Source: Anaerolineae bacterium (lineage in GTDB: Bacteria > Chloroflexota > Anaerolineae > J102). Taken from it: a DNA stretch of 47,081 nt. Both the position numbers and the translations under genes were made by a program. Each line of letters begins with the position of its first letter. Position 1 is the first letter of the stretch. Positions 1 through 47,081 of the stretch are shown here, piece after piece. Location of the stretch: the NCBI GenBank assembly GCA_027002405.1, contig JALWZT010000252.1, forward strand, positions 1-47,081, in the 5' to 3' direction. The notes under the pieces were generated by a model. It was not told the DNA's origin, did not search any database, and saw only the letters and a program-made list of their open reading frames with translations.

Positions 1-1798
1 GGGTGGTGGTGAAGGTGGGGGTGGGGGAAGGGGTGCCGTTGTTAGACGTGGGACAGGCACACCCGTTCCACCAGCAGGCGTTGTTGTCGATGAAATTCAT
101 CAAGGTGGTGTATTTGGGCGCGTTGTTATCATCCCGGTGTTCGCGAGCGCCCCAACTGCCCCACTTTGTGTATTCACCCTGATTAAGGTAGTGGGCAAAG
201 AGGTGCGCGCCCGAATTGCGCCAGCCCTGAAGATACTGGGCATAGCTATCCCCCATGCGCGGATCCCGATTCGCGGTGGTGAACAGGGTGGTGATGCGCC
301 CATTGTTTTCGACACCATTGTATCCCACCAGATGTTGGCCCCCTTCATAGAAGATAAGCTCCACCTGGTGGCTGTTGGCTACGGGGATGTAGTTATTCAT
401 CCAACCGATGGCCTGTTGAATGGCACCTCCGGGCGGGCCGGAGGAGAGGACACCTCCCTGTTGCAATTCGGTGAAGAGCTTGCTCAAACCGCCATCAGGA
501 TCATAGGTCCATCCCTCCACTTCCGAGGCCACGCTGGGATCGCCCAAATAGCCGCCGAAATAGGGCGCGATGGCCACCGCGTCCATGTTCACATCACAGG
601 GCCCCTGGCTCCACAGGGGGCAATCCAACGCCTGGTCCCCGACCCAGGTATTGGCAGCCTGGGCGCCCATGACGCACACAACCCGGTCCGCGTCCGCGGC
701 AAAGACGTTCTTCCAGATCTGGCAGATTTCGGCGCTGCGTTTGCCAAACCAATTGATGCGTTTGGTGTAGCTGCTGGCCGAGCCGCCGGGCCATTCCGCG
801 TTCCCCTGTTGTTCGATCCAATTGCCCTGACTAAAAGCACCATTCCAGACTTCGTTGGAGTATTCCACATACACCCGTTGGGTGGGGGGCAAGCGGTCAT
901 GAACCAGGGTGGCAAATTGGGTGATGTAGTTGTCATCCGCCATGTGGGGCATGGTGAACCAGGGATCCGCGGCGAGTCGAGTGATCAGGTCCATCATGAC
1001 TTCCACGGGCACGCCCGCGGGGGTGGTGTAGCGCACATCATCGACCAGGGGGCGATCCGACCATTGGCTTTGGGGCGAGCCGTTGGTTCGCATCCAATCC
1101 ATGAAGCGAATGGTTTTATATTTGCGGACCCGGTCCAAAAATTCCGGCAGGAAGACCTGGGTCTGATAATTCGATTCAAAGGCCGCGGGCACGACCCGAA
1201 TGTGACGCAGGTAGTTGCCCGTGCCTTGGGGGTCGGTGGCCGTAATTTTGAGATAAATGCCCATATCGGTGGGATTCACGTTGATGACATCGCGGCCCGG
1301 CGCCGAGGCCGCTACATCCTTGGTGGCATCCCAACCATATTCGATGGTCCCTTCCCCATCGTAAAGTACGATATATGGCCCGCCCGGGTAATGGCCTTGC
1401 AATCCCACAAACATCAACGTGCCCACAAAGGTGTATTGTTCGGGATCGCCAGGCTGAGGCAGGGACCGCACCCAACCTTGAGCGTCCAGATCAAGCAGCG
1501 CCTCTTCTCCCGTATCCCACGTGCCAGCGTTCTGGGTAATCCACTCGCGCGAGGCCTTGAACGCGTCCACGAAAACGATTTCCATGGAGTAGTCCACCAC
1601 GCTATCCAGGTTTGTGCCGATGGGGGAATTCAGATTAGGCGGGCACACGCCACCGGGACAACAGGGGTCTGAGCTCTGGCCGTAGGTGGCATGCATGGTG
1701 GGACGGAACATCAGCCCCACAGTCCATACCATCCCACTCAAAACAAGGGCTAACATCCCCCAGCGCCACATCCTTCGCGGGGAGGTCTTGAAAGGCAT
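1..1798 (-). CDS. Secreted clan GH-A-like glycosidase, C-terminus cut by window edge
   Basis: This real minus-strand gene is missing from the ORF track because it has no stop inside the window; I translated it by hand and it stays open for 599 codons. The N-terminus (MPFKTSPRRMWRWGMLALVL) looks like a signal peptide. A beta-rich domain follows, with GHYPGGPYIVLYDGEGTIEY near residues 136-154. A probable TIM barrel then carries EYSNEVWNG (N315-E316, the Asn-Glu pair of the clan GH-A acid/base) and LIFYEGGQ (E485, candidate nucleophile). After residue 584 a Thr/Pro linker (TPSPTPTFTTT) points to another domain, perhaps carbohydrate binding, beyond the edge. The start lies 56 bp after the giant surface gene, separated by a hairpin; no strong Shine-Dalgarno is visible. 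Secretion and the glycosidase fold are fairly secure, the substrate unknown. The 511-aa plus-strand ORF here is its antisense shadow. Confidence 0.85.
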   Translation of the reverse strand, partial: MPFKTSPRRMWRWGMLALVLSGMVWTVGLMFRPTMHATYGQSSDPCCPGGVCPPNLNSPIGTNLDSVVDYSMEIVFVDAFKASREWITQNAGTWDTGEEALLDLDAQGWVRSLPQPGDPEQYTFVGTLMFVGLQGHYPGGPYIVLYDGEGTIEYGWDATKDVAASAPGRDVINVNPTDMGIYLKITATDPQGTGNYLRHIRVVPAAFESNYQTQVFLPEFLDRVRKYKTIRFMDWMRTNGSPQSQWSDRPLVDDVRYTTPAGVPVEVMMDLITRLAADPWFTMPHMADDNYITQFATLVHDRLPPTQRVYVEYSNEVWNGAFSQGNWIEQQGNAEWPGGSASSYTKRINWFGKRSAEICQIWKNVFAADADRVVCVMGAQAANTWVGDQALDCPLWSQGPCDVNMDAVAIAPYFGGYLGDPSVASEVEGWTYDPDGGLSKLFTELQQGGVLSSGPPGGAIQQAIGWMNNYIPVANSHQVELIFYEGGQHLVGYNGVENNGRITTLFTTANRDPRMGDSYAQYLQGWRNSGAHLFAHYLNQGEYTKWGSWGAREHRDDNNAPKYTTLMNFIDNNACWWNGCACPTSNNGTPSPTPTFTTT

Positions 1799-1819
1799 AA
1801 GGATACTCTGGTGGTGGGA

Positions 1820-1844
1820 GGGGGCGGCTCCATCTGCCGCCCCC
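1820..1844 (-). terminator. Intergenic hairpin between giant surface gene and glycosidase
   Basis: A perfect 9-bp GC stem (GGGGGCGGC / GCCGCCCCC) with a 7-nt loop lies 10 bp past the stop of the upstream giant gene in the minus-strand direction. No T-tract follows. It may be a weak terminator, an mRNA-stabilising 3' structure or a polarity element between two co-oriented genes. Confidence 0.4.
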
Positions 1845-1854
1845 TTGGGTTGTA

Positions 1855-4800
1855 TCATCTGAACATGGGCCACGCGGCATCCGACACCCACACGCTCTTG
1901 GGCCCCAGACGGTAGGTGGTGCCATTCACATACACCACCTCTAACCAATACCGGTATTGCCCGTGGTCCCGGACCATCCCATCCCACTGGTGATAGAGGC
2001 TTCCTTTGGGCATCCCCGCCCGTCGCGCGGACACAAAGCCTATTGGCACCGGCTCGGAAGCAGCACCAGGGATCAGCGCGGCACGCCACAGGCGGAACCC
2101 GGCGATCCATGTCTCGTTCATCGTCCGCCATGTGATCTCCACGATGCCCTCTCCGCCACGCGCCTGGAAGCTGGTAAATTCGATTCCGGTGGGGCTCTGA
2201 ATTCCCACCCGATCGCTGTCGGTTTTATCTGGCAAAGACTCCAACGCGCCCAACGGCCCGCTGGGCCCGTCCGGGTCCGCGGTGCCATCATGGGCTCGGG
2301 CCATGTTCGTTGTCTTGCCGCCCGGAAGCTGGGTCGTGTCCGCCTTGCCCGTGAACGTGATGACGACCGTGCGGGACAGGCCGGGCGCCAGGGGATTGCC
2401 ACCGAGCACGTCGGTCCAGGTGATGGTGCCGTCGTTGTTGTGGTCGTCGGAGTCGGGTTGGGCGTATTGGCCGTTGTTGCCGTAAGTCAGATACCCTGTG
2501 TTGTAGGTGTCTTCCAGGGGGAGGGTGGCCAGCCAGGTTTGGCCGGTGTTGGTGATGCGGATGGTGAAGCTGATGGGGGCTCCCACCCGTACCGGGTCGG
2601 GGGTGTTCAATTGTTTGGTGAGGGTGTAACTGGTGGTGATGGTGAAACCGAAGTCGATGGTGGGGTTGGTTTCGTTGGTGCCCAAGGTGAGGGAGACGTT
2701 GTGGTCCGTGGGGTCGCCGTCCGAGTCTTTGGTATCGTCGCCCACGTTTTGGGGGCTGGCGGTCCAGTTTTGCAGGGGGCCGGAGGTGAAGTTGGAGGCG
2801 TCCACGGTGACGGTGTAGGTTCCGGCCGCGAGGTTGGCGAAGGTGTACACGCCCGAGGCGTCGGTGGTCGTCGAGTCGGAGGCCGTGCCGCTGAGGGAGA
2901 GGGCCACGTTGGGGATGCCCGGTTCGCCCGCATCCTGGACGCCGTCCCGGTCGATGTCCCACCAGACCAGGTCGCCGATGCGGCCATTGGCCTGGATCAC
3001 GGTATTGGGTTCGGCACTATCCTCATCGTCATCGGGCAGGCCATCGTTCAGATCATCCACCGTGTGGTCCGCGGCCGGGTCTGAATCCACATCCTGTTGA
3101 TCCGCCTCGGTGACCTCGGCCCAGTTGGTGTAGTTGCCCGAGGCCAGCACCTCGGCCCGCAGATGCAATGTCACGCTGGCTCCATCGGCCAGGTTGCCGA
3201 TGGTCCACACGCCTGTGATGCTGTTGAAGGCGCCACTCCCGTCGTCGGAGACATAGCTGTAACCCGAGGGGAGCTGGTCGGTGACCTGCACACCTGTCGC
3301 GTCATTGGGGCCGCTATTCGTCACGGTGATGGTGAAGGTGATCACATCCCCCACATGGGGCGTGGTGTCGTTGATGTCTTTGGTCAGGCTGAGGTCGATA
3401 AGGGGCCGGAAGCCAAAGTCGAAGGTTTCGTCCACCTGATTGTCGGGGAAGTTGTTGGGCCCGGCCGCGCCGTTGCTGTCGCCGTTGCCGTTTTCGCCCG
3501 TGGGCAGGGCTGTCACATCGGTGATGGTGAAGTCCGGCCCTTCCACGGGGGTGCCAGAGCCGCCCGTTTGGGTGCCGTCGGAATCCTTGACGTCGCCACC
3601 GCCCTGATTGGGCGTTACGGCCAAGGGGGCAGAGGAGGGAGGTGTAGGAATCTGCACCCGATAGGTGCCGGGGATCAGCCCGCAGAATTGGTACTTGCCA
3701 TCGGAACCGGTGACGTAGGTGTAAACCTTGTCATCGCCTTGGGCCAGGCCCTGGCTGGCGCTGGTCTCGATGTTCCCATTGCTCCCGGCCCACACCAGGC
3801 GCACGCCCACGCCACTCAGGGCCGTGTCGCTGGCATCTTGCACGTTGGCAGTGGTCCCGGGGAAGTCATTCCATACGTAATTGCCCACGCAGGCCAGGGG
3901 CTGCCAGTAGTCCTCCACTTCGCCATTGCTGGCCGCACCGCCCCACTGGGTCCCGGTCAGGGTGTCGGTGGTCAGGCGGAAGCGCATGTGTACTTCGCCG
4001 CCGTCGAAGGTGGCGTGGCTGGGCACGACGGTGCAGATGATTTCGTTGTTTAGGTCGGTGTTGGCAGTCACCGTGGTCAGGGCGAAGGATTCGTCCTGGT
4101 CTACGCCGCCGCTGCCGTTATCGAAGTCCCCGTCGCCGTTCCAATCGACCCAGGCCATCAGGGTAGCCGCGCTGCTCAAGCCGTTGTGGGCCGTTACCCG
4201 GAAGCAGGCTTGGCCGTCCGGGATCAGCGGCGTCACCAGTTCCACGCCGTCCTCGTCGTCGTTGTTGCTACAGGTTCCTACTGCGGTGCCCGTGTTGCCG
4301 TCATCCCCCTTGCCGCTGCCGCCGCCTGCGGCGCCGGCATGGCCCGTGGTGTCTACCTGGCCGTCCCCTTCGCCATCGACGCAGGAACCCAGGTAGAGGT
4401 TGGAGGTGATGGTATGGTTGGGACCGCCTTGGGCGTTGGTGGTGTCGAAGCTGTCGGGCAGGTCGCCCCAGTCCTTGTTGTGGTAGAGACCCGCGTCCCA
4501 GGTGGTATTGTTCTCCCCGGCGCTGAGGTTGATGGCGCCGGTGCAGCCGGTGGAGGGGTCTGCGTCGCTATCGGTGGTGTCGGCGCCCTGGTTGGCGGGG
4601 CTGAAGGCGTAGCCCGAGGGCTTGATGAATTTCACCGAATAGGTCCCGGCCACCAGGTTGGTGAAGCTGTAGTTGCCGCTGCTGTTGGTGGTGGTGCTCT
4701 GGGCCGCGGTGCCGGAGCAGGAGCTGTTGGTGTACAGCTCCACGGTGACGTTCTGGATGCCCGTCTCGCCCGCGTCCTGGACGCCGTCCGCGTCGGTGTC

Positions 4801-7227
4801 GTTCCACACGAAGTCCCCTAGGGACCCGGTTTGGAGTTGTTTGAAGCCGAAGTCGAGATCATGGTTGTTCTGCCCATCTCCGCCCGTGGTAAAGACCACG
4901 CCGATATTTCCTGCACCGTCCACATTGGCTACGCCATCGCTATCCCGTTTATCCGCGCCGGGGTCGCTGCCGCCGTTGTCCGCGACCGTGGGGCCGTTGA
5001 CGCCTGCACCGCAACTATTGGTGATGGCGCTTTGCGTGGGGTCGATCTTGATGCGGCATTGGGCGTTGCGTGGGATGATGTGGATGCTGCTATCCCACGC
5101 GGCCGCGGGCCAGCCATTGGCCGCGTTGATGTTCCCTGTGTTGTCTTTGAACAGATACTGGCCGTTGGCATCGGTGGTAGTGGTCGCGGTGGCCTCGTAG
5201 CCGTTGCCCGGATTGCCGTCGGTGTCGCATTCCAGCGTGACCGTGGCGCCACTGACCACGGGCTCGCCTGGGTCCTGTACGCCATTTTCTGCGCCTACGC
5301 CGCCAGCGCCGATATCGCACCACAAGCGGTTGCCGATTTCCAGAGGCGCGGGATAGCTCAGGGCTTCCAGGTCGCCCAGGCCGTTGGCCTTGCCAAACTG
5401 GCCCGGATCGTCTTGATAAATCTGAAACACATGGGTGGGCGCGCCATCCACATTATTTTGCCAATAAATCCCCCCCACATCCATCTTGTCAAAACCAATA
5501 CTATTCTGAGGGGTCTTGGCGGTGACCACGACATCCTCCAGCAGCCATTGGGCCAGGGCTCCTGACGCGGGTTCGGTATGGACCGTGACGCCGTAGTAAT
5601 TATTGGTGCCATCGCCCCAATAAAATTCCCCACCGAACCATTCAGGGGAGGGATTGGGCGATGTGGTCACCCGCTGAGCACCACAAGTTTGAGGTACATT
5701 CTTGTCACTACCCCCTTCCCGTAGGGGATAAACATAATTGCCACTGCCGGCGTCATAGTAGGCACACCAAAGGTTGCCGAAGGGTTGCGTGTTGGTCAGG
5801 CCATCGCCATCGCTATCTCCATTGGGATCGGGCGTTTGATTTCCCCATTGGTCACCCATGCGATCGCGTATGCCCAGGGTAATGTCTTCCCCATAAAAGG
5901 CCAAATCCCCTACCATCAACTGGCGGGCAACCCGGTAGTCATTTTGCAAAGCCGCCTGACCGATATCGGTGATCCAGGGATTCATGCCACTGGGGTCCAC
6001 GGCTTCGTTGCCATTGGGGTCCTGGGTGGGATTAAAAGCCATCACGGTGGTCCAGGTGCCGGAGGAAGGTATCAATTGCTGCACATAGACCATGGCCTCA
6101 TTATCGCAGGTCTGCCCCACATAGACCTTATCATCCTTGGTGGCCATGCCAAAGGGATAGATGGTTCCCGTACAGCGATTAGCATCGGTGGGATCAGGAA
6201 TGGCCCATTGGCCCGCGAGGGTGCCGGTGCTGGTGTTGATGCCGATGACTTTGTGGTCATCGATGAGCACCACGTAAAGGATGCTGTCATCCCAGGAGAT
6301 ATCGATATCCCCCATGCCGCATCGCCCCACCTGGTCGAAGTAGGTTTGCTCATAGCCGGTGGGGTAGGGGGTGTCGATATCGCGGCCGTGATCGCCACAA
6401 AGGGTGAACCCCAGGTCGCTCTCTACGTTCACCCATTGCTGAGGCGCGGCCGTGGCCTGGCCGGTCTTGGGGTCAATGGGGGTGCGGTAGATCTGGCCTC
6501 GTCCGCCCGGGCCATAGCCCACCAGATATTTGTGGAAGGCCGCGGTGTAGAGATACCCATGGGTCCGGTCCCAGGCCATGCCATACGCGGCGCCGATCTG
6601 GCCAAAGGTGGAAAGCTGGGTATAACTGCCATCGGTAGGCGAACCGGTGACTGTGCCGTTGTGCGCATTGGCTCCCACCCCGCTGCGGCGCATGGAGATG
6701 AGCCCGGGATTATCGGCGTAATCACCATCGTACGCGCCCTGGGACATGAACACGGTGGCGACAACCGGGTCGGGCTGAGAATACTGGGCAGGATTGTTGA
6801 CGCCAATCTCAAGGTTCGAGGTGCCTGTGTTGGCAAAGACCACCGTGGTGCTCCCCGCCGCCCCATCAAAAAGATAGGATGGTAAATCGGTCACTTCCAA
6901 TCGCCAGGTTCCCGCGGAGGGGACGTTCAAGGTAAAGGTGCCGTCGTTGGCGGTTACCGTACTGACTCCGTTGCTGGTCCCCGACGCGCTGGCCGGATAG
7001 GCCGTGACCGTGACGCCGGCCACGCCTGGTTCGGGAAACTGGGGGGTGGTGTTGATGTCACCAGTAGCTGTGTCGCGCTGGCCATTGGCATTGAGATCGC
7101 GATACACCACACCGGTCAATGTGGCGGAAGTCTCCCCCGGCGCGGCCAGGCCCTGAATGCCTACCGCCAGCACCAAAAAGGAGAAGACCAGAGTGAGGGA
7201 CAGGAGTCTGTCAAGTCCTATTTTCAT
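1855..7227 (-). CDS. Giant secreted SdrD_B/DUF11/GEVED repeat surface protein (1790 aa)
   Basis: A signal peptide at residues 1-29 (ending GLAAPGETS) is followed by a SdrD_B-like domain (GVVYRDLNANGQRD) to about 118. A propeller-like region at about 150-625 has MAWDRTHGYLYTAAF motifs. More SdrD_B modules begin near 629 (NRLWCDIGAGGVGAENG), 799 (GSLGDFVWNDTDADGVQD), 1112 and 1416 (GRIGDLVWWDIDRDG). A GEVED module ends near 1104 (GEVEDYW), DUF11 modules begin near 1277 (IDLSLTKDINDT) and 1534, and an Fn3-like C-terminal domain begins near 1677. Such modules are calcium-binding or stalk-like beta-sandwiches in adhesins. No LPXTG, transmembrane anchor or S-layer domain is seen, so anchoring is unknown. 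GAGG lies about 10 nt before the ATG. The gene is a paralogue of the 2497-aa gene downstream and shares near-identical DNA blocks with it. Ligand or role (adhesion, sheath, matrix) cannot be told. Confidence 0.9.
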   Translation of the reverse strand: MKIGLDRLLSLTLVFSFLVLAVGIQGLAAPGETSATLTGVVYRDLNANGQRDTATGDINTTPQFPEPGVAGVTVTAYPASASGTSNGVSTVTANDGTFTLNVPSAGTWRLEVTDLPSYLFDGAAGSTTVVFANTGTSNLEIGVNNPAQYSQPDPVVATVFMSQGAYDGDYADNPGLISMRRSGVGANAHNGTVTGSPTDGSYTQLSTFGQIGAAYGMAWDRTHGYLYTAAFHKYLVGYGPGGRGQIYRTPIDPKTGQATAAPQQWVNVESDLGFTLCGDHGRDIDTPYPTGYEQTYFDQVGRCGMGDIDISWDDSILYVVLIDDHKVIGINTSTGTLAGQWAIPDPTDANRCTGTIYPFGMATKDDKVYVGQTCDNEAMVYVQQLIPSSGTWTTVMAFNPTQDPNGNEAVDPSGMNPWITDIGQAALQNDYRVARQLMVGDLAFYGEDITLGIRDRMGDQWGNQTPDPNGDSDGDGLTNTQPFGNLWCAYYDAGSGNYVYPLREGGSDKNVPQTCGAQRVTTSPNPSPEWFGGEFYWGDGTNNYYGVTVHTEPASGALAQWLLEDVVVTAKTPQNSIGFDKMDVGGIYWQNNVDGAPTHVFQIYQDDPGQFGKANGLGDLEALSYPAPLEIGNRLWCDIGAGGVGAENGVQDPGEPVVSGATVTLECDTDGNPGNGYEATATTTTDANGQYLFKDNTGNINAANGWPAAAWDSSIHIIPRNAQCRIKIDPTQSAITNSCGAGVNGPTVADNGGSDPGADKRDSDGVANVDGAGNIGVVFTTGGDGQNNHDLDFGFKQLQTGSLGDFVWNDTDADGVQDAGETGIQNVTVELYTNSSCSGTAAQSTTTNSSGNYSFTNLVAGTYSVKFIKPSGYAFSPANQGADTTDSDADPSTGCTGAINLSAGENNTTWDAGLYHNKDWGDLPDSFDTTNAQGGPNHTITSNLYLGSCVDGEGDGQVDTTGHAGAAGGGSGKGDDGNTGTAVGTCSNNDDEDGVELVTPLIPDGQACFRVTAHNGLSSAATLMAWVDWNGDGDFDNGSGGVDQDESFALTTVTANTDLNNEIICTVVPSHATFDGGEVHMRFRLTTDTLTGTQWGGAASNGEVEDYWQPLACVGNYVWNDFPGTTANVQDASDTALSGVGVRLVWAGSNGNIETSASQGLAQGDDKVYTYVTGSDGKYQFCGLIPGTYRVQIPTPPSSAPLAVTPNQGGGDVKDSDGTQTGGSGTPVEGPDFTITDVTALPTGENGNGDSNGAAGPNNFPDNQVDETFDFGFRPLIDLSLTKDINDTTPHVGDVITFTITVTNSGPNDATGVQVTDQLPSGYSYVSDDGSGAFNSITGVWTIGNLADGASVTLHLRAEVLASGNYTNWAEVTEADQQDVDSDPAADHTVDDLNDGLPDDDEDSAEPNTVIQANGRIGDLVWWDIDRDGVQDAGEPGIPNVALSLSGTASDSTTTDASGVYTFANLAAGTYTVTVDASNFTSGPLQNWTASPQNVGDDTKDSDGDPTDHNVSLTLGTNETNPTIDFGFTITTSYTLTKQLNTPDPVRVGAPISFTIRITNTGQTWLATLPLEDTYNTGYLTYGNNGQYAQPDSDDHNNDGTITWTDVLGGNPLAPGLSRTVVITFTGKADTTQLPGGKTTNMARAHDGTADPDGPSGPLGALESLPDKTDSDRVGIQSPTGIEFTSFQARGGEGIVEITWRTMNETWIAGFRLWRAALIPGAASEPVPIGFVSARRAGMPKGSLYHQWDGMVRDHGQYRYWLEVVYVNGTTYRLGPKSVWVSDAAWPMFR

Positions 7228-7501
7228 AATAACAAGCCTCGAATCATTTGAATGGGGGGAGGGGGAGTGATAAGTGTTCAGTGTTTTCGTCGTTATGGGG
7301 TGGGCCCTGGCTCATGGCGCGCGGAAGCATCCACATCTTTATGAAATCAATTGGCCAGATTGGCACAACTTACAAAAACTTCATAAAAACTAACTCAATC
7401 GCCAAAATCAGGCGAATGTTCCAGAAAGATTGGGAAGGGTCTTGTTGCTTTTTGGTTGCGCCACGAAATGCGATTTTCTGTATAAGGCGAGGAAACACAT
7501 T

Positions 7502-7531
7502 ATTATATACATGATTTGCAAAAAAGATCAA
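7502..7531 (-). promoter_or_regulatory. Possible promoter for the 1790-aa surface protein
   Basis: On the minus strand TTGATC is followed after 18 nt by TATAAT. It would give a roughly 270-nt leader before the ATG at 7227. The region is AT-rich, so a chance match is possible. Confidence 0.3.
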
Positions 7532-7776
7532 ATTTTCTTTAAGGGGGGAGACATACCTATAAAGGGGAATGCTTATAAAGGTAGAAATCTTCCATTTTGT
7601 TTAGTAGCTCTGTTGATGATGGTTTGGTTCTAGTGTGATATTTTGTCAGCTATTGTTTCGATAATATCAAGATATCTCTTCCACTTTCAGTTGCCCCGTT
7701 TTTTAACATGACATCCTGCAAAGGGGCTTAGGCAATGCAGGAAGTCCGGCGATATGAGCAGGCACCAGGTGCCATA

Positions 7777-7810
7777 TTTTTTAATCCTTGACTCCTACGG
7801 TACAATGATC
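7777..7810 (+). promoter_or_regulatory. 34-bp promoter-like element, copy 1, ending at a start codon
   Basis: The element runs from TTTTTTAATCC to CTACGGTACAATGATC and recurs at 17688-17721 with only 3 mismatches, again upstream of a plus-strand exported-protein gene. It contains a TACAAT -10 box at 7801-7806. A start point about 7 nt downstream coincides with the ATG at 7813, so the transcript may be leaderless. No good -35 hexamer is visible at normal spacing. Confidence 0.5.
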
Positions 7811-7812
7811 TC

Positions 7813-9558
7813 ATGTCCCACCTCTCCCGTTCTTTTCTCATCATGGTCTTGCCTGTGCTGCTCCTCGGAGGGCTGGCGGGCTGTCATCGCGCGGCCACGC
7901 CCGTGGCCGTGGCCCCCACCGCCACCCTGGAGGCGAGCACGGCTCCCACCCCGGCTCTTCCCCTGTCCATCCCCACCCTTAGCCCGGCCAATCACATCAC
8001 GCCCCTGGCCGAAGAGCTGGACGAAAAGCAGCAACTGGCCCAAATCGTGGCCATGAACCATCCCCTGCTGCACAAACTGACCACGGACCCTATCTCGGGC
8101 CAACCCTTGCGGGCCGAGGTCTTCGGCGTCTATCCCGCCCGCGAAAGCGACATCACCTCCGAAAGCCAGACCTGCAAGACCGTCACCTGCTATCGGGTGG
8201 ACATCTACAACTGGGCTACCAACACCACCTACGTGGTCATGGTCGATATCGACCATCAGCAGGTGGTGGATGTGGCCGCCATGCCCGAAACCTCTCCCGA
8301 ACTGCCGCCTCATCTCATTCGTGAGGCCATGGACATCGCGGTGAACGCCCCCGAGGTGGAGGAAGCCCTGGGCTTTAAGCCCGACCCGGACGCGCCCACC
8401 ATGGCCGGCGTGAAGACCACCTTTAACAACACCGCGTGCGAGCTTTCCCACCATCTCTGCGTGGCCCCCACCTTCGAGCTGGAAGACAAAGCCCTATGGG
8501 CCATCGTGGACCTCACCGATAAGAAATTGGTGGCCGTGCGCTGGACCAACTACGGCGATTACAGCAGCGGCCTGCCCACGGAAGAGACCGTGGAGCGGCA
8601 GGATATCTTCGAGGAGTACTGCCGCCAAAGCCATGAGTTGGAGAAAGATGGCTGGCGCATGGATTTCATCCTCACCGCGTCCGACGGCCTGCGCCTTTCC
8701 GACGTCACTTTCCAGGGCAAGCCGGTGTTGCGCAGTGTGAAGCTCGTGGATTATCACGTGAGTTATTCCACCAGGGATCAGTTCGGATACAGCGACGCCA
8801 TCGGCTGCCCCATGTTCAGCTCCGCCGCGGTGGTGGCCATGAGCCCGCCCGACATCGGCCCTATCACCGATGACAGGGGGCAGGAGATCGGCTTCTACAT
8901 CAACCAGGACTTCGTCCATCCCCTGTGGCCCCAGCCCTGCAACTATCGCTACAATCAACGCTACGAATTCTACCAGGACGGGCGTTTTCGGGTGATGGCC
9001 GCGAATCTGGGCCGCGGCTGCGGCAACGACGCGGTCTATCGCTTCCTCTATCGCATCGATCCCGTGGCTCCCGATGGTGGCGGCCAGACCTTCGCCCAAT
9101 GGGACGGCGACGAGTGGAAGGTGTGGGAAAAGGAGCAATGGTTCAAGGAGGAGCCCGACACGCCCGTCACGTCCGAGGGGTACCTTTATCGCATCACCAA
9201 CGAGGACGACAGCGGTTACTACATCGAACCCAATCGGGGCCAGTTCGGCGACGGCAGTCGTGGGGACCACGCCTTCACCTATGTGGTCAGGCACCATCCC
9301 GACGAGGGCGATGCAGATATGCTCACCCTGGGCGTGTGCTGCAACCTGGACTATCGCCAGGGGCCCGAGGTGTTCATCGATGGCGAGTCCATCGTGGATG
9401 AGGATATCGTCATCTGGTATGTGCCGGTCATCGAAAATGACGACCGGCCGGGCCATGAATACTGCTGGGCCGACAAGGTGGTGGAAAACGGCATGTACGT
9501 GACCAAAATCTGGCCCTGCTGGTCCGGGCCCATGTTTGTTCCCATGGCACAGCCGTAG
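7813..9558 (+). CDS. Copper amine oxidase-fold lipoprotein, metal ligands apparently lost
   Basis: This 581-aa lipoprotein has a lipobox (LLGGLAGC, Cys24) and then a Pro/Thr/Ala linker. Residues about 60-250 resemble the N-terminal PepSY-like domains of copper amine oxidases. From about 280 the catalytic beta-sandwich is recognisable: DGLRLSDVTFQGKPVLRSVK, CNYRYNQRYEFYQDGRFRV (Y378 at the topaquinone Tyr position) and DEDIVIWYVPVI. Where active enzymes have the HxH copper pair I read AVYRFLYRID, and where they have the third His (WYTVGVTH) I read WYVPVIEN. By eye, all three ligands are replaced, so oxidase activity is doubtful; it may be a binding or structural protein on the outer face of the membrane. 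It has no Shine-Dalgarno and lies head-to-head with the giant surface gene. The alignment was made by eye, not with a profile. Confidence 0.65.
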   Translation: MSHLSRSFLIMVLPVLLLGGLAGCHRAATPVAVAPTATLEASTAPTPALPLSIPTLSPANHITPLAEELDEKQQLAQIVAMNHPLLHKLTTDPISGQPLRAEVFGVYPARESDITSESQTCKTVTCYRVDIYNWATNTTYVVMVDIDHQQVVDVAAMPETSPELPPHLIREAMDIAVNAPEVEEALGFKPDPDAPTMAGVKTTFNNTACELSHHLCVAPTFELEDKALWAIVDLTDKKLVAVRWTNYGDYSSGLPTEETVERQDIFEEYCRQSHELEKDGWRMDFILTASDGLRLSDVTFQGKPVLRSVKLVDYHVSYSTRDQFGYSDAIGCPMFSSAAVVAMSPPDIGPITDDRGQEIGFYINQDFVHPLWPQPCNYRYNQRYEFYQDGRFRVMAANLGRGCGNDAVYRFLYRIDPVAPDGGGQTFAQWDGDEWKVWEKEQWFKEEPDTPVTSEGYLYRITNEDDSGYYIEPNRGQFGDGSRGDHAFTYVVRHHPDEGDADMLTLGVCCNLDYRQGPEVFIDGESIVDEDIVIWYVPVIENDDRPGHEYCWADKVVENGMYVTKIWPCWSGPMFVPMAQP

Positions 9559-9572
9559 GCCGTAAGTAGAGG

Positions 9573-9602
9573 AATCAGTGATCAGTAATCAGGAATCAGT
9601 GA
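9573..9602 (+). repeat. ATCAGT array
   Basis: A short array of near-identical AATCAGT/GATCAGT units, preceded by TAGAG about 10 nt after the stop of the amine-oxidase-like gene. It is one of eleven arrays in the window. Confidence 0.85.
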
Positions 9603-9698
9603 GGCTGGCCCTGCAAGCAGGTCATTTCGCCGCGGCGGACGCAGAGGACGCAGAATCAACTGAACACGGACCGCTGCTCCTCGCGGCCTGCTCATCCT

Positions 9699-9725
9699 TC
9701 ATCCTAATCCTAAACCTGATCCTGG
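9699..9725 (-). repeat. GGATTAGG-type short repeat run
   Basis: CCTAATCCTAAACCTGATCC on the plus strand. Imperfect runs of this kind occur eight times in the window, always intergenic. Confidence 0.75.
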
Positions 9726-9740
9726 TCCGATTCCATTCCC

Positions 9741-12700
9741 TCACGGCATGGCGTGGGGCTGAGTGGAGGGCAAGAGCCACGTTTCCGTTGGCCCCAGGTG
9801 GTAGGCGCTCCCGTTCTGATAGAGGATTTCCAGCCAGTAACGATAGTGTGCTGGCCGCCGGACCAAAGGATCCTCGAAGCGATAGGCGTCGCCCGTCGTG
9901 ATGCCCGCATGCTGCGCGGGGATAAAGGCCACCTGGAGGGGAGCGGTGAAGTTGCCCGTGGGGAGCTCTATGGCCCGCCACACGCGGAAGCCGATGATGC
10001 GGCTCTCGTTCACCGTGCGCCAGGTCAGGAGCACCGCGCCGTCGTCGCCGCCTTCTGCATGGAAACTGCCCAGCTCGATGCCCGTGGGATTCTGGATGGT
10101 CACGTCGTCTTGGTCCGTTGCCGCGGGGAGGGACTCCAAGGCACCCAACGGCCCGCCGGGCCCGTCCGGGTCCGCGGTGCCGTCATGAGCCCGGGCCGTG
10201 TTCGTGGTCTTGCCACCGGGCAAAGAGGTGGTGTCTGCCTTGGTGGTGAACGTAACGACGACCGTGCGGGACAGGCCGGGCGCCAGGGGATTGCCGTCCA
10301 GAGCGTCGGCCCAGGTGATGGTGCCGTCGTTGTTGTGGTCGTCGGAATCGGGTTGGGCGTATTGCCCGTTGTTGCCGTAAGTCAGATACCCTGTGTTGTA
10401 GGTGTCTTCCAGGGGGAGGGTGGCCAGCCAGCTCTTCCCTGTGTTGGTAATGCGGATGGTGAAGCTGATGGGGGCTCCCACCCGTACCGGGTCATGGGTG
10501 TTCAATTGTTTGGTGAGGGTGTAGCTGGTGGTGATGGTGAAACCGAAGTCGATGGTCCGGTTGATCTCACCGGCGTTCAAGGTGACGCCCGCGTTGTGGG
10601 TGGTGGGATCCCCATCCGAATCGGTGGTGTCGTCACCCACGTTTTGCGGACTCGCTTCCCAATCTTGCAGGGGGCCGGAGGTGAAGTTGGAGGTGTCCAC
10701 GGTGACGGTGTAGGTTCCGGCCACCAGGTTGGCGAAGGTGTACACGCCCGAGGCATCGGTGGTCGTATTGGCCGAGGCGGTGCCGCTGAGGGAGAGGGCC
10801 ACGTTGGGGATGCCCGGCTCGCCCGGGTCCTGGACGCCGTCCCGGTCGATGTCCCACCACACGAGATCGCCCAACGAACCTCTGAGTTGACTCATGGGCA
10901 GATTGTTGAGGGCAATCTCCGGATCCCCCGGTTCTAAATTGAAGGTGAGATAGTAGGGGTTGTTGGCGCAGGTGTGGTCATCTAGATAGCCGTTATCATC
11001 CCCATCGTCGGAACCCAATTCATAGGGATCGGGCTGACCGGTGGGGTCCAATGGAGGTGGATCCTGGGAAGTGCAGGTGGGGCTCAGTTGGTAACCGGGG
11101 GGTGGCGTGACGGTCATGGTGTACACGCCAGGCGTGCCGTCTGTGTAGAATCGGTATGTGCCGTCGCTGCCGTCTTGGGTGATGGTGACCTGCCCGGGCC
11201 CATCCACGGTAATCGAACCGCCCGAGAGAATCTCGCCCGTGTCTTCATCATAGATGAAGCCGGCAGGATCAAAGCTCACGGGCGTGGGATCGTCCTCGCC
11301 AGGGTCGCCGGCATCCCCATTACCCGAGGAGTCGGGGTCTACATGGTTATCCGAGGTGTCCTGCACGGTCGTGCCTTGGGGGGTCTTCCCCGTGGCGACG
11401 GCCTGGTTGTGGAAGGGCCCCCTATTGGTGCCAGGCGTCACCATCGCGGTCAGGGTGATCACCCCGCTGGCCCCCACGTTCAGGACATCTGTGCCCGCCA
11501 GGAGGCTGATGTCCGTGGAGCCATCGTATCCCGAATTGACTGTGAAGTCAGAACTGGTGGGGGCGGCGCTGTTGACCGTGATGCCGGCAAAGGTTTGGGA
11601 GAGATCATCGGTGACCTGGACGTCACTCAAGGTCACATCGCCCAGATTTTCCACCCGGAGGGTGTAAACCACCGTGTAGGTGCCGTCGCCATTGTCCGTG
11701 ACGTGATGCACCCGTTTGGCAACGCCAATGGCGGGGTGTTCGGGCGTGACCGTTGCACTGTCCTGGTCGTCTTCGTTGGGATCGTGGTTGTTGGGCGTGG
11801 AGTCGTGGTCGGTCTGGTCCGCGGCCTTGACCTCCGCGGTGTTGGTGTAGGCGCCCGAAGCGTTGACCGTGGCCGTGATGTGCAGGGCGGTGGAGGCAGC
11901 GGCGTTGAGGGCGCCTACGCTCCATTCGCCGTTGGTGTGGTTGTAGCTGCCGCCGCTGTCGTCCGACACGTAAGTATAGCCCGAAGGCAGGGTGTCGGAG
12001 ATAACCACGCCCGTGGCATGGCTGGGGCCGCTGTTGGTGACGGTGATGGTGAAGGTGACGTTTTCTCCCACCTGGGGATGGGTGGGCGTGACGGTCTTGC
12101 TCAGGCTGAGGTCGATGAGGGAACTGACCGTGACGTCTTCATCATTCTCGGGGTCCTGGTCGGACGGTGTGTCTTCGTCCTGGCCCTGGGTTCCATCATC
12201 GTTGATGAGCGGATAGTTGGATGCCACCGCGTAGGCTGTGTTGTCGTAGGTGCCTGGGGTGAGAGAGGGGGCCGTATCTGCCAGGAAGGTGATGGTGACC
12301 GCGCCTCCGGCGTGGATGGTCCAATGCCCCCAGGTGGGAACGGCGTCCCCCGCAGAAGGTGAGACCGGGTTGGTGCGGCTGGCGTTGGTTTGGGTGATGG
12401 TGGCAGTGCTGGCATAGGTGAAGCCGCTGGGCAGGGTATCGCTGATGGTGACCTCCGTGGCCGCGTCCAGGCCCGTGTTGGATACGGCGATGGTGTAGGT
12501 CACCTGTTGGCCCGCGTACACCGTGGGCGTTGTTGTATCCTTGTCGATGAGCATGCTGGGCGCCACAATGGTGGCCAGATAATCTTCGACTTCGCCATCG
12601 GGCGCTGCTCCCCCCGACCCCAACGTGGCATCGGTACTGAGGCGGATGCGGAGGCCCACTGGCTGGTTCACCACCGCATTCGCCGGGACAGGGAAGGGGA

Positions 12701-15700
12701 GAGTGACCACGCTGTCGTTGGCTCCGGGGGCCACGGTAGCGGTGATGGCTTCGCCGGTATCGGCGAAGTCGCCATCGCCGTTGTAATCCATGAAGCCGTA
12801 GAGGGTGGCGGTGATGGCGCTGGTGTTGGTCACGGTCACGGGCACGGAAACGGTCTGGCCGGGCGTGAATTGGGGGATAATGACGCCGTCTTCATCGTCG
12901 CCATTGCCTGTTCCCTCTCCAACCGGCTGATCATCATCTGTCGCGTTGCCTGTGTCATCCACGCCATCCACAAAGCCATCGCTATCCGCGTCGATCTCTG
13001 TCCCCAGGAACAGGTCGATCTGACCATCGAAATCCGCGTCCAACAGCACATGGCTGGGCCCGCCATCCTGGTCCAGGGTTGCATAAGGTGAGGGCAGGTC
13101 CCCGCGGTCGCGGGAGATGAGACATCCCGTGCCGTCATTCACCACCGCGGGTTCGCTGCCGGTGCCCACCGGCTCCAGGGCGGGCGTTGCATCCGAGACA
13201 TCGATGCGATAGACCTGGTAGGGACCTGTGCCTGCGGCGTCGGTGTTGATCAGGGCATAGAGGTTGCCGCTTTGGTCGAACACCGCCCCCCCTTGTTGGT
13301 GGGGCACAGAGTCTTGCAGGAGTTTGCGGGTGATCACGCCCGTGGTGGGGTCGATTTTGATGAGACGGGTGGGGGAATAGCGGACCGCGTAGATGTTCCC
13401 ATCCTGGGGATTGAATGCGAAGTCTGCGGTGGCCAGATGCCCGGGACTGCCGTCCTCGGTCAGCGGGAGTACGTGGAAAGTCATGGCCCGCAGGTCGATG
13501 ACCGCCAATTGGGTGTTCGCGGACGCGTTCGCGTTGGAGCTCCCCACGTAGAACTTCTCGTTGCGGTCCACATCCCCTGCATTGAGCACGTTTTGGGCTA
13601 CCAGGGGGTCCCCCTGGGCAATGGCGTTGCCCTGGAAGGTGAGCGCATTCTCCGCCAGCACTTCGCCCAAGATCTGGAATCCCCCTGTGTTGGGATTGAT
13701 GCGGGCCAGGAGGCTTTTGCGAGGCGCGGGCTCATTCGAATCCCAGGTCATGGCGTAAATGTAGCCATCCTGGATGTTGAAGCCAATCGCGTTCAGGTCC
13801 TGCACCCCTGCTGTCAAATCCTGCACGATGGGCGGGGGCCCGCTGTCATGGGGGGTTTCGCCGATGGGGTCTGTGCTGAAATCCAGTTGGTCGAAGCGGA
13901 AGCGATAGTTATTGTCCGGGTTCGCGCGGGTCTGATAGAACGCGTCATTGCACTGGGCCACGCCCGCTTTGAAATCCCGGATGGTGAGGGGATAATCTTC
14001 CACTTCGCCATCGGGTGCGGGCCCGGTGGGGCCCACATTGGCGGCCGTGGTCAGGCGGAAGCGGGCATAGGTGTCGCCCGCGGTGACATCGTTGGGCACG
14101 GTCCACGCCAGGGTCGCGGTGGTATCGCCATTGTTGACGGAGGTCGCGGCCCCTTCGTCCGCGTCGAAGACGCCATTCCCGTCGAAGTCGATCCAGCCAT
14201 AGAGGTTGGCCGTGGTGGTGCTGGTCACGGTGACGCTGATGGTCCAGCGTCGCACAAAGCCTGCATCCGCGTTGGAGATTTCAAATTGGTCCGCGATATC
14301 CACGCCGTCCTCGTCATCCACCTTGTTGGTGTCGTCTCCGTCGGCATTCACCGTAGGCTGGCCATTGCTCTCTGCGTCGATGGTGTTACCCAGATGCAGC
14401 CCTGCGGTGATGACGTGGGTGGGACCATTGGTCGCGGCCGTGGTGCCGTAGGTGTCCGGCGCGTCGCCCCAATCCTGGTTGGGATAGAGGCCCGCGTCCC
14501 AGGTGGCATCGTCTTCCCCGGCGCTGAGGTTGATGGCGCCGGTGCAGCCGGTGGCGGGGTCTGGGTCGCTGTCGGTGGTGTCGTCACCCTGGTTGGCGGG
14601 GCTGAGGGCGTAGCCCGAGGGGGTGATGAACTTGACGGAATAGGTGCCGGCCGCCAGGTTGGTGAAGCTGTAGTTGCCGCTGCTGTTGGTGGTGGTGCTT
14701 TGGGCCGCGGTGCCGGAGCAGGTGCTGTTGGTATACAGCTCCACGGCGACGTTCGGGATGCCGGTCTCGCCTGCGTCCTGGACGCCGTCCGCGTCCGCGT
14801 CGTTCCAGACGAAATCCCCTAGGGACCCGGTTTGGAGTTGTTTGAAGCCGAAGTCGAGATCATGGTTGTTCTGCCCATGTCCGCCCGTGGTAAAGACCAC
14901 GCCGATATTTCCTGCACCGTCCACATTGGCTACGCCATCGCTATCTCGTTTATCCGCGCCGGGGTCGCTGCCGCCGTTGTCCGCCACCGTGGGACTGTTG
15001 ACGCCCGCGCCGCAGCTATTGATAATGGCCAACTGATTGGGATCGATTTTGATGCGGCATTGGGCGTTGCGTGGGATGATGTGGCTGCTGCTATCCCACG
15101 CGGCCGTGGGCCAGCCATTAGCCCCGTTGATATCGCCTGTGTTGTCTTTGAACAAATACTGCCCGTTGGCGTCCGTCGTCGTACTCGCGGTGGCCTCGTA
15201 GCCGTTGCCCGGATTGCCGTCGGTGTCGCATTCCAGGGTGACGGTAGCGCCACCGACGACCGATTCGCCGGGGTCTTGGACGCCATTTTCTGCGCCCACA
15301 CCGCCAACACCGGTATCACACCACAGCCGGTTGCCCACTTCCAACGGCGCAGGTGCAGAAAGATATTCTAAATCCCCTAGGCCGTTTCCCTTGGCAAAGG
15401 TGCCGTCGCCGGGGTTGGTACCGCCCGGCGAGGTGTCATAAATCCGATAAGCCCGGTTGCGTTGACCGGTCGTGTTATCCAACCATAAAATCCCACCATC
15501 GAAGAATTGATTGGTATCGTAAATGGGGTCGTATGCATCTTCAACCACTTCGCCGCGACCAGGGACGTTTACCAAGCCCGCCATGGATGTCTCGGTATGA
15601 TAGGGGTAATGCTCCTGATAGTAGAATTCTCCGCCCCCCGGTCCTTGGTTGTTATTGGCACCCCCCGTGGTATGGCCGCCACAGCTCCCATTGTTTTCTA

Positions 15701-17234
15701 GGGTCCATCCTCCTGCACCATCGGAACATGCTTTCAAAATGTCCCCCGCGCTATCGCCGGAATACATGGTGTTATCGGTCGGATCCGTGCTAAAGCGACG
15801 AAAACCCATCTGAGAACCGTAGCGGTCTTGGATCCCCAGCAGCATATCCTCACCGTCAAATTCGATATCGGTCAACCACGGCTGCGGATAAGCGACCTCC
15901 CCCGAATTGAATTGGGGTGATTGGAGATGGGCGAATGTAGGAGACCATGGATTCCAGTCCGCGTCGGAATCTTGGTTGGCATCAAGGGCATAGGAACGAT
16001 TATAAGTTAAGGGAATACTTAATTCGAGGGTAAATGTCCCGGGCGCCCCTGCATCGGTGGAATAAACAAAGGCTTGTAATTCGTTCCTGTTTTGAGAGGC
16101 CTCAGCAGTACAGGTCATGCCTATATAGACTTTGTCCTCATGAAAAGCCAGGGCAAAGGGCCGTAAGTCGTCTGAGCTTTGACATGGTGCGGTCAGAGGT
16201 AATGAGTACGTGGTGATATCCGCAATGCCCAGAGGCAAACCGGTGGTGGTAATAGGTATTTGGTAGAGTTCCTTGGTAAACAGGTTGATGGTCCATAATG
16301 TGCTCAAATCGTCGGAGATATCCAGGTCGCCAAAACCGATCCGGCCTACCTGATCCCATGAATCCGGATCATGATCCCAACAATCGACTTCATCTCCCGA
16401 CTGAGATGGCCAGGTGGTTCCCAATCCCCCCACACATTCGTTGGTAGCCGAGTTATATTGCACATGAGGATCGGTACCGGTTTGAGCACTCAAATCGGCA
16501 TAGACTGTGGTCACGCCATGGAGAATACGAAAGATCAGGCCTGTCTCACCGTGATTGCGGAACTTGGTATGCCGTTTCATAAATGCCGCCGCATAAAGCG
16601 CGTCCGTATTACGATCATAGGCAAGGCCCCAGGTTGTGCCGATATCCGTCTGGGTTGCTTCGACACTAGGCGCGGGGGTGTCAAAGCCATTGGGATCACC
16701 GTTATCGCAGCTCCCATCCAAATTGGCATCCACGCAACCCGCATTATAGTCAAAGGTTAGAAGCGCGCGATTCGAGCCGCTGCGATCGGCGTGATAATAG
16801 ATAGAGGTGGCTAAACGAATATTACTCCCGACGTATTCGTTCGGATTGTTGACACCGATGTTCACTTGGCTGGCCCCATCATCGGCAAATACGACGGTCG
16901 TACTCCCCGCCGCCCCATCAAAAAGATAAGGGGGGAGGCCGGTCACTTCGATGCGCCACGAGCCGCTCCCCGTCGCCAAGGAGAATGAACCATCTGTTGC
17001 CGTGGTCGTGGAAACGCTCCCGGTGCTTCCCGTAGCGCTGGCCGGATAGGCTGTCACGGTCACGTTAGGCACGCCCGGCTCATGGGCATCGCGCACCCCA
17101 TTGGCGTTGTAATCGCGAAAGACAACGCCTGTCATGCCGGAGGGCGTTGCCTCACTTGGAGGAGGCAACCTCAGTATCTCCATCGCCACCCACGCTAGAG
17201 CAACGACCAGAATAAAAACAAACCATTTTTTCAT
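9741..17234 (-). CDS. Giant secreted SdrD_B/DUF11/GEVED repeat surface protein (2497 aa)
   Basis: I start at the internal Met (MKKWFVFILVVALAWVAMEI) rather than the track's Met 21 residues upstream. It gives a proper signal peptide and has GGGAGAG 7 nt before the ATG. Modules in order: SdrD_B near 31 (GVVFRDYNANGVRD); propeller-like region to about 625; SdrD_B near 631 and 803; GEVED ending near 1076; a second propeller-like stretch at 1090-1480 (FNIQDGYIYAMTWDS, YVGSSNANASANTQ); GEVED ending near 1546; three DUF11-type modules near 1560, 1705 and 1833; CnaB-like near 1988; SdrD_B near 2120 (GSLGDLVWWDIDRDG); DUF11-like near 2238; Fn3-like C-terminus from 2381. No sortase motif or C-terminal membrane helix is present. 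Compared with the 1790-aa paralogue it has an inserted middle section. It is likely an extracellular fibre or adhesin; ligand unknown. Confidence 0.9.
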   Translation of the reverse strand: MKKWFVFILVVALAWVAMEILRLPPPSEATPSGMTGVVFRDYNANGVRDAHEPGVPNVTVTAYPASATGSTGSVSTTTATDGSFSLATGSGSWRIEVTGLPPYLFDGAAGSTTVVFADDGASQVNIGVNNPNEYVGSNIRLATSIYYHADRSGSNRALLTFDYNAGCVDANLDGSCDNGDPNGFDTPAPSVEATQTDIGTTWGLAYDRNTDALYAAAFMKRHTKFRNHGETGLIFRILHGVTTVYADLSAQTGTDPHVQYNSATNECVGGLGTTWPSQSGDEVDCWDHDPDSWDQVGRIGFGDLDISDDLSTLWTINLFTKELYQIPITTTGLPLGIADITTYSLPLTAPCQSSDDLRPFALAFHEDKVYIGMTCTAEASQNRNELQAFVYSTDAGAPGTFTLELSIPLTYNRSYALDANQDSDADWNPWSPTFAHLQSPQFNSGEVAYPQPWLTDIEFDGEDMLLGIQDRYGSQMGFRRFSTDPTDNTMYSGDSAGDILKACSDGAGGWTLENNGSCGGHTTGGANNNQGPGGGEFYYQEHYPYHTETSMAGLVNVPGRGEVVEDAYDPIYDTNQFFDGGILWLDNTTGQRNRAYRIYDTSPGGTNPGDGTFAKGNGLGDLEYLSAPAPLEVGNRLWCDTGVGGVGAENGVQDPGESVVGGATVTLECDTDGNPGNGYEATASTTTDANGQYLFKDNTGDINGANGWPTAAWDSSSHIIPRNAQCRIKIDPNQLAIINSCGAGVNSPTVADNGGSDPGADKRDSDGVANVDGAGNIGVVFTTGGHGQNNHDLDFGFKQLQTGSLGDFVWNDADADGVQDAGETGIPNVAVELYTNSTCSGTAAQSTTTNSSGNYSFTNLAAGTYSVKFITPSGYALSPANQGDDTTDSDPDPATGCTGAINLSAGEDDATWDAGLYPNQDWGDAPDTYGTTAATNGPTHVITAGLHLGNTIDAESNGQPTVNADGDDTNKVDDEDGVDIADQFEISNADAGFVRRWTISVTVTSTTTANLYGWIDFDGNGVFDADEGAATSVNNGDTTATLAWTVPNDVTAGDTYARFRLTTAANVGPTGPAPDGEVEDYPLTIRDFKAGVAQCNDAFYQTRANPDNNYRFRFDQLDFSTDPIGETPHDSGPPPIVQDLTAGVQDLNAIGFNIQDGYIYAMTWDSNEPAPRKSLLARINPNTGGFQILGEVLAENALTFQGNAIAQGDPLVAQNVLNAGDVDRNEKFYVGSSNANASANTQLAVIDLRAMTFHVLPLTEDGSPGHLATADFAFNPQDGNIYAVRYSPTRLIKIDPTTGVITRKLLQDSVPHQQGGAVFDQSGNLYALINTDAAGTGPYQVYRIDVSDATPALEPVGTGSEPAVVNDGTGCLISRDRGDLPSPYATLDQDGGPSHVLLDADFDGQIDLFLGTEIDADSDGFVDGVDDTGNATDDDQPVGEGTGNGDDEDGVIIPQFTPGQTVSVPVTVTNTSAITATLYGFMDYNGDGDFADTGEAITATVAPGANDSVVTLPFPVPANAVVNQPVGLRIRLSTDATLGSGGAAPDGEVEDYLATIVAPSMLIDKDTTTPTVYAGQQVTYTIAVSNTGLDAATEVTISDTLPSGFTYASTATITQTNASRTNPVSPSAGDAVPTWGHWTIHAGGAVTITFLADTAPSLTPGTYDNTAYAVASNYPLINDDGTQGQDEDTPSDQDPENDEDVTVSSLIDLSLSKTVTPTHPQVGENVTFTITVTNSGPSHATGVVISDTLPSGYTYVSDDSGGSYNHTNGEWSVGALNAAASTALHITATVNASGAYTNTAEVKAADQTDHDSTPNNHDPNEDDQDSATVTPEHPAIGVAKRVHHVTDNGDGTYTVVYTLRVENLGDVTLSDVQVTDDLSQTFAGITVNSAAPTSSDFTVNSGYDGSTDISLLAGTDVLNVGASGVITLTAMVTPGTNRGPFHNQAVATGKTPQGTTVQDTSDNHVDPDSSGNGDAGDPGEDDPTPVSFDPAGFIYDEDTGEILSGGSITVDGPGQVTITQDGSDGTYRFYTDGTPGVYTMTVTPPPGYQLSPTCTSQDPPPLDPTGQPDPYELGSDDGDDNGYLDDHTCANNPYYLTFNLEPGDPEIALNNLPMSQLRGSLGDLVWWDIDRDGVQDPGEPGIPNVALSLSGTASANTTTDASGVYTFANLVAGTYTVTVDTSNFTSGPLQDWEASPQNVGDDTTDSDGDPTTHNAGVTLNAGEINRTIDFGFTITTSYTLTKQLNTHDPVRVGAPISFTIRITNTGKSWLATLPLEDTYNTGYLTYGNNGQYAQPDSDDHNNDGTITWADALDGNPLAPGLSRTVVVTFTTKADTTSLPGGKTTNTARAHDGTADPDGPGGPLGALESLPAATDQDDVTIQNPTGIELGSFHAEGGDDGAVLLTWRTVNESRIIGFRVWRAIELPTGNFTAPLQVAFIPAQHAGITTGDAYRFEDPLVRRPAHYRYWLEILYQNGSAYHLGPTETWLLPSTQPHAMP

Positions 17235-17638
17235 TAGAAAACTCTCCCAATAAGAGAAACTTGCTTTTTGTGTTTCCTTCCCTTTGGGCGAAGCCATAAA
17301 GCTCGAGTCTGGCGAAAATTATGTTGGTCGCTTTTCACGCCATTTTTTCGACACGAATTAAGCGAATTTGGCGAATTTTTCTTATCCTTTTTCGTGAAAT
17401 TCGTGTTCATTCGTGTCAAGATCAAAAAACGCCAGTGCCCAGCATAAAGGATGCAGAACGCGGAGATGCTCAAAAATCAGTGTTTAATCAAATGCGGAAG
17501 CGTGAAAATGAATCGTTGGCTCTCCCCCTGTTATCAGAGTGTTTTGTAACTGCTGATGAAACGCCTTCTATTTAGTATAGCAGAAGGGATATCAACAAGA
17601 ACCTGTCGTAAGCGGCAAAAGTGCTCCGTAAGGGAGAG

Positions 17639-17690
17639 TCATCAGTGATCAGTAATCAGTGATCAGTCATCCGTCATCAGTGTTCAGTTT
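17639..17690 (+). repeat. ATCAGT array
   Basis: Tandem ATCAGTGATCAGTAATCAGT-type units with degenerate CATC/TTCAGT variants. It runs straight into copy 2 of the promoter-like element. Confidence 0.85.
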
Positions 17691-17721
17691 TTTAATCCCT
17701 GCGTCCTACGGTACAATGATC
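17688..17721 (+). promoter_or_regulatory. 34-bp promoter-like element, copy 2
   Basis: 31 of 34 positions match copy 1 at 7777-7810, including CCTACGGTACAATGATC with the TACAAT -10 box at 17712-17717. The gene start lies 78 bp further on, so this copy would give a normal leader. Confidence 0.5.
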
Positions 17722-17799
17722 CGTGTGGTTCACAGGATGCTTTGTCGCTTGACAAGCTGATGAACCATGCCATTTCTCCCTTATTCCTGACCTGATGTT

Positions 17800-18903
17800 A
17801 TGAGCAAGAAATCGCGCAAAAAAAAGCGCCGCGGCCCATCGGCTTCCTCCCCTGCCGCCGGCCGCCCCCCATTCTTGAGCCGTCGGATGGGCCTGATGGC
17901 GGTGGTTGGGGTGTTGCTGCTGGCGGTGGGCCTAGGCCTCTGGTGGTGGTCGCGCGGGGATGGCCAGCAAGAGTCGGCTGCCACCCCGGCGCAGGCCCAA
18001 ATCCCCACCCAAACCGCGCCCGCGGCCACGGCCGAGCCCACCCTGCCACCGAACATGGGCCCGGTCATGGGCTGTGTCCATCGCCCCGGGTTCGTCTCTC
18101 AACTCCATCTGGGCGACCAGATTTACATCGGCACGAACCTCAAGGGCTATACCGGCCTCACCCTCAGCGCCCGCCAACCCGATGGCCGCGTGGCCGTTTA
18201 TCAGCATCCCACCTGGGACGATGCGGGCAACCTGGCGGCTTATGTTCTGGACGAGGATGGCAACATCTACGTGGCCCCTGCCCCTTTTGTCAGCCTGGAT
18301 GAAAACCCGCCCGAGGAGCAGAACAACGTCTATAAAATCGACACCCACACCGGGGTCATGACGTTGTTCATCCAGTTACCTTGGGCCCAACCGCCCAGCA
18401 CCACCAATCCCTATGGCGTCCTGGGCCTCACCTACGACTGCGACACCCACAGCCTCTATGCCAGTTCCGTGGCCGGCTCCACCTATGACGAGGAGCTGGG
18501 TCGCATTTTCCAGATCGACCTGAGCACGGCCTCAGTCGTTAGCCGGTTGGATGGGGTGGATGCGTTTGGGGTGGCCGCGTATCGGGGTGTCTCGGGCAAA
18601 CGCCTCTATTTCGGCTCCGCGCGCAACAGCAGCATCCGCTCGGTGGCCCTGGACGAGACCGGCGCCTTGGGCACGGAACAGCGGCTGGAATTCTATCTGC
18701 AACAGGCACGGGGCGGGCAGGATGAACGGGCCAAGAAGATTCAGTTCCCCAAACGGGACGAGATGCTGGTCAAGGGCATCGAATTCAATTACACCCTGCG
18801 GGCGGCCAGCGATTTCGCCGAGCACGACTACACCTATCGCTACGACCCCGCGAACGACGCCTGGGAATTCGTGCAGGTGAAATTGAGAGAAGGCGTGCAA
18901 TAA
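17800..18903 (+). CDS. Membrane-anchored extracytoplasmic protein, unknown function
   Basis: This 367-aa protein has a very basic N-terminus (MSKKSRKKKRRG) and one transmembrane helix at about 30-50 (GLMAVVGVLLLAVGLGLWWW). A Gln/Ala/Thr/Pro linker and a roughly 300-residue outer domain follow, so the topology is N-in. The outer domain has short repeated beta-strand motifs (GLTYDCDTHSLYASS, GRIFQIDLSTASVV, KRLYFGSARNSSIRSVALDE) typical of a beta-propeller. They resemble the propeller-like segments of the neighbouring giant proteins, though I saw no catalytic motif. It is head-to-head with the 2497-aa gene, repeating the arrangement at 7.2-9.6 kb, and the two genes may form a surface pair. No clear Shine-Dalgarno. 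Confidence 0.75.
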   Translation: MSKKSRKKKRRGPSASSPAAGRPPFLSRRMGLMAVVGVLLLAVGLGLWWWSRGDGQQESAATPAQAQIPTQTAPAATAEPTLPPNMGPVMGCVHRPGFVSQLHLGDQIYIGTNLKGYTGLTLSARQPDGRVAVYQHPTWDDAGNLAAYVLDEDGNIYVAPAPFVSLDENPPEEQNNVYKIDTHTGVMTLFIQLPWAQPPSTTNPYGVLGLTYDCDTHSLYASSVAGSTYDEELGRIFQIDLSTASVVSRLDGVDAFGVAAYRGVSGKRLYFGSARNSSIRSVALDETGALGTEQRLEFYLQQARGGQDERAKKIQFPKRDEMLVKGIEFNYTLRAASDFAEHDYTYRYDPANDAWEFVQVKLREGVQ

Positions 18904-19074
18904 AATACGGCATGGTTCAGATCGTCTATCCGGCATCTTTGCAATGTCAGATGGCCAGCGTTTGGCAAAGCGCGTCAAACGTCAAAGCGTAGCGAAATGA
19001 CCACGCTGGACGTTGGACATTGGACGTTGTAAAGATAAACCATGCCAGAAATAAAAAGTTCGAGGTCATCTATT

Positions 19075-20511
19075 ATGCGTAGAACCTTTTCGCTGTTCAT
19101 TGTCCTGGCGTTGCCACTTCTTCTGGCTGCTTGCGCTCCTGGCGGCGATTCGCTGGACGCCCAACTGCAAACGGCCATCCAGGGCAACCGCCTTGCTCCC
19201 TTGCAGCCTGCGCCCGAAGTCTCACCCGCGAAGCTGCGATTGGGACAATACCTCTTCTTCGACAAAGAACTCAGCGGCAACCGTGACACATCCTGCGCCA
19301 CCTGTCACCAGCCCCTGGCCGACACCGTCGATCACTTGCCGCTGCCCATCGGTACAGGGGGGACGGGCGTGGCGCCCAACCGCCATTTGGGGCCACTAAA
19401 ACCGCTGGTGGCCCGCAACACCCCCGCCCTCTTCAACCTGGGCCAGCCCGGGTGGCGCACCATGTTTTGGGATGCCCGGGTGGAAAAGCTGGAGGAGGGC
19501 ACCATCATCGCCCGCACCAGCCAGGGGCCGGTGGCGCTGCCCCCGGACCTGGAAAACGTGGTGGCCGCGCAGGCCCTCTTCCCGCCCGCGGCCCGGGCGG
19601 AAATGCGGGGCTTCAAGGGGGACCCCATGCGCCAATCGCCGGGCGATGTGGACATCTTCGGCCGGGAGAACGAGCTGGCCAAATTCCAGGATAATGATTT
19701 CCCCGCCATCTGGCAGGGCCTCTGGCAGCGTATCACCGCCATTCCCGAATACGTGGACCTGTTGCAACAGGCCTATCCCGATACCCCCGTGGAAGCCATG
19801 GGGCCTCAGCATCTGGCCAACGCCATCGCCGCCTTTCAGATCGACGCCTTCACCTTCACCCAAAGCCCCTGGGATCGGTACCTGGCGGGAGACAAACACG
19901 CGCTTTCCCCTGAAGCCAAGCGGGGGGCCTTGCTCTTTTTTGGCCGAGCCGGATGTAGTGTCTGCCACCACGGCCCCCTCTTCACCGATCAGCGGATGCA
20001 CAACATTGCTGCGCCCCAGATCGGGCCGGGCAAGCAGCCCGCCATCGAGCATCGCGACTACGGGCGTTTCCTCATCACCCGGCAGGAAGAAGACCTCTTC
20101 GCCTTTCGCACGCCCTCTCTGCGCAACGTGACCCTCACCGGCCCCTACCTGCACAATGGCGCGTACGAGCGTTTGGAAGATGTCATTCGTCATCACATGA
20201 ACCCGGAGCAGGCTCTGGCCAACTACGACGTGATGCACCTGCCGCCCGAAGTACGCCAGCGCACCTGGATCAGCGAAAGCCTGAACCGGGCCATGCTCGA
20301 CCGCCTTGATCCCCGGCTGCAGGTTCCCGCGCATCTCACCGATGAAGAGATTCGCGACCTGCTGGCTTTTCTGGATGCGCTGACCGACCCCGCGGCCAGG
20401 GACCTGTCCAAAACCATCCCCGACCGGGTCCCCAGCGGGCTCCCTGTCTCCGACGACCCCGCGGTCATGCAACGTTTCCTCCAGGACCATCCCTTTGTCC
20501 ATCATCCCTAA
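19075..20511 (+). CDS. Di-haem cytochrome c peroxidase / MauG-family lipoprotein
   Basis: A 478-aa c-type cytochrome. I chose the ATG at 19075 over 19042 because it has GAGG 9 nt upstream and begins a clean lipoprotein signal (MRRTFSLFIVLALPLLLAAC, lipid Cys20). Two haem-binding motifs are visible: CATCH at 74-78 and CSVCH at 294-298. The family motifs LGQYLFFDKELSGN, FRTPSLRNVTLTGPYLHNG and EEIRDLLAFLDAL are present. Bacterial CCPs reduce peroxide with electrons from small cytochromes or cupredoxins, while MauG-like members oxidise protein side chains; sequence reading alone does not separate them. As a lipoprotein it would act on the outer face of the membrane. The gene is followed by an ATCAGT array and a strong terminator, so it appears monocistronic. 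Confidence 0.88.
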   Translation: MRRTFSLFIVLALPLLLAACAPGGDSLDAQLQTAIQGNRLAPLQPAPEVSPAKLRLGQYLFFDKELSGNRDTSCATCHQPLADTVDHLPLPIGTGGTGVAPNRHLGPLKPLVARNTPALFNLGQPGWRTMFWDARVEKLEEGTIIARTSQGPVALPPDLENVVAAQALFPPAARAEMRGFKGDPMRQSPGDVDIFGRENELAKFQDNDFPAIWQGLWQRITAIPEYVDLLQQAYPDTPVEAMGPQHLANAIAAFQIDAFTFTQSPWDRYLAGDKHALSPEAKRGALLFFGRAGCSVCHHGPLFTDQRMHNIAAPQIGPGKQPAIEHRDYGRFLITRQEEDLFAFRTPSLRNVTLTGPYLHNGAYERLEDVIRHHMNPEQALANYDVMHLPPEVRQRTWISESLNRAMLDRLDPRLQVPAHLTDEEIRDLLAFLDALTDPAARDLSKTIPDRVPSGLPVSDDPAVMQRFLQDHPFVHHP

Positions 20512-20518
20512 AATAGAG

Positions 20519-20548
20519 TAATCAGTGATCAGTAATCAGTAATCAGTG
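20519..20548 (+). repeat. ATCAGT array
   Basis: Tandem AATCAGTGATCAGT units preceded by TAGAG, starting 3 nt after the TAA of the peroxidase gene and before its terminator. Confidence 0.85.
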
Positions 20549-20583
20549 GAAATCTGCGTCCCCTGATTAAAAGATTAAAGACT

Positions 20584-20623
20584 AAAAAAGCCCCGTCAGA
20601 CGTAAGAACTGGCGGGGCTTTTT
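20584..20623. terminator. Strong bidirectional rho-independent terminator
   Basis: A 15-bp stem AAAAAGCCCCGTCAG / CTGGCGGGGCTTTTT (one T-G pair) with a 9-nt loop. The A-tract on one side and T-tract on the other make it usable in both directions. It ends the peroxidase transcript and insulates the micropeptide cassettes. Confidence 0.88.
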
Positions 20624-20627
20624 GCAT

Positions 20628-20672
20628 GTTGAGAGTGAACACAGGATGGGCGCCCTGAGCTGTGTTCTCAAC
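20628..20672 (+). promoter_or_regulatory. Bulged hairpin upstream of micropeptide 1
   Basis: GTTGAG and AACACAG pair with CTCAAC and CTGTGTT across a small bulge; the loop contains the self-complementary GGGCGCCC. It sits 35 nt before the start codon, where copy 2 has a promoter and short leader instead. It could be a leader structure or a remnant of rearrangement. Confidence 0.35.
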
Positions 20673-20707
20673 CTTCCATCCTATTCCCTTTCAAAGGAGG
20701 CACTCTC

Positions 20708-20788
20708 ATGATTACTTTTGTGTGGCTTTGGGCGCTCCTCGGAGCCATTTCCACCGGGGATGATGAACCCATCAGCGACCCCTGGTAA
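20708..20788 (+). CDS. Micropeptide 1 (26 aa), tandem-duplicated, unknown function
   Basis: This ORF is too short for the ORF track. AAAGGAGG sits 7 nt before the ATG, an ideal ribosome binding site. The product begins with a hydrophobic stretch (MITFVWLWALLGAIS) and ends with an acidic/proline tail (TGDDEPISDPW). The 54 bp from 20662 through the third codon are identical to copy 2, and the next codons differ by only two bases up to residue 17. After that the tail diverges apart from the shared D-E-P and final Trp. A strong hairpin follows. The hydrophobic part is short for a full membrane span. It faces the 3' end of the TPR-CHAT gene and might be its substrate, partner or an independent peptide. 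No usual -35/-10 promoter is evident upstream. Confidence 0.65.
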   Translation: MITFVWLWALLGAISTGDDEPISDPW

Positions 20789-20797
20789 GTCAACATG

Positions 20798-20834
20798 GCA
20801 ATGGATCGGAACTGCCGGCGTTCCGGTCCATTGC
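20798..20834 (+). terminator. Hairpin after micropeptide 1
   Basis: A 15-bp stem GCAATGGATCGGAAC / GTTCCGGTCCATTGC (one T-G pair) with a TGCCGGC loop, 9 nt after the stop. There is no T-tract. The same hairpin follows micropeptide 2. Confidence 0.5.
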
Positions 20835-20935
20835 TTATGCCAGTCCACAATTGGGCTTCTCATGCCGGGCGCCGACAAAGCCACGGCTGTACCTGCTGCA
20901 TCCTATTGGAAATTGCCCCACTGCCTCGATATCTT

Positions 20936-20964
20936 TTGTCTCCGGCGAGGGGTTGCGCTATAAT
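20936..20964 (+). promoter_or_regulatory. Promoter of micropeptide 2
   Basis: TTGTCT, exactly 17 nt, then a perfect TATAAT followed by G. It is among the best sigma-70-type matches in the window and predicts a leader of about 60 nt before the Shine-Dalgarno/ATG at 21031. Confidence 0.7.
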
Positions 20965-21030
20965 GTGAAATGCGTGCTCAAGACGTGTTCTCAACCTTCC
21001 ATCCTATTCCCTTTCAAAGGAGGCACTCTC

Positions 21031-21111
21031 ATGATTACCTTGGTGTGGCTTTGGGCGCTCCTCGGAGCCATTTCCACCGGGGGTGATGAGCCAGGCAACC
21101 CCCCCTGGTAA
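21031..21111 (+). CDS. Micropeptide 2 (26 aa), tandem-duplicated, unknown function
   Basis: Second copy of the small gene, with the same AAAGGAGG 7 nt before the ATG and a near-consensus promoter (TTGTCT-N17-TATAAT). The product starts MITLVWLWALLGAIS and ends TGGDEPGNPPW. Against copy 1 the first 17 codons differ only in codon 3 (synonymous) and codon 4 (F/L), whereas the last nine residues differ at five positions and keep D-E-P and the final PW. This conserved-front, variable-tail pattern under a retained reading frame argues for real translation. Its stop lies 45 bp from the convergent stop of the TPR-CHAT gene. Function unknown. Confidence 0.72.
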   Translation: MITLVWLWALLGAISTGGDEPGNPPW

Positions 21112-21112
21112 C

Positions 21113-21164
21113 CTGGCAGCCATGGATCGGAACTGCCGGCGTTCCGGTCCATTGCTTATGCCAG
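21113..21164. terminator. Hairpin shared by micropeptide 2 and TPR-CHAT gene ends
   Basis: The inner stem ATGGATCGGAAC / GTTCCGGTCCAT is extended by an outer CTGGCA / TGCCAG pairing that includes the last codons of the TPR-CHAT gene. It sits between two convergent stops and can fold in either transcript; no T-tract follows. Confidence 0.5.
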
Positions 21165-24155
21165 TCCATATAGGGAAAACGCTCCCCAATGGAAAGGGGA
21201 TCGCTTTTCGGCATAGAGGCTCAGGCGGGTCGCCAGCAGTGCTTCGGCTACCGAGTCGTGCCGCTGCAGATGCTGATAGCATGCTTCGGAAAATCGAGCC
21301 CCCATTTCGTCTGGGATGGGCCATAGAGCAGCTATCACCCGTTTGGCGCCCCCGACAATAAAAGCATAGGATAAGCCCATGAGTTCATCTCCAGGCCAGC
21401 TTTGGGTCACCGATGTGTCACAGGCAGTTAACATAACAAGATCGGTCTGCCAGGATAGGGACATGATATCAGGGACATAGAGGTTCTCATCGAACAAGAC
21501 CAGGTGCGAAAGGGTCGCGTGGGTGGGATGGAAATAGGCATGGGTAGCAAAGTGGACCACATCAAAGGGGCGTCCTTTCGCCCCATGAAGCGCCTCGCGA
21601 AAGGCAGAAAGGGTCGCTTCTTCGTTGCATAACAGGATGCTTTCTGGCGAAAGGTGGTGAAAAAGGGCCATGGCTTCCCGTACTGTTTCGGGCAGAGGGG
21701 GCAGATGCCCATGGTCGAAGTCGGAAAGGGCGCAGATAAGCCCTCGCATGGTGGATAAGGGGGGCAGGGGCCGAAATGCCCCCGGTCGCCGCAACAAGGT
21801 CTGCAGGATGGGAAGGGAGACGATGTGGCTGAGGGCTTTTTGTAAGCCCAGGGGGATGCCATGAGTGCGTAAGGCAAAGAAGGGAAAGAGGGAAAGTTGT
21901 CCCGAAGAAGAAAGATAAATTGTGCGGGTATCCCCCATGGCATTTTCAAATTCCGAAGGAAGCAGCAAGCGCTCCAATCGCTCCCACAGCCTGGGGGGGT
22001 TCATCTCCTGGCCCCAGTCCAAAAGTTGGCGTCGGTAGCTCAAAAAGGGGTTTGTTGCCAAAGCGAGGATCTGCCTCTCCACGGGCCCCAGTTCTCTGCG
22101 CTCGCTCAGAAGACGCTCGCTATCCAGCCAGAAAAGATAAAGCTCGGTCGCCTGGTCCATTTGGCCATTCAAACCCACGATAAAGGTCCCCCACCGCCCT
22201 TTCCCATGACGTCGATCAAGGGATTTCCGTAGGGTAGGGATATCCCACGAGGGCACCAGGGGGGGAGCGAGGGGGGAGGTTTGCAACGCGTCCAGCTCCT
22301 GGACCAGGTGATCGAAGGTCTGTTCCAGGGTTTCCAGGCGCTCCCAGTTTTGATCCAGGCGTGCCACCTGAATGGCACGACGCAATCGCGCCAATTTTTC
22401 GGCATAGGTGCCCATGACATCAGACACCCCCTGCGAAGGGGCATGCGCCTCTCCATTCAGGAGACGTTCCAGAAATCGGACCGCCTTATAGGTTTCCAGC
22501 GAACGTAGAGCCGACAGGGTATCCTTTTCCTTCAGGGCCAAATCCAATTCCAGGGTCAATACCTGCTGAGCTTCTCTGCCCAACTCGGCCGCGGCCGAGG
22601 GTGACATGGCACCTTTGCGCAACCGATTCAACAAATGGTTCGCCTGATCCAAATGGTCACGCGCGCGAGCATGGTGATGCGAATGCATGGCAAGCCGCGC
22701 CATAAGGAAATGGACGCGCCAGGAAAAGGTATAATGATCGTGGGGCATCAGGCGATAGGCCCGTTCGATGGCCTCCTTGGCTTCGTCGAGACGGTGTTCT
22801 TCGTAGTAAAAGGTTGCCAGCCATGTGAGGGCCTCGGCAGCCTGGTGCGGCATGAACAGTTGAGACAACAACTCGGCCGAGGTCACCAACATCTGGATGG
22901 CTCGCTCCCGCTCCCCTTGAGCCCAGATAACACGCGCCAGGAGAATGCTCGTGATCGCGGCTTGTGCTGGCCGATGTAATTCCAGAAACATCCTGCTACT
23001 TCTTTCCAGATACTCTTGCGCCTGATCCAAATCCCCCAAAATGAACGCATACTGACCGAGTAAGCGCCAAGTTTTTGAGACATGGGCCCGGCTTCCCAGT
23101 TGCAGGAACAGGTGGCTGGCATGATGCAGGCGTTCGATCGCGTGGGTGCGATCGCCCAAATGCCAGGACAATTCCGCTAAACTATGTTCAAGATGGGCGA
23201 CAATGTCGGGGGCCGTTTCTGCCGATACCAGGGTTCGTGCCTGGGTATAGGCTTGCAACGCCATCCGAAATTCCCCCAACTGACGATGGATGACACCGAT
23301 ATTATGAAGCATCGATGCCTGAGTGCTCTGAATCCCCGCTTTTCGAAAGTATGCCAACGCGAATTGATAATTTTGCAAAGCCAGCTCCGGCTGATTGAAA
23401 TACAATTGCACATTTGCCAGCGCGCTGCGGCAGCGGGCAAGGGGGACCAGGGCCTCTTCCTGTTGGAAATAATCCAAGGCTTGCTCTGCATGACGCCGCG
23501 CTTGGGCATAATTATCCAGGCGGCGAAATGCGTTGGCCAGCGCGTAATCGCAACGGGCTGTCTCGTAACGGTCGTCCAGGGACAAAAAACCGGAGCGGGC
23601 TTCTTCTAGGAATGCTTTGGCTTCGAGATAACGGGTTCTTTGGTGGGCCAGAACGCCGGCAATGCGCCGTTGCTGATAACGGGCCCATTGGGTGCGGATG
23701 TCATGGCCGGATAAATCGATAGTGGCAAGAAGGGTTTCCGCCTGGTCGTATTGCCCTTGATACACGCTGAGGATGGCGGAGGCCAGATGGATGTACGAAC
23801 GCTCTATGGAGTTTTCTGGCCAGTGCGCCAACAAGCGGGCCAGGATGCTTTGCGCTTGCCGGGATTGGCGGCGATCGATGGCAATGAGCGCGGCAAGCCA
23901 TTCGCCATAGGGATGGAGCCGGGCTTCATCCGGGGGGAGTTGGGCCAGCAAGGCCCGGGCGTCATCGTATTCGTTGACCAGATAGGCCACCAAGGCTGAG
24001 CGCAGGATGACCTCGGGCGTGGGGTCTGTTGCGGCCAACAGTTTGAGGCGTTGGCGCGCCCATTTCAACTCCCCCCGACGCAGCGCTTCATCCAGTGCCG
24101 TCAGATCGCTCGCCAGGCTGGTATCGACGGAGGATGGCAATAAAAAGCGCAGCAT
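21156..24155 (-). CDS. TPR-CHAT protease (caspase-like), 999 aa
   Basis: Residues about 15-560 are a long alpha-helical solenoid of TPR-type repeats (ARRHAEQALDYFQQEEALVP, ALQNYQFALAYFRKAGIQS, AQEYLERSSRMFLELHRPAQ). After a helical linker near 560-640, a C-terminal CHAT domain fills about 690-999. Its catalytic dyad is intact: H872 in VVHFATHAYFH and C912 in VMLTACDTS, followed by GLSYAFIVGGAKRVIAALWPI and the typical HWGAFSLYG end. CHAT domains are clan CD cysteine peptidases related to caspases and separase, and TPR-CHAT proteins are often switched on by a bound partner. The start is 1 nt from the stop of the zinc-finger gene, implying translational coupling. A sigma factor gene lies upstream and two micropeptide genes converge on its end. 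There is no signal peptide, so it is cytoplasmic. Confidence 0.92.
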   Translation of the reverse strand: MLRFLLPSSVDTSLASDLTALDEALRRGELKWARQRLKLLAATDPTPEVILRSALVAYLVNEYDDARALLAQLPPDEARLHPYGEWLAALIAIDRRQSRQAQSILARLLAHWPENSIERSYIHLASAILSVYQGQYDQAETLLATIDLSGHDIRTQWARYQQRRIAGVLAHQRTRYLEAKAFLEEARSGFLSLDDRYETARCDYALANAFRRLDNYAQARRHAEQALDYFQQEEALVPLARCRSALANVQLYFNQPELALQNYQFALAYFRKAGIQSTQASMLHNIGVIHRQLGEFRMALQAYTQARTLVSAETAPDIVAHLEHSLAELSWHLGDRTHAIERLHHASHLFLQLGSRAHVSKTWRLLGQYAFILGDLDQAQEYLERSSRMFLELHRPAQAAITSILLARVIWAQGERERAIQMLVTSAELLSQLFMPHQAAEALTWLATFYYEEHRLDEAKEAIERAYRLMPHDHYTFSWRVHFLMARLAMHSHHHARARDHLDQANHLLNRLRKGAMSPSAAAELGREAQQVLTLELDLALKEKDTLSALRSLETYKAVRFLERLLNGEAHAPSQGVSDVMGTYAEKLARLRRAIQVARLDQNWERLETLEQTFDHLVQELDALQTSPLAPPLVPSWDIPTLRKSLDRRHGKGRWGTFIVGLNGQMDQATELYLFWLDSERLLSERRELGPVERQILALATNPFLSYRRQLLDWGQEMNPPRLWERLERLLLPSEFENAMGDTRTIYLSSSGQLSLFPFFALRTHGIPLGLQKALSHIVSLPILQTLLRRPGAFRPLPPLSTMRGLICALSDFDHGHLPPLPETVREAMALFHHLSPESILLCNEEATLSAFREALHGAKGRPFDVVHFATHAYFHPTHATLSHLVLFDENLYVPDIMSLSWQTDLVMLTACDTSVTQSWPGDELMGLSYAFIVGGAKRVIAALWPIPDEMGARFSEACYQHLQRHDSVAEALLATRLSLYAEKRSPFHWGAFSLYGLA

Positions 24156-24156
24156 C

Positions 24157-24837
24157 TCAAGTCAGGTGGACCCGTAAAACAAGGGCTGGAGTCGAGTCCC
24201 TATCCAGATAGGGCACTTCAACTCCAGCCAAAAATACCTGTCCTTGCTCATCGGTCTTTCGTTGCAAGATGCGTCCCAGCAACACCATGGTGACCGGAAC
24301 GCCCCGGGCCGCCCCTTCAGGGGTGACAAGGGTCAACAGCAACCCCCCCTCTCCATCGTCTGCGGTTTCCCTTATCTGCTCTAGCGAATAATACCAGCCC
24401 TCTGGATCATCCAGTAACCCGGCACTCAACAGCAGGGTCTCCTCTCGCCCCAGGGCACCCCGTAGGACGTCTTCTTTATTCGGAGGGGTTATATCCTTGT
24501 AGAAAATGGTGATGTCAATATCCGTGTCACTGAGTCGTTGGGAGTTGGGGGATCGTTGATAGAAATCATACGTTCGTTGCAATTCCGCGCGGCAAGTCTC
24601 GCATTGGGCCAGGTGCTCCAATAAGGGATGTTGCGCCCATGCATCCTCCTGCCCATGCGCGAGATCCCAGGCATATTGGGCGAGAGCGATATGATGCTCT
24701 TCACAGGCATCCGCGATCAGGAGGGAGGAGAGATGAGGGGGGAACTCGGTATCGGATGTCCGATTTTCGATGATGCGCCACAGTTTTTGTTCCAGATACG
24801 CGAGCGCTTGTTTGTCGAAAATAGGGTTGTCAGCCAT
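24157..24837 (-). CDS. Zinc-finger (zf-HC2-like) protein, candidate anti-sigma factor
   Basis: This 226-aa protein starts at ATG (MADNPIF); the track's start is a GTG three codons earlier. Near residues 80-98 it has HPLLEHLAQCETCRAEL, an H-x3-C-x2-C pattern as in zf-HC2 anti-sigma factors. The C-terminal half is beta-rich (GGLLLTLVTPEGAARGVPVTMVLLG, TDEQGQVFLAGVEVP), resembling a small Ig/transthyretin-like sandwich. There is no transmembrane helix, so any anti-sigma action would be cytosolic. It is coupled to the TPR-CHAT gene (1-nt gap) and follows a sigma-like gene after 705 bp. I infer that it restrains the sigma factor and may be released or cut by the protease; this is not shown by sequence. 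Confidence 0.72.
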   Translation of the reverse strand: MADNPIFDKQALAYLEQKLWRIIENRTSDTEFPPHLSSLLIADACEEHHIALAQYAWDLAHGQEDAWAQHPLLEHLAQCETCRAELQRTYDFYQRSPNSQRLSDTDIDITIFYKDITPPNKEDVLRGALGREETLLLSAGLLDDPEGWYYSLEQIRETADDGEGGLLLTLVTPEGAARGVPVTMVLLGRILQRKTDEQGQVFLAGVEVPYLDRDSTPALVLRVHLT

Positions 24838-24849
24838 ATGAAACACTGC

Positions 24850-25062
24850 TTCGTAAATAGGATTTGGATCAGGATTAGGATTGAGATCATCAGGACAACG
24901 TTGAGCGAGGCGGCAACGGGCGTGATGCGTGAAACGTGAAACGTGAGGTCATTACGCATCACGCATTACGCATCACGTACTTGGCTTCCCGCGCCAACGT
25001 GGCCGCGAGGCGTTTTCATTGGTATCGGCGAACTGCCGTTCGTGGTGACTGCTTTGTAAATA
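24850..25062 (+). repeat. Composite ~200-bp repeat unit 1 (CGTGATGCG core)
   Basis: Order: TTCGTAAATAGG, GGATCAGGATTAGGATTG, GTTGAGCGAGGCGGCAACGG, a palindromic core built from GTGATGCGTGAAACGTG and ACGCATCACGCATTACG, then GGTATCGGCGAACTGCCG and TGACTGCTTTGTAAATAG. The same plan occurs at 26862, 27062, 33268 (reversed) and 33455 (reversed). Confidence 0.75.
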
Positions 25063-25064
25063 GA

Positions 25065-25095
25065 GTAATCAGTGATCAGTTATCAGTGTTCAGTA
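25065..25095 (+). repeat. ATCAGT array
   Basis: TAGAG followed by AATCAGTGATCAGTTATCAG and a TTCAGT variant, directly after composite unit 1. Confidence 0.85.
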
Positions 25096-25302
25096 GCACT
25101 CCCGTGGCCAGCCCGCAGGGCTTCGTATCCGTAGCTCGGAGGTTTAGCTCCGAGCAGAAGAAACAGCGCTGCGTGCCTAGCCGGAATTATCCGGCGCTGT
25201 TTTATAGCCCGGCGACTTCATCGCCTTCATCGCCGGGCGGGCTTCGGTCGGCTAGACAACGCCGAAAAATAGTGCCACGATGGAAAAGGCGACAACGAAA
25301 CG

Positions 25303-25413
25303 TCATTCCGAGGGAGCGAAGCGACCGAGGAATCTAGCGAAGCGCAAAAAACCACGGCATGGCGCTCGCTTCGCTCGCTAGATGCTTTGCTCCCTCCGGT
25401 CGCTCAGCATGAC
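25303..25413. repeat. REP-like long hairpin (GAGGGAGCGAAGCGACCGAG family)
   Basis: The ends GTCATTCCGAGGGAGCGAAG and CTCCCTCCGGTCGCTCAGCA are roughly complementary, and nested inner arms (GAATCTAGCGAAGCG / CGCTTCGCTCGCTAGATG) pair around a central CCACGGCATGG. Related copies lie at 27320-27472 and 38674-38860. Confidence 0.75.
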
Positions 25414-25542
25414 GAACATCTGCGGGAATCTGCGTTGCATCTGCGTGCATCTGCGTTCTCTCCACTTGCGACTTGCCACTTGCAAACCTGCTTGGCGCTC
25501 TTTGCGACTTGGCGTGAGATTTTCCTCGGTATCGGCGCGCCA

Positions 25543-26361
25543 TTACTTGGGCCGTTCATCAGGAGGATATTTTTTGCGCAGGGCCTGCAAAGCGCGACTC
25601 CGCCATGTGGTGGCTTCGGGGACAGACACGCCAAAAAAGGCCGCCAGCTCTCCATTGGTGAAGTCGAAGAGGTAAATCAACAGCAAAATCACCCGATAGC
25701 GCCGATGGGAGATCTGACGAATGGCTTCCAGCAGCATTTCTCGCTGGATGTGCGCTTGAAGCCAATCTTCGCCTGACCGGTCTCGCTGTGGGAGCTCAGG
25801 ATGGAGTTCGATATCGTCAATCAGGGGGATGATCTTGCGGATATCATCCTTGATGATGTTTTGGGCGGTCTGCCGCAGCCATGGTTCCAGCTCGGTGTCG
25901 TAAAAATAATTTTCGAGCAGGGCCAAAGAAAGCCTGGCCGCCAGTTCCTCTCGCAGATCCGGGGGAGGATGCCGATGGGCTAACCTGACATAGGTGCTGG
26001 AAACGATCCGATGGATCAGGGTCATGACATTTTCATGCCCTTCTTCTCGGCTCCTTTGCCATTTTGCGGAATAGGCCATATAGCCATGGACCACCCGGTC
26101 CAGCCATTCGAGATAGGAAATCTCCTGTTGATTCGCGTGTTGCTCGTACTTCTGAACCCGATAGAATCGACGTACGGCTTTTGGGGTGGCAAGTTTTTCC
26201 ACCAGGTAGGCGACGTCGGATTCCTTGACGTTTGCCTGGGAACAGTCTTGTAATCGCCCTCGGATCAATGCAGCTAAATAACCTTTCGCCGTGGCATTCC
26301 AGTTTTCCGACGGCGTTGGAGGAAAAGGAAAAGGCGGCGGCCATGCAGGTGTCACGGACAT
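25543..26361 (-). CDS. Sigma-70 family (ECF-like) RNA polymerase sigma factor
   Basis: A 272-aa protein. Residues about 105-185 look like sigma region 2 (ENVMTLIHRIVSSTYVRLAH, TELEPWLRQTAQNIIKDDIR), and residues about 215-262 form a region 4 helix-turn-helix (HRRYRVILLLIYLFDFTNGE, LAAFFGVSVPEATTWRSRAL). The unusually long N-terminus of about 100 residues starts Pro-rich and then has a helical part (VKESDVAYLVEKLATPKAVR) that I cannot assign; a small HTH is possible. It should direct RNA polymerase to a limited set of promoters. It is co-oriented with the zinc-finger/TPR-CHAT pair and probably works with them. AGGG lies about 8 nt before the ATG, and a TATACT box at 26404-26409 (minus) may be its -10. 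Confidence 0.82.
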   Translation of the reverse strand: MSVTPAWPPPFPFPPTPSENWNATAKGYLAALIRGRLQDCSQANVKESDVAYLVEKLATPKAVRRFYRVQKYEQHANQQEISYLEWLDRVVHGYMAYSAKWQRSREEGHENVMTLIHRIVSSTYVRLAHRHPPPDLREELAARLSLALLENYFYDTELEPWLRQTAQNIIKDDIRKIIPLIDDIELHPELPQRDRSGEDWLQAHIQREMLLEAIRQISHRRYRVILLLIYLFDFTNGELAAFFGVSVPEATTWRSRALQALRKKYPPDERPK

Positions 26362-26720
26362 TTACTTTACCCTGATGAGAAGGCGGTGGGAAAGCTCCAA
26401 TCAGAGTATAGCAAATGTCCTTGCTTTCATGAAAACGCAACGGGTTATCGCTGCTGGGATCGGGGGCGTTTCACTCCAACCACGGAGTTTACGCTGATCT
26501 TGGAGAAGGCTATCAGGAGTTCTATAAAACCCGTGCGGTCTGTAATTGAAACTGCCTTGACCTGAAAAGTGATCAACAGGATGTTCGTCAAATCCAGTAC
26601 CACTACTAAAAATATGTTTTACGATGACCGAATATGTCACTGTGTCATCCGAAACTGTTCCGTAAATAGGATCAGGATTAGGATTGAGGATTGTCAGGCC
26701 GAAGTTAGGCGCGAGCAGGA

Positions 26721-26758
26721 GTAATCAGTGATCAGTTATCAGTTATCAGTAATCAGTT
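26721..26758 (+). repeat. ATCAGT array
   Basis: Five to six ATCAGT units preceded by the module GTTAGGCGCGAGCAGGAG, which also flanks the arrays at 37623, 45235 and 46523. Confidence 0.85.
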
Positions 26759-26763
26759 GCGGG

Positions 26764-26823
26764 GCTAGCCGGATTCATCCGGCGCCGTTTTATAGCCCGG
26801 CGACTTCATCGCCGGGCGGGCGT
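26764..26823. repeat. REP-like GCCGGAT/CCGGC block
   Basis: Two adjacent hairpins: AGCCGGATTCATCCGGC and GCCCGGCGACTTCATCGCCG. Related blocks lie near 25180-25245 and, reversed, near 46323-46390. Confidence 0.7.
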
Positions 26824-26861
26824 GGTGGACGACACTTCGCTCGGTTAAACCACGCCAAATG

Positions 26862-27072
26862 TCTGCTATGTAAATAGGATTCGGATCAGGATTAGGATTG
26901 CGGATCGCCAGGCCGACGTTGGGCGAGGCGGCAAAGGTTCGTATTGCGTATTCCGTATTCCGTCCAGTCGTTACGCAATACGCAATACGGAATACGAGTC
27001 ACGCCGCCCTGGCCGCGAGGCATTTTCGTCGGTATCGGCGAACTGCCGTTCGTGGTGACTGCTTTGTAAATA
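26862..27072 (+). repeat. Composite ~200-bp repeat unit 2 (CGTATTCCG core)
   Basis: Same flanks as unit 1 but with a different palindromic core, built from TTCGTATTGCGTATTCCG and its complement ACGCAATACGGAATACGA around CCGTCCAGTCGT. Tandem with unit 3. Confidence 0.75.
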
Positions 27073-27276
27073 GGATTCGGATCAGGATTAGGATTGAGAT
27101 CGTCAGGCCGACGTTGAGCGAGGCGACAGCGGGCGTGATGCGTGAAACGTGAAACGTGAGAGCCTTACGCATCACGCATTACGCATCCCGGGCTCGGCTT
27201 CCCGCGCCAACGTGGCCGCGAGATGTTTTCATCCGTATCGGCGCGCTGCCGCGCGTGGCGACTGCTTTGTAATAGA
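27062..27276 (+). repeat. Composite ~200-bp repeat unit 3 (CGTGATGCG core)
   Basis: Shares the CTTTGTAAATAGGATTCGG junction with unit 2 and carries the GTGATGCGTGAAACGTG core seen in unit 1. Confidence 0.75.
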
Positions 27277-27308
27277 GTAATCAGTAATCAGTTATCAGTA
27301 ATCAGTAG
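27276..27308 (+). repeat. ATCAGT array
   Basis: TAGAGTAATCAGTAATCAGT followed by TATCAGTAATCAG, directly after composite unit 3. Confidence 0.85.
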
Positions 27309-27319
27309 AGCCTTCCGAC

Positions 27320-27472
27320 GTCATTCCGAGGGAGCGAAGCGACCGAGGCATGTCCTGAGCGCAGCCGAAGGAAATCTAGCGAAGCGCAAAAACCACGGCA
27401 TGGCGCTCGCTTCGCTCGCTAGATGCCCTTCGGTTCCTCAGGGCAGGCTTCGCTCCCTCCGGTCGCTCAGTA
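27320..27472. repeat. REP-like long hairpin (GAGGGAGCGAAGCGACCGAG family)
   Basis: Like 25303-25413, but with an extra paired segment (CCTGAGCGCAGCCGAAGG / CCCTTCGGTTCCTCAGGG) nested between the outer and inner arms, so the fold is longer. Confidence 0.75.
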
Positions 27473-27538
27473 ACCGTCTAAAAATGTGTTTCCGTTTTTG
27501 TGCTCATCGACTGAAGTCGAACACTTAAGGCCTACGGC

Positions 27539-27735
27539 CAGACCCCCTCTTCATCTCCCCCGCAAGCGGGGGAGAACAGCGGAAGGGGATCAGATGACGG
27601 CCTCCGCCGTCCAAAACGGCGACAAAAGGGGTCGCCGAAGGGCGACCCTTGGCGCAATCTGATTCAGTTTCCTCATCTCCTCCCCCGCCCGTGTCGGAGT
27701 GGGGGAGGAACCAAAGGAGGGGGTCTGCGCCTCCA
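27539..27735. repeat. Inverted-repeat-bounded element (about 200 bp)
   Basis: Bounded by AGACCCCCTC and GAGGGGGTCT. Inside are smaller hairpins: TCCCCCGCAAGCGGGGGA, GGCCTCCGCCGTCC, and GGTCGCCGAAGGGCGACC. There is no ORF. It could be a small MITE-like element or a structured RNA; I saw no second copy with the same ends in the window. Confidence 0.5.
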
Positions 27736-27958
27736 TAGGCACGAGTTTACTCGGCAAGGGTTGCGGCAAAAAAGGGAAGTTATTTCTGGACGCTCACATA
27801 GCAAGGTAAAAACCACGAAGACACGAAGGCACCAAGGCACGAAGGAGAAAAAACGCCAGTGTCCAGTTCCTTGTTATGGGATGAGCCATCGCTCATGTCG
27901 ACTGGGGTGAGATGGTTCTTCTGAGGGCGGGTTATGGAGAATCACCGGTGGGGATCCG

Positions 27959-27988
27959 TTGCCCAACCCCGTCGGGCTATGCTACAAT
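27959..27988 (+). promoter_or_regulatory. Candidate lgt promoter
   Basis: TTGCCC, 18 nt, TACAAT, giving a leader of about 77 nt before the lgt start at 28072. It is the only good pair directly upstream. Confidence 0.45.
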
Positions 27989-28071
27989 GTCCCTCATCCA
28001 TCTTCAGCGCATCCACTGCGGTCATCAGTGTGAATCCGCGCTCCCATTTTCATCCTGCCCCGGAGTTTTTC

Positions 28072-28944
28072 ATGGACCCCATTGCTTTTCATATCGGCTC
28101 GTACCCCGTTTACTGGTACGGCATCATTCTCACTACCGGTGCGGTGTTGGGTGCCTGGCTGGCTTCCTGGATGGCCCGCCAGCGAGGCGACAACCCCGAT
28201 CACATCTGGAACATGCTCATCGTCGTGCTCATTTTGGGCATCATCGGCGCCCGGCTTTACCACGTGTTTTCCCGCCCCGCGGTGGGCATTGGCTGGGACT
28301 ACTACAAGGAACATCCCGCGGATATCTTTATCCCGCGCCATGGTGGCTTTGCCGGCCTGGGCATTTACGGCGCGGTCATCGGCGGCCTGATAGGCATCCT
28401 GGCTTACACCTGGTGGCAGAAACTTCGCTTTTTCCACTGGGTGGATTATGCGGCTGCGGGCGTGCTTTTGGCTCAGGCCATCGGCCGTTGGGGAAACTAC
28501 GTGAACCAGGAACTCTTTGGCCCGCCCACCACCCTGCCCTGGGGCATCAAAATCGATTGCGCCAATCGCCAATTCTACGAACAATACAATTGCAATGTGC
28601 TGGGCCCCGACACCCGCTTCCACCCCACCTTTCTTTACGAATCCCTGTGGAACGCCCTGGGCGTTCTTCTCATGGTCGTTGTGTTCAAAAAATTTCAGCC
28701 CCGCTTGCGCGATGGCGATCTCTTCTTCTTTTACCTTATCTACTACCCCTTGGGGCGGATTTGGGTGGAATACTTCTTCCGCCCCGATGCCTGGACCCTG
28801 GGCGGCCTGCCCACCGCGGTGATCGTTTCCCTCATCGCCATGGCCGTGGGCGCCTTGGGCCTGATTTATAATCACGTCATTCGGAAACCTGCCCCCCAAC
28901 CCGCTCCCCGCTCTTCATCTCAGCGCAAATCCAAGAAAAAATGA
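28072..28944 (+). CDS. lgt: Prolipoprotein diacylglyceryl transferase
   Basis: Lgt moves diacylglycerol from phosphatidylglycerol onto the lipobox cysteine of prolipoproteins in the cytoplasmic membrane. I start at MDPIAFHIGSYPVYWYGII, 46 codons inside the track ORF, because it has CGGAG upstream and matches the normal family start; the product is 290 aa, the usual size. Hallmarks are the signature GRWGNYVNQELFG, the upstream HGGFAGLGIYGAVIGG segment and HPTFLYESLWN, with about seven hydrophobic segments. A basic tail (SSSQRKSKKK) ends the protein. The stop overlaps the start of the rhodanese lipoprotein (ATGA), which is itself an Lgt substrate. At least four other predicted proteins in this window carry lipoboxes. 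Confidence 0.95.
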   Translation: MDPIAFHIGSYPVYWYGIILTTGAVLGAWLASWMARQRGDNPDHIWNMLIVVLILGIIGARLYHVFSRPAVGIGWDYYKEHPADIFIPRHGGFAGLGIYGAVIGGLIGILAYTWWQKLRFFHWVDYAAAGVLLAQAIGRWGNYVNQELFGPPTTLPWGIKIDCANRQFYEQYNCNVLGPDTRFHPTFLYESLWNALGVLLMVVVFKKFQPRLRDGDLFFFYLIYYPLGRIWVEYFFRPDAWTLGGLPTAVIVSLIAMAVGALGLIYNHVIRKPAPQPAPRSSSQRKSKKK

Positions 28945-29399
28945 ACCACACAACCATGAAGAAACCCCTCCTTATCCTTCCCGTCCTTTTCCTGACCCTG
29001 GCTTTGATCTTGACTGCATGTGGCGGTGCTGCTGCGCCCGCTGCCCCTGCAGCCGAAAAGCCCGCCGCAACCGTAGACCTGGCCTCCTTACCGGTGAACC
29101 TGACCGTTGATCAGGTGGCCGCGATCATGAACAACCCCGATGTGGTGCTGATTGATGTGCGGCAGCCCGAAGAATACAATCAAGGCCACATCCCCAACGT
29201 CAAACTCATCCCCCTGGATCAATTGCCTGATCGGATGAACGAGATCCCCAAAGATAAATTCGTGGTCATGACTTGTCGTTCCGGTAATCGGAGCAATCAG
29301 GCCACGCAATTCCTGCGCCAACATGGCTTTGACAATGTGCATAACATGCTGGGAGGCATCATCGCGTGGCAAAATGCGAATCTACCCGTGGAGAAATAA
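28941..29399 (+). CDS. Rhodanese-domain lipoprotein
   Basis: A 152-aa protein with a lipoprotein signal (LTLALILTAC, lipid Cys27), an Ala/Pro-rich linker and a single rhodanese domain at about 52-150. Motifs present are VVLIDVRQPEEYNQGHIP and the active-site loop TCRSGNRS with Cys112. Rhodaneses carry sulfane sulfur as a cysteine persulfide. Located outside the membrane, it may handle thiosulfate or other reduced sulfur, or relay sulfur to envelope proteins. The ATG overlaps the lgt stop by 4 nt, so translation is probably coupled; an internal Met at residue 6 is an alternative start. Confidence 0.9.
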   Translation: MNHTTMKKPLLILPVLFLTLALILTACGGAAAPAAPAAEKPAATVDLASLPVNLTVDQVAAIMNNPDVVLIDVRQPEEYNQGHIPNVKLIPLDQLPDRMNEIPKDKFVVMTCRSGNRSNQATQFLRQHGFDNVHNMLGGIIAWQNANLPVEK

Positions 29400-29466
29400 C
29401 CCCTACTTTGCTTGAATCACAGGGGCTGGGATATAATCACCCTATCTGTCATCGGAGGTTCATTGC

Positions 29467-31041
29467 GTGATTCAACGTAAGACGCAGGATATCGCTTACT
29501 GGTTGGACGCCTACCAGATTGACGACGCCGACCACGAATACATCTATGACTTACTGGCCGAATCGGACGCGCCCATCCCCGCGCGCGATCTGGCATTGGC
29601 CATTATCCGTCGCCGCATGGAAGAGGAAGAACGCTTCCTGCGCGAAACCCTGGCCCAGGCCAATATCTACGACCCCAAAGAAGCCTATCAGGTGGGGGAT
29701 GAGATCTATTTCCCTGCTTTGGGCTTTCGTAAAGGCAAGGTCACAGCCATCCGACCGGGCGCGAATCCTGAACACGGGGATTTCGATGTGATCACCGTGG
29801 CTTTGGAAGGCGCGCGCAAGCCCCGTCTTTTTGCCGCGCGCTTGCAAACCCCCCATAAGCTCAATCGCGACGGCGATACCGAGCTCCCCCTGGATAAACC
29901 CCTCTTCACGCCCGAAGAGATCCTGGCACAGGTTGAGGACGCGCTGGTGGCTAAAATCGAAGCCCATTTGCAGGCCCATACCGACTTCTTCGTGCGAGCC
30001 GGGAATGCCTGGCTGACCGCGGACCAGCTCATCCCGGTGAACATCGGGCATTTGAACATTGCCGAGGCCCTCATCGAAATGGAGGGCAAGCCCGTAACGA
30101 CCCCCAAACTGCTGGAGCAAGTGGAGCTGGAGTCCGATATGCCCGAAAGCATTCGCGTCTTTTCCTTGGACATGGCTCTTCTTCACGACGAGCGGTTTAT
30201 CCCCGTGAGTTTGAACGGTCAACGGGCCTGGTTCTTGCGGCGGTTGATGCCCGCGGCCGCGGTGGAGATCCCCGACGTGTTGCGCTACGAGCCGGTGGCT
30301 TATGACCGCTCCCTGCTCAACGTGGAGCTGCTCCAGGCTGAATACCAGGTCCAGGATGAATGGAGCGATGCCCCCGAACCGGAAGAGGGCGAAGTCCCTG
30401 CCTCCGCGGTCTTTCATCTGATTTACCCCCACCAGGTGGCCGGGACCATGCCCCTCACCCCGACCATTCGTCGGCTCCTATCCCTGGGTTCTCAGGACAT
30501 GGTGGCCGCCATCACCCTGGTGGATGGGCGATGGGGGGACAGATTTACCGGTTGGGTGGTTCCCCAAGGCCGCTACATCGCGGGCCTGGAACACTGGTAC
30601 AAAGAACACAAGCTCCCCATCGGCACGAAACTCTACCTTCAGCCTACAGACCAGCCTGGCGAATATCTTTTGGACTTCAAACCCCAGCGGGCGAAACGCC
30701 ATTGGGTGCGCCTGGCTACGGTTCAAGGCCGCAAACTGGTCTTCCAGACCCAGCAAAAAGCCATCAATGTGGAGGTCGATGACCAATTGCTGCTCAGCGT
30801 GGGAGACCCGTCGGCCATCGATGATCTCCGCCAGATGGTGGAGCTGGAAGGCTATAGCGTGGAAGACCTGGTGGCCATGATCATGCCTGAACTGGCCCGC
30901 ATGAGCCCCCAAGGCACGGCCCATGTCAAGACCTTGTACAGCGCGGTGAATTTAGTACGCAGGCTGCCCCCGGGCCCCATTTTTGCGGCTCTGGTGCAGA
31001 TCGGTGCCACCGACACCGGCAGCGGCTTTTGGAGTCTGTAA
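29467..31041 (+). CDS. Conserved hypothetical protein, 524 aa
   Basis: I do not recognise a family. The GTG start has GGAGG 8 nt upstream, so it is well supported. The protein is soluble with no signal peptide. Residues about 15-50 (DDADHEYIYDLLAESDAPIP, ARDLALAIIRRR) could be a winged helix-turn-helix resembling HARE-HTH folds, and a second similar helical segment (GNAWLTADQLIPVNIGHLNI) lies near 180. The middle and C-terminal parts are beta-rich (HWVRLATVQGRKLVFQTQQK, AINVEVDDQLLLSVG). It leads a run of three co-oriented genes ending in the formiminotransferase-like gene. A DNA-binding role is only a guess. Confidence 0.8.
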   Translation: MIQRKTQDIAYWLDAYQIDDADHEYIYDLLAESDAPIPARDLALAIIRRRMEEEERFLRETLAQANIYDPKEAYQVGDEIYFPALGFRKGKVTAIRPGANPEHGDFDVITVALEGARKPRLFAARLQTPHKLNRDGDTELPLDKPLFTPEEILAQVEDALVAKIEAHLQAHTDFFVRAGNAWLTADQLIPVNIGHLNIAEALIEMEGKPVTTPKLLEQVELESDMPESIRVFSLDMALLHDERFIPVSLNGQRAWFLRRLMPAAAVEIPDVLRYEPVAYDRSLLNVELLQAEYQVQDEWSDAPEPEEGEVPASAVFHLIYPHQVAGTMPLTPTIRRLLSLGSQDMVAAITLVDGRWGDRFTGWVVPQGRYIAGLEHWYKEHKLPIGTKLYLQPTDQPGEYLLDFKPQRAKRHWVRLATVQGRKLVFQTQQKAINVEVDDQLLLSVGDPSAIDDLRQMVELEGYSVEDLVAMIMPELARMSPQGTAHVKTLYSAVNLVRRLPPGPIFAALVQIGATDTGSGFWSL

Positions 31042-31073
31042 CCCTCAACCTTACCGATACGAGAATAGCAACC

Positions 31074-31496
31074 ATGCCCTGGAAACGACCCACCCTCGAC
31101 ACCCCTTTCCATATCGATTGGGAATGGTGGCGAGCCAACGAAAGCAATTATCGCTTTTATCTCTACGAACAGCTCTGCGATGCCTGTCGGGAGCGCTATT
31201 CTGTGGACGAAGATGTCCAGGCTGTGGATTGGATCGATCCCGAAACCGCGGAGGTCACCGCGGACGCGGATGCCTGGCTCATCTGTCTGACCAAACATTG
31301 CGCTCAGGAGCCTCATTACATTTCTGTGGATTTGCCTTTGGCCGCGGCTGTGTTTCGCGTCTTTCTTATCAATGGCAACCGCCCTCTCACCCCCCGGCAG
31401 TTGCACGATCACCTGCCCTGGCGTGATGCCCGCACCATCCTGCGGGTCATCGGCAGCCGCAAGATTCATTATGGCATTCGCCCTGTGGTGGACTAA
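31074..31496 (+). CDS. Conserved hypothetical protein, 140 aa
   Basis: I prefer the ATG at 31074 (MPWKRPTLDTPFHIDWEWWR) to the track's TTG at 31029, which overlaps the upstream gene. The protein has LCDACRERY near residue 36, a CxxC that could bind metal, and ICLTKHC near 70, so a small zinc site is conceivable. There is no signal peptide or membrane helix. It lies 32 bp after the 524-aa gene and 6 bp before the formiminotransferase-like gene, so the three are probably co-transcribed. Function unknown. Confidence 0.75.
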   Translation: MPWKRPTLDTPFHIDWEWWRANESNYRFYLYEQLCDACRERYSVDEDVQAVDWIDPETAEVTADADAWLICLTKHCAQEPHYISVDLPLAAAVFRVFLINGNRPLTPRQLHDHLPWRDARTILRVIGSRKIHYGIRPVVD

Positions 31497-31502
31497 GCGC
31501 CT

Positions 31503-32402
31503 ATGAAGATCAAACGCATTGTCGAAGCAGTTCCCAATTTTTCCGAAGGGCGTCGTCAGGACGTGATCCAGGCGATTGTAGCGGCCTACAACAGCGTGGA
31601 AGGCGCTCGGGTCATCGATGTGTCCTCCGACCCTGATCACAACCGCACGGTGGTGACCCTGGTGGGGGAACCCGAAGCCGTGAGCGAAGCCCTCTTCCGC
31701 GGCATCGCCAAAGCCGCGGAGCTCATTGACATGGACAGGCACCAGGGCGAACATCCTCGCATCGGTGCCACGGACGTGGTTCCCTTCGTGCCCATCAAAC
31801 ATGTCAAGATGGAGGAGGCCGTGCAATTGGCCCGAGACCTGGCCTTGCGGGTGAGCGAGGAGCTAGGCATCCCCGTCTATCTCTATGCCAAAGCGGCCAC
31901 CCGTCCCGAACGCCAGGTGTTGTCGCACATCCGCAAGGGAGATTACGAAGGGCTGAAAGCCGACCTGGAGGCGGGAAAAGAGGAACGTTTCCCCGATTTC
32001 GGCCCGCCCCACCTGGGCAAAGCCGGGGCCACGGTGATTGGAGCTCGCCCTCCCCTTATCGCCTACAACATCTACCTCACCACCGATGATGTGAGCATTG
32101 CCAAAAAGATCGCCCGGGCCGTGCGCCATTCCTCCGGCGGATTGCGCTACGTCCAGGCCATGGGGGTGCTGGTGGAAGGCAAGGCTCAGGTTTCGATGAA
32201 TTTATTGGATTACACCAAAACCCCGGTGTATCGGGTGACGGAATTGATTCGTCGGGAGGCTGCCCGCTATGGCGTGGGGATTCAGAGCGCGGAACTCATT
32301 GGCCTGATCCCGCAGCAAGCCCTTATCGACGCGGCCCAGTGGTATCTCCAGTTGGATAACCTCACCCCTGAGGGGATTCTGGAGAATCATTTGGAGGATT
32401 AA
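31503..32402 (+). CDS. Glutamate formimidoyltransferase (FtcD N-terminal type)
   Basis: A 299-aa protein matching the formiminotransferase subdomains of FTCD: AVPNFSEGRR at 9-18, SSDPDHNRTVVTLVG at 41-55, GEHPRIGATDVVPFVP at 82-97 (H84 aligns with the catalytic His) and YNIYLTTDDVSIAKKIA near 190. The enzyme transfers the formimino group of N-formimino-L-glutamate to tetrahydrofolate at the end of histidine breakdown. The cyclodeaminase half is absent, as in other stand-alone bacterial forms, and no hut gene is seen here. The start is 6 bp after the 140-aa gene. Its 3' end overlaps convergent aroE by 41 bp. Confidence 0.92.
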   Translation: MKIKRIVEAVPNFSEGRRQDVIQAIVAAYNSVEGARVIDVSSDPDHNRTVVTLVGEPEAVSEALFRGIAKAAELIDMDRHQGEHPRIGATDVVPFVPIKHVKMEEAVQLARDLALRVSEELGIPVYLYAKAATRPERQVLSHIRKGDYEGLKADLEAGKEERFPDFGPPHLGKAGATVIGARPPLIAYNIYLTTDDVSIAKKIARAVRHSSGGLRYVQAMGVLVEGKAQVSMNLLDYTKTPVYRVTELIRREAARYGVGIQSAELIGLIPQQALIDAAQWYLQLDNLTPEGILENHLED

Positions 32403-33231
32403 GCGCGGCCCACATGGCCTCCACGGGCGCGGGCTGGCCGGTCCATTGTTCCCAGGCCAGGGCGCCCTGATACACCAACATTCCCAGACCATTCCATGCC
32501 CGCGCGCCTGCTTCCTGGGCCTGGGCCATAAGGCGGGTACGCGGGGGATTATAGATCAGATCGTAAACCCATTGGTGGGGCAGGATGGGAAGGTCCTGAG
32601 GCCAGGGAGAAGCTTCTTCGTGGGGATGCATGCCCACCGGGGTGCAATGGACGATAAGCTGGACCCGAGGTCCCCAGCGAGGGAGCTCATCCCACGGGTG
32701 GGGCTGGAGAAGCCCCGGTTGGGGGATATGAGGTGCGAGGGACGCGACCAATGTTTGGGCTTGCTCGACGCGACGGGCCAGGATATGGATGGGGACTTGG
32801 CGCATGGCCAGGGCATAGGCCACGGCCCGGGCCGACCCCCCCGCGCCCAGGATCAAAGCTCCCCTCTCGCGCAATGGCCGAAAGGAAAGCCCTTTTGTTT
32901 CCAGGTCTCGCATAAACCCCGGCGCGTCGGTATTGGTGCCCCACAGGGTGCCCTGTTCGTCCACCACCATGGTATTCACCGCGCCGATGGCCCGGGCTTC
33001 GGCCGTGAGGCTATCCAGGTAAGGGATCACGGCCTGTTTATGGGGCACGGTGACATTGGCGCCCCGGAACCCCAAAGCCCGCAGGCCCAGCACGGCTTCG
33101 CCCACCCGCTGCGGGGGGACGGGCAGGAGGGCATAGTAACCATCCAGCCCCGCGGCCCGAAACGCGGCGTTGTGCATGAGAGGGGATCGGGAATGGCCGA
33201 CGGGCCAGCCTATCAAACCTACCAGGATCAT
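32362..33231 (-). CDS. aroE: Shikimate dehydrogenase (NADP+)
   Basis: AroE reduces 3-dehydroshikimate to shikimate in aromatic amino acid synthesis. The 289-aa product has the shikimate site (PVGHSRSPLMHN with S14 and S16; NVTVPHK with catalytic K65; GAVNT with N86; GTNTDAPG with D102), the NADP loop GAGGSARA near 130 and ILARR following it, so it is complete by key residues. It is transcribed toward the formiminotransferase-like gene, and the two coding regions overlap at their 3' ends by 41 bp. No other aro gene lies nearby. Upstream lies a reversed composite repeat. Confidence 0.95.
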   Translation of the reverse strand: MILVGLIGWPVGHSRSPLMHNAAFRAAGLDGYYALLPVPPQRVGEAVLGLRALGFRGANVTVPHKQAVIPYLDSLTAEARAIGAVNTMVVDEQGTLWGTNTDAPGFMRDLETKGLSFRPLRERGALILGAGGSARAVAYALAMRQVPIHILARRVEQAQTLVASLAPHIPQPGLLQPHPWDELPRWGPRVQLIVHCTPVGMHPHEEASPWPQDLPILPHQWVYDLIYNPPRTRLMAQAQEAGARAWNGLGMLVYQGALAWEQWTGQPAPVEAMWAALNPPNDSPESPQG

Positions 33232-33267
33232 GGTTGGAAGGGAGTGTCAGGTACCAGGTGGAGGGAA

Positions 33268-33460
33268 CGCAGTCGCCACGAGCGGCGGCTCGCCGATACC
33301 GAGGAAAACGCCTCGCGGCCAGGCTGGCGCGGGAAGCCACGCACGTGATGCGTAAGGCGTGACGCGTAAGGCTCTCACGTTTTACGTTTCACGCATCACG
33401 CCCGTTGCCGTCTCGCTCAACGTAGGCCTGGCGATCCTTCCGCAACCGACGACCATGCTA
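33268..33460 (-). repeat. Composite ~200-bp repeat unit 4 (CGTGATGCG core)
   Basis: Reverse orientation of unit 1: CCGATACCGAGGAAAACGCC, core ACGTGATGCGTAAGGCGTG / TTTCACGCATCACGCC, then CTCGCTCAACGTAGGCCTGG. Confidence 0.7.
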
Positions 33461-33665
33461 TTTTTAAAGCAGTCCGACGGCGGGCCACCCCGCGCCGATA
33501 CCGACGAAAATGCCTTGCGGCCAGGGCGGCGTGACTCGTATTCCGTATTGCGTATTGCGTAACGACTGGACGGAATACGGAATACGCAATACGAACCTTT
33601 GCCGACTCGCCCAACGTCGGCCTGGCGATTCCTCAGCAACCAGCGATCATTCTATTTTCATAGCA
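33455..33665 (-). repeat. Composite ~200-bp repeat unit 5 (CGTATTCCG core)
   Basis: Reverse orientation of unit 2: CCGATACCGACGAAAATGCC, core CTCGTATTCCGTATTGCG / GGAATACGCAATACGAACC, then CGCCCAACGTCGGCCTGGCG. Confidence 0.7.
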
Positions 33666-33666
33666 G

Positions 33667-34644
33667 TCACTTGCGATACAACTCACGAAACTCCTCCGGA
33701 CTTTGCGCCGTGCGGATGGCTTTCTCCAGGATACGCAGGATGCCCAGATCGGTAATGGCTTCTATCTCGGGCATGAGCTTCAGCCCTTCCATCCCGAACT
33801 TCAACTCCAGGCCCAGGGCGATGGCTTCCAATACGCCCTCGCGATAGCCTTGCTCACGTCCCCGTTCCAGGCCCTCTTCCCGCCCGCGCATCAGGCCCTC
33901 CATAAGGCCTTCTCCGCGGCCTTCTTCTCGCCCGCGCGCCAGGCCTTCTTCCAGGCCCTCCTGGAAACCTTGCTTGAACCCTTCTTTCAGGCCCTCTTCC
34001 AGGCCTTCCTGTTTGATCAGTTCATAGCCAAAGGATTGTATCATCAGGTCCCTCCGTCGATTCAAGAGATGCCGGGCCAGGTCCTTGGACACCAGCCCTG
34101 CCATCAAGGTCATATTCGTCAACATGTCCGCCTTGGCCTCCTCCGTCAGATCGCTGTCCACGATGGCCCGCTCCGCCTCTACGGCCACATCCACGCCCCC
34201 TTGCATCAGCGGCGTCAGGGGCATGAGACACACCTTGTTTTCGCGGAGGACCTCGGCCGCATCCAGCTCATACGGTTTCACCAGGCGGAAGCGGTAGTCC
34301 ACTTCCCGGTCGTGGTAGTGGTCCGTGGCCGAGGGGGAGGGCCGGAGGAGCATGACCACGGTGATGGCATCCAGCTCCTCCCGTAGCACATGCCGGGCCC
34401 GATACTCCAGCAGGCGCTGGGGCATGTTCCGCTGCCAGTAGGTCTGGAACTCGATGAGGACGAGGAATTCTTCCCCATCCTCTTGCACGACGCGCAACAG
34501 GAAATCGCTGGTGCGCACGCTGGTGGTTTCCCAGGGCCGTTCCTCCATGAGGGTACTGCTGGTCACAGGGATGTCCAGCAGGTCGCGCAGGATGGCGGCG
34601 TGACAATGGCGGAGAAGTTCCTTGAGCGCGGCGTCGTACTTCAT
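33667..34644 (-). CDS. Rpn-family recombination-promoting nuclease / putative transposase
   Basis: A 325-aa protein with an N-terminal PD-(D/E)XK nuclease-like domain. It begins MKYDAALKELLRHCHAAIL and has the family core FLVLIEFQTYWQRNMPQRLL (E-x-Q). A helical middle contains NMTLMAGLVSKDLARHLLNR. From about 215 to 275 lies a striking Glu/Gly/Arg repeat (EGLEEGLKEGFKQGFQEGLE, GREEGLERGREQGYREG), a charged helix common in this family and easily changed in length by slippage. Rpn proteins are DNA endonucleases reported to raise recombination. The gene is bounded by repeat arrays on both sides and stands alone. Confidence 0.85.
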   Translation of the reverse strand: MKYDAALKELLRHCHAAILRDLLDIPVTSSTLMEERPWETTSVRTSDFLLRVVQEDGEEFLVLIEFQTYWQRNMPQRLLEYRARHVLREELDAITVVMLLRPSPSATDHYHDREVDYRFRLVKPYELDAAEVLRENKVCLMPLTPLMQGGVDVAVEAERAIVDSDLTEEAKADMLTNMTLMAGLVSKDLARHLLNRRRDLMIQSFGYELIKQEGLEEGLKEGFKQGFQEGLEEGLARGREEGRGEGLMEGLMRGREEGLERGREQGYREGVLEAIALGLELKFGMEGLKLMPEIEAITDLGILRILEKAIRTAQSPEEFRELYRK

Positions 34645-34715
34645 GAACTATGAGAGGAGCAAGGAGATTGTAGGGGGATTGTAGCACAGAGCGGCGGGTT
34701 GGGCAACGGCTTCCG

Positions 34716-34763
34716 GGTTAGGATCAGGATTAGGATTAGGATCAGGATTAGGATTGGGGTTGG
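34716..34763 (+). repeat. GGATTAGG-type run, longest in window
   Basis: About eight units of GGATTA / GGATCA with G spacers (GGTTAGGATCAGGATTAGGA and on). It lies upstream of the Rpn-like gene and has a telomere-like look, but is internal and imperfect. Confidence 0.85.
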
Positions 34764-34805
34764 GCGATATGAGTGATGGCTCACCGCATAACGACGAGAA
34801 TGAGA

Positions 34806-34872
34806 ACGCAGATTTGCGCAGATGCAACGCAGATTTCCACTGATTACTGATCACTGATTACTGATTACTCTA
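34806..34872 (-). repeat. CGCAGAT array joined to an ATCAGT array
   Basis: CGCAGATTTGCGCAGATGCA-type units followed by reversed ATCAGT units ending in the TAGAG boundary (CTCTA on plus). The array contains the stop codon of the glycosyltransferase gene. Confidence 0.85.
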
Positions 34873-35867
34873 TCGCTGGCATGGGGTGGGATCTCATGCC
34901 GGTGCTGCCAGCGCCACCACAGGCCCACCGGATACCCCAGCATCTTGGCCACATCCCCCACCACCCGGATGATGGGAATGAGGCCCAGGGTGTAGAGCTT
35001 TTCGAAGGTGTAAAGGGGGATGCCGCCGGGCAGGGGGCGTTCCCACGCCCGCATCAGGCGGGTGTAAGGACGTTTGACATAAACGAAGAAGCCAAAAAGC
35101 CCCCAAAGCCAAAATGCCCGGGTCTTTTTGCGTCCCAGGATGGCCAGGGTGGGGACCGCTACCAGATAGGTGCCGTAGCGGATCGCGTGGCGGTGCCGCC
35201 ACAGGTCGGCTTTGCCATCCCCCCGGGCGTAGCGGTAGTATTGCCAGAAGAATTCCCGTAAACTGCGGCGAGGCCGAAAGCGGGCGATGGCTGTGGGAGC
35301 CCAGGCGAAGAACCCATAGCGCTTGCGCAGTTCGAAATCGAAGATCAGGTCTTCGCAATAGTCCAGCCATTCGGGGTACCCGCCCACGGCTTCCCACGCG
35401 GTTTTGCGAAAAGCCAGGGAACGGCTGGAAGGCAGAAAGGTTTGGGGATCGATCTCGCTGAGATCGGGCAGGGTGGTCGCGCCCAGGGCCATTTCAAACG
35501 CGTTCCAGGGTTCAGGGACAAAAAAGCCCGAGACCACGGCCACGTCGGGGTTTTCCCGCAAGGGGCGGGTGATGGCTTCCAGCCAGGTGGGGACCAGAGT
35601 CACCCCCGCGTCGGTGACCGCGATGATGTCTCCCCGGGCTTCGGCTACGGCCCGGTTACGCCCCTGGGAGATGTTCGCGCCCGGCTGTACCATGACGCGC
35701 AGGGGCAGACGATCCTGGTACGCGCGCAGGTGCTCCAGGGTATCGTCGCTGGAGCCCCCATCCACAATGACGATTTCGTCCGGAGGGAGGGTTTGTTCCA
35801 GGATGCTATCCAGCAGGTCGCGCACAGCACGACCTTCGTTGTATACGGTGGCGATGAGGGAGATCAT
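34851..35867 (-). CDS. Family 2 glycosyltransferase
   Basis: A 338-aa inverting GT-A enzyme. I start at MISLIATVYNEGRAVRDLLD (35867), 74 codons inside the track ORF whose earlier part overlaps the ferritin gene out of frame. Motifs present are EIVIVDGGSSDDT near 30, ISQGRNRAVAEARGDIIAVT near 65-85 (ending in a VTDAG metal/nucleotide motif) and the acceptor-side WLDYCEDLIFDFELRKRYGF. The C-terminal third has hydrophobic stretches (WLWGLFGFFVYV) that may sit at the membrane. It probably makes cell-surface glycan; donor and acceptor are unknown. The last residues (RVISNQ) and the stop codon are encoded by an ATCAGT array, so the native C-terminus may have been altered by repeat insertion. The start is 37 bp after the ferritin stop. 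Confidence 0.9.
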   Translation of the reverse strand: MISLIATVYNEGRAVRDLLDSILEQTLPPDEIVIVDGGSSDDTLEHLRAYQDRLPLRVMVQPGANISQGRNRAVAEARGDIIAVTDAGVTLVPTWLEAITRPLRENPDVAVVSGFFVPEPWNAFEMALGATTLPDLSEIDPQTFLPSSRSLAFRKTAWEAVGGYPEWLDYCEDLIFDFELRKRYGFFAWAPTAIARFRPRRSLREFFWQYYRYARGDGKADLWRHRHAIRYGTYLVAVPTLAILGRKKTRAFWLWGLFGFFVYVKRPYTRLMRAWERPLPGGIPLYTFEKLYTLGLIPIIRVVGDVAKMLGYPVGLWWRWQHRHEIPPHASDRVISNQ

Positions 35868-35904
35868 GGCGCGAAGGGGGGTTCCACGGGGGGATGGCAA
35901 CACG

Positions 35905-36423
35905 TTAGGCGGCTTCGGCCGCGGGAGGGGTGGGCGCGGGACGCTGAGCCAGTTCCTGATCGATGAGCAAAATGCCCGGGGGATAATCTTTGACCATGCG
36001 CACTCGGGCCAGGACGTCGCTGGCGCTTTTTTCCTCTTCCACCTGCTCATCAATGAACCATTGGAGCAGGGTTTGGGTAGGGTAGTCACCTTCTTCTACG
36101 GCCAGCTTGTAGAGGTCGTGAATGCGGGCCGTGACATGCTGTTCATGTTCCAAGACCTGGGCGAAGATGGCTTCCACCGAGCCGAAGTCGGCTGGCGGTG
36201 CCTCGATGGCTTTGAGAATGACTCGGCCCCCGCGGTCGTTCATGAAATCGAAAAACTTGAGGGCGTGGAAGACTTCCTCTTCATACTGCATGCGCATCCA
36301 ATGGGCCATACCAGGTAAGTCTTTGTATTCCAGATAAGCCGCCATGGACAGATAAAGGTAGGCGGAGTAGTATTCGGCATTGATTTGGTCGTTGATGGCG
36401 TCTTGCAGCCGTTGACTGAACAT
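35905..36423 (-). CDS. ftnA: Bacterial ferritin (FtnA type)
   Basis: A 172-aa iron-storage protein forming a 24-subunit cage with ferroxidase centres. All centre residues are present at E. coli FtnA numbering: E17 (INAEYYSAYLY), E50 and H53 (YEEEVFHALKFF), E94 (LEHEQHVTARI), Q127 and E130 (FIDEQVEEE). A short Pro/Ala tail (RPAPTPPAAEAA) extends the C-terminus. GAGG lies 6-7 nt before the ATG and a promoter-like pair lies just upstream. Its job would be iron storage and oxidative-stress protection. The glycosyltransferase 37 bp downstream may be co-transcribed, though no functional link is evident. Confidence 0.95.
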   Translation of the reverse strand: MFSQRLQDAINDQINAEYYSAYLYLSMAAYLEYKDLPGMAHWMRMQYEEEVFHALKFFDFMNDRGGRVILKAIEAPPADFGSVEAIFAQVLEHEQHVTARIHDLYKLAVEEGDYPTQTLLQWFIDEQVEEEKSASDVLARVRMVKDYPPGILLIDQELAQRPAPTPPAAEAA

Positions 36424-36464
36424 GGGATACCTCGTGAAAGAAAGGATGAAGATGTCGATGACTT

Positions 36465-36493
36465 ATTTTACTCCATTTCAGGGCTGGCGACAA
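36465..36493 (-). promoter_or_regulatory. Candidate ferritin promoter
   Basis: On the minus strand TTGTCG, 17 nt, TAAAAT; a start point would lie roughly 35 nt before the ferritin ATG. The pair fits into the 73-bp gap after the alcohol dehydrogenase gene. No Fur box was recognised. Confidence 0.5.
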
Positions 36494-36496
36494 TGC

Positions 36497-37453
36497 TCAT
36501 GGGGCGAGAAGGATTTTCAGGCTTTCCCGTTTTCGGGCGTGGGCAAAGGCTTCCAGCCCTTGTGCCAGGGGATAGACCGCGGTGATCAAGGGGCGGGGAT
36601 CGACGCGGCCCTGGGCCAGAGCCCGGATGGCCTGGGGGAAGGGGCCGCAACGGGAGCCGATGATCCGGAATTCCTGCACCACGATGGGGCTCAGATCGAG
36701 TTCCGCGGGGAAAGCGCTGGTGGTTTTGAGGATCAAGGCCCCGCGAGGGCGCAGCACTGAGTAAAGTTGGGCCAGAGATTCGGGCCGGCCGGTGACTTCG
36801 ACTGCGATGTCGAATTCCTGGTCTTGGGGCAAGGCCCGGGCGGTGCGGATCCCCGCCTGCCGGGCCAGGGCCAGTTTGTGAGCATGGCGCCCTACCAGCA
36901 GGGGATCGTAGCCTTCGGCCCGGAAGACCCGGGCGATGAGTTGCCCCAGGCGACCGTCGCCCAGGATCAGGACCCGATCTCCTACGTCGGGGGGCACATC
37001 GCGCAACGCGGCATAGGCCGCGGCCAGGGGTTCGACGAACACGGCCATGTCGTCGGGCACGGAATCGGGAACGGGGTGGAGGAGGTAGAGAGGGCTGACC
37101 AGGTAGGTGGCAAACGCGCCATCCCAATCGAGGATGCCCAAGACTTTGCGGCGTTGGCAGTGGGTAAGCAGGCCTCGGCGACAGTGGTCACATTCGCCGC
37201 AATAGGTGTTGATCTCGCCCACCACGCGGCGGCCTATCCAATCTTCATGGCCTGGGGCTTCGACGACCTCGGCCACGTACTCATGGCCCAAAACGCCCTG
37301 AAAACCGCCTTTGTATCCAGCGGTCAAGGCCAGGTCTGTGCCGCAAATCCCCGCGTAGCGAACCCGCAATAGGGCTTCACCAGGGCCGGGCAGGGGGCGG
37401 GGGTAATCATGACGAAGGGTAAGTTGTTGATTTTGAAGGACAAGTGCAAGCAT
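36497..37453 (-). CDS. Zinc-dependent MDR alcohol dehydrogenase
   Basis: A 318-aa medium-chain dehydrogenase. I start at MLALVLQNQQLTL (37453): the track ORF's 110 extra N-terminal residues are a translation of the ATCAGT, CGCAGAT and GGATTAGG repeats. The catalytic zinc site is CGTD (C37) and GHE (H57-E58); the structural zinc site is CGECDHCRRGLLTHC (C85, C88, C91, C99). The Rossmann motif is VLILGDGRLGQLIARV near 170. It is slightly shorter than the family norm of about 340. It oxidises an alcohol or sugar alcohol with NAD(P); the substrate cannot be told. No clear Shine-Dalgarno is seen, and repeats lie directly upstream. Confidence 0.92.
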   Translation of the reverse strand: MLALVLQNQQLTLRHDYPRPLPGPGEALLRVRYAGICGTDLALTAGYKGGFQGVLGHEYVAEVVEAPGHEDWIGRRVVGEINTYCGECDHCRRGLLTHCQRRKVLGILDWDGAFATYLVSPLYLLHPVPDSVPDDMAVFVEPLAAAYAALRDVPPDVGDRVLILGDGRLGQLIARVFRAEGYDPLLVGRHAHKLALARQAGIRTARALPQDQEFDIAVEVTGRPESLAQLYSVLRPRGALILKTTSAFPAELDLSPIVVQEFRIIGSRCGPFPQAIRALAQGRVDPRPLITAVYPLAQGLEAFAHARKRESLKILLAP

Positions 37454-37587
37454 GGTTAAATAGAGATTGAAGAACAGTCGCCACGTGCAGCAGCGCGTCG
37501 ATACCGAGGAAAAGCTCACGCCAAGTCGCAAAGAGCGCCAAGCAGGTTTGCAAGTGGCAAGTCGCAGGTGGCAGGTGGCAGGTGGCA

Positions 37588-37716
37588 GGGACGCAGATTT
37601 GCGCCGATGCGACGCAGATTTCCACTGATTACTGATGACTGATGACTGATTACTTCTACTCGCGCCTAACCTCGACCTAACAATCCTTAATCCTAATCCT
37701 AATCCTAATCCTATTT
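37588..37716 (-). repeat. CGCAGAT, ATCAGT and GGATTAGG repeats in succession
   Basis: In plus order: GACGCAGATTTGCGCC, an array of TGATTACTGATGACTGATGA, the module CTCGCGCCTAACCTCG and CCTAATCCTAATCCTAATCC. It lies in the 277-bp gap between the divergent dehydrogenase genes and must contain both promoters. Confidence 0.8.
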
Positions 37717-37730
37717 TCAAAGCAATCCTC

Positions 37731-38507
37731 ATGACATCATCCATCCTTCTTACCGGTGCGTCGCGTGGTCTGGGCCGGGCCATCGCCCTGGAACTGGCCC
37801 GCGCGGGCGCTCACCTCACCCTCAATGCCCGTTCCGCCCAGGCCTTGGCCCAGGTCAAGGCCGAGGTGGAATCCTTGGGCGGGCAGGCGGTGGTTCTGGC
37901 CGGGGATGTGAGCCAACCCGATGTGGTGGAGCGTTTGGTCGCGGCCGCGGTGTTGGCTTTTGGCCGGGTGGACGCGGTGATCAACAACGCGGCCGTGTTG
38001 GAACCTTTGGCCCGCATCGCAGACAGCGATCCCGTGGCCTGGCAGCGGAATCTGGCCATCAATGTCCTGGGGCCCTATCTGATGATCCAGGCGGCCCTAC
38101 CCTACCTGCGCAAGGCCCAACCGGGGCGGGTGATCAATGTCTCTAGCGGCGCCGCGGTGCGGGCCATGGTAGGGTGGTCGGCGTATTGCAGCAGTAAGGC
38201 CGCACTGAATATGCTGACCCAGGTGCTGGCCAGGGAGGAGCCGGGCATTGTGGCTCTGGCTGTCCGGCCCGGGGTGGTGGATACCGCGATGCAGGCCGTG
38301 TTGCGTCGGGCGGGACGGGAAGCCATGGAGTCCCAAGTGTACCAACGCTTTATCGATTATCATCGCCAGGGGCAGTTGTTGCCGGCCGAGGTACCCGCTC
38401 GGGCCTTGGCAGCTTTGGCTCTGAAGGCGCCGTTGCGCTGGTCCGGGCGTTTTATCTCCTGGGATGATCCCGAGGTGCAGGCCCTGATCGAAACCCCGGC
38501 GGCATGA
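37731..38507 (+). CDS. SDR-family NAD(P)-dependent oxidoreductase
   Basis: A 258-aa classical short-chain dehydrogenase, complete by its motifs: TGASRGLG (8-15) for cofactor binding, NNAA (85-88), the active-site Ser in INVSSG near 138-139, and YCSSK with Y152 and K156. The R12 and N32-R34 region suggests NADP preference, not firmly. The C-terminal segment (RWSGRFISWDDPEVQAL) resembles SDRs annotated as benzil reductase- or sepiapterin reductase-like, but the substrate is unknown. It is divergent from the MDR dehydrogenase and separated from it by repeats. Confidence 0.92.
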   Translation: MTSSILLTGASRGLGRAIALELARAGAHLTLNARSAQALAQVKAEVESLGGQAVVLAGDVSQPDVVERLVAAAVLAFGRVDAVINNAAVLEPLARIADSDPVAWQRNLAINVLGPYLMIQAALPYLRKAQPGRVINVSSGAAVRAMVGWSAYCSSKAALNMLTQVLAREEPGIVALAVRPGVVDTAMQAVLRRAGREAMESQVYQRFIDYHRQGQLLPAEVPARALAALALKAPLRWSGRFISWDDPEVQALIETPAA

Positions 38508-38915
38508 TGATGGAACGCAGGCGCCACGAGCAGCAGCGCGTCGATACCGAGGAAAAGCTTACGCAAAGGCGCAAAGGCCGCTAAGCGGGTTTGCAAGTGG
38601 CAGGGGGCAAGTGGCAGGTGGCAAGTGGCAGGGACGCAGATTGACGCAGATGCAACGCAGATTTTCGCAGATATTCGTCATGCTGAGCGACCGGAGGGAG
38701 CGAAAGCCTACCCTGAGGAATCGAAGGGCATCTAGCGAGCGAAGCGAGCGCCATGCCGTGGTTTTTGCGCTTCGCTAGATTTCCTTCGACGAGGTCCTTC
38801 ACTTCGTTCAGGACAAGCTCAGGACATGCCTCGGTCGCTTCGTTCCCTCGGAATGACGTCGCACAGCTCTACTGAACACTGAACACTGATAACTGATTAC
38901 TGATCACTGATTACT
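38508..38915. other. Repeat block between SDR and histidine kinase genes
   Basis: The 408-bp gap between convergent genes contains a CGATACCGAGGAAAAGCTTA segment, a GCAAGTGGCAGGTGG array, a CGCAGAT array, the third GAGGGAGCGAAGCGACCGAG hairpin and an ATCAGT array that touches the kinase stop codon. No gene and no T-tract terminator are seen. Confidence 0.75.
38674..38860. repeat. REP-like long hairpin (GAGGGAGCGAAGCGACCGAG family)
   Basis: Third and longest copy, in opposite orientation to the other two. The nested arms include CCGGAGGGAGCGAAAGCC, CGAGCGAAGCGAGCGCCATG and an inserted CTTCACTTCGTTCAGGACAA segment. Confidence 0.7.
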
Positions 38916-38917
38916 CT
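38871..38917 (-). repeat. ATCAGT array touching a stop codon
   Basis: In the minus direction the array begins TAGAGTAATCAGTGATCAGT, and the TAG is the histidine kinase stop codon. Confidence 0.85.
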
Positions 38918-40325
38918 ACTTACGGAGCAGGACCCGAAAGCTCGCGCCCTGGCCCGGCCGAGAATGCACCTGGACCTCGCCACTATGGGCCCGCGCGATT
39001 TCCTGGACGATGGCCAGGCCCAGGCCCGCGCTGCCCTTGCGTCGAGCCTGATCCCCCTGATAAAAGCGGTCGAAGATGCGCTTCTGCATGGCAGGAGGGA
39101 TCCCAGGGCCGGTATCTTGGACTACCAGCTCGGCCATCTCGGCCGCGTCGGCCGCGGGCCCTACCCGGCAATGCACCTCCCCTCCGGCCGGGGTGTGGCG
39201 TAAGGCATTCTCCAGCAGGTTGGAACATAGTTGCATGAGCCGGTCCCAATCCCCCCGCACGATGACGGGCTCGCCCTGGAAGGTGAGGGTGATTTCCTTT
39301 TGTTCTGCCGCGGTCTGAAAGCGTTGGACGCATTCCTGGACCAGGGCTTTCAGGTCCAGGGGTTCCCGGCGGAGGGGAGCTCTTCCCGATTCCAGACGGG
39401 CTAGGTCCAACACCTGGTTGACCAGGTGGGTCATGTGTTGGGTCTCTCGCTGAATGATCGCGGCCGCGCGGCGGGCGCTTTCGAGATCGTCGATGACGCC
39501 TTCGTTCAGGGCCTGAGCAAAGCCCTGAATCACGGTGAGCGGGGTTTTTAGATCATGGGACACATTGGCGAAGAATTCCTGCTGGGCCTGACGCGCGGCC
39601 CGGACTTCCTGGGCCATGTGGTTGAATTGGCGGGCTACATGTTCCACTTCGGCCGGACCCGTGACCTGCAATTGGAAATCCAGATTCCCTTGCGCGATCT
39701 GGTCCGCGGCCTGGGCGATCTGCACCAGGGGCCGGGTGATCCAGCGACTGATGAACCAGGAAAAACCCAGGCCCGCAAGCACGGCCATGAGTGCGGCCCA
39801 TAGCAATTGCTGACCGATTTCAGAGATCACGTTGGGGAAGCGCCGCGGGCTGATTTGGAGGACAAAAAGGGGGGGACGAGGCGGCGCGTTTTTGGGCGGG
39901 AGGATCACGGTGAGGGCGTAGAGGTAGGTTCGACCATCCGGGGCTGTAAAGTGTCCGACAAGGGGTTCGCGCGCGGCTCGACGAATTTGGGTTGGAGGGA
40001 TGTTCAAAGGCAGAGAAGTGCCTACCAGTTTCCCCTGGGCTGAATCTCCCACCACGCGGCCCTGCTGGACCAGGAGGATCCGTCCTTTGCGGGGGGCCAG
40101 GGGGGCGCTGAGTTCTTGCGCGACCACGTCCAGGGAACTTTCCCGACGCATCAGCTCCCGCACCAGGCGAGCGCTCAAGGGGGTGGCCGCGCGTAAGCGA
40201 GCGAGGATCAGCCTATCTTGCAACCCGCGCCATGTCACGGTCAGAGTCAGCCCGGCCACCACCAGGATCAATGCAGTTAACAGCACATAGGAAAGGAATA
40301 AGCGGGTGCGCAGGGTTTTCTTCAT
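38916..40325 (-). CDS. Membrane sensor histidine kinase
   Basis: A 469-aa two-component kinase. Transmembrane helix 1 spans about 8-32; the extracytoplasmic sensor region at about 33-170 has no recognised domain; helix 2 spans about 173-193 (LLWAALMAVLAGLGFSWFIS). A HAMP domain follows (RWITRPLVQIAQAADQIAQG), then a HisKA H-box FFANVSHDLKTPLTV with phospho-acceptor H257. The catalytic ATPase domain has an N-box (NLLENALRHTP), G1 (DTGPGIP) and G2 (GSAGLGLAIV). Its start overlaps the regulator stop by 4 nt (ATGA), so the two are translated together. The signal is unknown. The stop codon TAG is shared with an ATCAGT array. Confidence 0.95.
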   Translation of the reverse strand: MKKTLRTRLFLSYVLLTALILVVAGLTLTVTWRGLQDRLILARLRAATPLSARLVRELMRRESSLDVVAQELSAPLAPRKGRILLVQQGRVVGDSAQGKLVGTSLPLNIPPTQIRRAAREPLVGHFTAPDGRTYLYALTVILPPKNAPPRPPLFVLQISPRRFPNVISEIGQQLLWAALMAVLAGLGFSWFISRWITRPLVQIAQAADQIAQGNLDFQLQVTGPAEVEHVARQFNHMAQEVRAARQAQQEFFANVSHDLKTPLTVIQGFAQALNEGVIDDLESARRAAAIIQRETQHMTHLVNQVLDLARLESGRAPLRREPLDLKALVQECVQRFQTAAEQKEITLTFQGEPVIVRGDWDRLMQLCSNLLENALRHTPAGGEVHCRVGPAADAAEMAELVVQDTGPGIPPAMQKRIFDRFYQGDQARRKGSAGLGLAIVQEIARAHSGEVQVHSRPGQGASFRVLLRK

Positions 40326-41002
40326 GTGTCGACCATCAGCTTATAACCAACGCCCCATACTGTTTCGATGTGGACTTGCGTGGTGGGCAGTTTTTGGCGT
40401 AACTGCGCGATATGCACATCCACGGTGCGGGTGTTCCCCGCGTAATCATAGCCCCAAACCCGGCTCAGTAATTGCTCTCGGGTGAAGACCATGCCCGGAT
40501 ATTGGGCCAGGGTGTGCAAGAGATCAAATTCTTTGGTCCGAAGGGGGATTATCTGGCCCTGAACTCGGACTTCCCGGCGGGCGATGTCAATGTGCAAGTC
40601 CCCCAAGCGCAAGATCCCCTTGAGGTGTTGCCCTACCGGGGTTTGGGCCCGACGCAACACGGCTTTTATCCGAGCCACCAATTCCCGGGGATTGAAAGGT
40701 TTGGCCACATAATCATCGGCTCCCAGTTCCAGGCCGACAATTTTATCCACATCATCTCCTCGGGCTGTGAGCATGATGATGGGGATGTCGCTGTCCTCCC
40801 TCAGCCGCTTGCAGACTTCCCAGCCATCCAATTCGGGCAGCATCAGGTCCAAAAGCACCAGATCAGGACGTTGGTTTTTGACCATGATCAGCCCTTCTAC
40901 CCCATCGCGCGCGGCAACCACGTCGAATCCTTCCTTGCGCAAATAGAGGGTAACGAATTCGACAATGGAGGGTTCGTCTTCGATGATCAGGATTTTGGGC
41001 AT
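40322..41002 (-). CDS. OmpR/PhoB-family response regulator
   Basis: A 226-aa regulator. I start at MPKILIIEDEPSIVEF (41002): the predicted promoter at 41061-41089 rules out the track's upstream starts. The receiver domain has the acidic pair E8-D9, phospho-acceptor D52 (LVLLDLMLPELDG), IIMLTA and KPF motifs. A short linker leads to a winged-helix DNA-binding domain (PLRTKEFDLLHTLAQYPGMV, GNTRTVDVHIAQLRQKL, VWGVGYKL). It is cognate to the overlapping kinase. GAGG sits very close to the ATG, so initiation may be weak or the start slightly different. Confidence 0.95.
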   Translation of the reverse strand: MPKILIIEDEPSIVEFVTLYLRKEGFDVVAARDGVEGLIMVKNQRPDLVLLDLMLPELDGWEVCKRLREDSDIPIIMLTARGDDVDKIVGLELGADDYVAKPFNPRELVARIKAVLRRAQTPVGQHLKGILRLGDLHIDIARREVRVQGQIIPLRTKEFDLLHTLAQYPGMVFTREQLLSRVWGYDYAGNTRTVDVHIAQLRQKLPTTQVHIETVWGVGYKLMVDT

Positions 41003-41060
41003 GGCCTCGGTCGGGCCGTGGGATGATGTGGAGCCAGGAGGGGCTTGATTATAGGATCGC

Positions 41061-41089
41061 ATTGTAACGGATATGAGTGAGATTTTCAA
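41061..41089 (-). promoter_or_regulatory. Promoter of the two-component operon
   Basis: On the minus strand TTGAAA, exactly 17 nt, TACAAT. The predicted transcript starts about 50 nt before the response regulator ATG. Confidence 0.7.
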
Positions 41090-41131
41090 GTGTCTGCTCT
41101 GATACTTTACCTTTTCCGCGCTTGAGAAATG

Positions 41132-41159
41132 TTTGCAAATCGTAAAAAGATTGTAAAAT
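41132..41159 (+). promoter_or_regulatory. Candidate promoter of the MBL-fold gene, possibly leaderless
   Basis: TTTGCA, 16 nt, TAAAAT ending at 41159. A start point about 7 nt on falls at the ATG (41167), and there is no Shine-Dalgarno, so a leaderless message is plausible. The -35 match is weak. Confidence 0.35.
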
Positions 41160-41166
41160 GTAGGGC

Positions 41167-41946
41167 ATGACCGCTTCGCTGAGTTTTTTAGGCCATGCCA
41201 CCATGATGTTCCATTTGTCAGGCCAACATATCCTGACGGACCCGGTGTTGACGGATCGGGTGCTTTATCTACGCCGGCGTCGTTTTTCCGCGCGGACCTG
41301 GCTTACCCGCCAACCGCCACCTGATCTCATCCTGCTTTCCCATTTGCATCTGGATCATTTGCATATCCCTTCTTTGCGACAATTACCCCGAGATGTGCCC
41401 CTGGTTGCACCTCGCGGTTCGGGGCGATGGCTGCGCCGGGTGTTGTGTCGGCCGGTCATCGAAATGGCCCCGGGCGAGGAGCTGGCCCTGGGGGATGTGA
41501 CCATCGTTGTCACCCACGCGGAACATGGGGGCAGTCTCCCTATCTTGGGGCTGGCCCAAGGGTATCTGCTCAAAGGGGAAAAGGTGATATACTTTCCTGG
41601 GGATACCGATGTCTTTCCCCAAATGGCTGAGCTGGCCCAGGCCGAGATTGATCTGGCCCTGATCCCCATCTGGGGGTGGGGTCCCACGCTGGGGGCAGGG
41701 CATCTCGATCCCTGTTCCGCGGCCGAGGCTGTCGCTTTGTTGCAACCCCGGCATGTGGTCCCTATTCACTGGGGCGACTTCCGACCGCTGGGACCCATCT
41801 GGGAGATGCTTGCCTATCTGCACACCCCTGGCCCCAAGTTTCTTTATTACGTGCAGCAGAAGGCCCCCAATACCCAAGTGCACTTTTTGGCGCCTGGGGA
41901 TGTCTTGGAACTTTCTCAGTATCAAAGATTAAAGAACGAAGAGTAA
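41167..41946 (+). CDS. MBL-fold metallo-hydrolase (UlaG / NAPE-PLD-like)
   Basis: A 259-aa protein with the metallo-beta-lactamase metal motif SHLHLDHLH (H59, H61, D63, H64). It also has VTHAEHGG near 117-124, YFPGDTDVF near 145 and a late VPIHWGDFRP His. The early FLGHATMMF and ILTDPVL segments are typical of the UlaG/NAPE-PLD branch, which acts on phosphodiester or lactone substrates. The substrate is not predictable. The gene is divergent from the two-component operon and 5 bp upstream of the helicase-associated-domain gene, so those two are probably co-transcribed. Confidence 0.9.
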   Translation: MTASLSFLGHATMMFHLSGQHILTDPVLTDRVLYLRRRRFSARTWLTRQPPPDLILLSHLHLDHLHIPSLRQLPRDVPLVAPRGSGRWLRRVLCRPVIEMAPGEELALGDVTIVVTHAEHGGSLPILGLAQGYLLKGEKVIYFPGDTDVFPQMAELAQAEIDLALIPIWGWGPTLGAGHLDPCSAAEAVALLQPRHVVPIHWGDFRPLGPIWEMLAYLHTPGPKFLYYVQQKAPNTQVHFLAPGDVLELSQYQRLKNEE

Positions 41947-41951
41947 GGATC

Positions 41952-43448
41952 ATGAATTTGAAACAGCATTTGATGCAGCGAGACCCTGCCGAGTTGCGTA
42001 TTTTTGCCCAGAATCAAGGCCTGGTCTTGGATGAGGTAGATAGCGATGAGCCCTTGGCCGTGGTTTTGGCCCAGGCCATGTTGGCACCTGAGCACGTGCA
42101 AGAAGTGTGGGCGGATCTTTCCCCCGACGCGCGAGAGGCGTTGTTTGCCCTGGCGCAAACCGAGGTGGGCATGCCGGCCCTGGCTTTTCAACGGCGGTTT
42201 GGTGAGATCCGTCGTTTGGGCATAGGCCGATTGCAGGTGGAGCAGCCCTGGAAGACGCCCACAGGCCCGGCCGAGGCGTTATGGTGGTTGGGATGGCTGG
42301 TGCGGGTTTTTCGAGAGACCGAGGGGGAGATGGTGGAATATATCACCCTGCCTTCCGACTTATCTCCCTTATTGCCTGTTTCCGGCCAACGTCCTCAACC
42401 TCCATTTCCCGGACCTGCGCCCGAGCCCCAGGTGGAGGAGAACCTGGGCGAGATGCTTTTGGATGATCTGACGCTTTTATTGGCGTATGTCCAGAATCAT
42501 CCTGTCCCCCTGCGGAAAGATGGTCGCTGGCGAAAGCAAGATTTGACCCGGTTGGTTCCGCGCTTACGCCTGAGCCGCGTGCGCAAACAGCCTTTGGAAG
42601 CGGGCGGGCCTTTGCATTTGCTGTTTCTGGTTGCGAAAAAGCAAGGGCTGTTGGTCACCCGGCGGGGATATCATCGATTGGGGAAAGCATTGCGGCCCTG
42701 GCTGGAACAAACCCGGGCTGCGCAGATGGCTACCCTGTTCCGTGTGTGGCAAGAGGCCGGGCCTGAGGATTGGAATGATCTCTGTCTGATGCCTGAAATC
42801 CGCTGCCAGGAAGGGGATTGGGCCAATGATCCCATCTTGGCTCGTAAGGCTCTGCTCCAGCAGTTGGCCCGAGCTGAGGAAGGGGTCTGGTATGACTTGG
42901 ATGATCTGGTGGCCATGATGTATGAACATTTCCCTGATTTCCAGCGACCGGACGCGAATTATGATACCTGGTATCTGCAAAACTCTGTGGGAGACTTTTT
43001 GCGGGGGTTCGAACATTGGCCCGTGGTGGAGGGCGCGCTGATCCGCTACATCTGGCGCGGGCCTTTGTTCTGGTTAGGCGCGGTGGCGTTGGGGCCCCGC
43101 AAGGAACGATGGCGCCTCACATCCCAGGGCCGCGGCTTTCTCGAACCCTCGCCTGCCAGCCAGGAAGAACCCCCTGCAGCCTCAGAGCCGATCTTGCACG
43201 TGGATCGAACATTTCGGATCACCCTGGCGCCTCACATCTCTGTATGGGATCATCTCCGAGTGGCGCTGTTTGCCTTTTGGCAGGCCAGTGAACCCCGTTA
43301 CCAATATCTCATCACCCAGCGCGGGCTGCGGCGAGCCCAGAAACGCGGGGTTTCGGCGCAGCGCATCCTGGCCTTTTTGGAACGGGCCAGCCAGAATCAG
43401 GTCCCAGGCAATGTACGCCGGGCCTTGAGCCAGTTTGATAACGCCTGA
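41952..43448 (+). CDS. Helicase-associated (XPB/Ssl2 N-terminal-like) domain protein
   Basis: The coding region starts at MNLKQHLMQRDPAELRIFAQ (41952, AAGGA just upstream), giving 498 aa; the track's 92 extra residues overlap the MBL gene in another frame. The C-terminal part (EPILHVDRTFRITLAPHISV, YQYLITQRGLRRAQKRGVSA and QRILAFLERASQNQVPGNVR) matches the domain seen at the N-terminus of XPB/Ssl2 helicases and in stand-alone bacterial proteins. The front half contains winged-helix-like segments (PDAREALFALAQTEVGMPAL). No Walker motifs are present, so it is not itself a helicase. A role in DNA metabolism is inferred only from the domain. Confidence 0.8.
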   Translation: MNLKQHLMQRDPAELRIFAQNQGLVLDEVDSDEPLAVVLAQAMLAPEHVQEVWADLSPDAREALFALAQTEVGMPALAFQRRFGEIRRLGIGRLQVEQPWKTPTGPAEALWWLGWLVRVFRETEGEMVEYITLPSDLSPLLPVSGQRPQPPFPGPAPEPQVEENLGEMLLDDLTLLLAYVQNHPVPLRKDGRWRKQDLTRLVPRLRLSRVRKQPLEAGGPLHLLFLVAKKQGLLVTRRGYHRLGKALRPWLEQTRAAQMATLFRVWQEAGPEDWNDLCLMPEIRCQEGDWANDPILARKALLQQLARAEEGVWYDLDDLVAMMYEHFPDFQRPDANYDTWYLQNSVGDFLRGFEHWPVVEGALIRYIWRGPLFWLGAVALGPRKERWRLTSQGRGFLEPSPASQEEPPAASEPILHVDRTFRITLAPHISVWDHLRVALFAFWQASEPRYQYLITQRGLRRAQKRGVSAQRILAFLERASQNQVPGNVRRALSQFDNA

Positions 43449-43555
43449 TCCCTTTATCTTTTATCTCCTGTAACTATACAGGTATCCCACCCAACGCTTT
43501 GCCACGAAGGCTCGAAAGCCCCCCTCCGGCTCCCCCCGCACACGGGGGGAGAGGC

Positions 43556-43628
43556 GAAGACACGAAGAGAACCTTTTATTTTCTCCTTCGTGCCTTTGTG
43601 CCTTCGTGTCTTCGTGGTTTTTACCTTG
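43556..43628 (-). repeat. Short CACGAAG-type array
   Basis: Imperfect tandem units seen as CCTTCGTGCCTTTGTGCCTT on plus. A complementary array lies at 27809-27846 and a degenerate one at 45133-45165. Confidence 0.75.
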
Positions 43629-43673
43629 CTATGGAAGGGTAGGTGTATAGTTACTATCTCCTTTCTATTTCTC

Positions 43674-44996
43674 ATGCACGAATCCTCCCTTTGGCTTCCC
43701 CTTATCGCAGGCTTACTCATTGTCGCGGCCAATGGTTTTTTCGTGGCCGTGGAGTTTGCCCTGGTCACCATCAATCAATTGCGGCTGAAGCAACGGGCCG
43801 AGGCAGGCAGCCGTCCTGCCCAAATCGTCCTGAAGATGCTGGAAGACCCGGATAGGGCCATTGCAGCCTCTCAGCTTGGGATTACCGCGGCCAGCATTCT
43901 GTTGGGTATTGTGGCCGAAGAGCCCTTAACCCGGTTGCTCTCCCCTTATCTGGCGCCCGTCTTGGGAACCTTCTTTGGGCCAGCCGTGGCCGCGGGGATC
44001 GCGGGCACCCTGGTCCTGTTGTTGCTTTCTTATTTCCACATGGTTTTTGGGGAGCAAGCTCCCAAGATTATGACTATTCGCGAGCCCGAACGAGTAGCCC
44101 TGTGGGTGGCGTATCCTATGTGGCTGTTTGCCCGCATCACCTGGCCTTTTGTGTGGATGGTTGATGCCAGCACCAACCTTGTCCTGCGCCTGGTGGGAGT
44201 GCAGGGAACCACGGGCGGGCATGGCACCATCGCCTCCATCGAGGAACTCAAGATGGTTCTGGCCCAAAGCGGGGAGGAAGGCATCATCGAAGAGGACGCG
44301 CGGGAGATGCTGGAGCGGGTTTTTGACTTTGGCGAGCGCCTGGTGCGCGAGGTTATGGTGCCTCGGACACACATTATCGGCGTGGAACGACACCAGAAAG
44401 TCCGGGAATTGTTGGAGCTTTTCAAGGACCACCGGCATTCCCGATTCCCCATCTATGAAAAAGATTTGGACCATATTGTGGGGATTATCCCCATCAAAGA
44501 TCTGGTGGCTTTGTTGGTGGAAGAACCCGAATGGATGGATGTCGCGGTAGGGGATCTGCCCATTGTGCGTGAGCCTTTGATGGTGCCCGAATCCCGTCAT
44601 ATCGATGATCTTTTCGAAGAGATGCGTTCGAAAGGGATCGGGCTGGCCGTGGTGATCGATGAATACGGGGGCACCGCGGGCCTGGTGACCCGAGAGGAAC
44701 TGGTGGAGGAGATTGTGGGGGCCATGTCTGATGAATGGGCCCAAGCTGCCCCCTATAAGCGTGTGGGCCCCTCTACGGTGGAGGTGGATGGCCTCATGCG
44801 TGTGGATGAGGTGAACGAACTGTTGGATATCGACCTCCCCGAAGATGACGCGTACGAAACACTGGCAGGATTGATCCTTTACCGCTTGCGCCGCATCCCC
44901 GAAGTGGGGGAAAGGGTGGATATAGGACCCTATCGCCTGGAGGTGGCGGAATTGGAAGGTCCCAAGATCGCTCGGGTGCGTATTTCTCGCATCTAA
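43674..44996 (+). CDS. CNNM/CorC-type membrane transporter (DUF21-CBS-CorC_HlyC)
   Basis: A 440-aa protein. I start at MHESSLWLPLIAGLLIVAAN (43674), since the track's 28 extra residues come from the CACGAAG repeat. Domains: DUF21 membrane domain at about 5-190 with EFALVTINQLRL near 27 and the HMVFGEQAPKIMTI motif; a CBS pair at about 210-330 (VMVPRTHIIGVERHQKVREL, DHIVGIIPIKDLVALL, DEYGGTAGLVTREELVEEIV); and a C-terminal CorC_HlyC domain from about 355 (DGLMRVDEVNELLDIDLPED). Members export Mg2+ or Co2+ or affect Na+/Mg2+ balance; older 'haemolysin' names are misleading. It appears to be monocistronic. No good Shine-Dalgarno. Confidence 0.93.
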   Translation: MHESSLWLPLIAGLLIVAANGFFVAVEFALVTINQLRLKQRAEAGSRPAQIVLKMLEDPDRAIAASQLGITAASILLGIVAEEPLTRLLSPYLAPVLGTFFGPAVAAGIAGTLVLLLLSYFHMVFGEQAPKIMTIREPERVALWVAYPMWLFARITWPFVWMVDASTNLVLRLVGVQGTTGGHGTIASIEELKMVLAQSGEEGIIEEDAREMLERVFDFGERLVREVMVPRTHIIGVERHQKVRELLELFKDHRHSRFPIYEKDLDHIVGIIPIKDLVALLVEEPEWMDVAVGDLPIVREPLMVPESRHIDDLFEEMRSKGIGLAVVIDEYGGTAGLVTREELVEEIVGAMSDEWAQAAPYKRVGPSTVEVDGLMRVDEVNELLDIDLPEDDAYETLAGLILYRLRRIPEVGERVDIGPYRLEVAELEGPKIARVRISRI

Positions 44997-45334
44997 TGTT
45001 TGGTATTAGGTATTGGGTATTTGAATTGTCCTGAAACAGTCACCATGAGCAATAGCTCACCGCATAACGACGAAAATAGAACGCAGATTTGCGCAGATGC
45101 TCCGCAACGCAGATTGACGCAGATAATCTTTCACCACAAAGGACACAAAGAGCACAAAGATATTCTAAATTTTGTCAAGAGGTAATTTGAGGCGAGGATT
45201 CGCCGACAAAGCCCCAAGAAACAGCCAACCCACTCACTGAACACTGAACACTGAACACTGATTACTCCTGTTACTCCTGCTCGCGCCTAACCTCGGAACG
45301 TCCGTGTGAACCACGCCAACAAAGGAAATCTCTT
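44997..45334. other. Repeat block before the 45.3-kb lipoprotein gene
   Basis: The 338 bp contain GCTCACCGCATAACGACGA (also found near 34780), a CGCAGATTTGCGCAGATGC array, a CACAAAGGACACAAAGAGCA array, an ATCAGT array and the module CTCGCGCCTAACCTCG. No gene is seen. Confidence 0.7.
45235..45266 (-). repeat. ATCAGT array
   Basis: Reversed units ACTGAACACTGAACACTGAT followed by TACTCCTG and the CTCGCGCCTAACCTCG module. Confidence 0.8.
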
Positions 45335-46216
45335 ATGATCGATTCCTCGCGATATATCTCATGGCTTCTTTTCGTTTTCTTCCTGGCCTTGGGAGCCGCA
45401 GGATGTGCTCAGAAGCAAACCCCCTCCCCCACGGCCCTGCCCGAGCCCGCGGCCACGTCGCCCGCACAGCCGCCAGGAGCCCCCACGCCTGCCTCGGCTC
45501 AAGCTGCCAGGGAGGCAGGTCTGGACCCCAACGCCATCGCGCTGGACACCCAGGGCCTGGCATCCTCTTGGCGTGCGGTGGCTGTGGAGCCCATCCCCTT
45601 TGGCATGGAGGGGCCGGGCGGCCTCCCCGCGCATCTTCAGGTCCTTTTCAATGATGTGCAGGCCCCTCAAGCCCGCCCGTCGGGCGCGCCGGTGATTTAT
45701 CTCATCCCCGTGCAGCCCTATCGGGCCTTGTGGGAAGCCCACGAAAGCGGAATCGCGCCCACCATGTTGGACCGGATCGCGCAATGGAATCAATCGCTGC
45801 CTCAACCTGCGCCCGTTCGTGGGTTGCCCGCGTTGCCTGTGCGCGAGGCTCAGGGGGTGAATGATCTGGCCACGCAGGTGCGGCCGGTGGCGGGGAAACA
45901 GCACCGGGGTTTTCGTTATGTGGGGCGGTTTGCCTTCCAGGCCCTGCCCGTGACCAACGCGGGGTTGCGTTATGTGTATCAGGGCCTCAGCCAGGATGGG
46001 CGTTACCTGATTGCGTTTTTCTATCCCGTGCGCACCGATGAGCTCCCCGATGATCTGGAAGGGGTCTCGGCAGAAGAGCAGGCCCGTTTGAATGAGAACG
46101 GACTGGGGTATCTGGAAAGTCGGGCCCGGGCCCTGGACGCCTTGCCTGCGGAGGCCTGGAGCCCTGATCTCGCCCGATTGGACGCGCTCATCGCTTCCTT
46201 GCGGTGGCATCAGTAA
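45335..46216 (+). CDS. Lipoprotein of unknown function, 293 aa
   Basis: Lipoprotein signal MIDSSRYISWLLFVFFLALG with lipobox GAAGC (Cys24), then a Pro/Ala/Thr-rich linker to about 55. The outer domain at about 60-293 is unrecognised: WRAVAVEPIPFGMEGPGGLP, IYLIPVQPYRALWEAHESG, GLRYVYQGLSQDGRYLIAFF, LNENGLGYLESRARALDALP. The last part resembles the C-terminus of several lipoproteins that describe a calculated stress or binding score, but I cannot name a family. GGAAA lies 8 nt before the ATG. Repeats flank it on both sides, so it stands alone. Confidence 0.8.
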   Translation: MIDSSRYISWLLFVFFLALGAAGCAQKQTPSPTALPEPAATSPAQPPGAPTPASAQAAREAGLDPNAIALDTQGLASSWRAVAVEPIPFGMEGPGGLPAHLQVLFNDVQAPQARPSGAPVIYLIPVQPYRALWEAHESGIAPTMLDRIAQWNQSLPQPAPVRGLPALPVREAQGVNDLATQVRPVAGKQHRGFRYVGRFAFQALPVTNAGLRYVYQGLSQDGRYLIAFFYPVRTDELPDDLEGVSAEEQARLNENGLGYLESRARALDALPAEAWSPDLARLDALIASLRWHQ

Positions 46217-46281
46217 TCAGGTGCCACGAGCCACGGCTTGCCGATACCGAGGAAAATGGGGCGCAGGTGGCAGGTGAGCAT

Positions 46282-46316
46282 GAGACCTCGGAGGGTCTGC
46301 GCAGACCTCCGAGGTC
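46282..46316. repeat. Near-perfect 35-bp palindrome
   Basis: AGACCTCGGAGGGTCTGCGC continuing into its complement CAGACCTCCGAGGTCT, with one extra G. It can form a long hairpin or bind a symmetric protein. Only one copy is in the window. Confidence 0.7.
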
Positions 46317-46522
46317 TGGGGCCACCACGCCCGCCCGGCGATGAAGTCGCCGGGCTATAGAACGGCGCCGGATGAATCCGGCTAAGCCCCGGAGGGGCGC
46401 TGTTTTTCAGCCGGGGGAATTATCCCCCGGTGTTGGGTGACGACGCGAGCCTGTGGCATACGGAATGCCGTCAGGGGTGCGCTAGCCGCCACGCCCGCCC
46501 GGCGATGAAGTCGCCTCGGCGC

Positions 46523-46570
46523 TACTGAACACTGAACACTGATTACTGATAACTGATAACTGATAACTGA
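46523..46570 (-). repeat. ATCAGT array
   Basis: Reversed units (ACTGATTACTGATAACTGAT and on), followed by the CTCGCGCCTAACCTCG module and AATCCTAATCCTGATCC. Confidence 0.85.
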
Positions 46571-46645
46571 TTTCTCCTGCTCGCGCCTAACCTCGACCTG
46601 ATAATCCTCAATCCTAATCCTGATCCTATTTACAGAACAGCCACC

Positions 46646-47081
46646 TTACCACCGCAGCAGCCAGCGCAGGGCCAGCCGCGCCAACCTGGCCCGCCAGGGC
46701 AGGCGTCGGGCCCGAGGGAAGGGCCAGGGCAGAGGGTAGGTGTTCTCCAGCACCTCTCCATTGGGCCTGTGCAGGCGTAGTCTCAGCATGCCCGGAGGCG
46801 ATGGCGGCAAAGGCAGGGTGTGCACATGGACCCGACCGAGGGGCGCGGGGGAAACATCCCCCTCCCACCAGGGTTGCTCCCCCAGCCAGGCTTCCAGCCG
46901 ACATACCCCCGGCGATTCCAAACCATCATGGACTACCCATAACTCGATCCCATGGGGCGTGAATCGGGCCAGGGGCGCCAGGGGCGCGTAGGAACGGCTC
47001 ACCTGCTCATACGCGGGTTTCGGCGGGCCCTGATAGGGCCACACTCCCCAAGCGATCGCAGGCCAGGGTTCATGCCATTGC
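46646..47081 (-). CDS. GH2 / beta-mannosidase-like glycosidase, C-terminal fragment
   Basis: The track ORF starts at an internal GTG, but the frame stays open to the right edge, adding QWHEPWPAIAWGVWPYQGPP in front. That segment followed by KPAYEQVSRSYAPL is the typical end of the GH2 TIM barrel in beta-mannosidases (WQ-x2-D/E-x-WP-x2-SW, then G-x-PKPAY). The remaining 100 or so residues are a beta-sandwich (GIELWVVHDGLESPGVCRLE, GMLRLRLHRPNGEVLENTYP) and a basic tail (RARRLPWRARLARLALRWLL). About 145 residues are visible; the catalytic part lies outside the window. It probably releases mannose or a related sugar from glycans. Confidence 0.8.
   Translation of the reverse strand, partial: QWHEPWPAIAWGVWPYQGPPKPAYEQVSRSYAPLAPLARFTPHGIELWVVHDGLESPGVCRLEAWLGEQPWWEGDVSPAPLGRVHVHTLPLPPSPPGMLRLRLHRPNGEVLENTYPLPWPFPRARRLPWRARLARLALRWLLRW

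Follow-up and report, generated by a model that had tools for sequence, protein, structure and literature searches.

A copper amine oxidase-fold lipoprotein family of Chloroflexota that lacks the copper ligands, with a beta-propeller partner and a frequent MauG-like neighbor

The locus and the fold of the lipoprotein

The stretch of DNA analyzed here (the window) comprises 47,081 nucleotides of contig JALWZT010000252.1 from an Anaerolineae bacterium. Three of its genes concern us. The first encodes X (positions 7813 to 9558, + strand; 581 amino acids), a lipoprotein folded like copper amine oxidases (CAOs) but lacking their copper ligands, as judged from its open reading frame, its match to PF01179, its fold, and a family alignment. 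Its companions Y (17800 to 18903, +; 367 amino acids) and Z (19042 to 20511, +; 489 amino acids) were found by clustering neighboring genes across loci. In the nearest relatives (L033 to L036), the three genes form a compact same-strand cluster. In the window, a 2,518-residue protein with SdrD_B, DUF11, and GEVED repeats (9741 to 17297, −; Pfam), which is not found between X and Y in those relatives, separates the two. With a second protein of this kind (1855 to 7227, −), it makes up a pair of giant repeat proteins flanking X. Such giants share a contig with X in several genomes, but their domains are numerous, and a conserved linkage with X is at most possible. A propeller domain related to Y was sought in the giants and rejected (hhalign probability of 4%). 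Other genes seen around these loci include, in L035, one immediately before X (4590 to 5837, +) whose product has three CxxCH motifs and, in the window, one for a 999-residue protein with a CHAT domain behind tetratricopeptide repeats (21156 to 24155, −).

The open reading frame of X has exactly the bounds given in the original prediction, and all sequence blocks quoted there are present. The lipobox, L-A-G-C24 (7873 to 7884, +), ends at Cys24, which agrees with the predicted lipoprotein and is nearly invariant in the core family. It is followed by two alpha/beta domains (residues 65 to 246; 8005 to 8550, +) in the place of CAO domains D2 and D3, delimited from AlphaFold2 (AF2) secondary structure, from a match of residues 119 to 186 to NCBIfam PRK11504 that lies below the cut-off of that model, and from hhalign, which aligns X with full-length CAOs. 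Residues 272 to 578 (8626 to 9546, +) form a shortened version of the CAO catalytic domain (D4), based on the start of the Pfam match at residue 272, Foldseek, and MAFFT.

The X family belongs to the CAO superfamily, by fold and by profile, beyond chance. A search with the Cu_amine_oxid profile, which the original prediction had named as part of its check, gave 35.5 bits (PF01179; E = 6.8e-9) against a curated cut-off of 27, and no other Pfam family matched X. X is the sole PF01179 gene found in its genome, and 25 of the 29 family members, X of the window included, match the profile when scanned individually. Compared as a family with ten genuine CAOs from the same phylum, X aligns over 469 columns with a probability of 95% (hhalign; E = 3.4e-8), and the comparison with standalone catalytic-domain CAOs gives E = 6.9e-8. 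The AF2 model, built on 29 sequences, has a pLDDT of 81.9 and a pTM of 0.82, and its 50 best Foldseek matches in the PDB are all CAOs (best E = 1.5e-19), which bears out the fold that had been proposed by eye. Searches of PDB sequences with X alone and then with its profile returned nothing, so that only the fold search found a match there. Because the global superposition on CAOs is mediocre (TM of about 0.5, rmsd of about 9.6 Å), the identity of the fold is secure, whereas the detailed superposition is not. The reading of the metal site given below comes from sequence alignments (two hhalign comparisons and one joint MAFFT alignment) rather than from the three-dimensional model.

The lost copper site and the retained tyrosines

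Topaquinone is a self-made cofactor that requires copper, oxygen, and one tyrosine. In CAOs, the copper is held by three strictly conserved histidines (PMC3382800). The place of the HxH pair in X is taken by A407-V-Y409, upstream of R414 (9031 to 9054, +; hhalign, MAFFT, and column counts), with positions counted from R414, the Arg that is invariant in the RLD block. That of the third His, defined as W535 + 7, is taken by N542 (9436 to 9438, +; MAFFT and column counts). Across the 29 family members, the first column holds G, A, S, or P, the second holds Tyr in every case, and the third holds Asn in 25 and Thr or Leu in the others, so the predicted loss of the ligands extends to the whole family. 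Neither in the three copper columns nor beside them is there a conserved His in the 29 members; the nearest, H410, occurs in nine. The histidines that had been named as possible ligands are not conserved either (H486 in 5/29, H494 in 7/29, H495 in 12/29, and H548 in 4/29). Only H214 and H315 are (27/29 each), and they lie in different domains; thus, no site made of three histidines, of whatever kind, is conserved in the family.

A true copper amine oxidase with its ligands masked by misalignment seems to us very improbable. The Pfam and PDB matches of X are indeed all to CAOs, and H410 is present in those nine members, but D4 contains no three conserved histidines. The one that it does keep, H315, falls at a position that is His or Phe in standalone relatives that bear the copper ligands. 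A hidden His site was ruled out by the column counts. Given that the three-His site that defines these enzymes was tested for and is absent, we conclude that X is not a copper amine oxidase.

The other components of the active site have fared differently. A block at the topaquinone position, W372-x-x-x-C376-N377-Y378-R-Y380 (8926 to 8952, +), includes a family-specific Trp and Cys, and column counts place W372, C376, Y378, and Y380 in 29/29 members and N377 in 25/29. The tyrosine that the original prediction took to be kept (in CNYRY) is therefore found throughout the family. In all three alignments, this C-N-Y-x-Y segment falls on the topaquinone motif NYD/EY of CAOs. From the fuller form of that motif, T-x-x-N-Y-D/E, N377 and Y378 are kept and the Thr and the acidic residue (R379 in X) are not. 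The invariance of Y378 says little by itself, because 29 of the 307 D4 columns are invariant. A second tyrosine, Y318 (8764 to 8766, +), is likewise invariant (29/29) and is aligned by both hhalign and MAFFT with the Tyr that hydrogen-bonds O4 of topaquinone, Tyr305 in HPAO-1 (PMC3382800). For the catalytic Asp of CAOs, conservation is not clear-cut; D328 (8794 to 8796, +) is present in 29/29 members and lies off the canonical Asp column in the profile alignments and in MAFFT. As far as aligned residues can tell, the organic half of the CAO active site appears to be kept in this family, whereas the copper ligands are lost.

The family also has features of its own. Twelve cysteines are invariant in its core members, five tryptophans are nearly or fully invariant, and C403, like W372 and C376, is invariant and specific to the family. 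In the AF2 model, C376 and C403 sit at adjoining ends of a predicted hairpin, and a disulfide there is likely on that basis.

An old family and its companions

Among 400 sampled Chloroflexota genomes, X occurs in 27, and two more carry a divergent form (L030 and L031). A thirtieth match (G196), which spans only residues 4 to 74, was left out of the count. Phylogenetically, X is a single clade (support of 100/100) apart from the His-bearing CAOs. Values of dN/dS among close relatives are about 0.1 (0.08 to 0.13); the family is under purifying selection, and it is old, conserved, and spread within the phylum. A pseudogene is excluded by these values together with the reading frame, which is uninterrupted in nearly all relatives but contains a single stop in L015. 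Relatives were also sought among plasmids and viral contigs, and none were found in either. Named close relatives are metagenome-assembled genomes of Anaerolineae. Two of the families that carry X (f25 and f61) have genes for photosynthetic reaction centres, and in f61 a single long open frame spans both matches; this would fit Chloroflexus-like and Roseiflexus-like phototrophs. Cultured strains with X probably exist, since phototrophic Chloroflexota carry it. The divergent relatives end in a cytochrome c domain plus a membrane helix; their genomes have no full-length match to Y, and no Z adjoins the gene. They also have an N-terminal anchor and the motif CCYRY.

Y is a beta-propeller behind a single membrane helix (residues 31 to 52), an assignment that draws on its AF2 model (pLDDT of 82.8) and on propeller matches in Foldseek. 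In the same 400 genomes, X is present in 27, Y in 28, and both in 26, when about 2 would be expected under independence, a contrast that is inflated by shared ancestry. The exceptions are G088, which has X without Y, and G024 and G359, which have Y without X (in G359, Y lies at a contig edge). The fold matches of Y are generic propellers (best E = 3.2e-6). A heavy chain of methylamine dehydrogenase (MADH) was considered for Y and found no support, as the best fold matches listed are generic propellers only, and searches of X and Y against Pfam and PDB sequences gave no match to MADH subunits (homologues of the mau structural genes). In genome G000, a further Y-like gene (G000:C259, L129), of 50% identity, lies on a contig of 4.4 kb that also has an SdrD_B match, and no second X was found in that genome.

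Z of the window is a dihaem MauG-like lipoprotein with two CxxCH motifs, classified from PF03150 (CCP_MauG; E = 1.8e-31) and from TIGR03981. It comes nearest to TIGR03981, a MauG-like group, with 283.8 bits against a cut-off of 340, and Z of f61 comes nearest to MbnH (NCBIfam TIGR04039), with 325.2 bits against a cut-off of 362.85; at such scores, both are relatives rather than certified members of these groups. One f61 Z matches PDB 6e1c ("di-heme enzyme") with E = 3.4e-70. Proteins L079 to L082, of 725 to 753 amino acids, are MauG-like dihaem proteins in which the C-terminal half resembles right-handed beta-helix repeats by eye.

A PF03150 gene lies near X in 12 of the 29 genomes (G000, G166, G323, G341, G330, G309, G198, G230, G094, G246, G061, and G380), each of which has only one to three PF03150 matches in total, and it stands in three arrangements relative to X (downstream, divergent, and upstream in tandem). 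It does not adjoin X in G337, G012, G222, G260, and G088. In six genomes of f35, which have both X and Y, PF03150 genes are absent, so Z is not obligatory; there, either X needs no maturation or another enzyme performs it.

The axial ligand of the six-coordinate haem bears on what Z may do. A Tyr in this position is the ligand of the MauG/BthA type, and canonical peroxidases have Met (PMC6405878). All 11 X-linked Z proteins of f61 and f25 have Tyr, and the unlinked L101 and L102 have Met, as do canonical peroxidases. Z of the window and four close relatives have His instead of Tyr. Replacing Tyr by His in MauG and BthA removes the near-infrared signature of bis-Fe(IV), and the BthA variant retains peroxidase activity (PMC6405878). 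The case for MauG-like chemistry is therefore weaker in the organism of the window. Z could also have Y as its substrate or be an ordinary peroxidase, either of which would count against a role in maturing X. In a related reading, which we consider unlikely, the target of Z is Y or something else, and X and Y form a complex that functions independently of Z: this would account for a nearly perfect co-occurrence of X and Y beside a patchy Z, yet in three f25 genomes (G246, G061, and G380) it is X that Z adjoins while Y is elsewhere in the genome.

Putative function and known parallels

The reading that we favor, to which we give a probability of roughly 40%, is that X is a copper-free putative redox protein that works with Y and is matured or served by Z where Z is present. 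The copper site would have disappeared in a single event at the root of this old family of Chloroflexota, and X would be a lipoprotein at the outer face of the membrane, partnered and probably in physical complex with the membrane-anchored Y. Z, where present, would probably oxidize an aromatic side chain in X, the likeliest site being around W372, C376, and Y378, and electrons from X may pass to haem rather than straight to oxygen. The fold, the kept tyrosines, the lost copper, the presence of Y, the frequent Z (an enzyme of the kind that modifies proteins and builds cofactors from their residues), and the cytochrome c fusion together favor such a role and do not prove it. A more specific version strikes us as rather improbable. 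In it, X would be a quinoprotein independent of copper, and a separate dihaem enzyme of the MauG/MbnH type, in place of copper-dependent self-processing, would turn the Tyr at the topaquinone position, or the Trp or Cys nearby, into a cofactor; the product would be an amine dehydrogenase coupled to cytochrome c.

An inert surface protein is nearly as likely as a copper-independent redox protein. X would then be a disulfide-rich, noncatalytic binding or scaffold protein with Y as its membrane partner, and the haem protein next door would be incidental or would serve defense against oxidative stress. All copper ligands are gone, the 12 invariant core cysteines suggest stabilization by disulfides, six genomes manage with X and Y and no Z, and SdrD/DUF11 surface proteins flank X in the window. 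However, this reading leaves unaccounted for a MauG/MbnH-like gene that is repeatedly linked to X in three gene orders, the retention of both Y378 and Y318, and the cytochrome c fusion in the divergent relatives. We favor a copper-free redox protein over a dead relic. Thus, from the original reading of X as a nonenzymatic surface protein made from an oxidase, we retain the fold, the lipoprotein anchor, the loss of ligands, and the kept Tyr and part with the word "nonenzymatic", because the conserved module favors a redox role.

Known systems offer two parallels. MADH, matured with the aid of MauG to carry tryptophan tryptophylquinone (TTQ), has propeller and disulfide features, and the X-Y-Z set resembles it in that a single module contains a Cys-rich subunit of the cofactor-bearing type along with a dihaem enzyme like MauG and a partner that is a beta-propeller. 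It differs from MADH in that X is not homologous to MauA, that a quinone in X is hypothetical, and that no MADH heavy chain is among the best fold matches listed for Y. The other parallel lies in exported or surface proteins encoded beside a MauG- or MbnH-like enzyme, as with MbnP and MbnH. In CorA/CorB and MopE/SACCP, such a surface protein is cotranscribed with a MauG-like enzyme that probably oxidizes its Trp (PMC3912023). X and Z share this arrangement and differ from all three pairs in the CAO fold of X, in which a conversion of Trp to kynurenine or a copper site is only hypothetical.

Metal acquisition after the manner of MopE, CorA, or MbnP, with Z converting a Trp in X to kynurenine or a similar product and creating a metal site unrelated to that of CAOs, appears to be a minor candidate. 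The affinity of f61 Z to MbnH, the CorA/CorB precedent, and the five nearly or fully invariant tryptophans speak for it, but the only conserved His pair, H214 and H315, is split between domains, Pfam assigns X to the CAO family only, and no gene resembling copper uptake was noticed among the listed neighbors, part of which are annotated.

Searches of the open-licence literature yielded no account of a family that combines the CAO fold with missing copper ligands, or of an association between a CAO and a MauG-like protein; a table of PMC8756737 includes, apparently without comment, a protein annotated as tynA that has a CxxCH domain. A conserved family that retains the topaquinone-position Tyr and its hydrogen-bonding counterpart, lacks the copper, and often has a MauG/MbnH-like neighbor would open to direct test whether a quinone site can shift from metal-dependent self-processing to maturation by a dedicated enzyme. 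Should X prove inert, it would still be a clean phylum-wide case in which an oxidase has become a structural protein with one constant partner.

Compared with the CAOs of PF01179 (AGAO, HPAO-1, and ECAO), X shares the fold, the D2-D3-D4 layout, the NYxY segment, and the Tyr that hydrogen-bonds the cofactor. It differs in having no copper His, a D4 domain about 100 residues shorter, 12 core Cys, a lipoprotein anchor, and a near-constant propeller partner. The same phylum, mostly in X-bearing genomes, also has secreted standalone CAO catalytic domains (L049 to L055, of 398 to 404 amino acids, and L056). They resemble X in being secreted and in having the D4 domain; unlike X, they retain the HxH pair together with the third His, and they have GAYNY in place of NYD/EY at the topaquinone motif.
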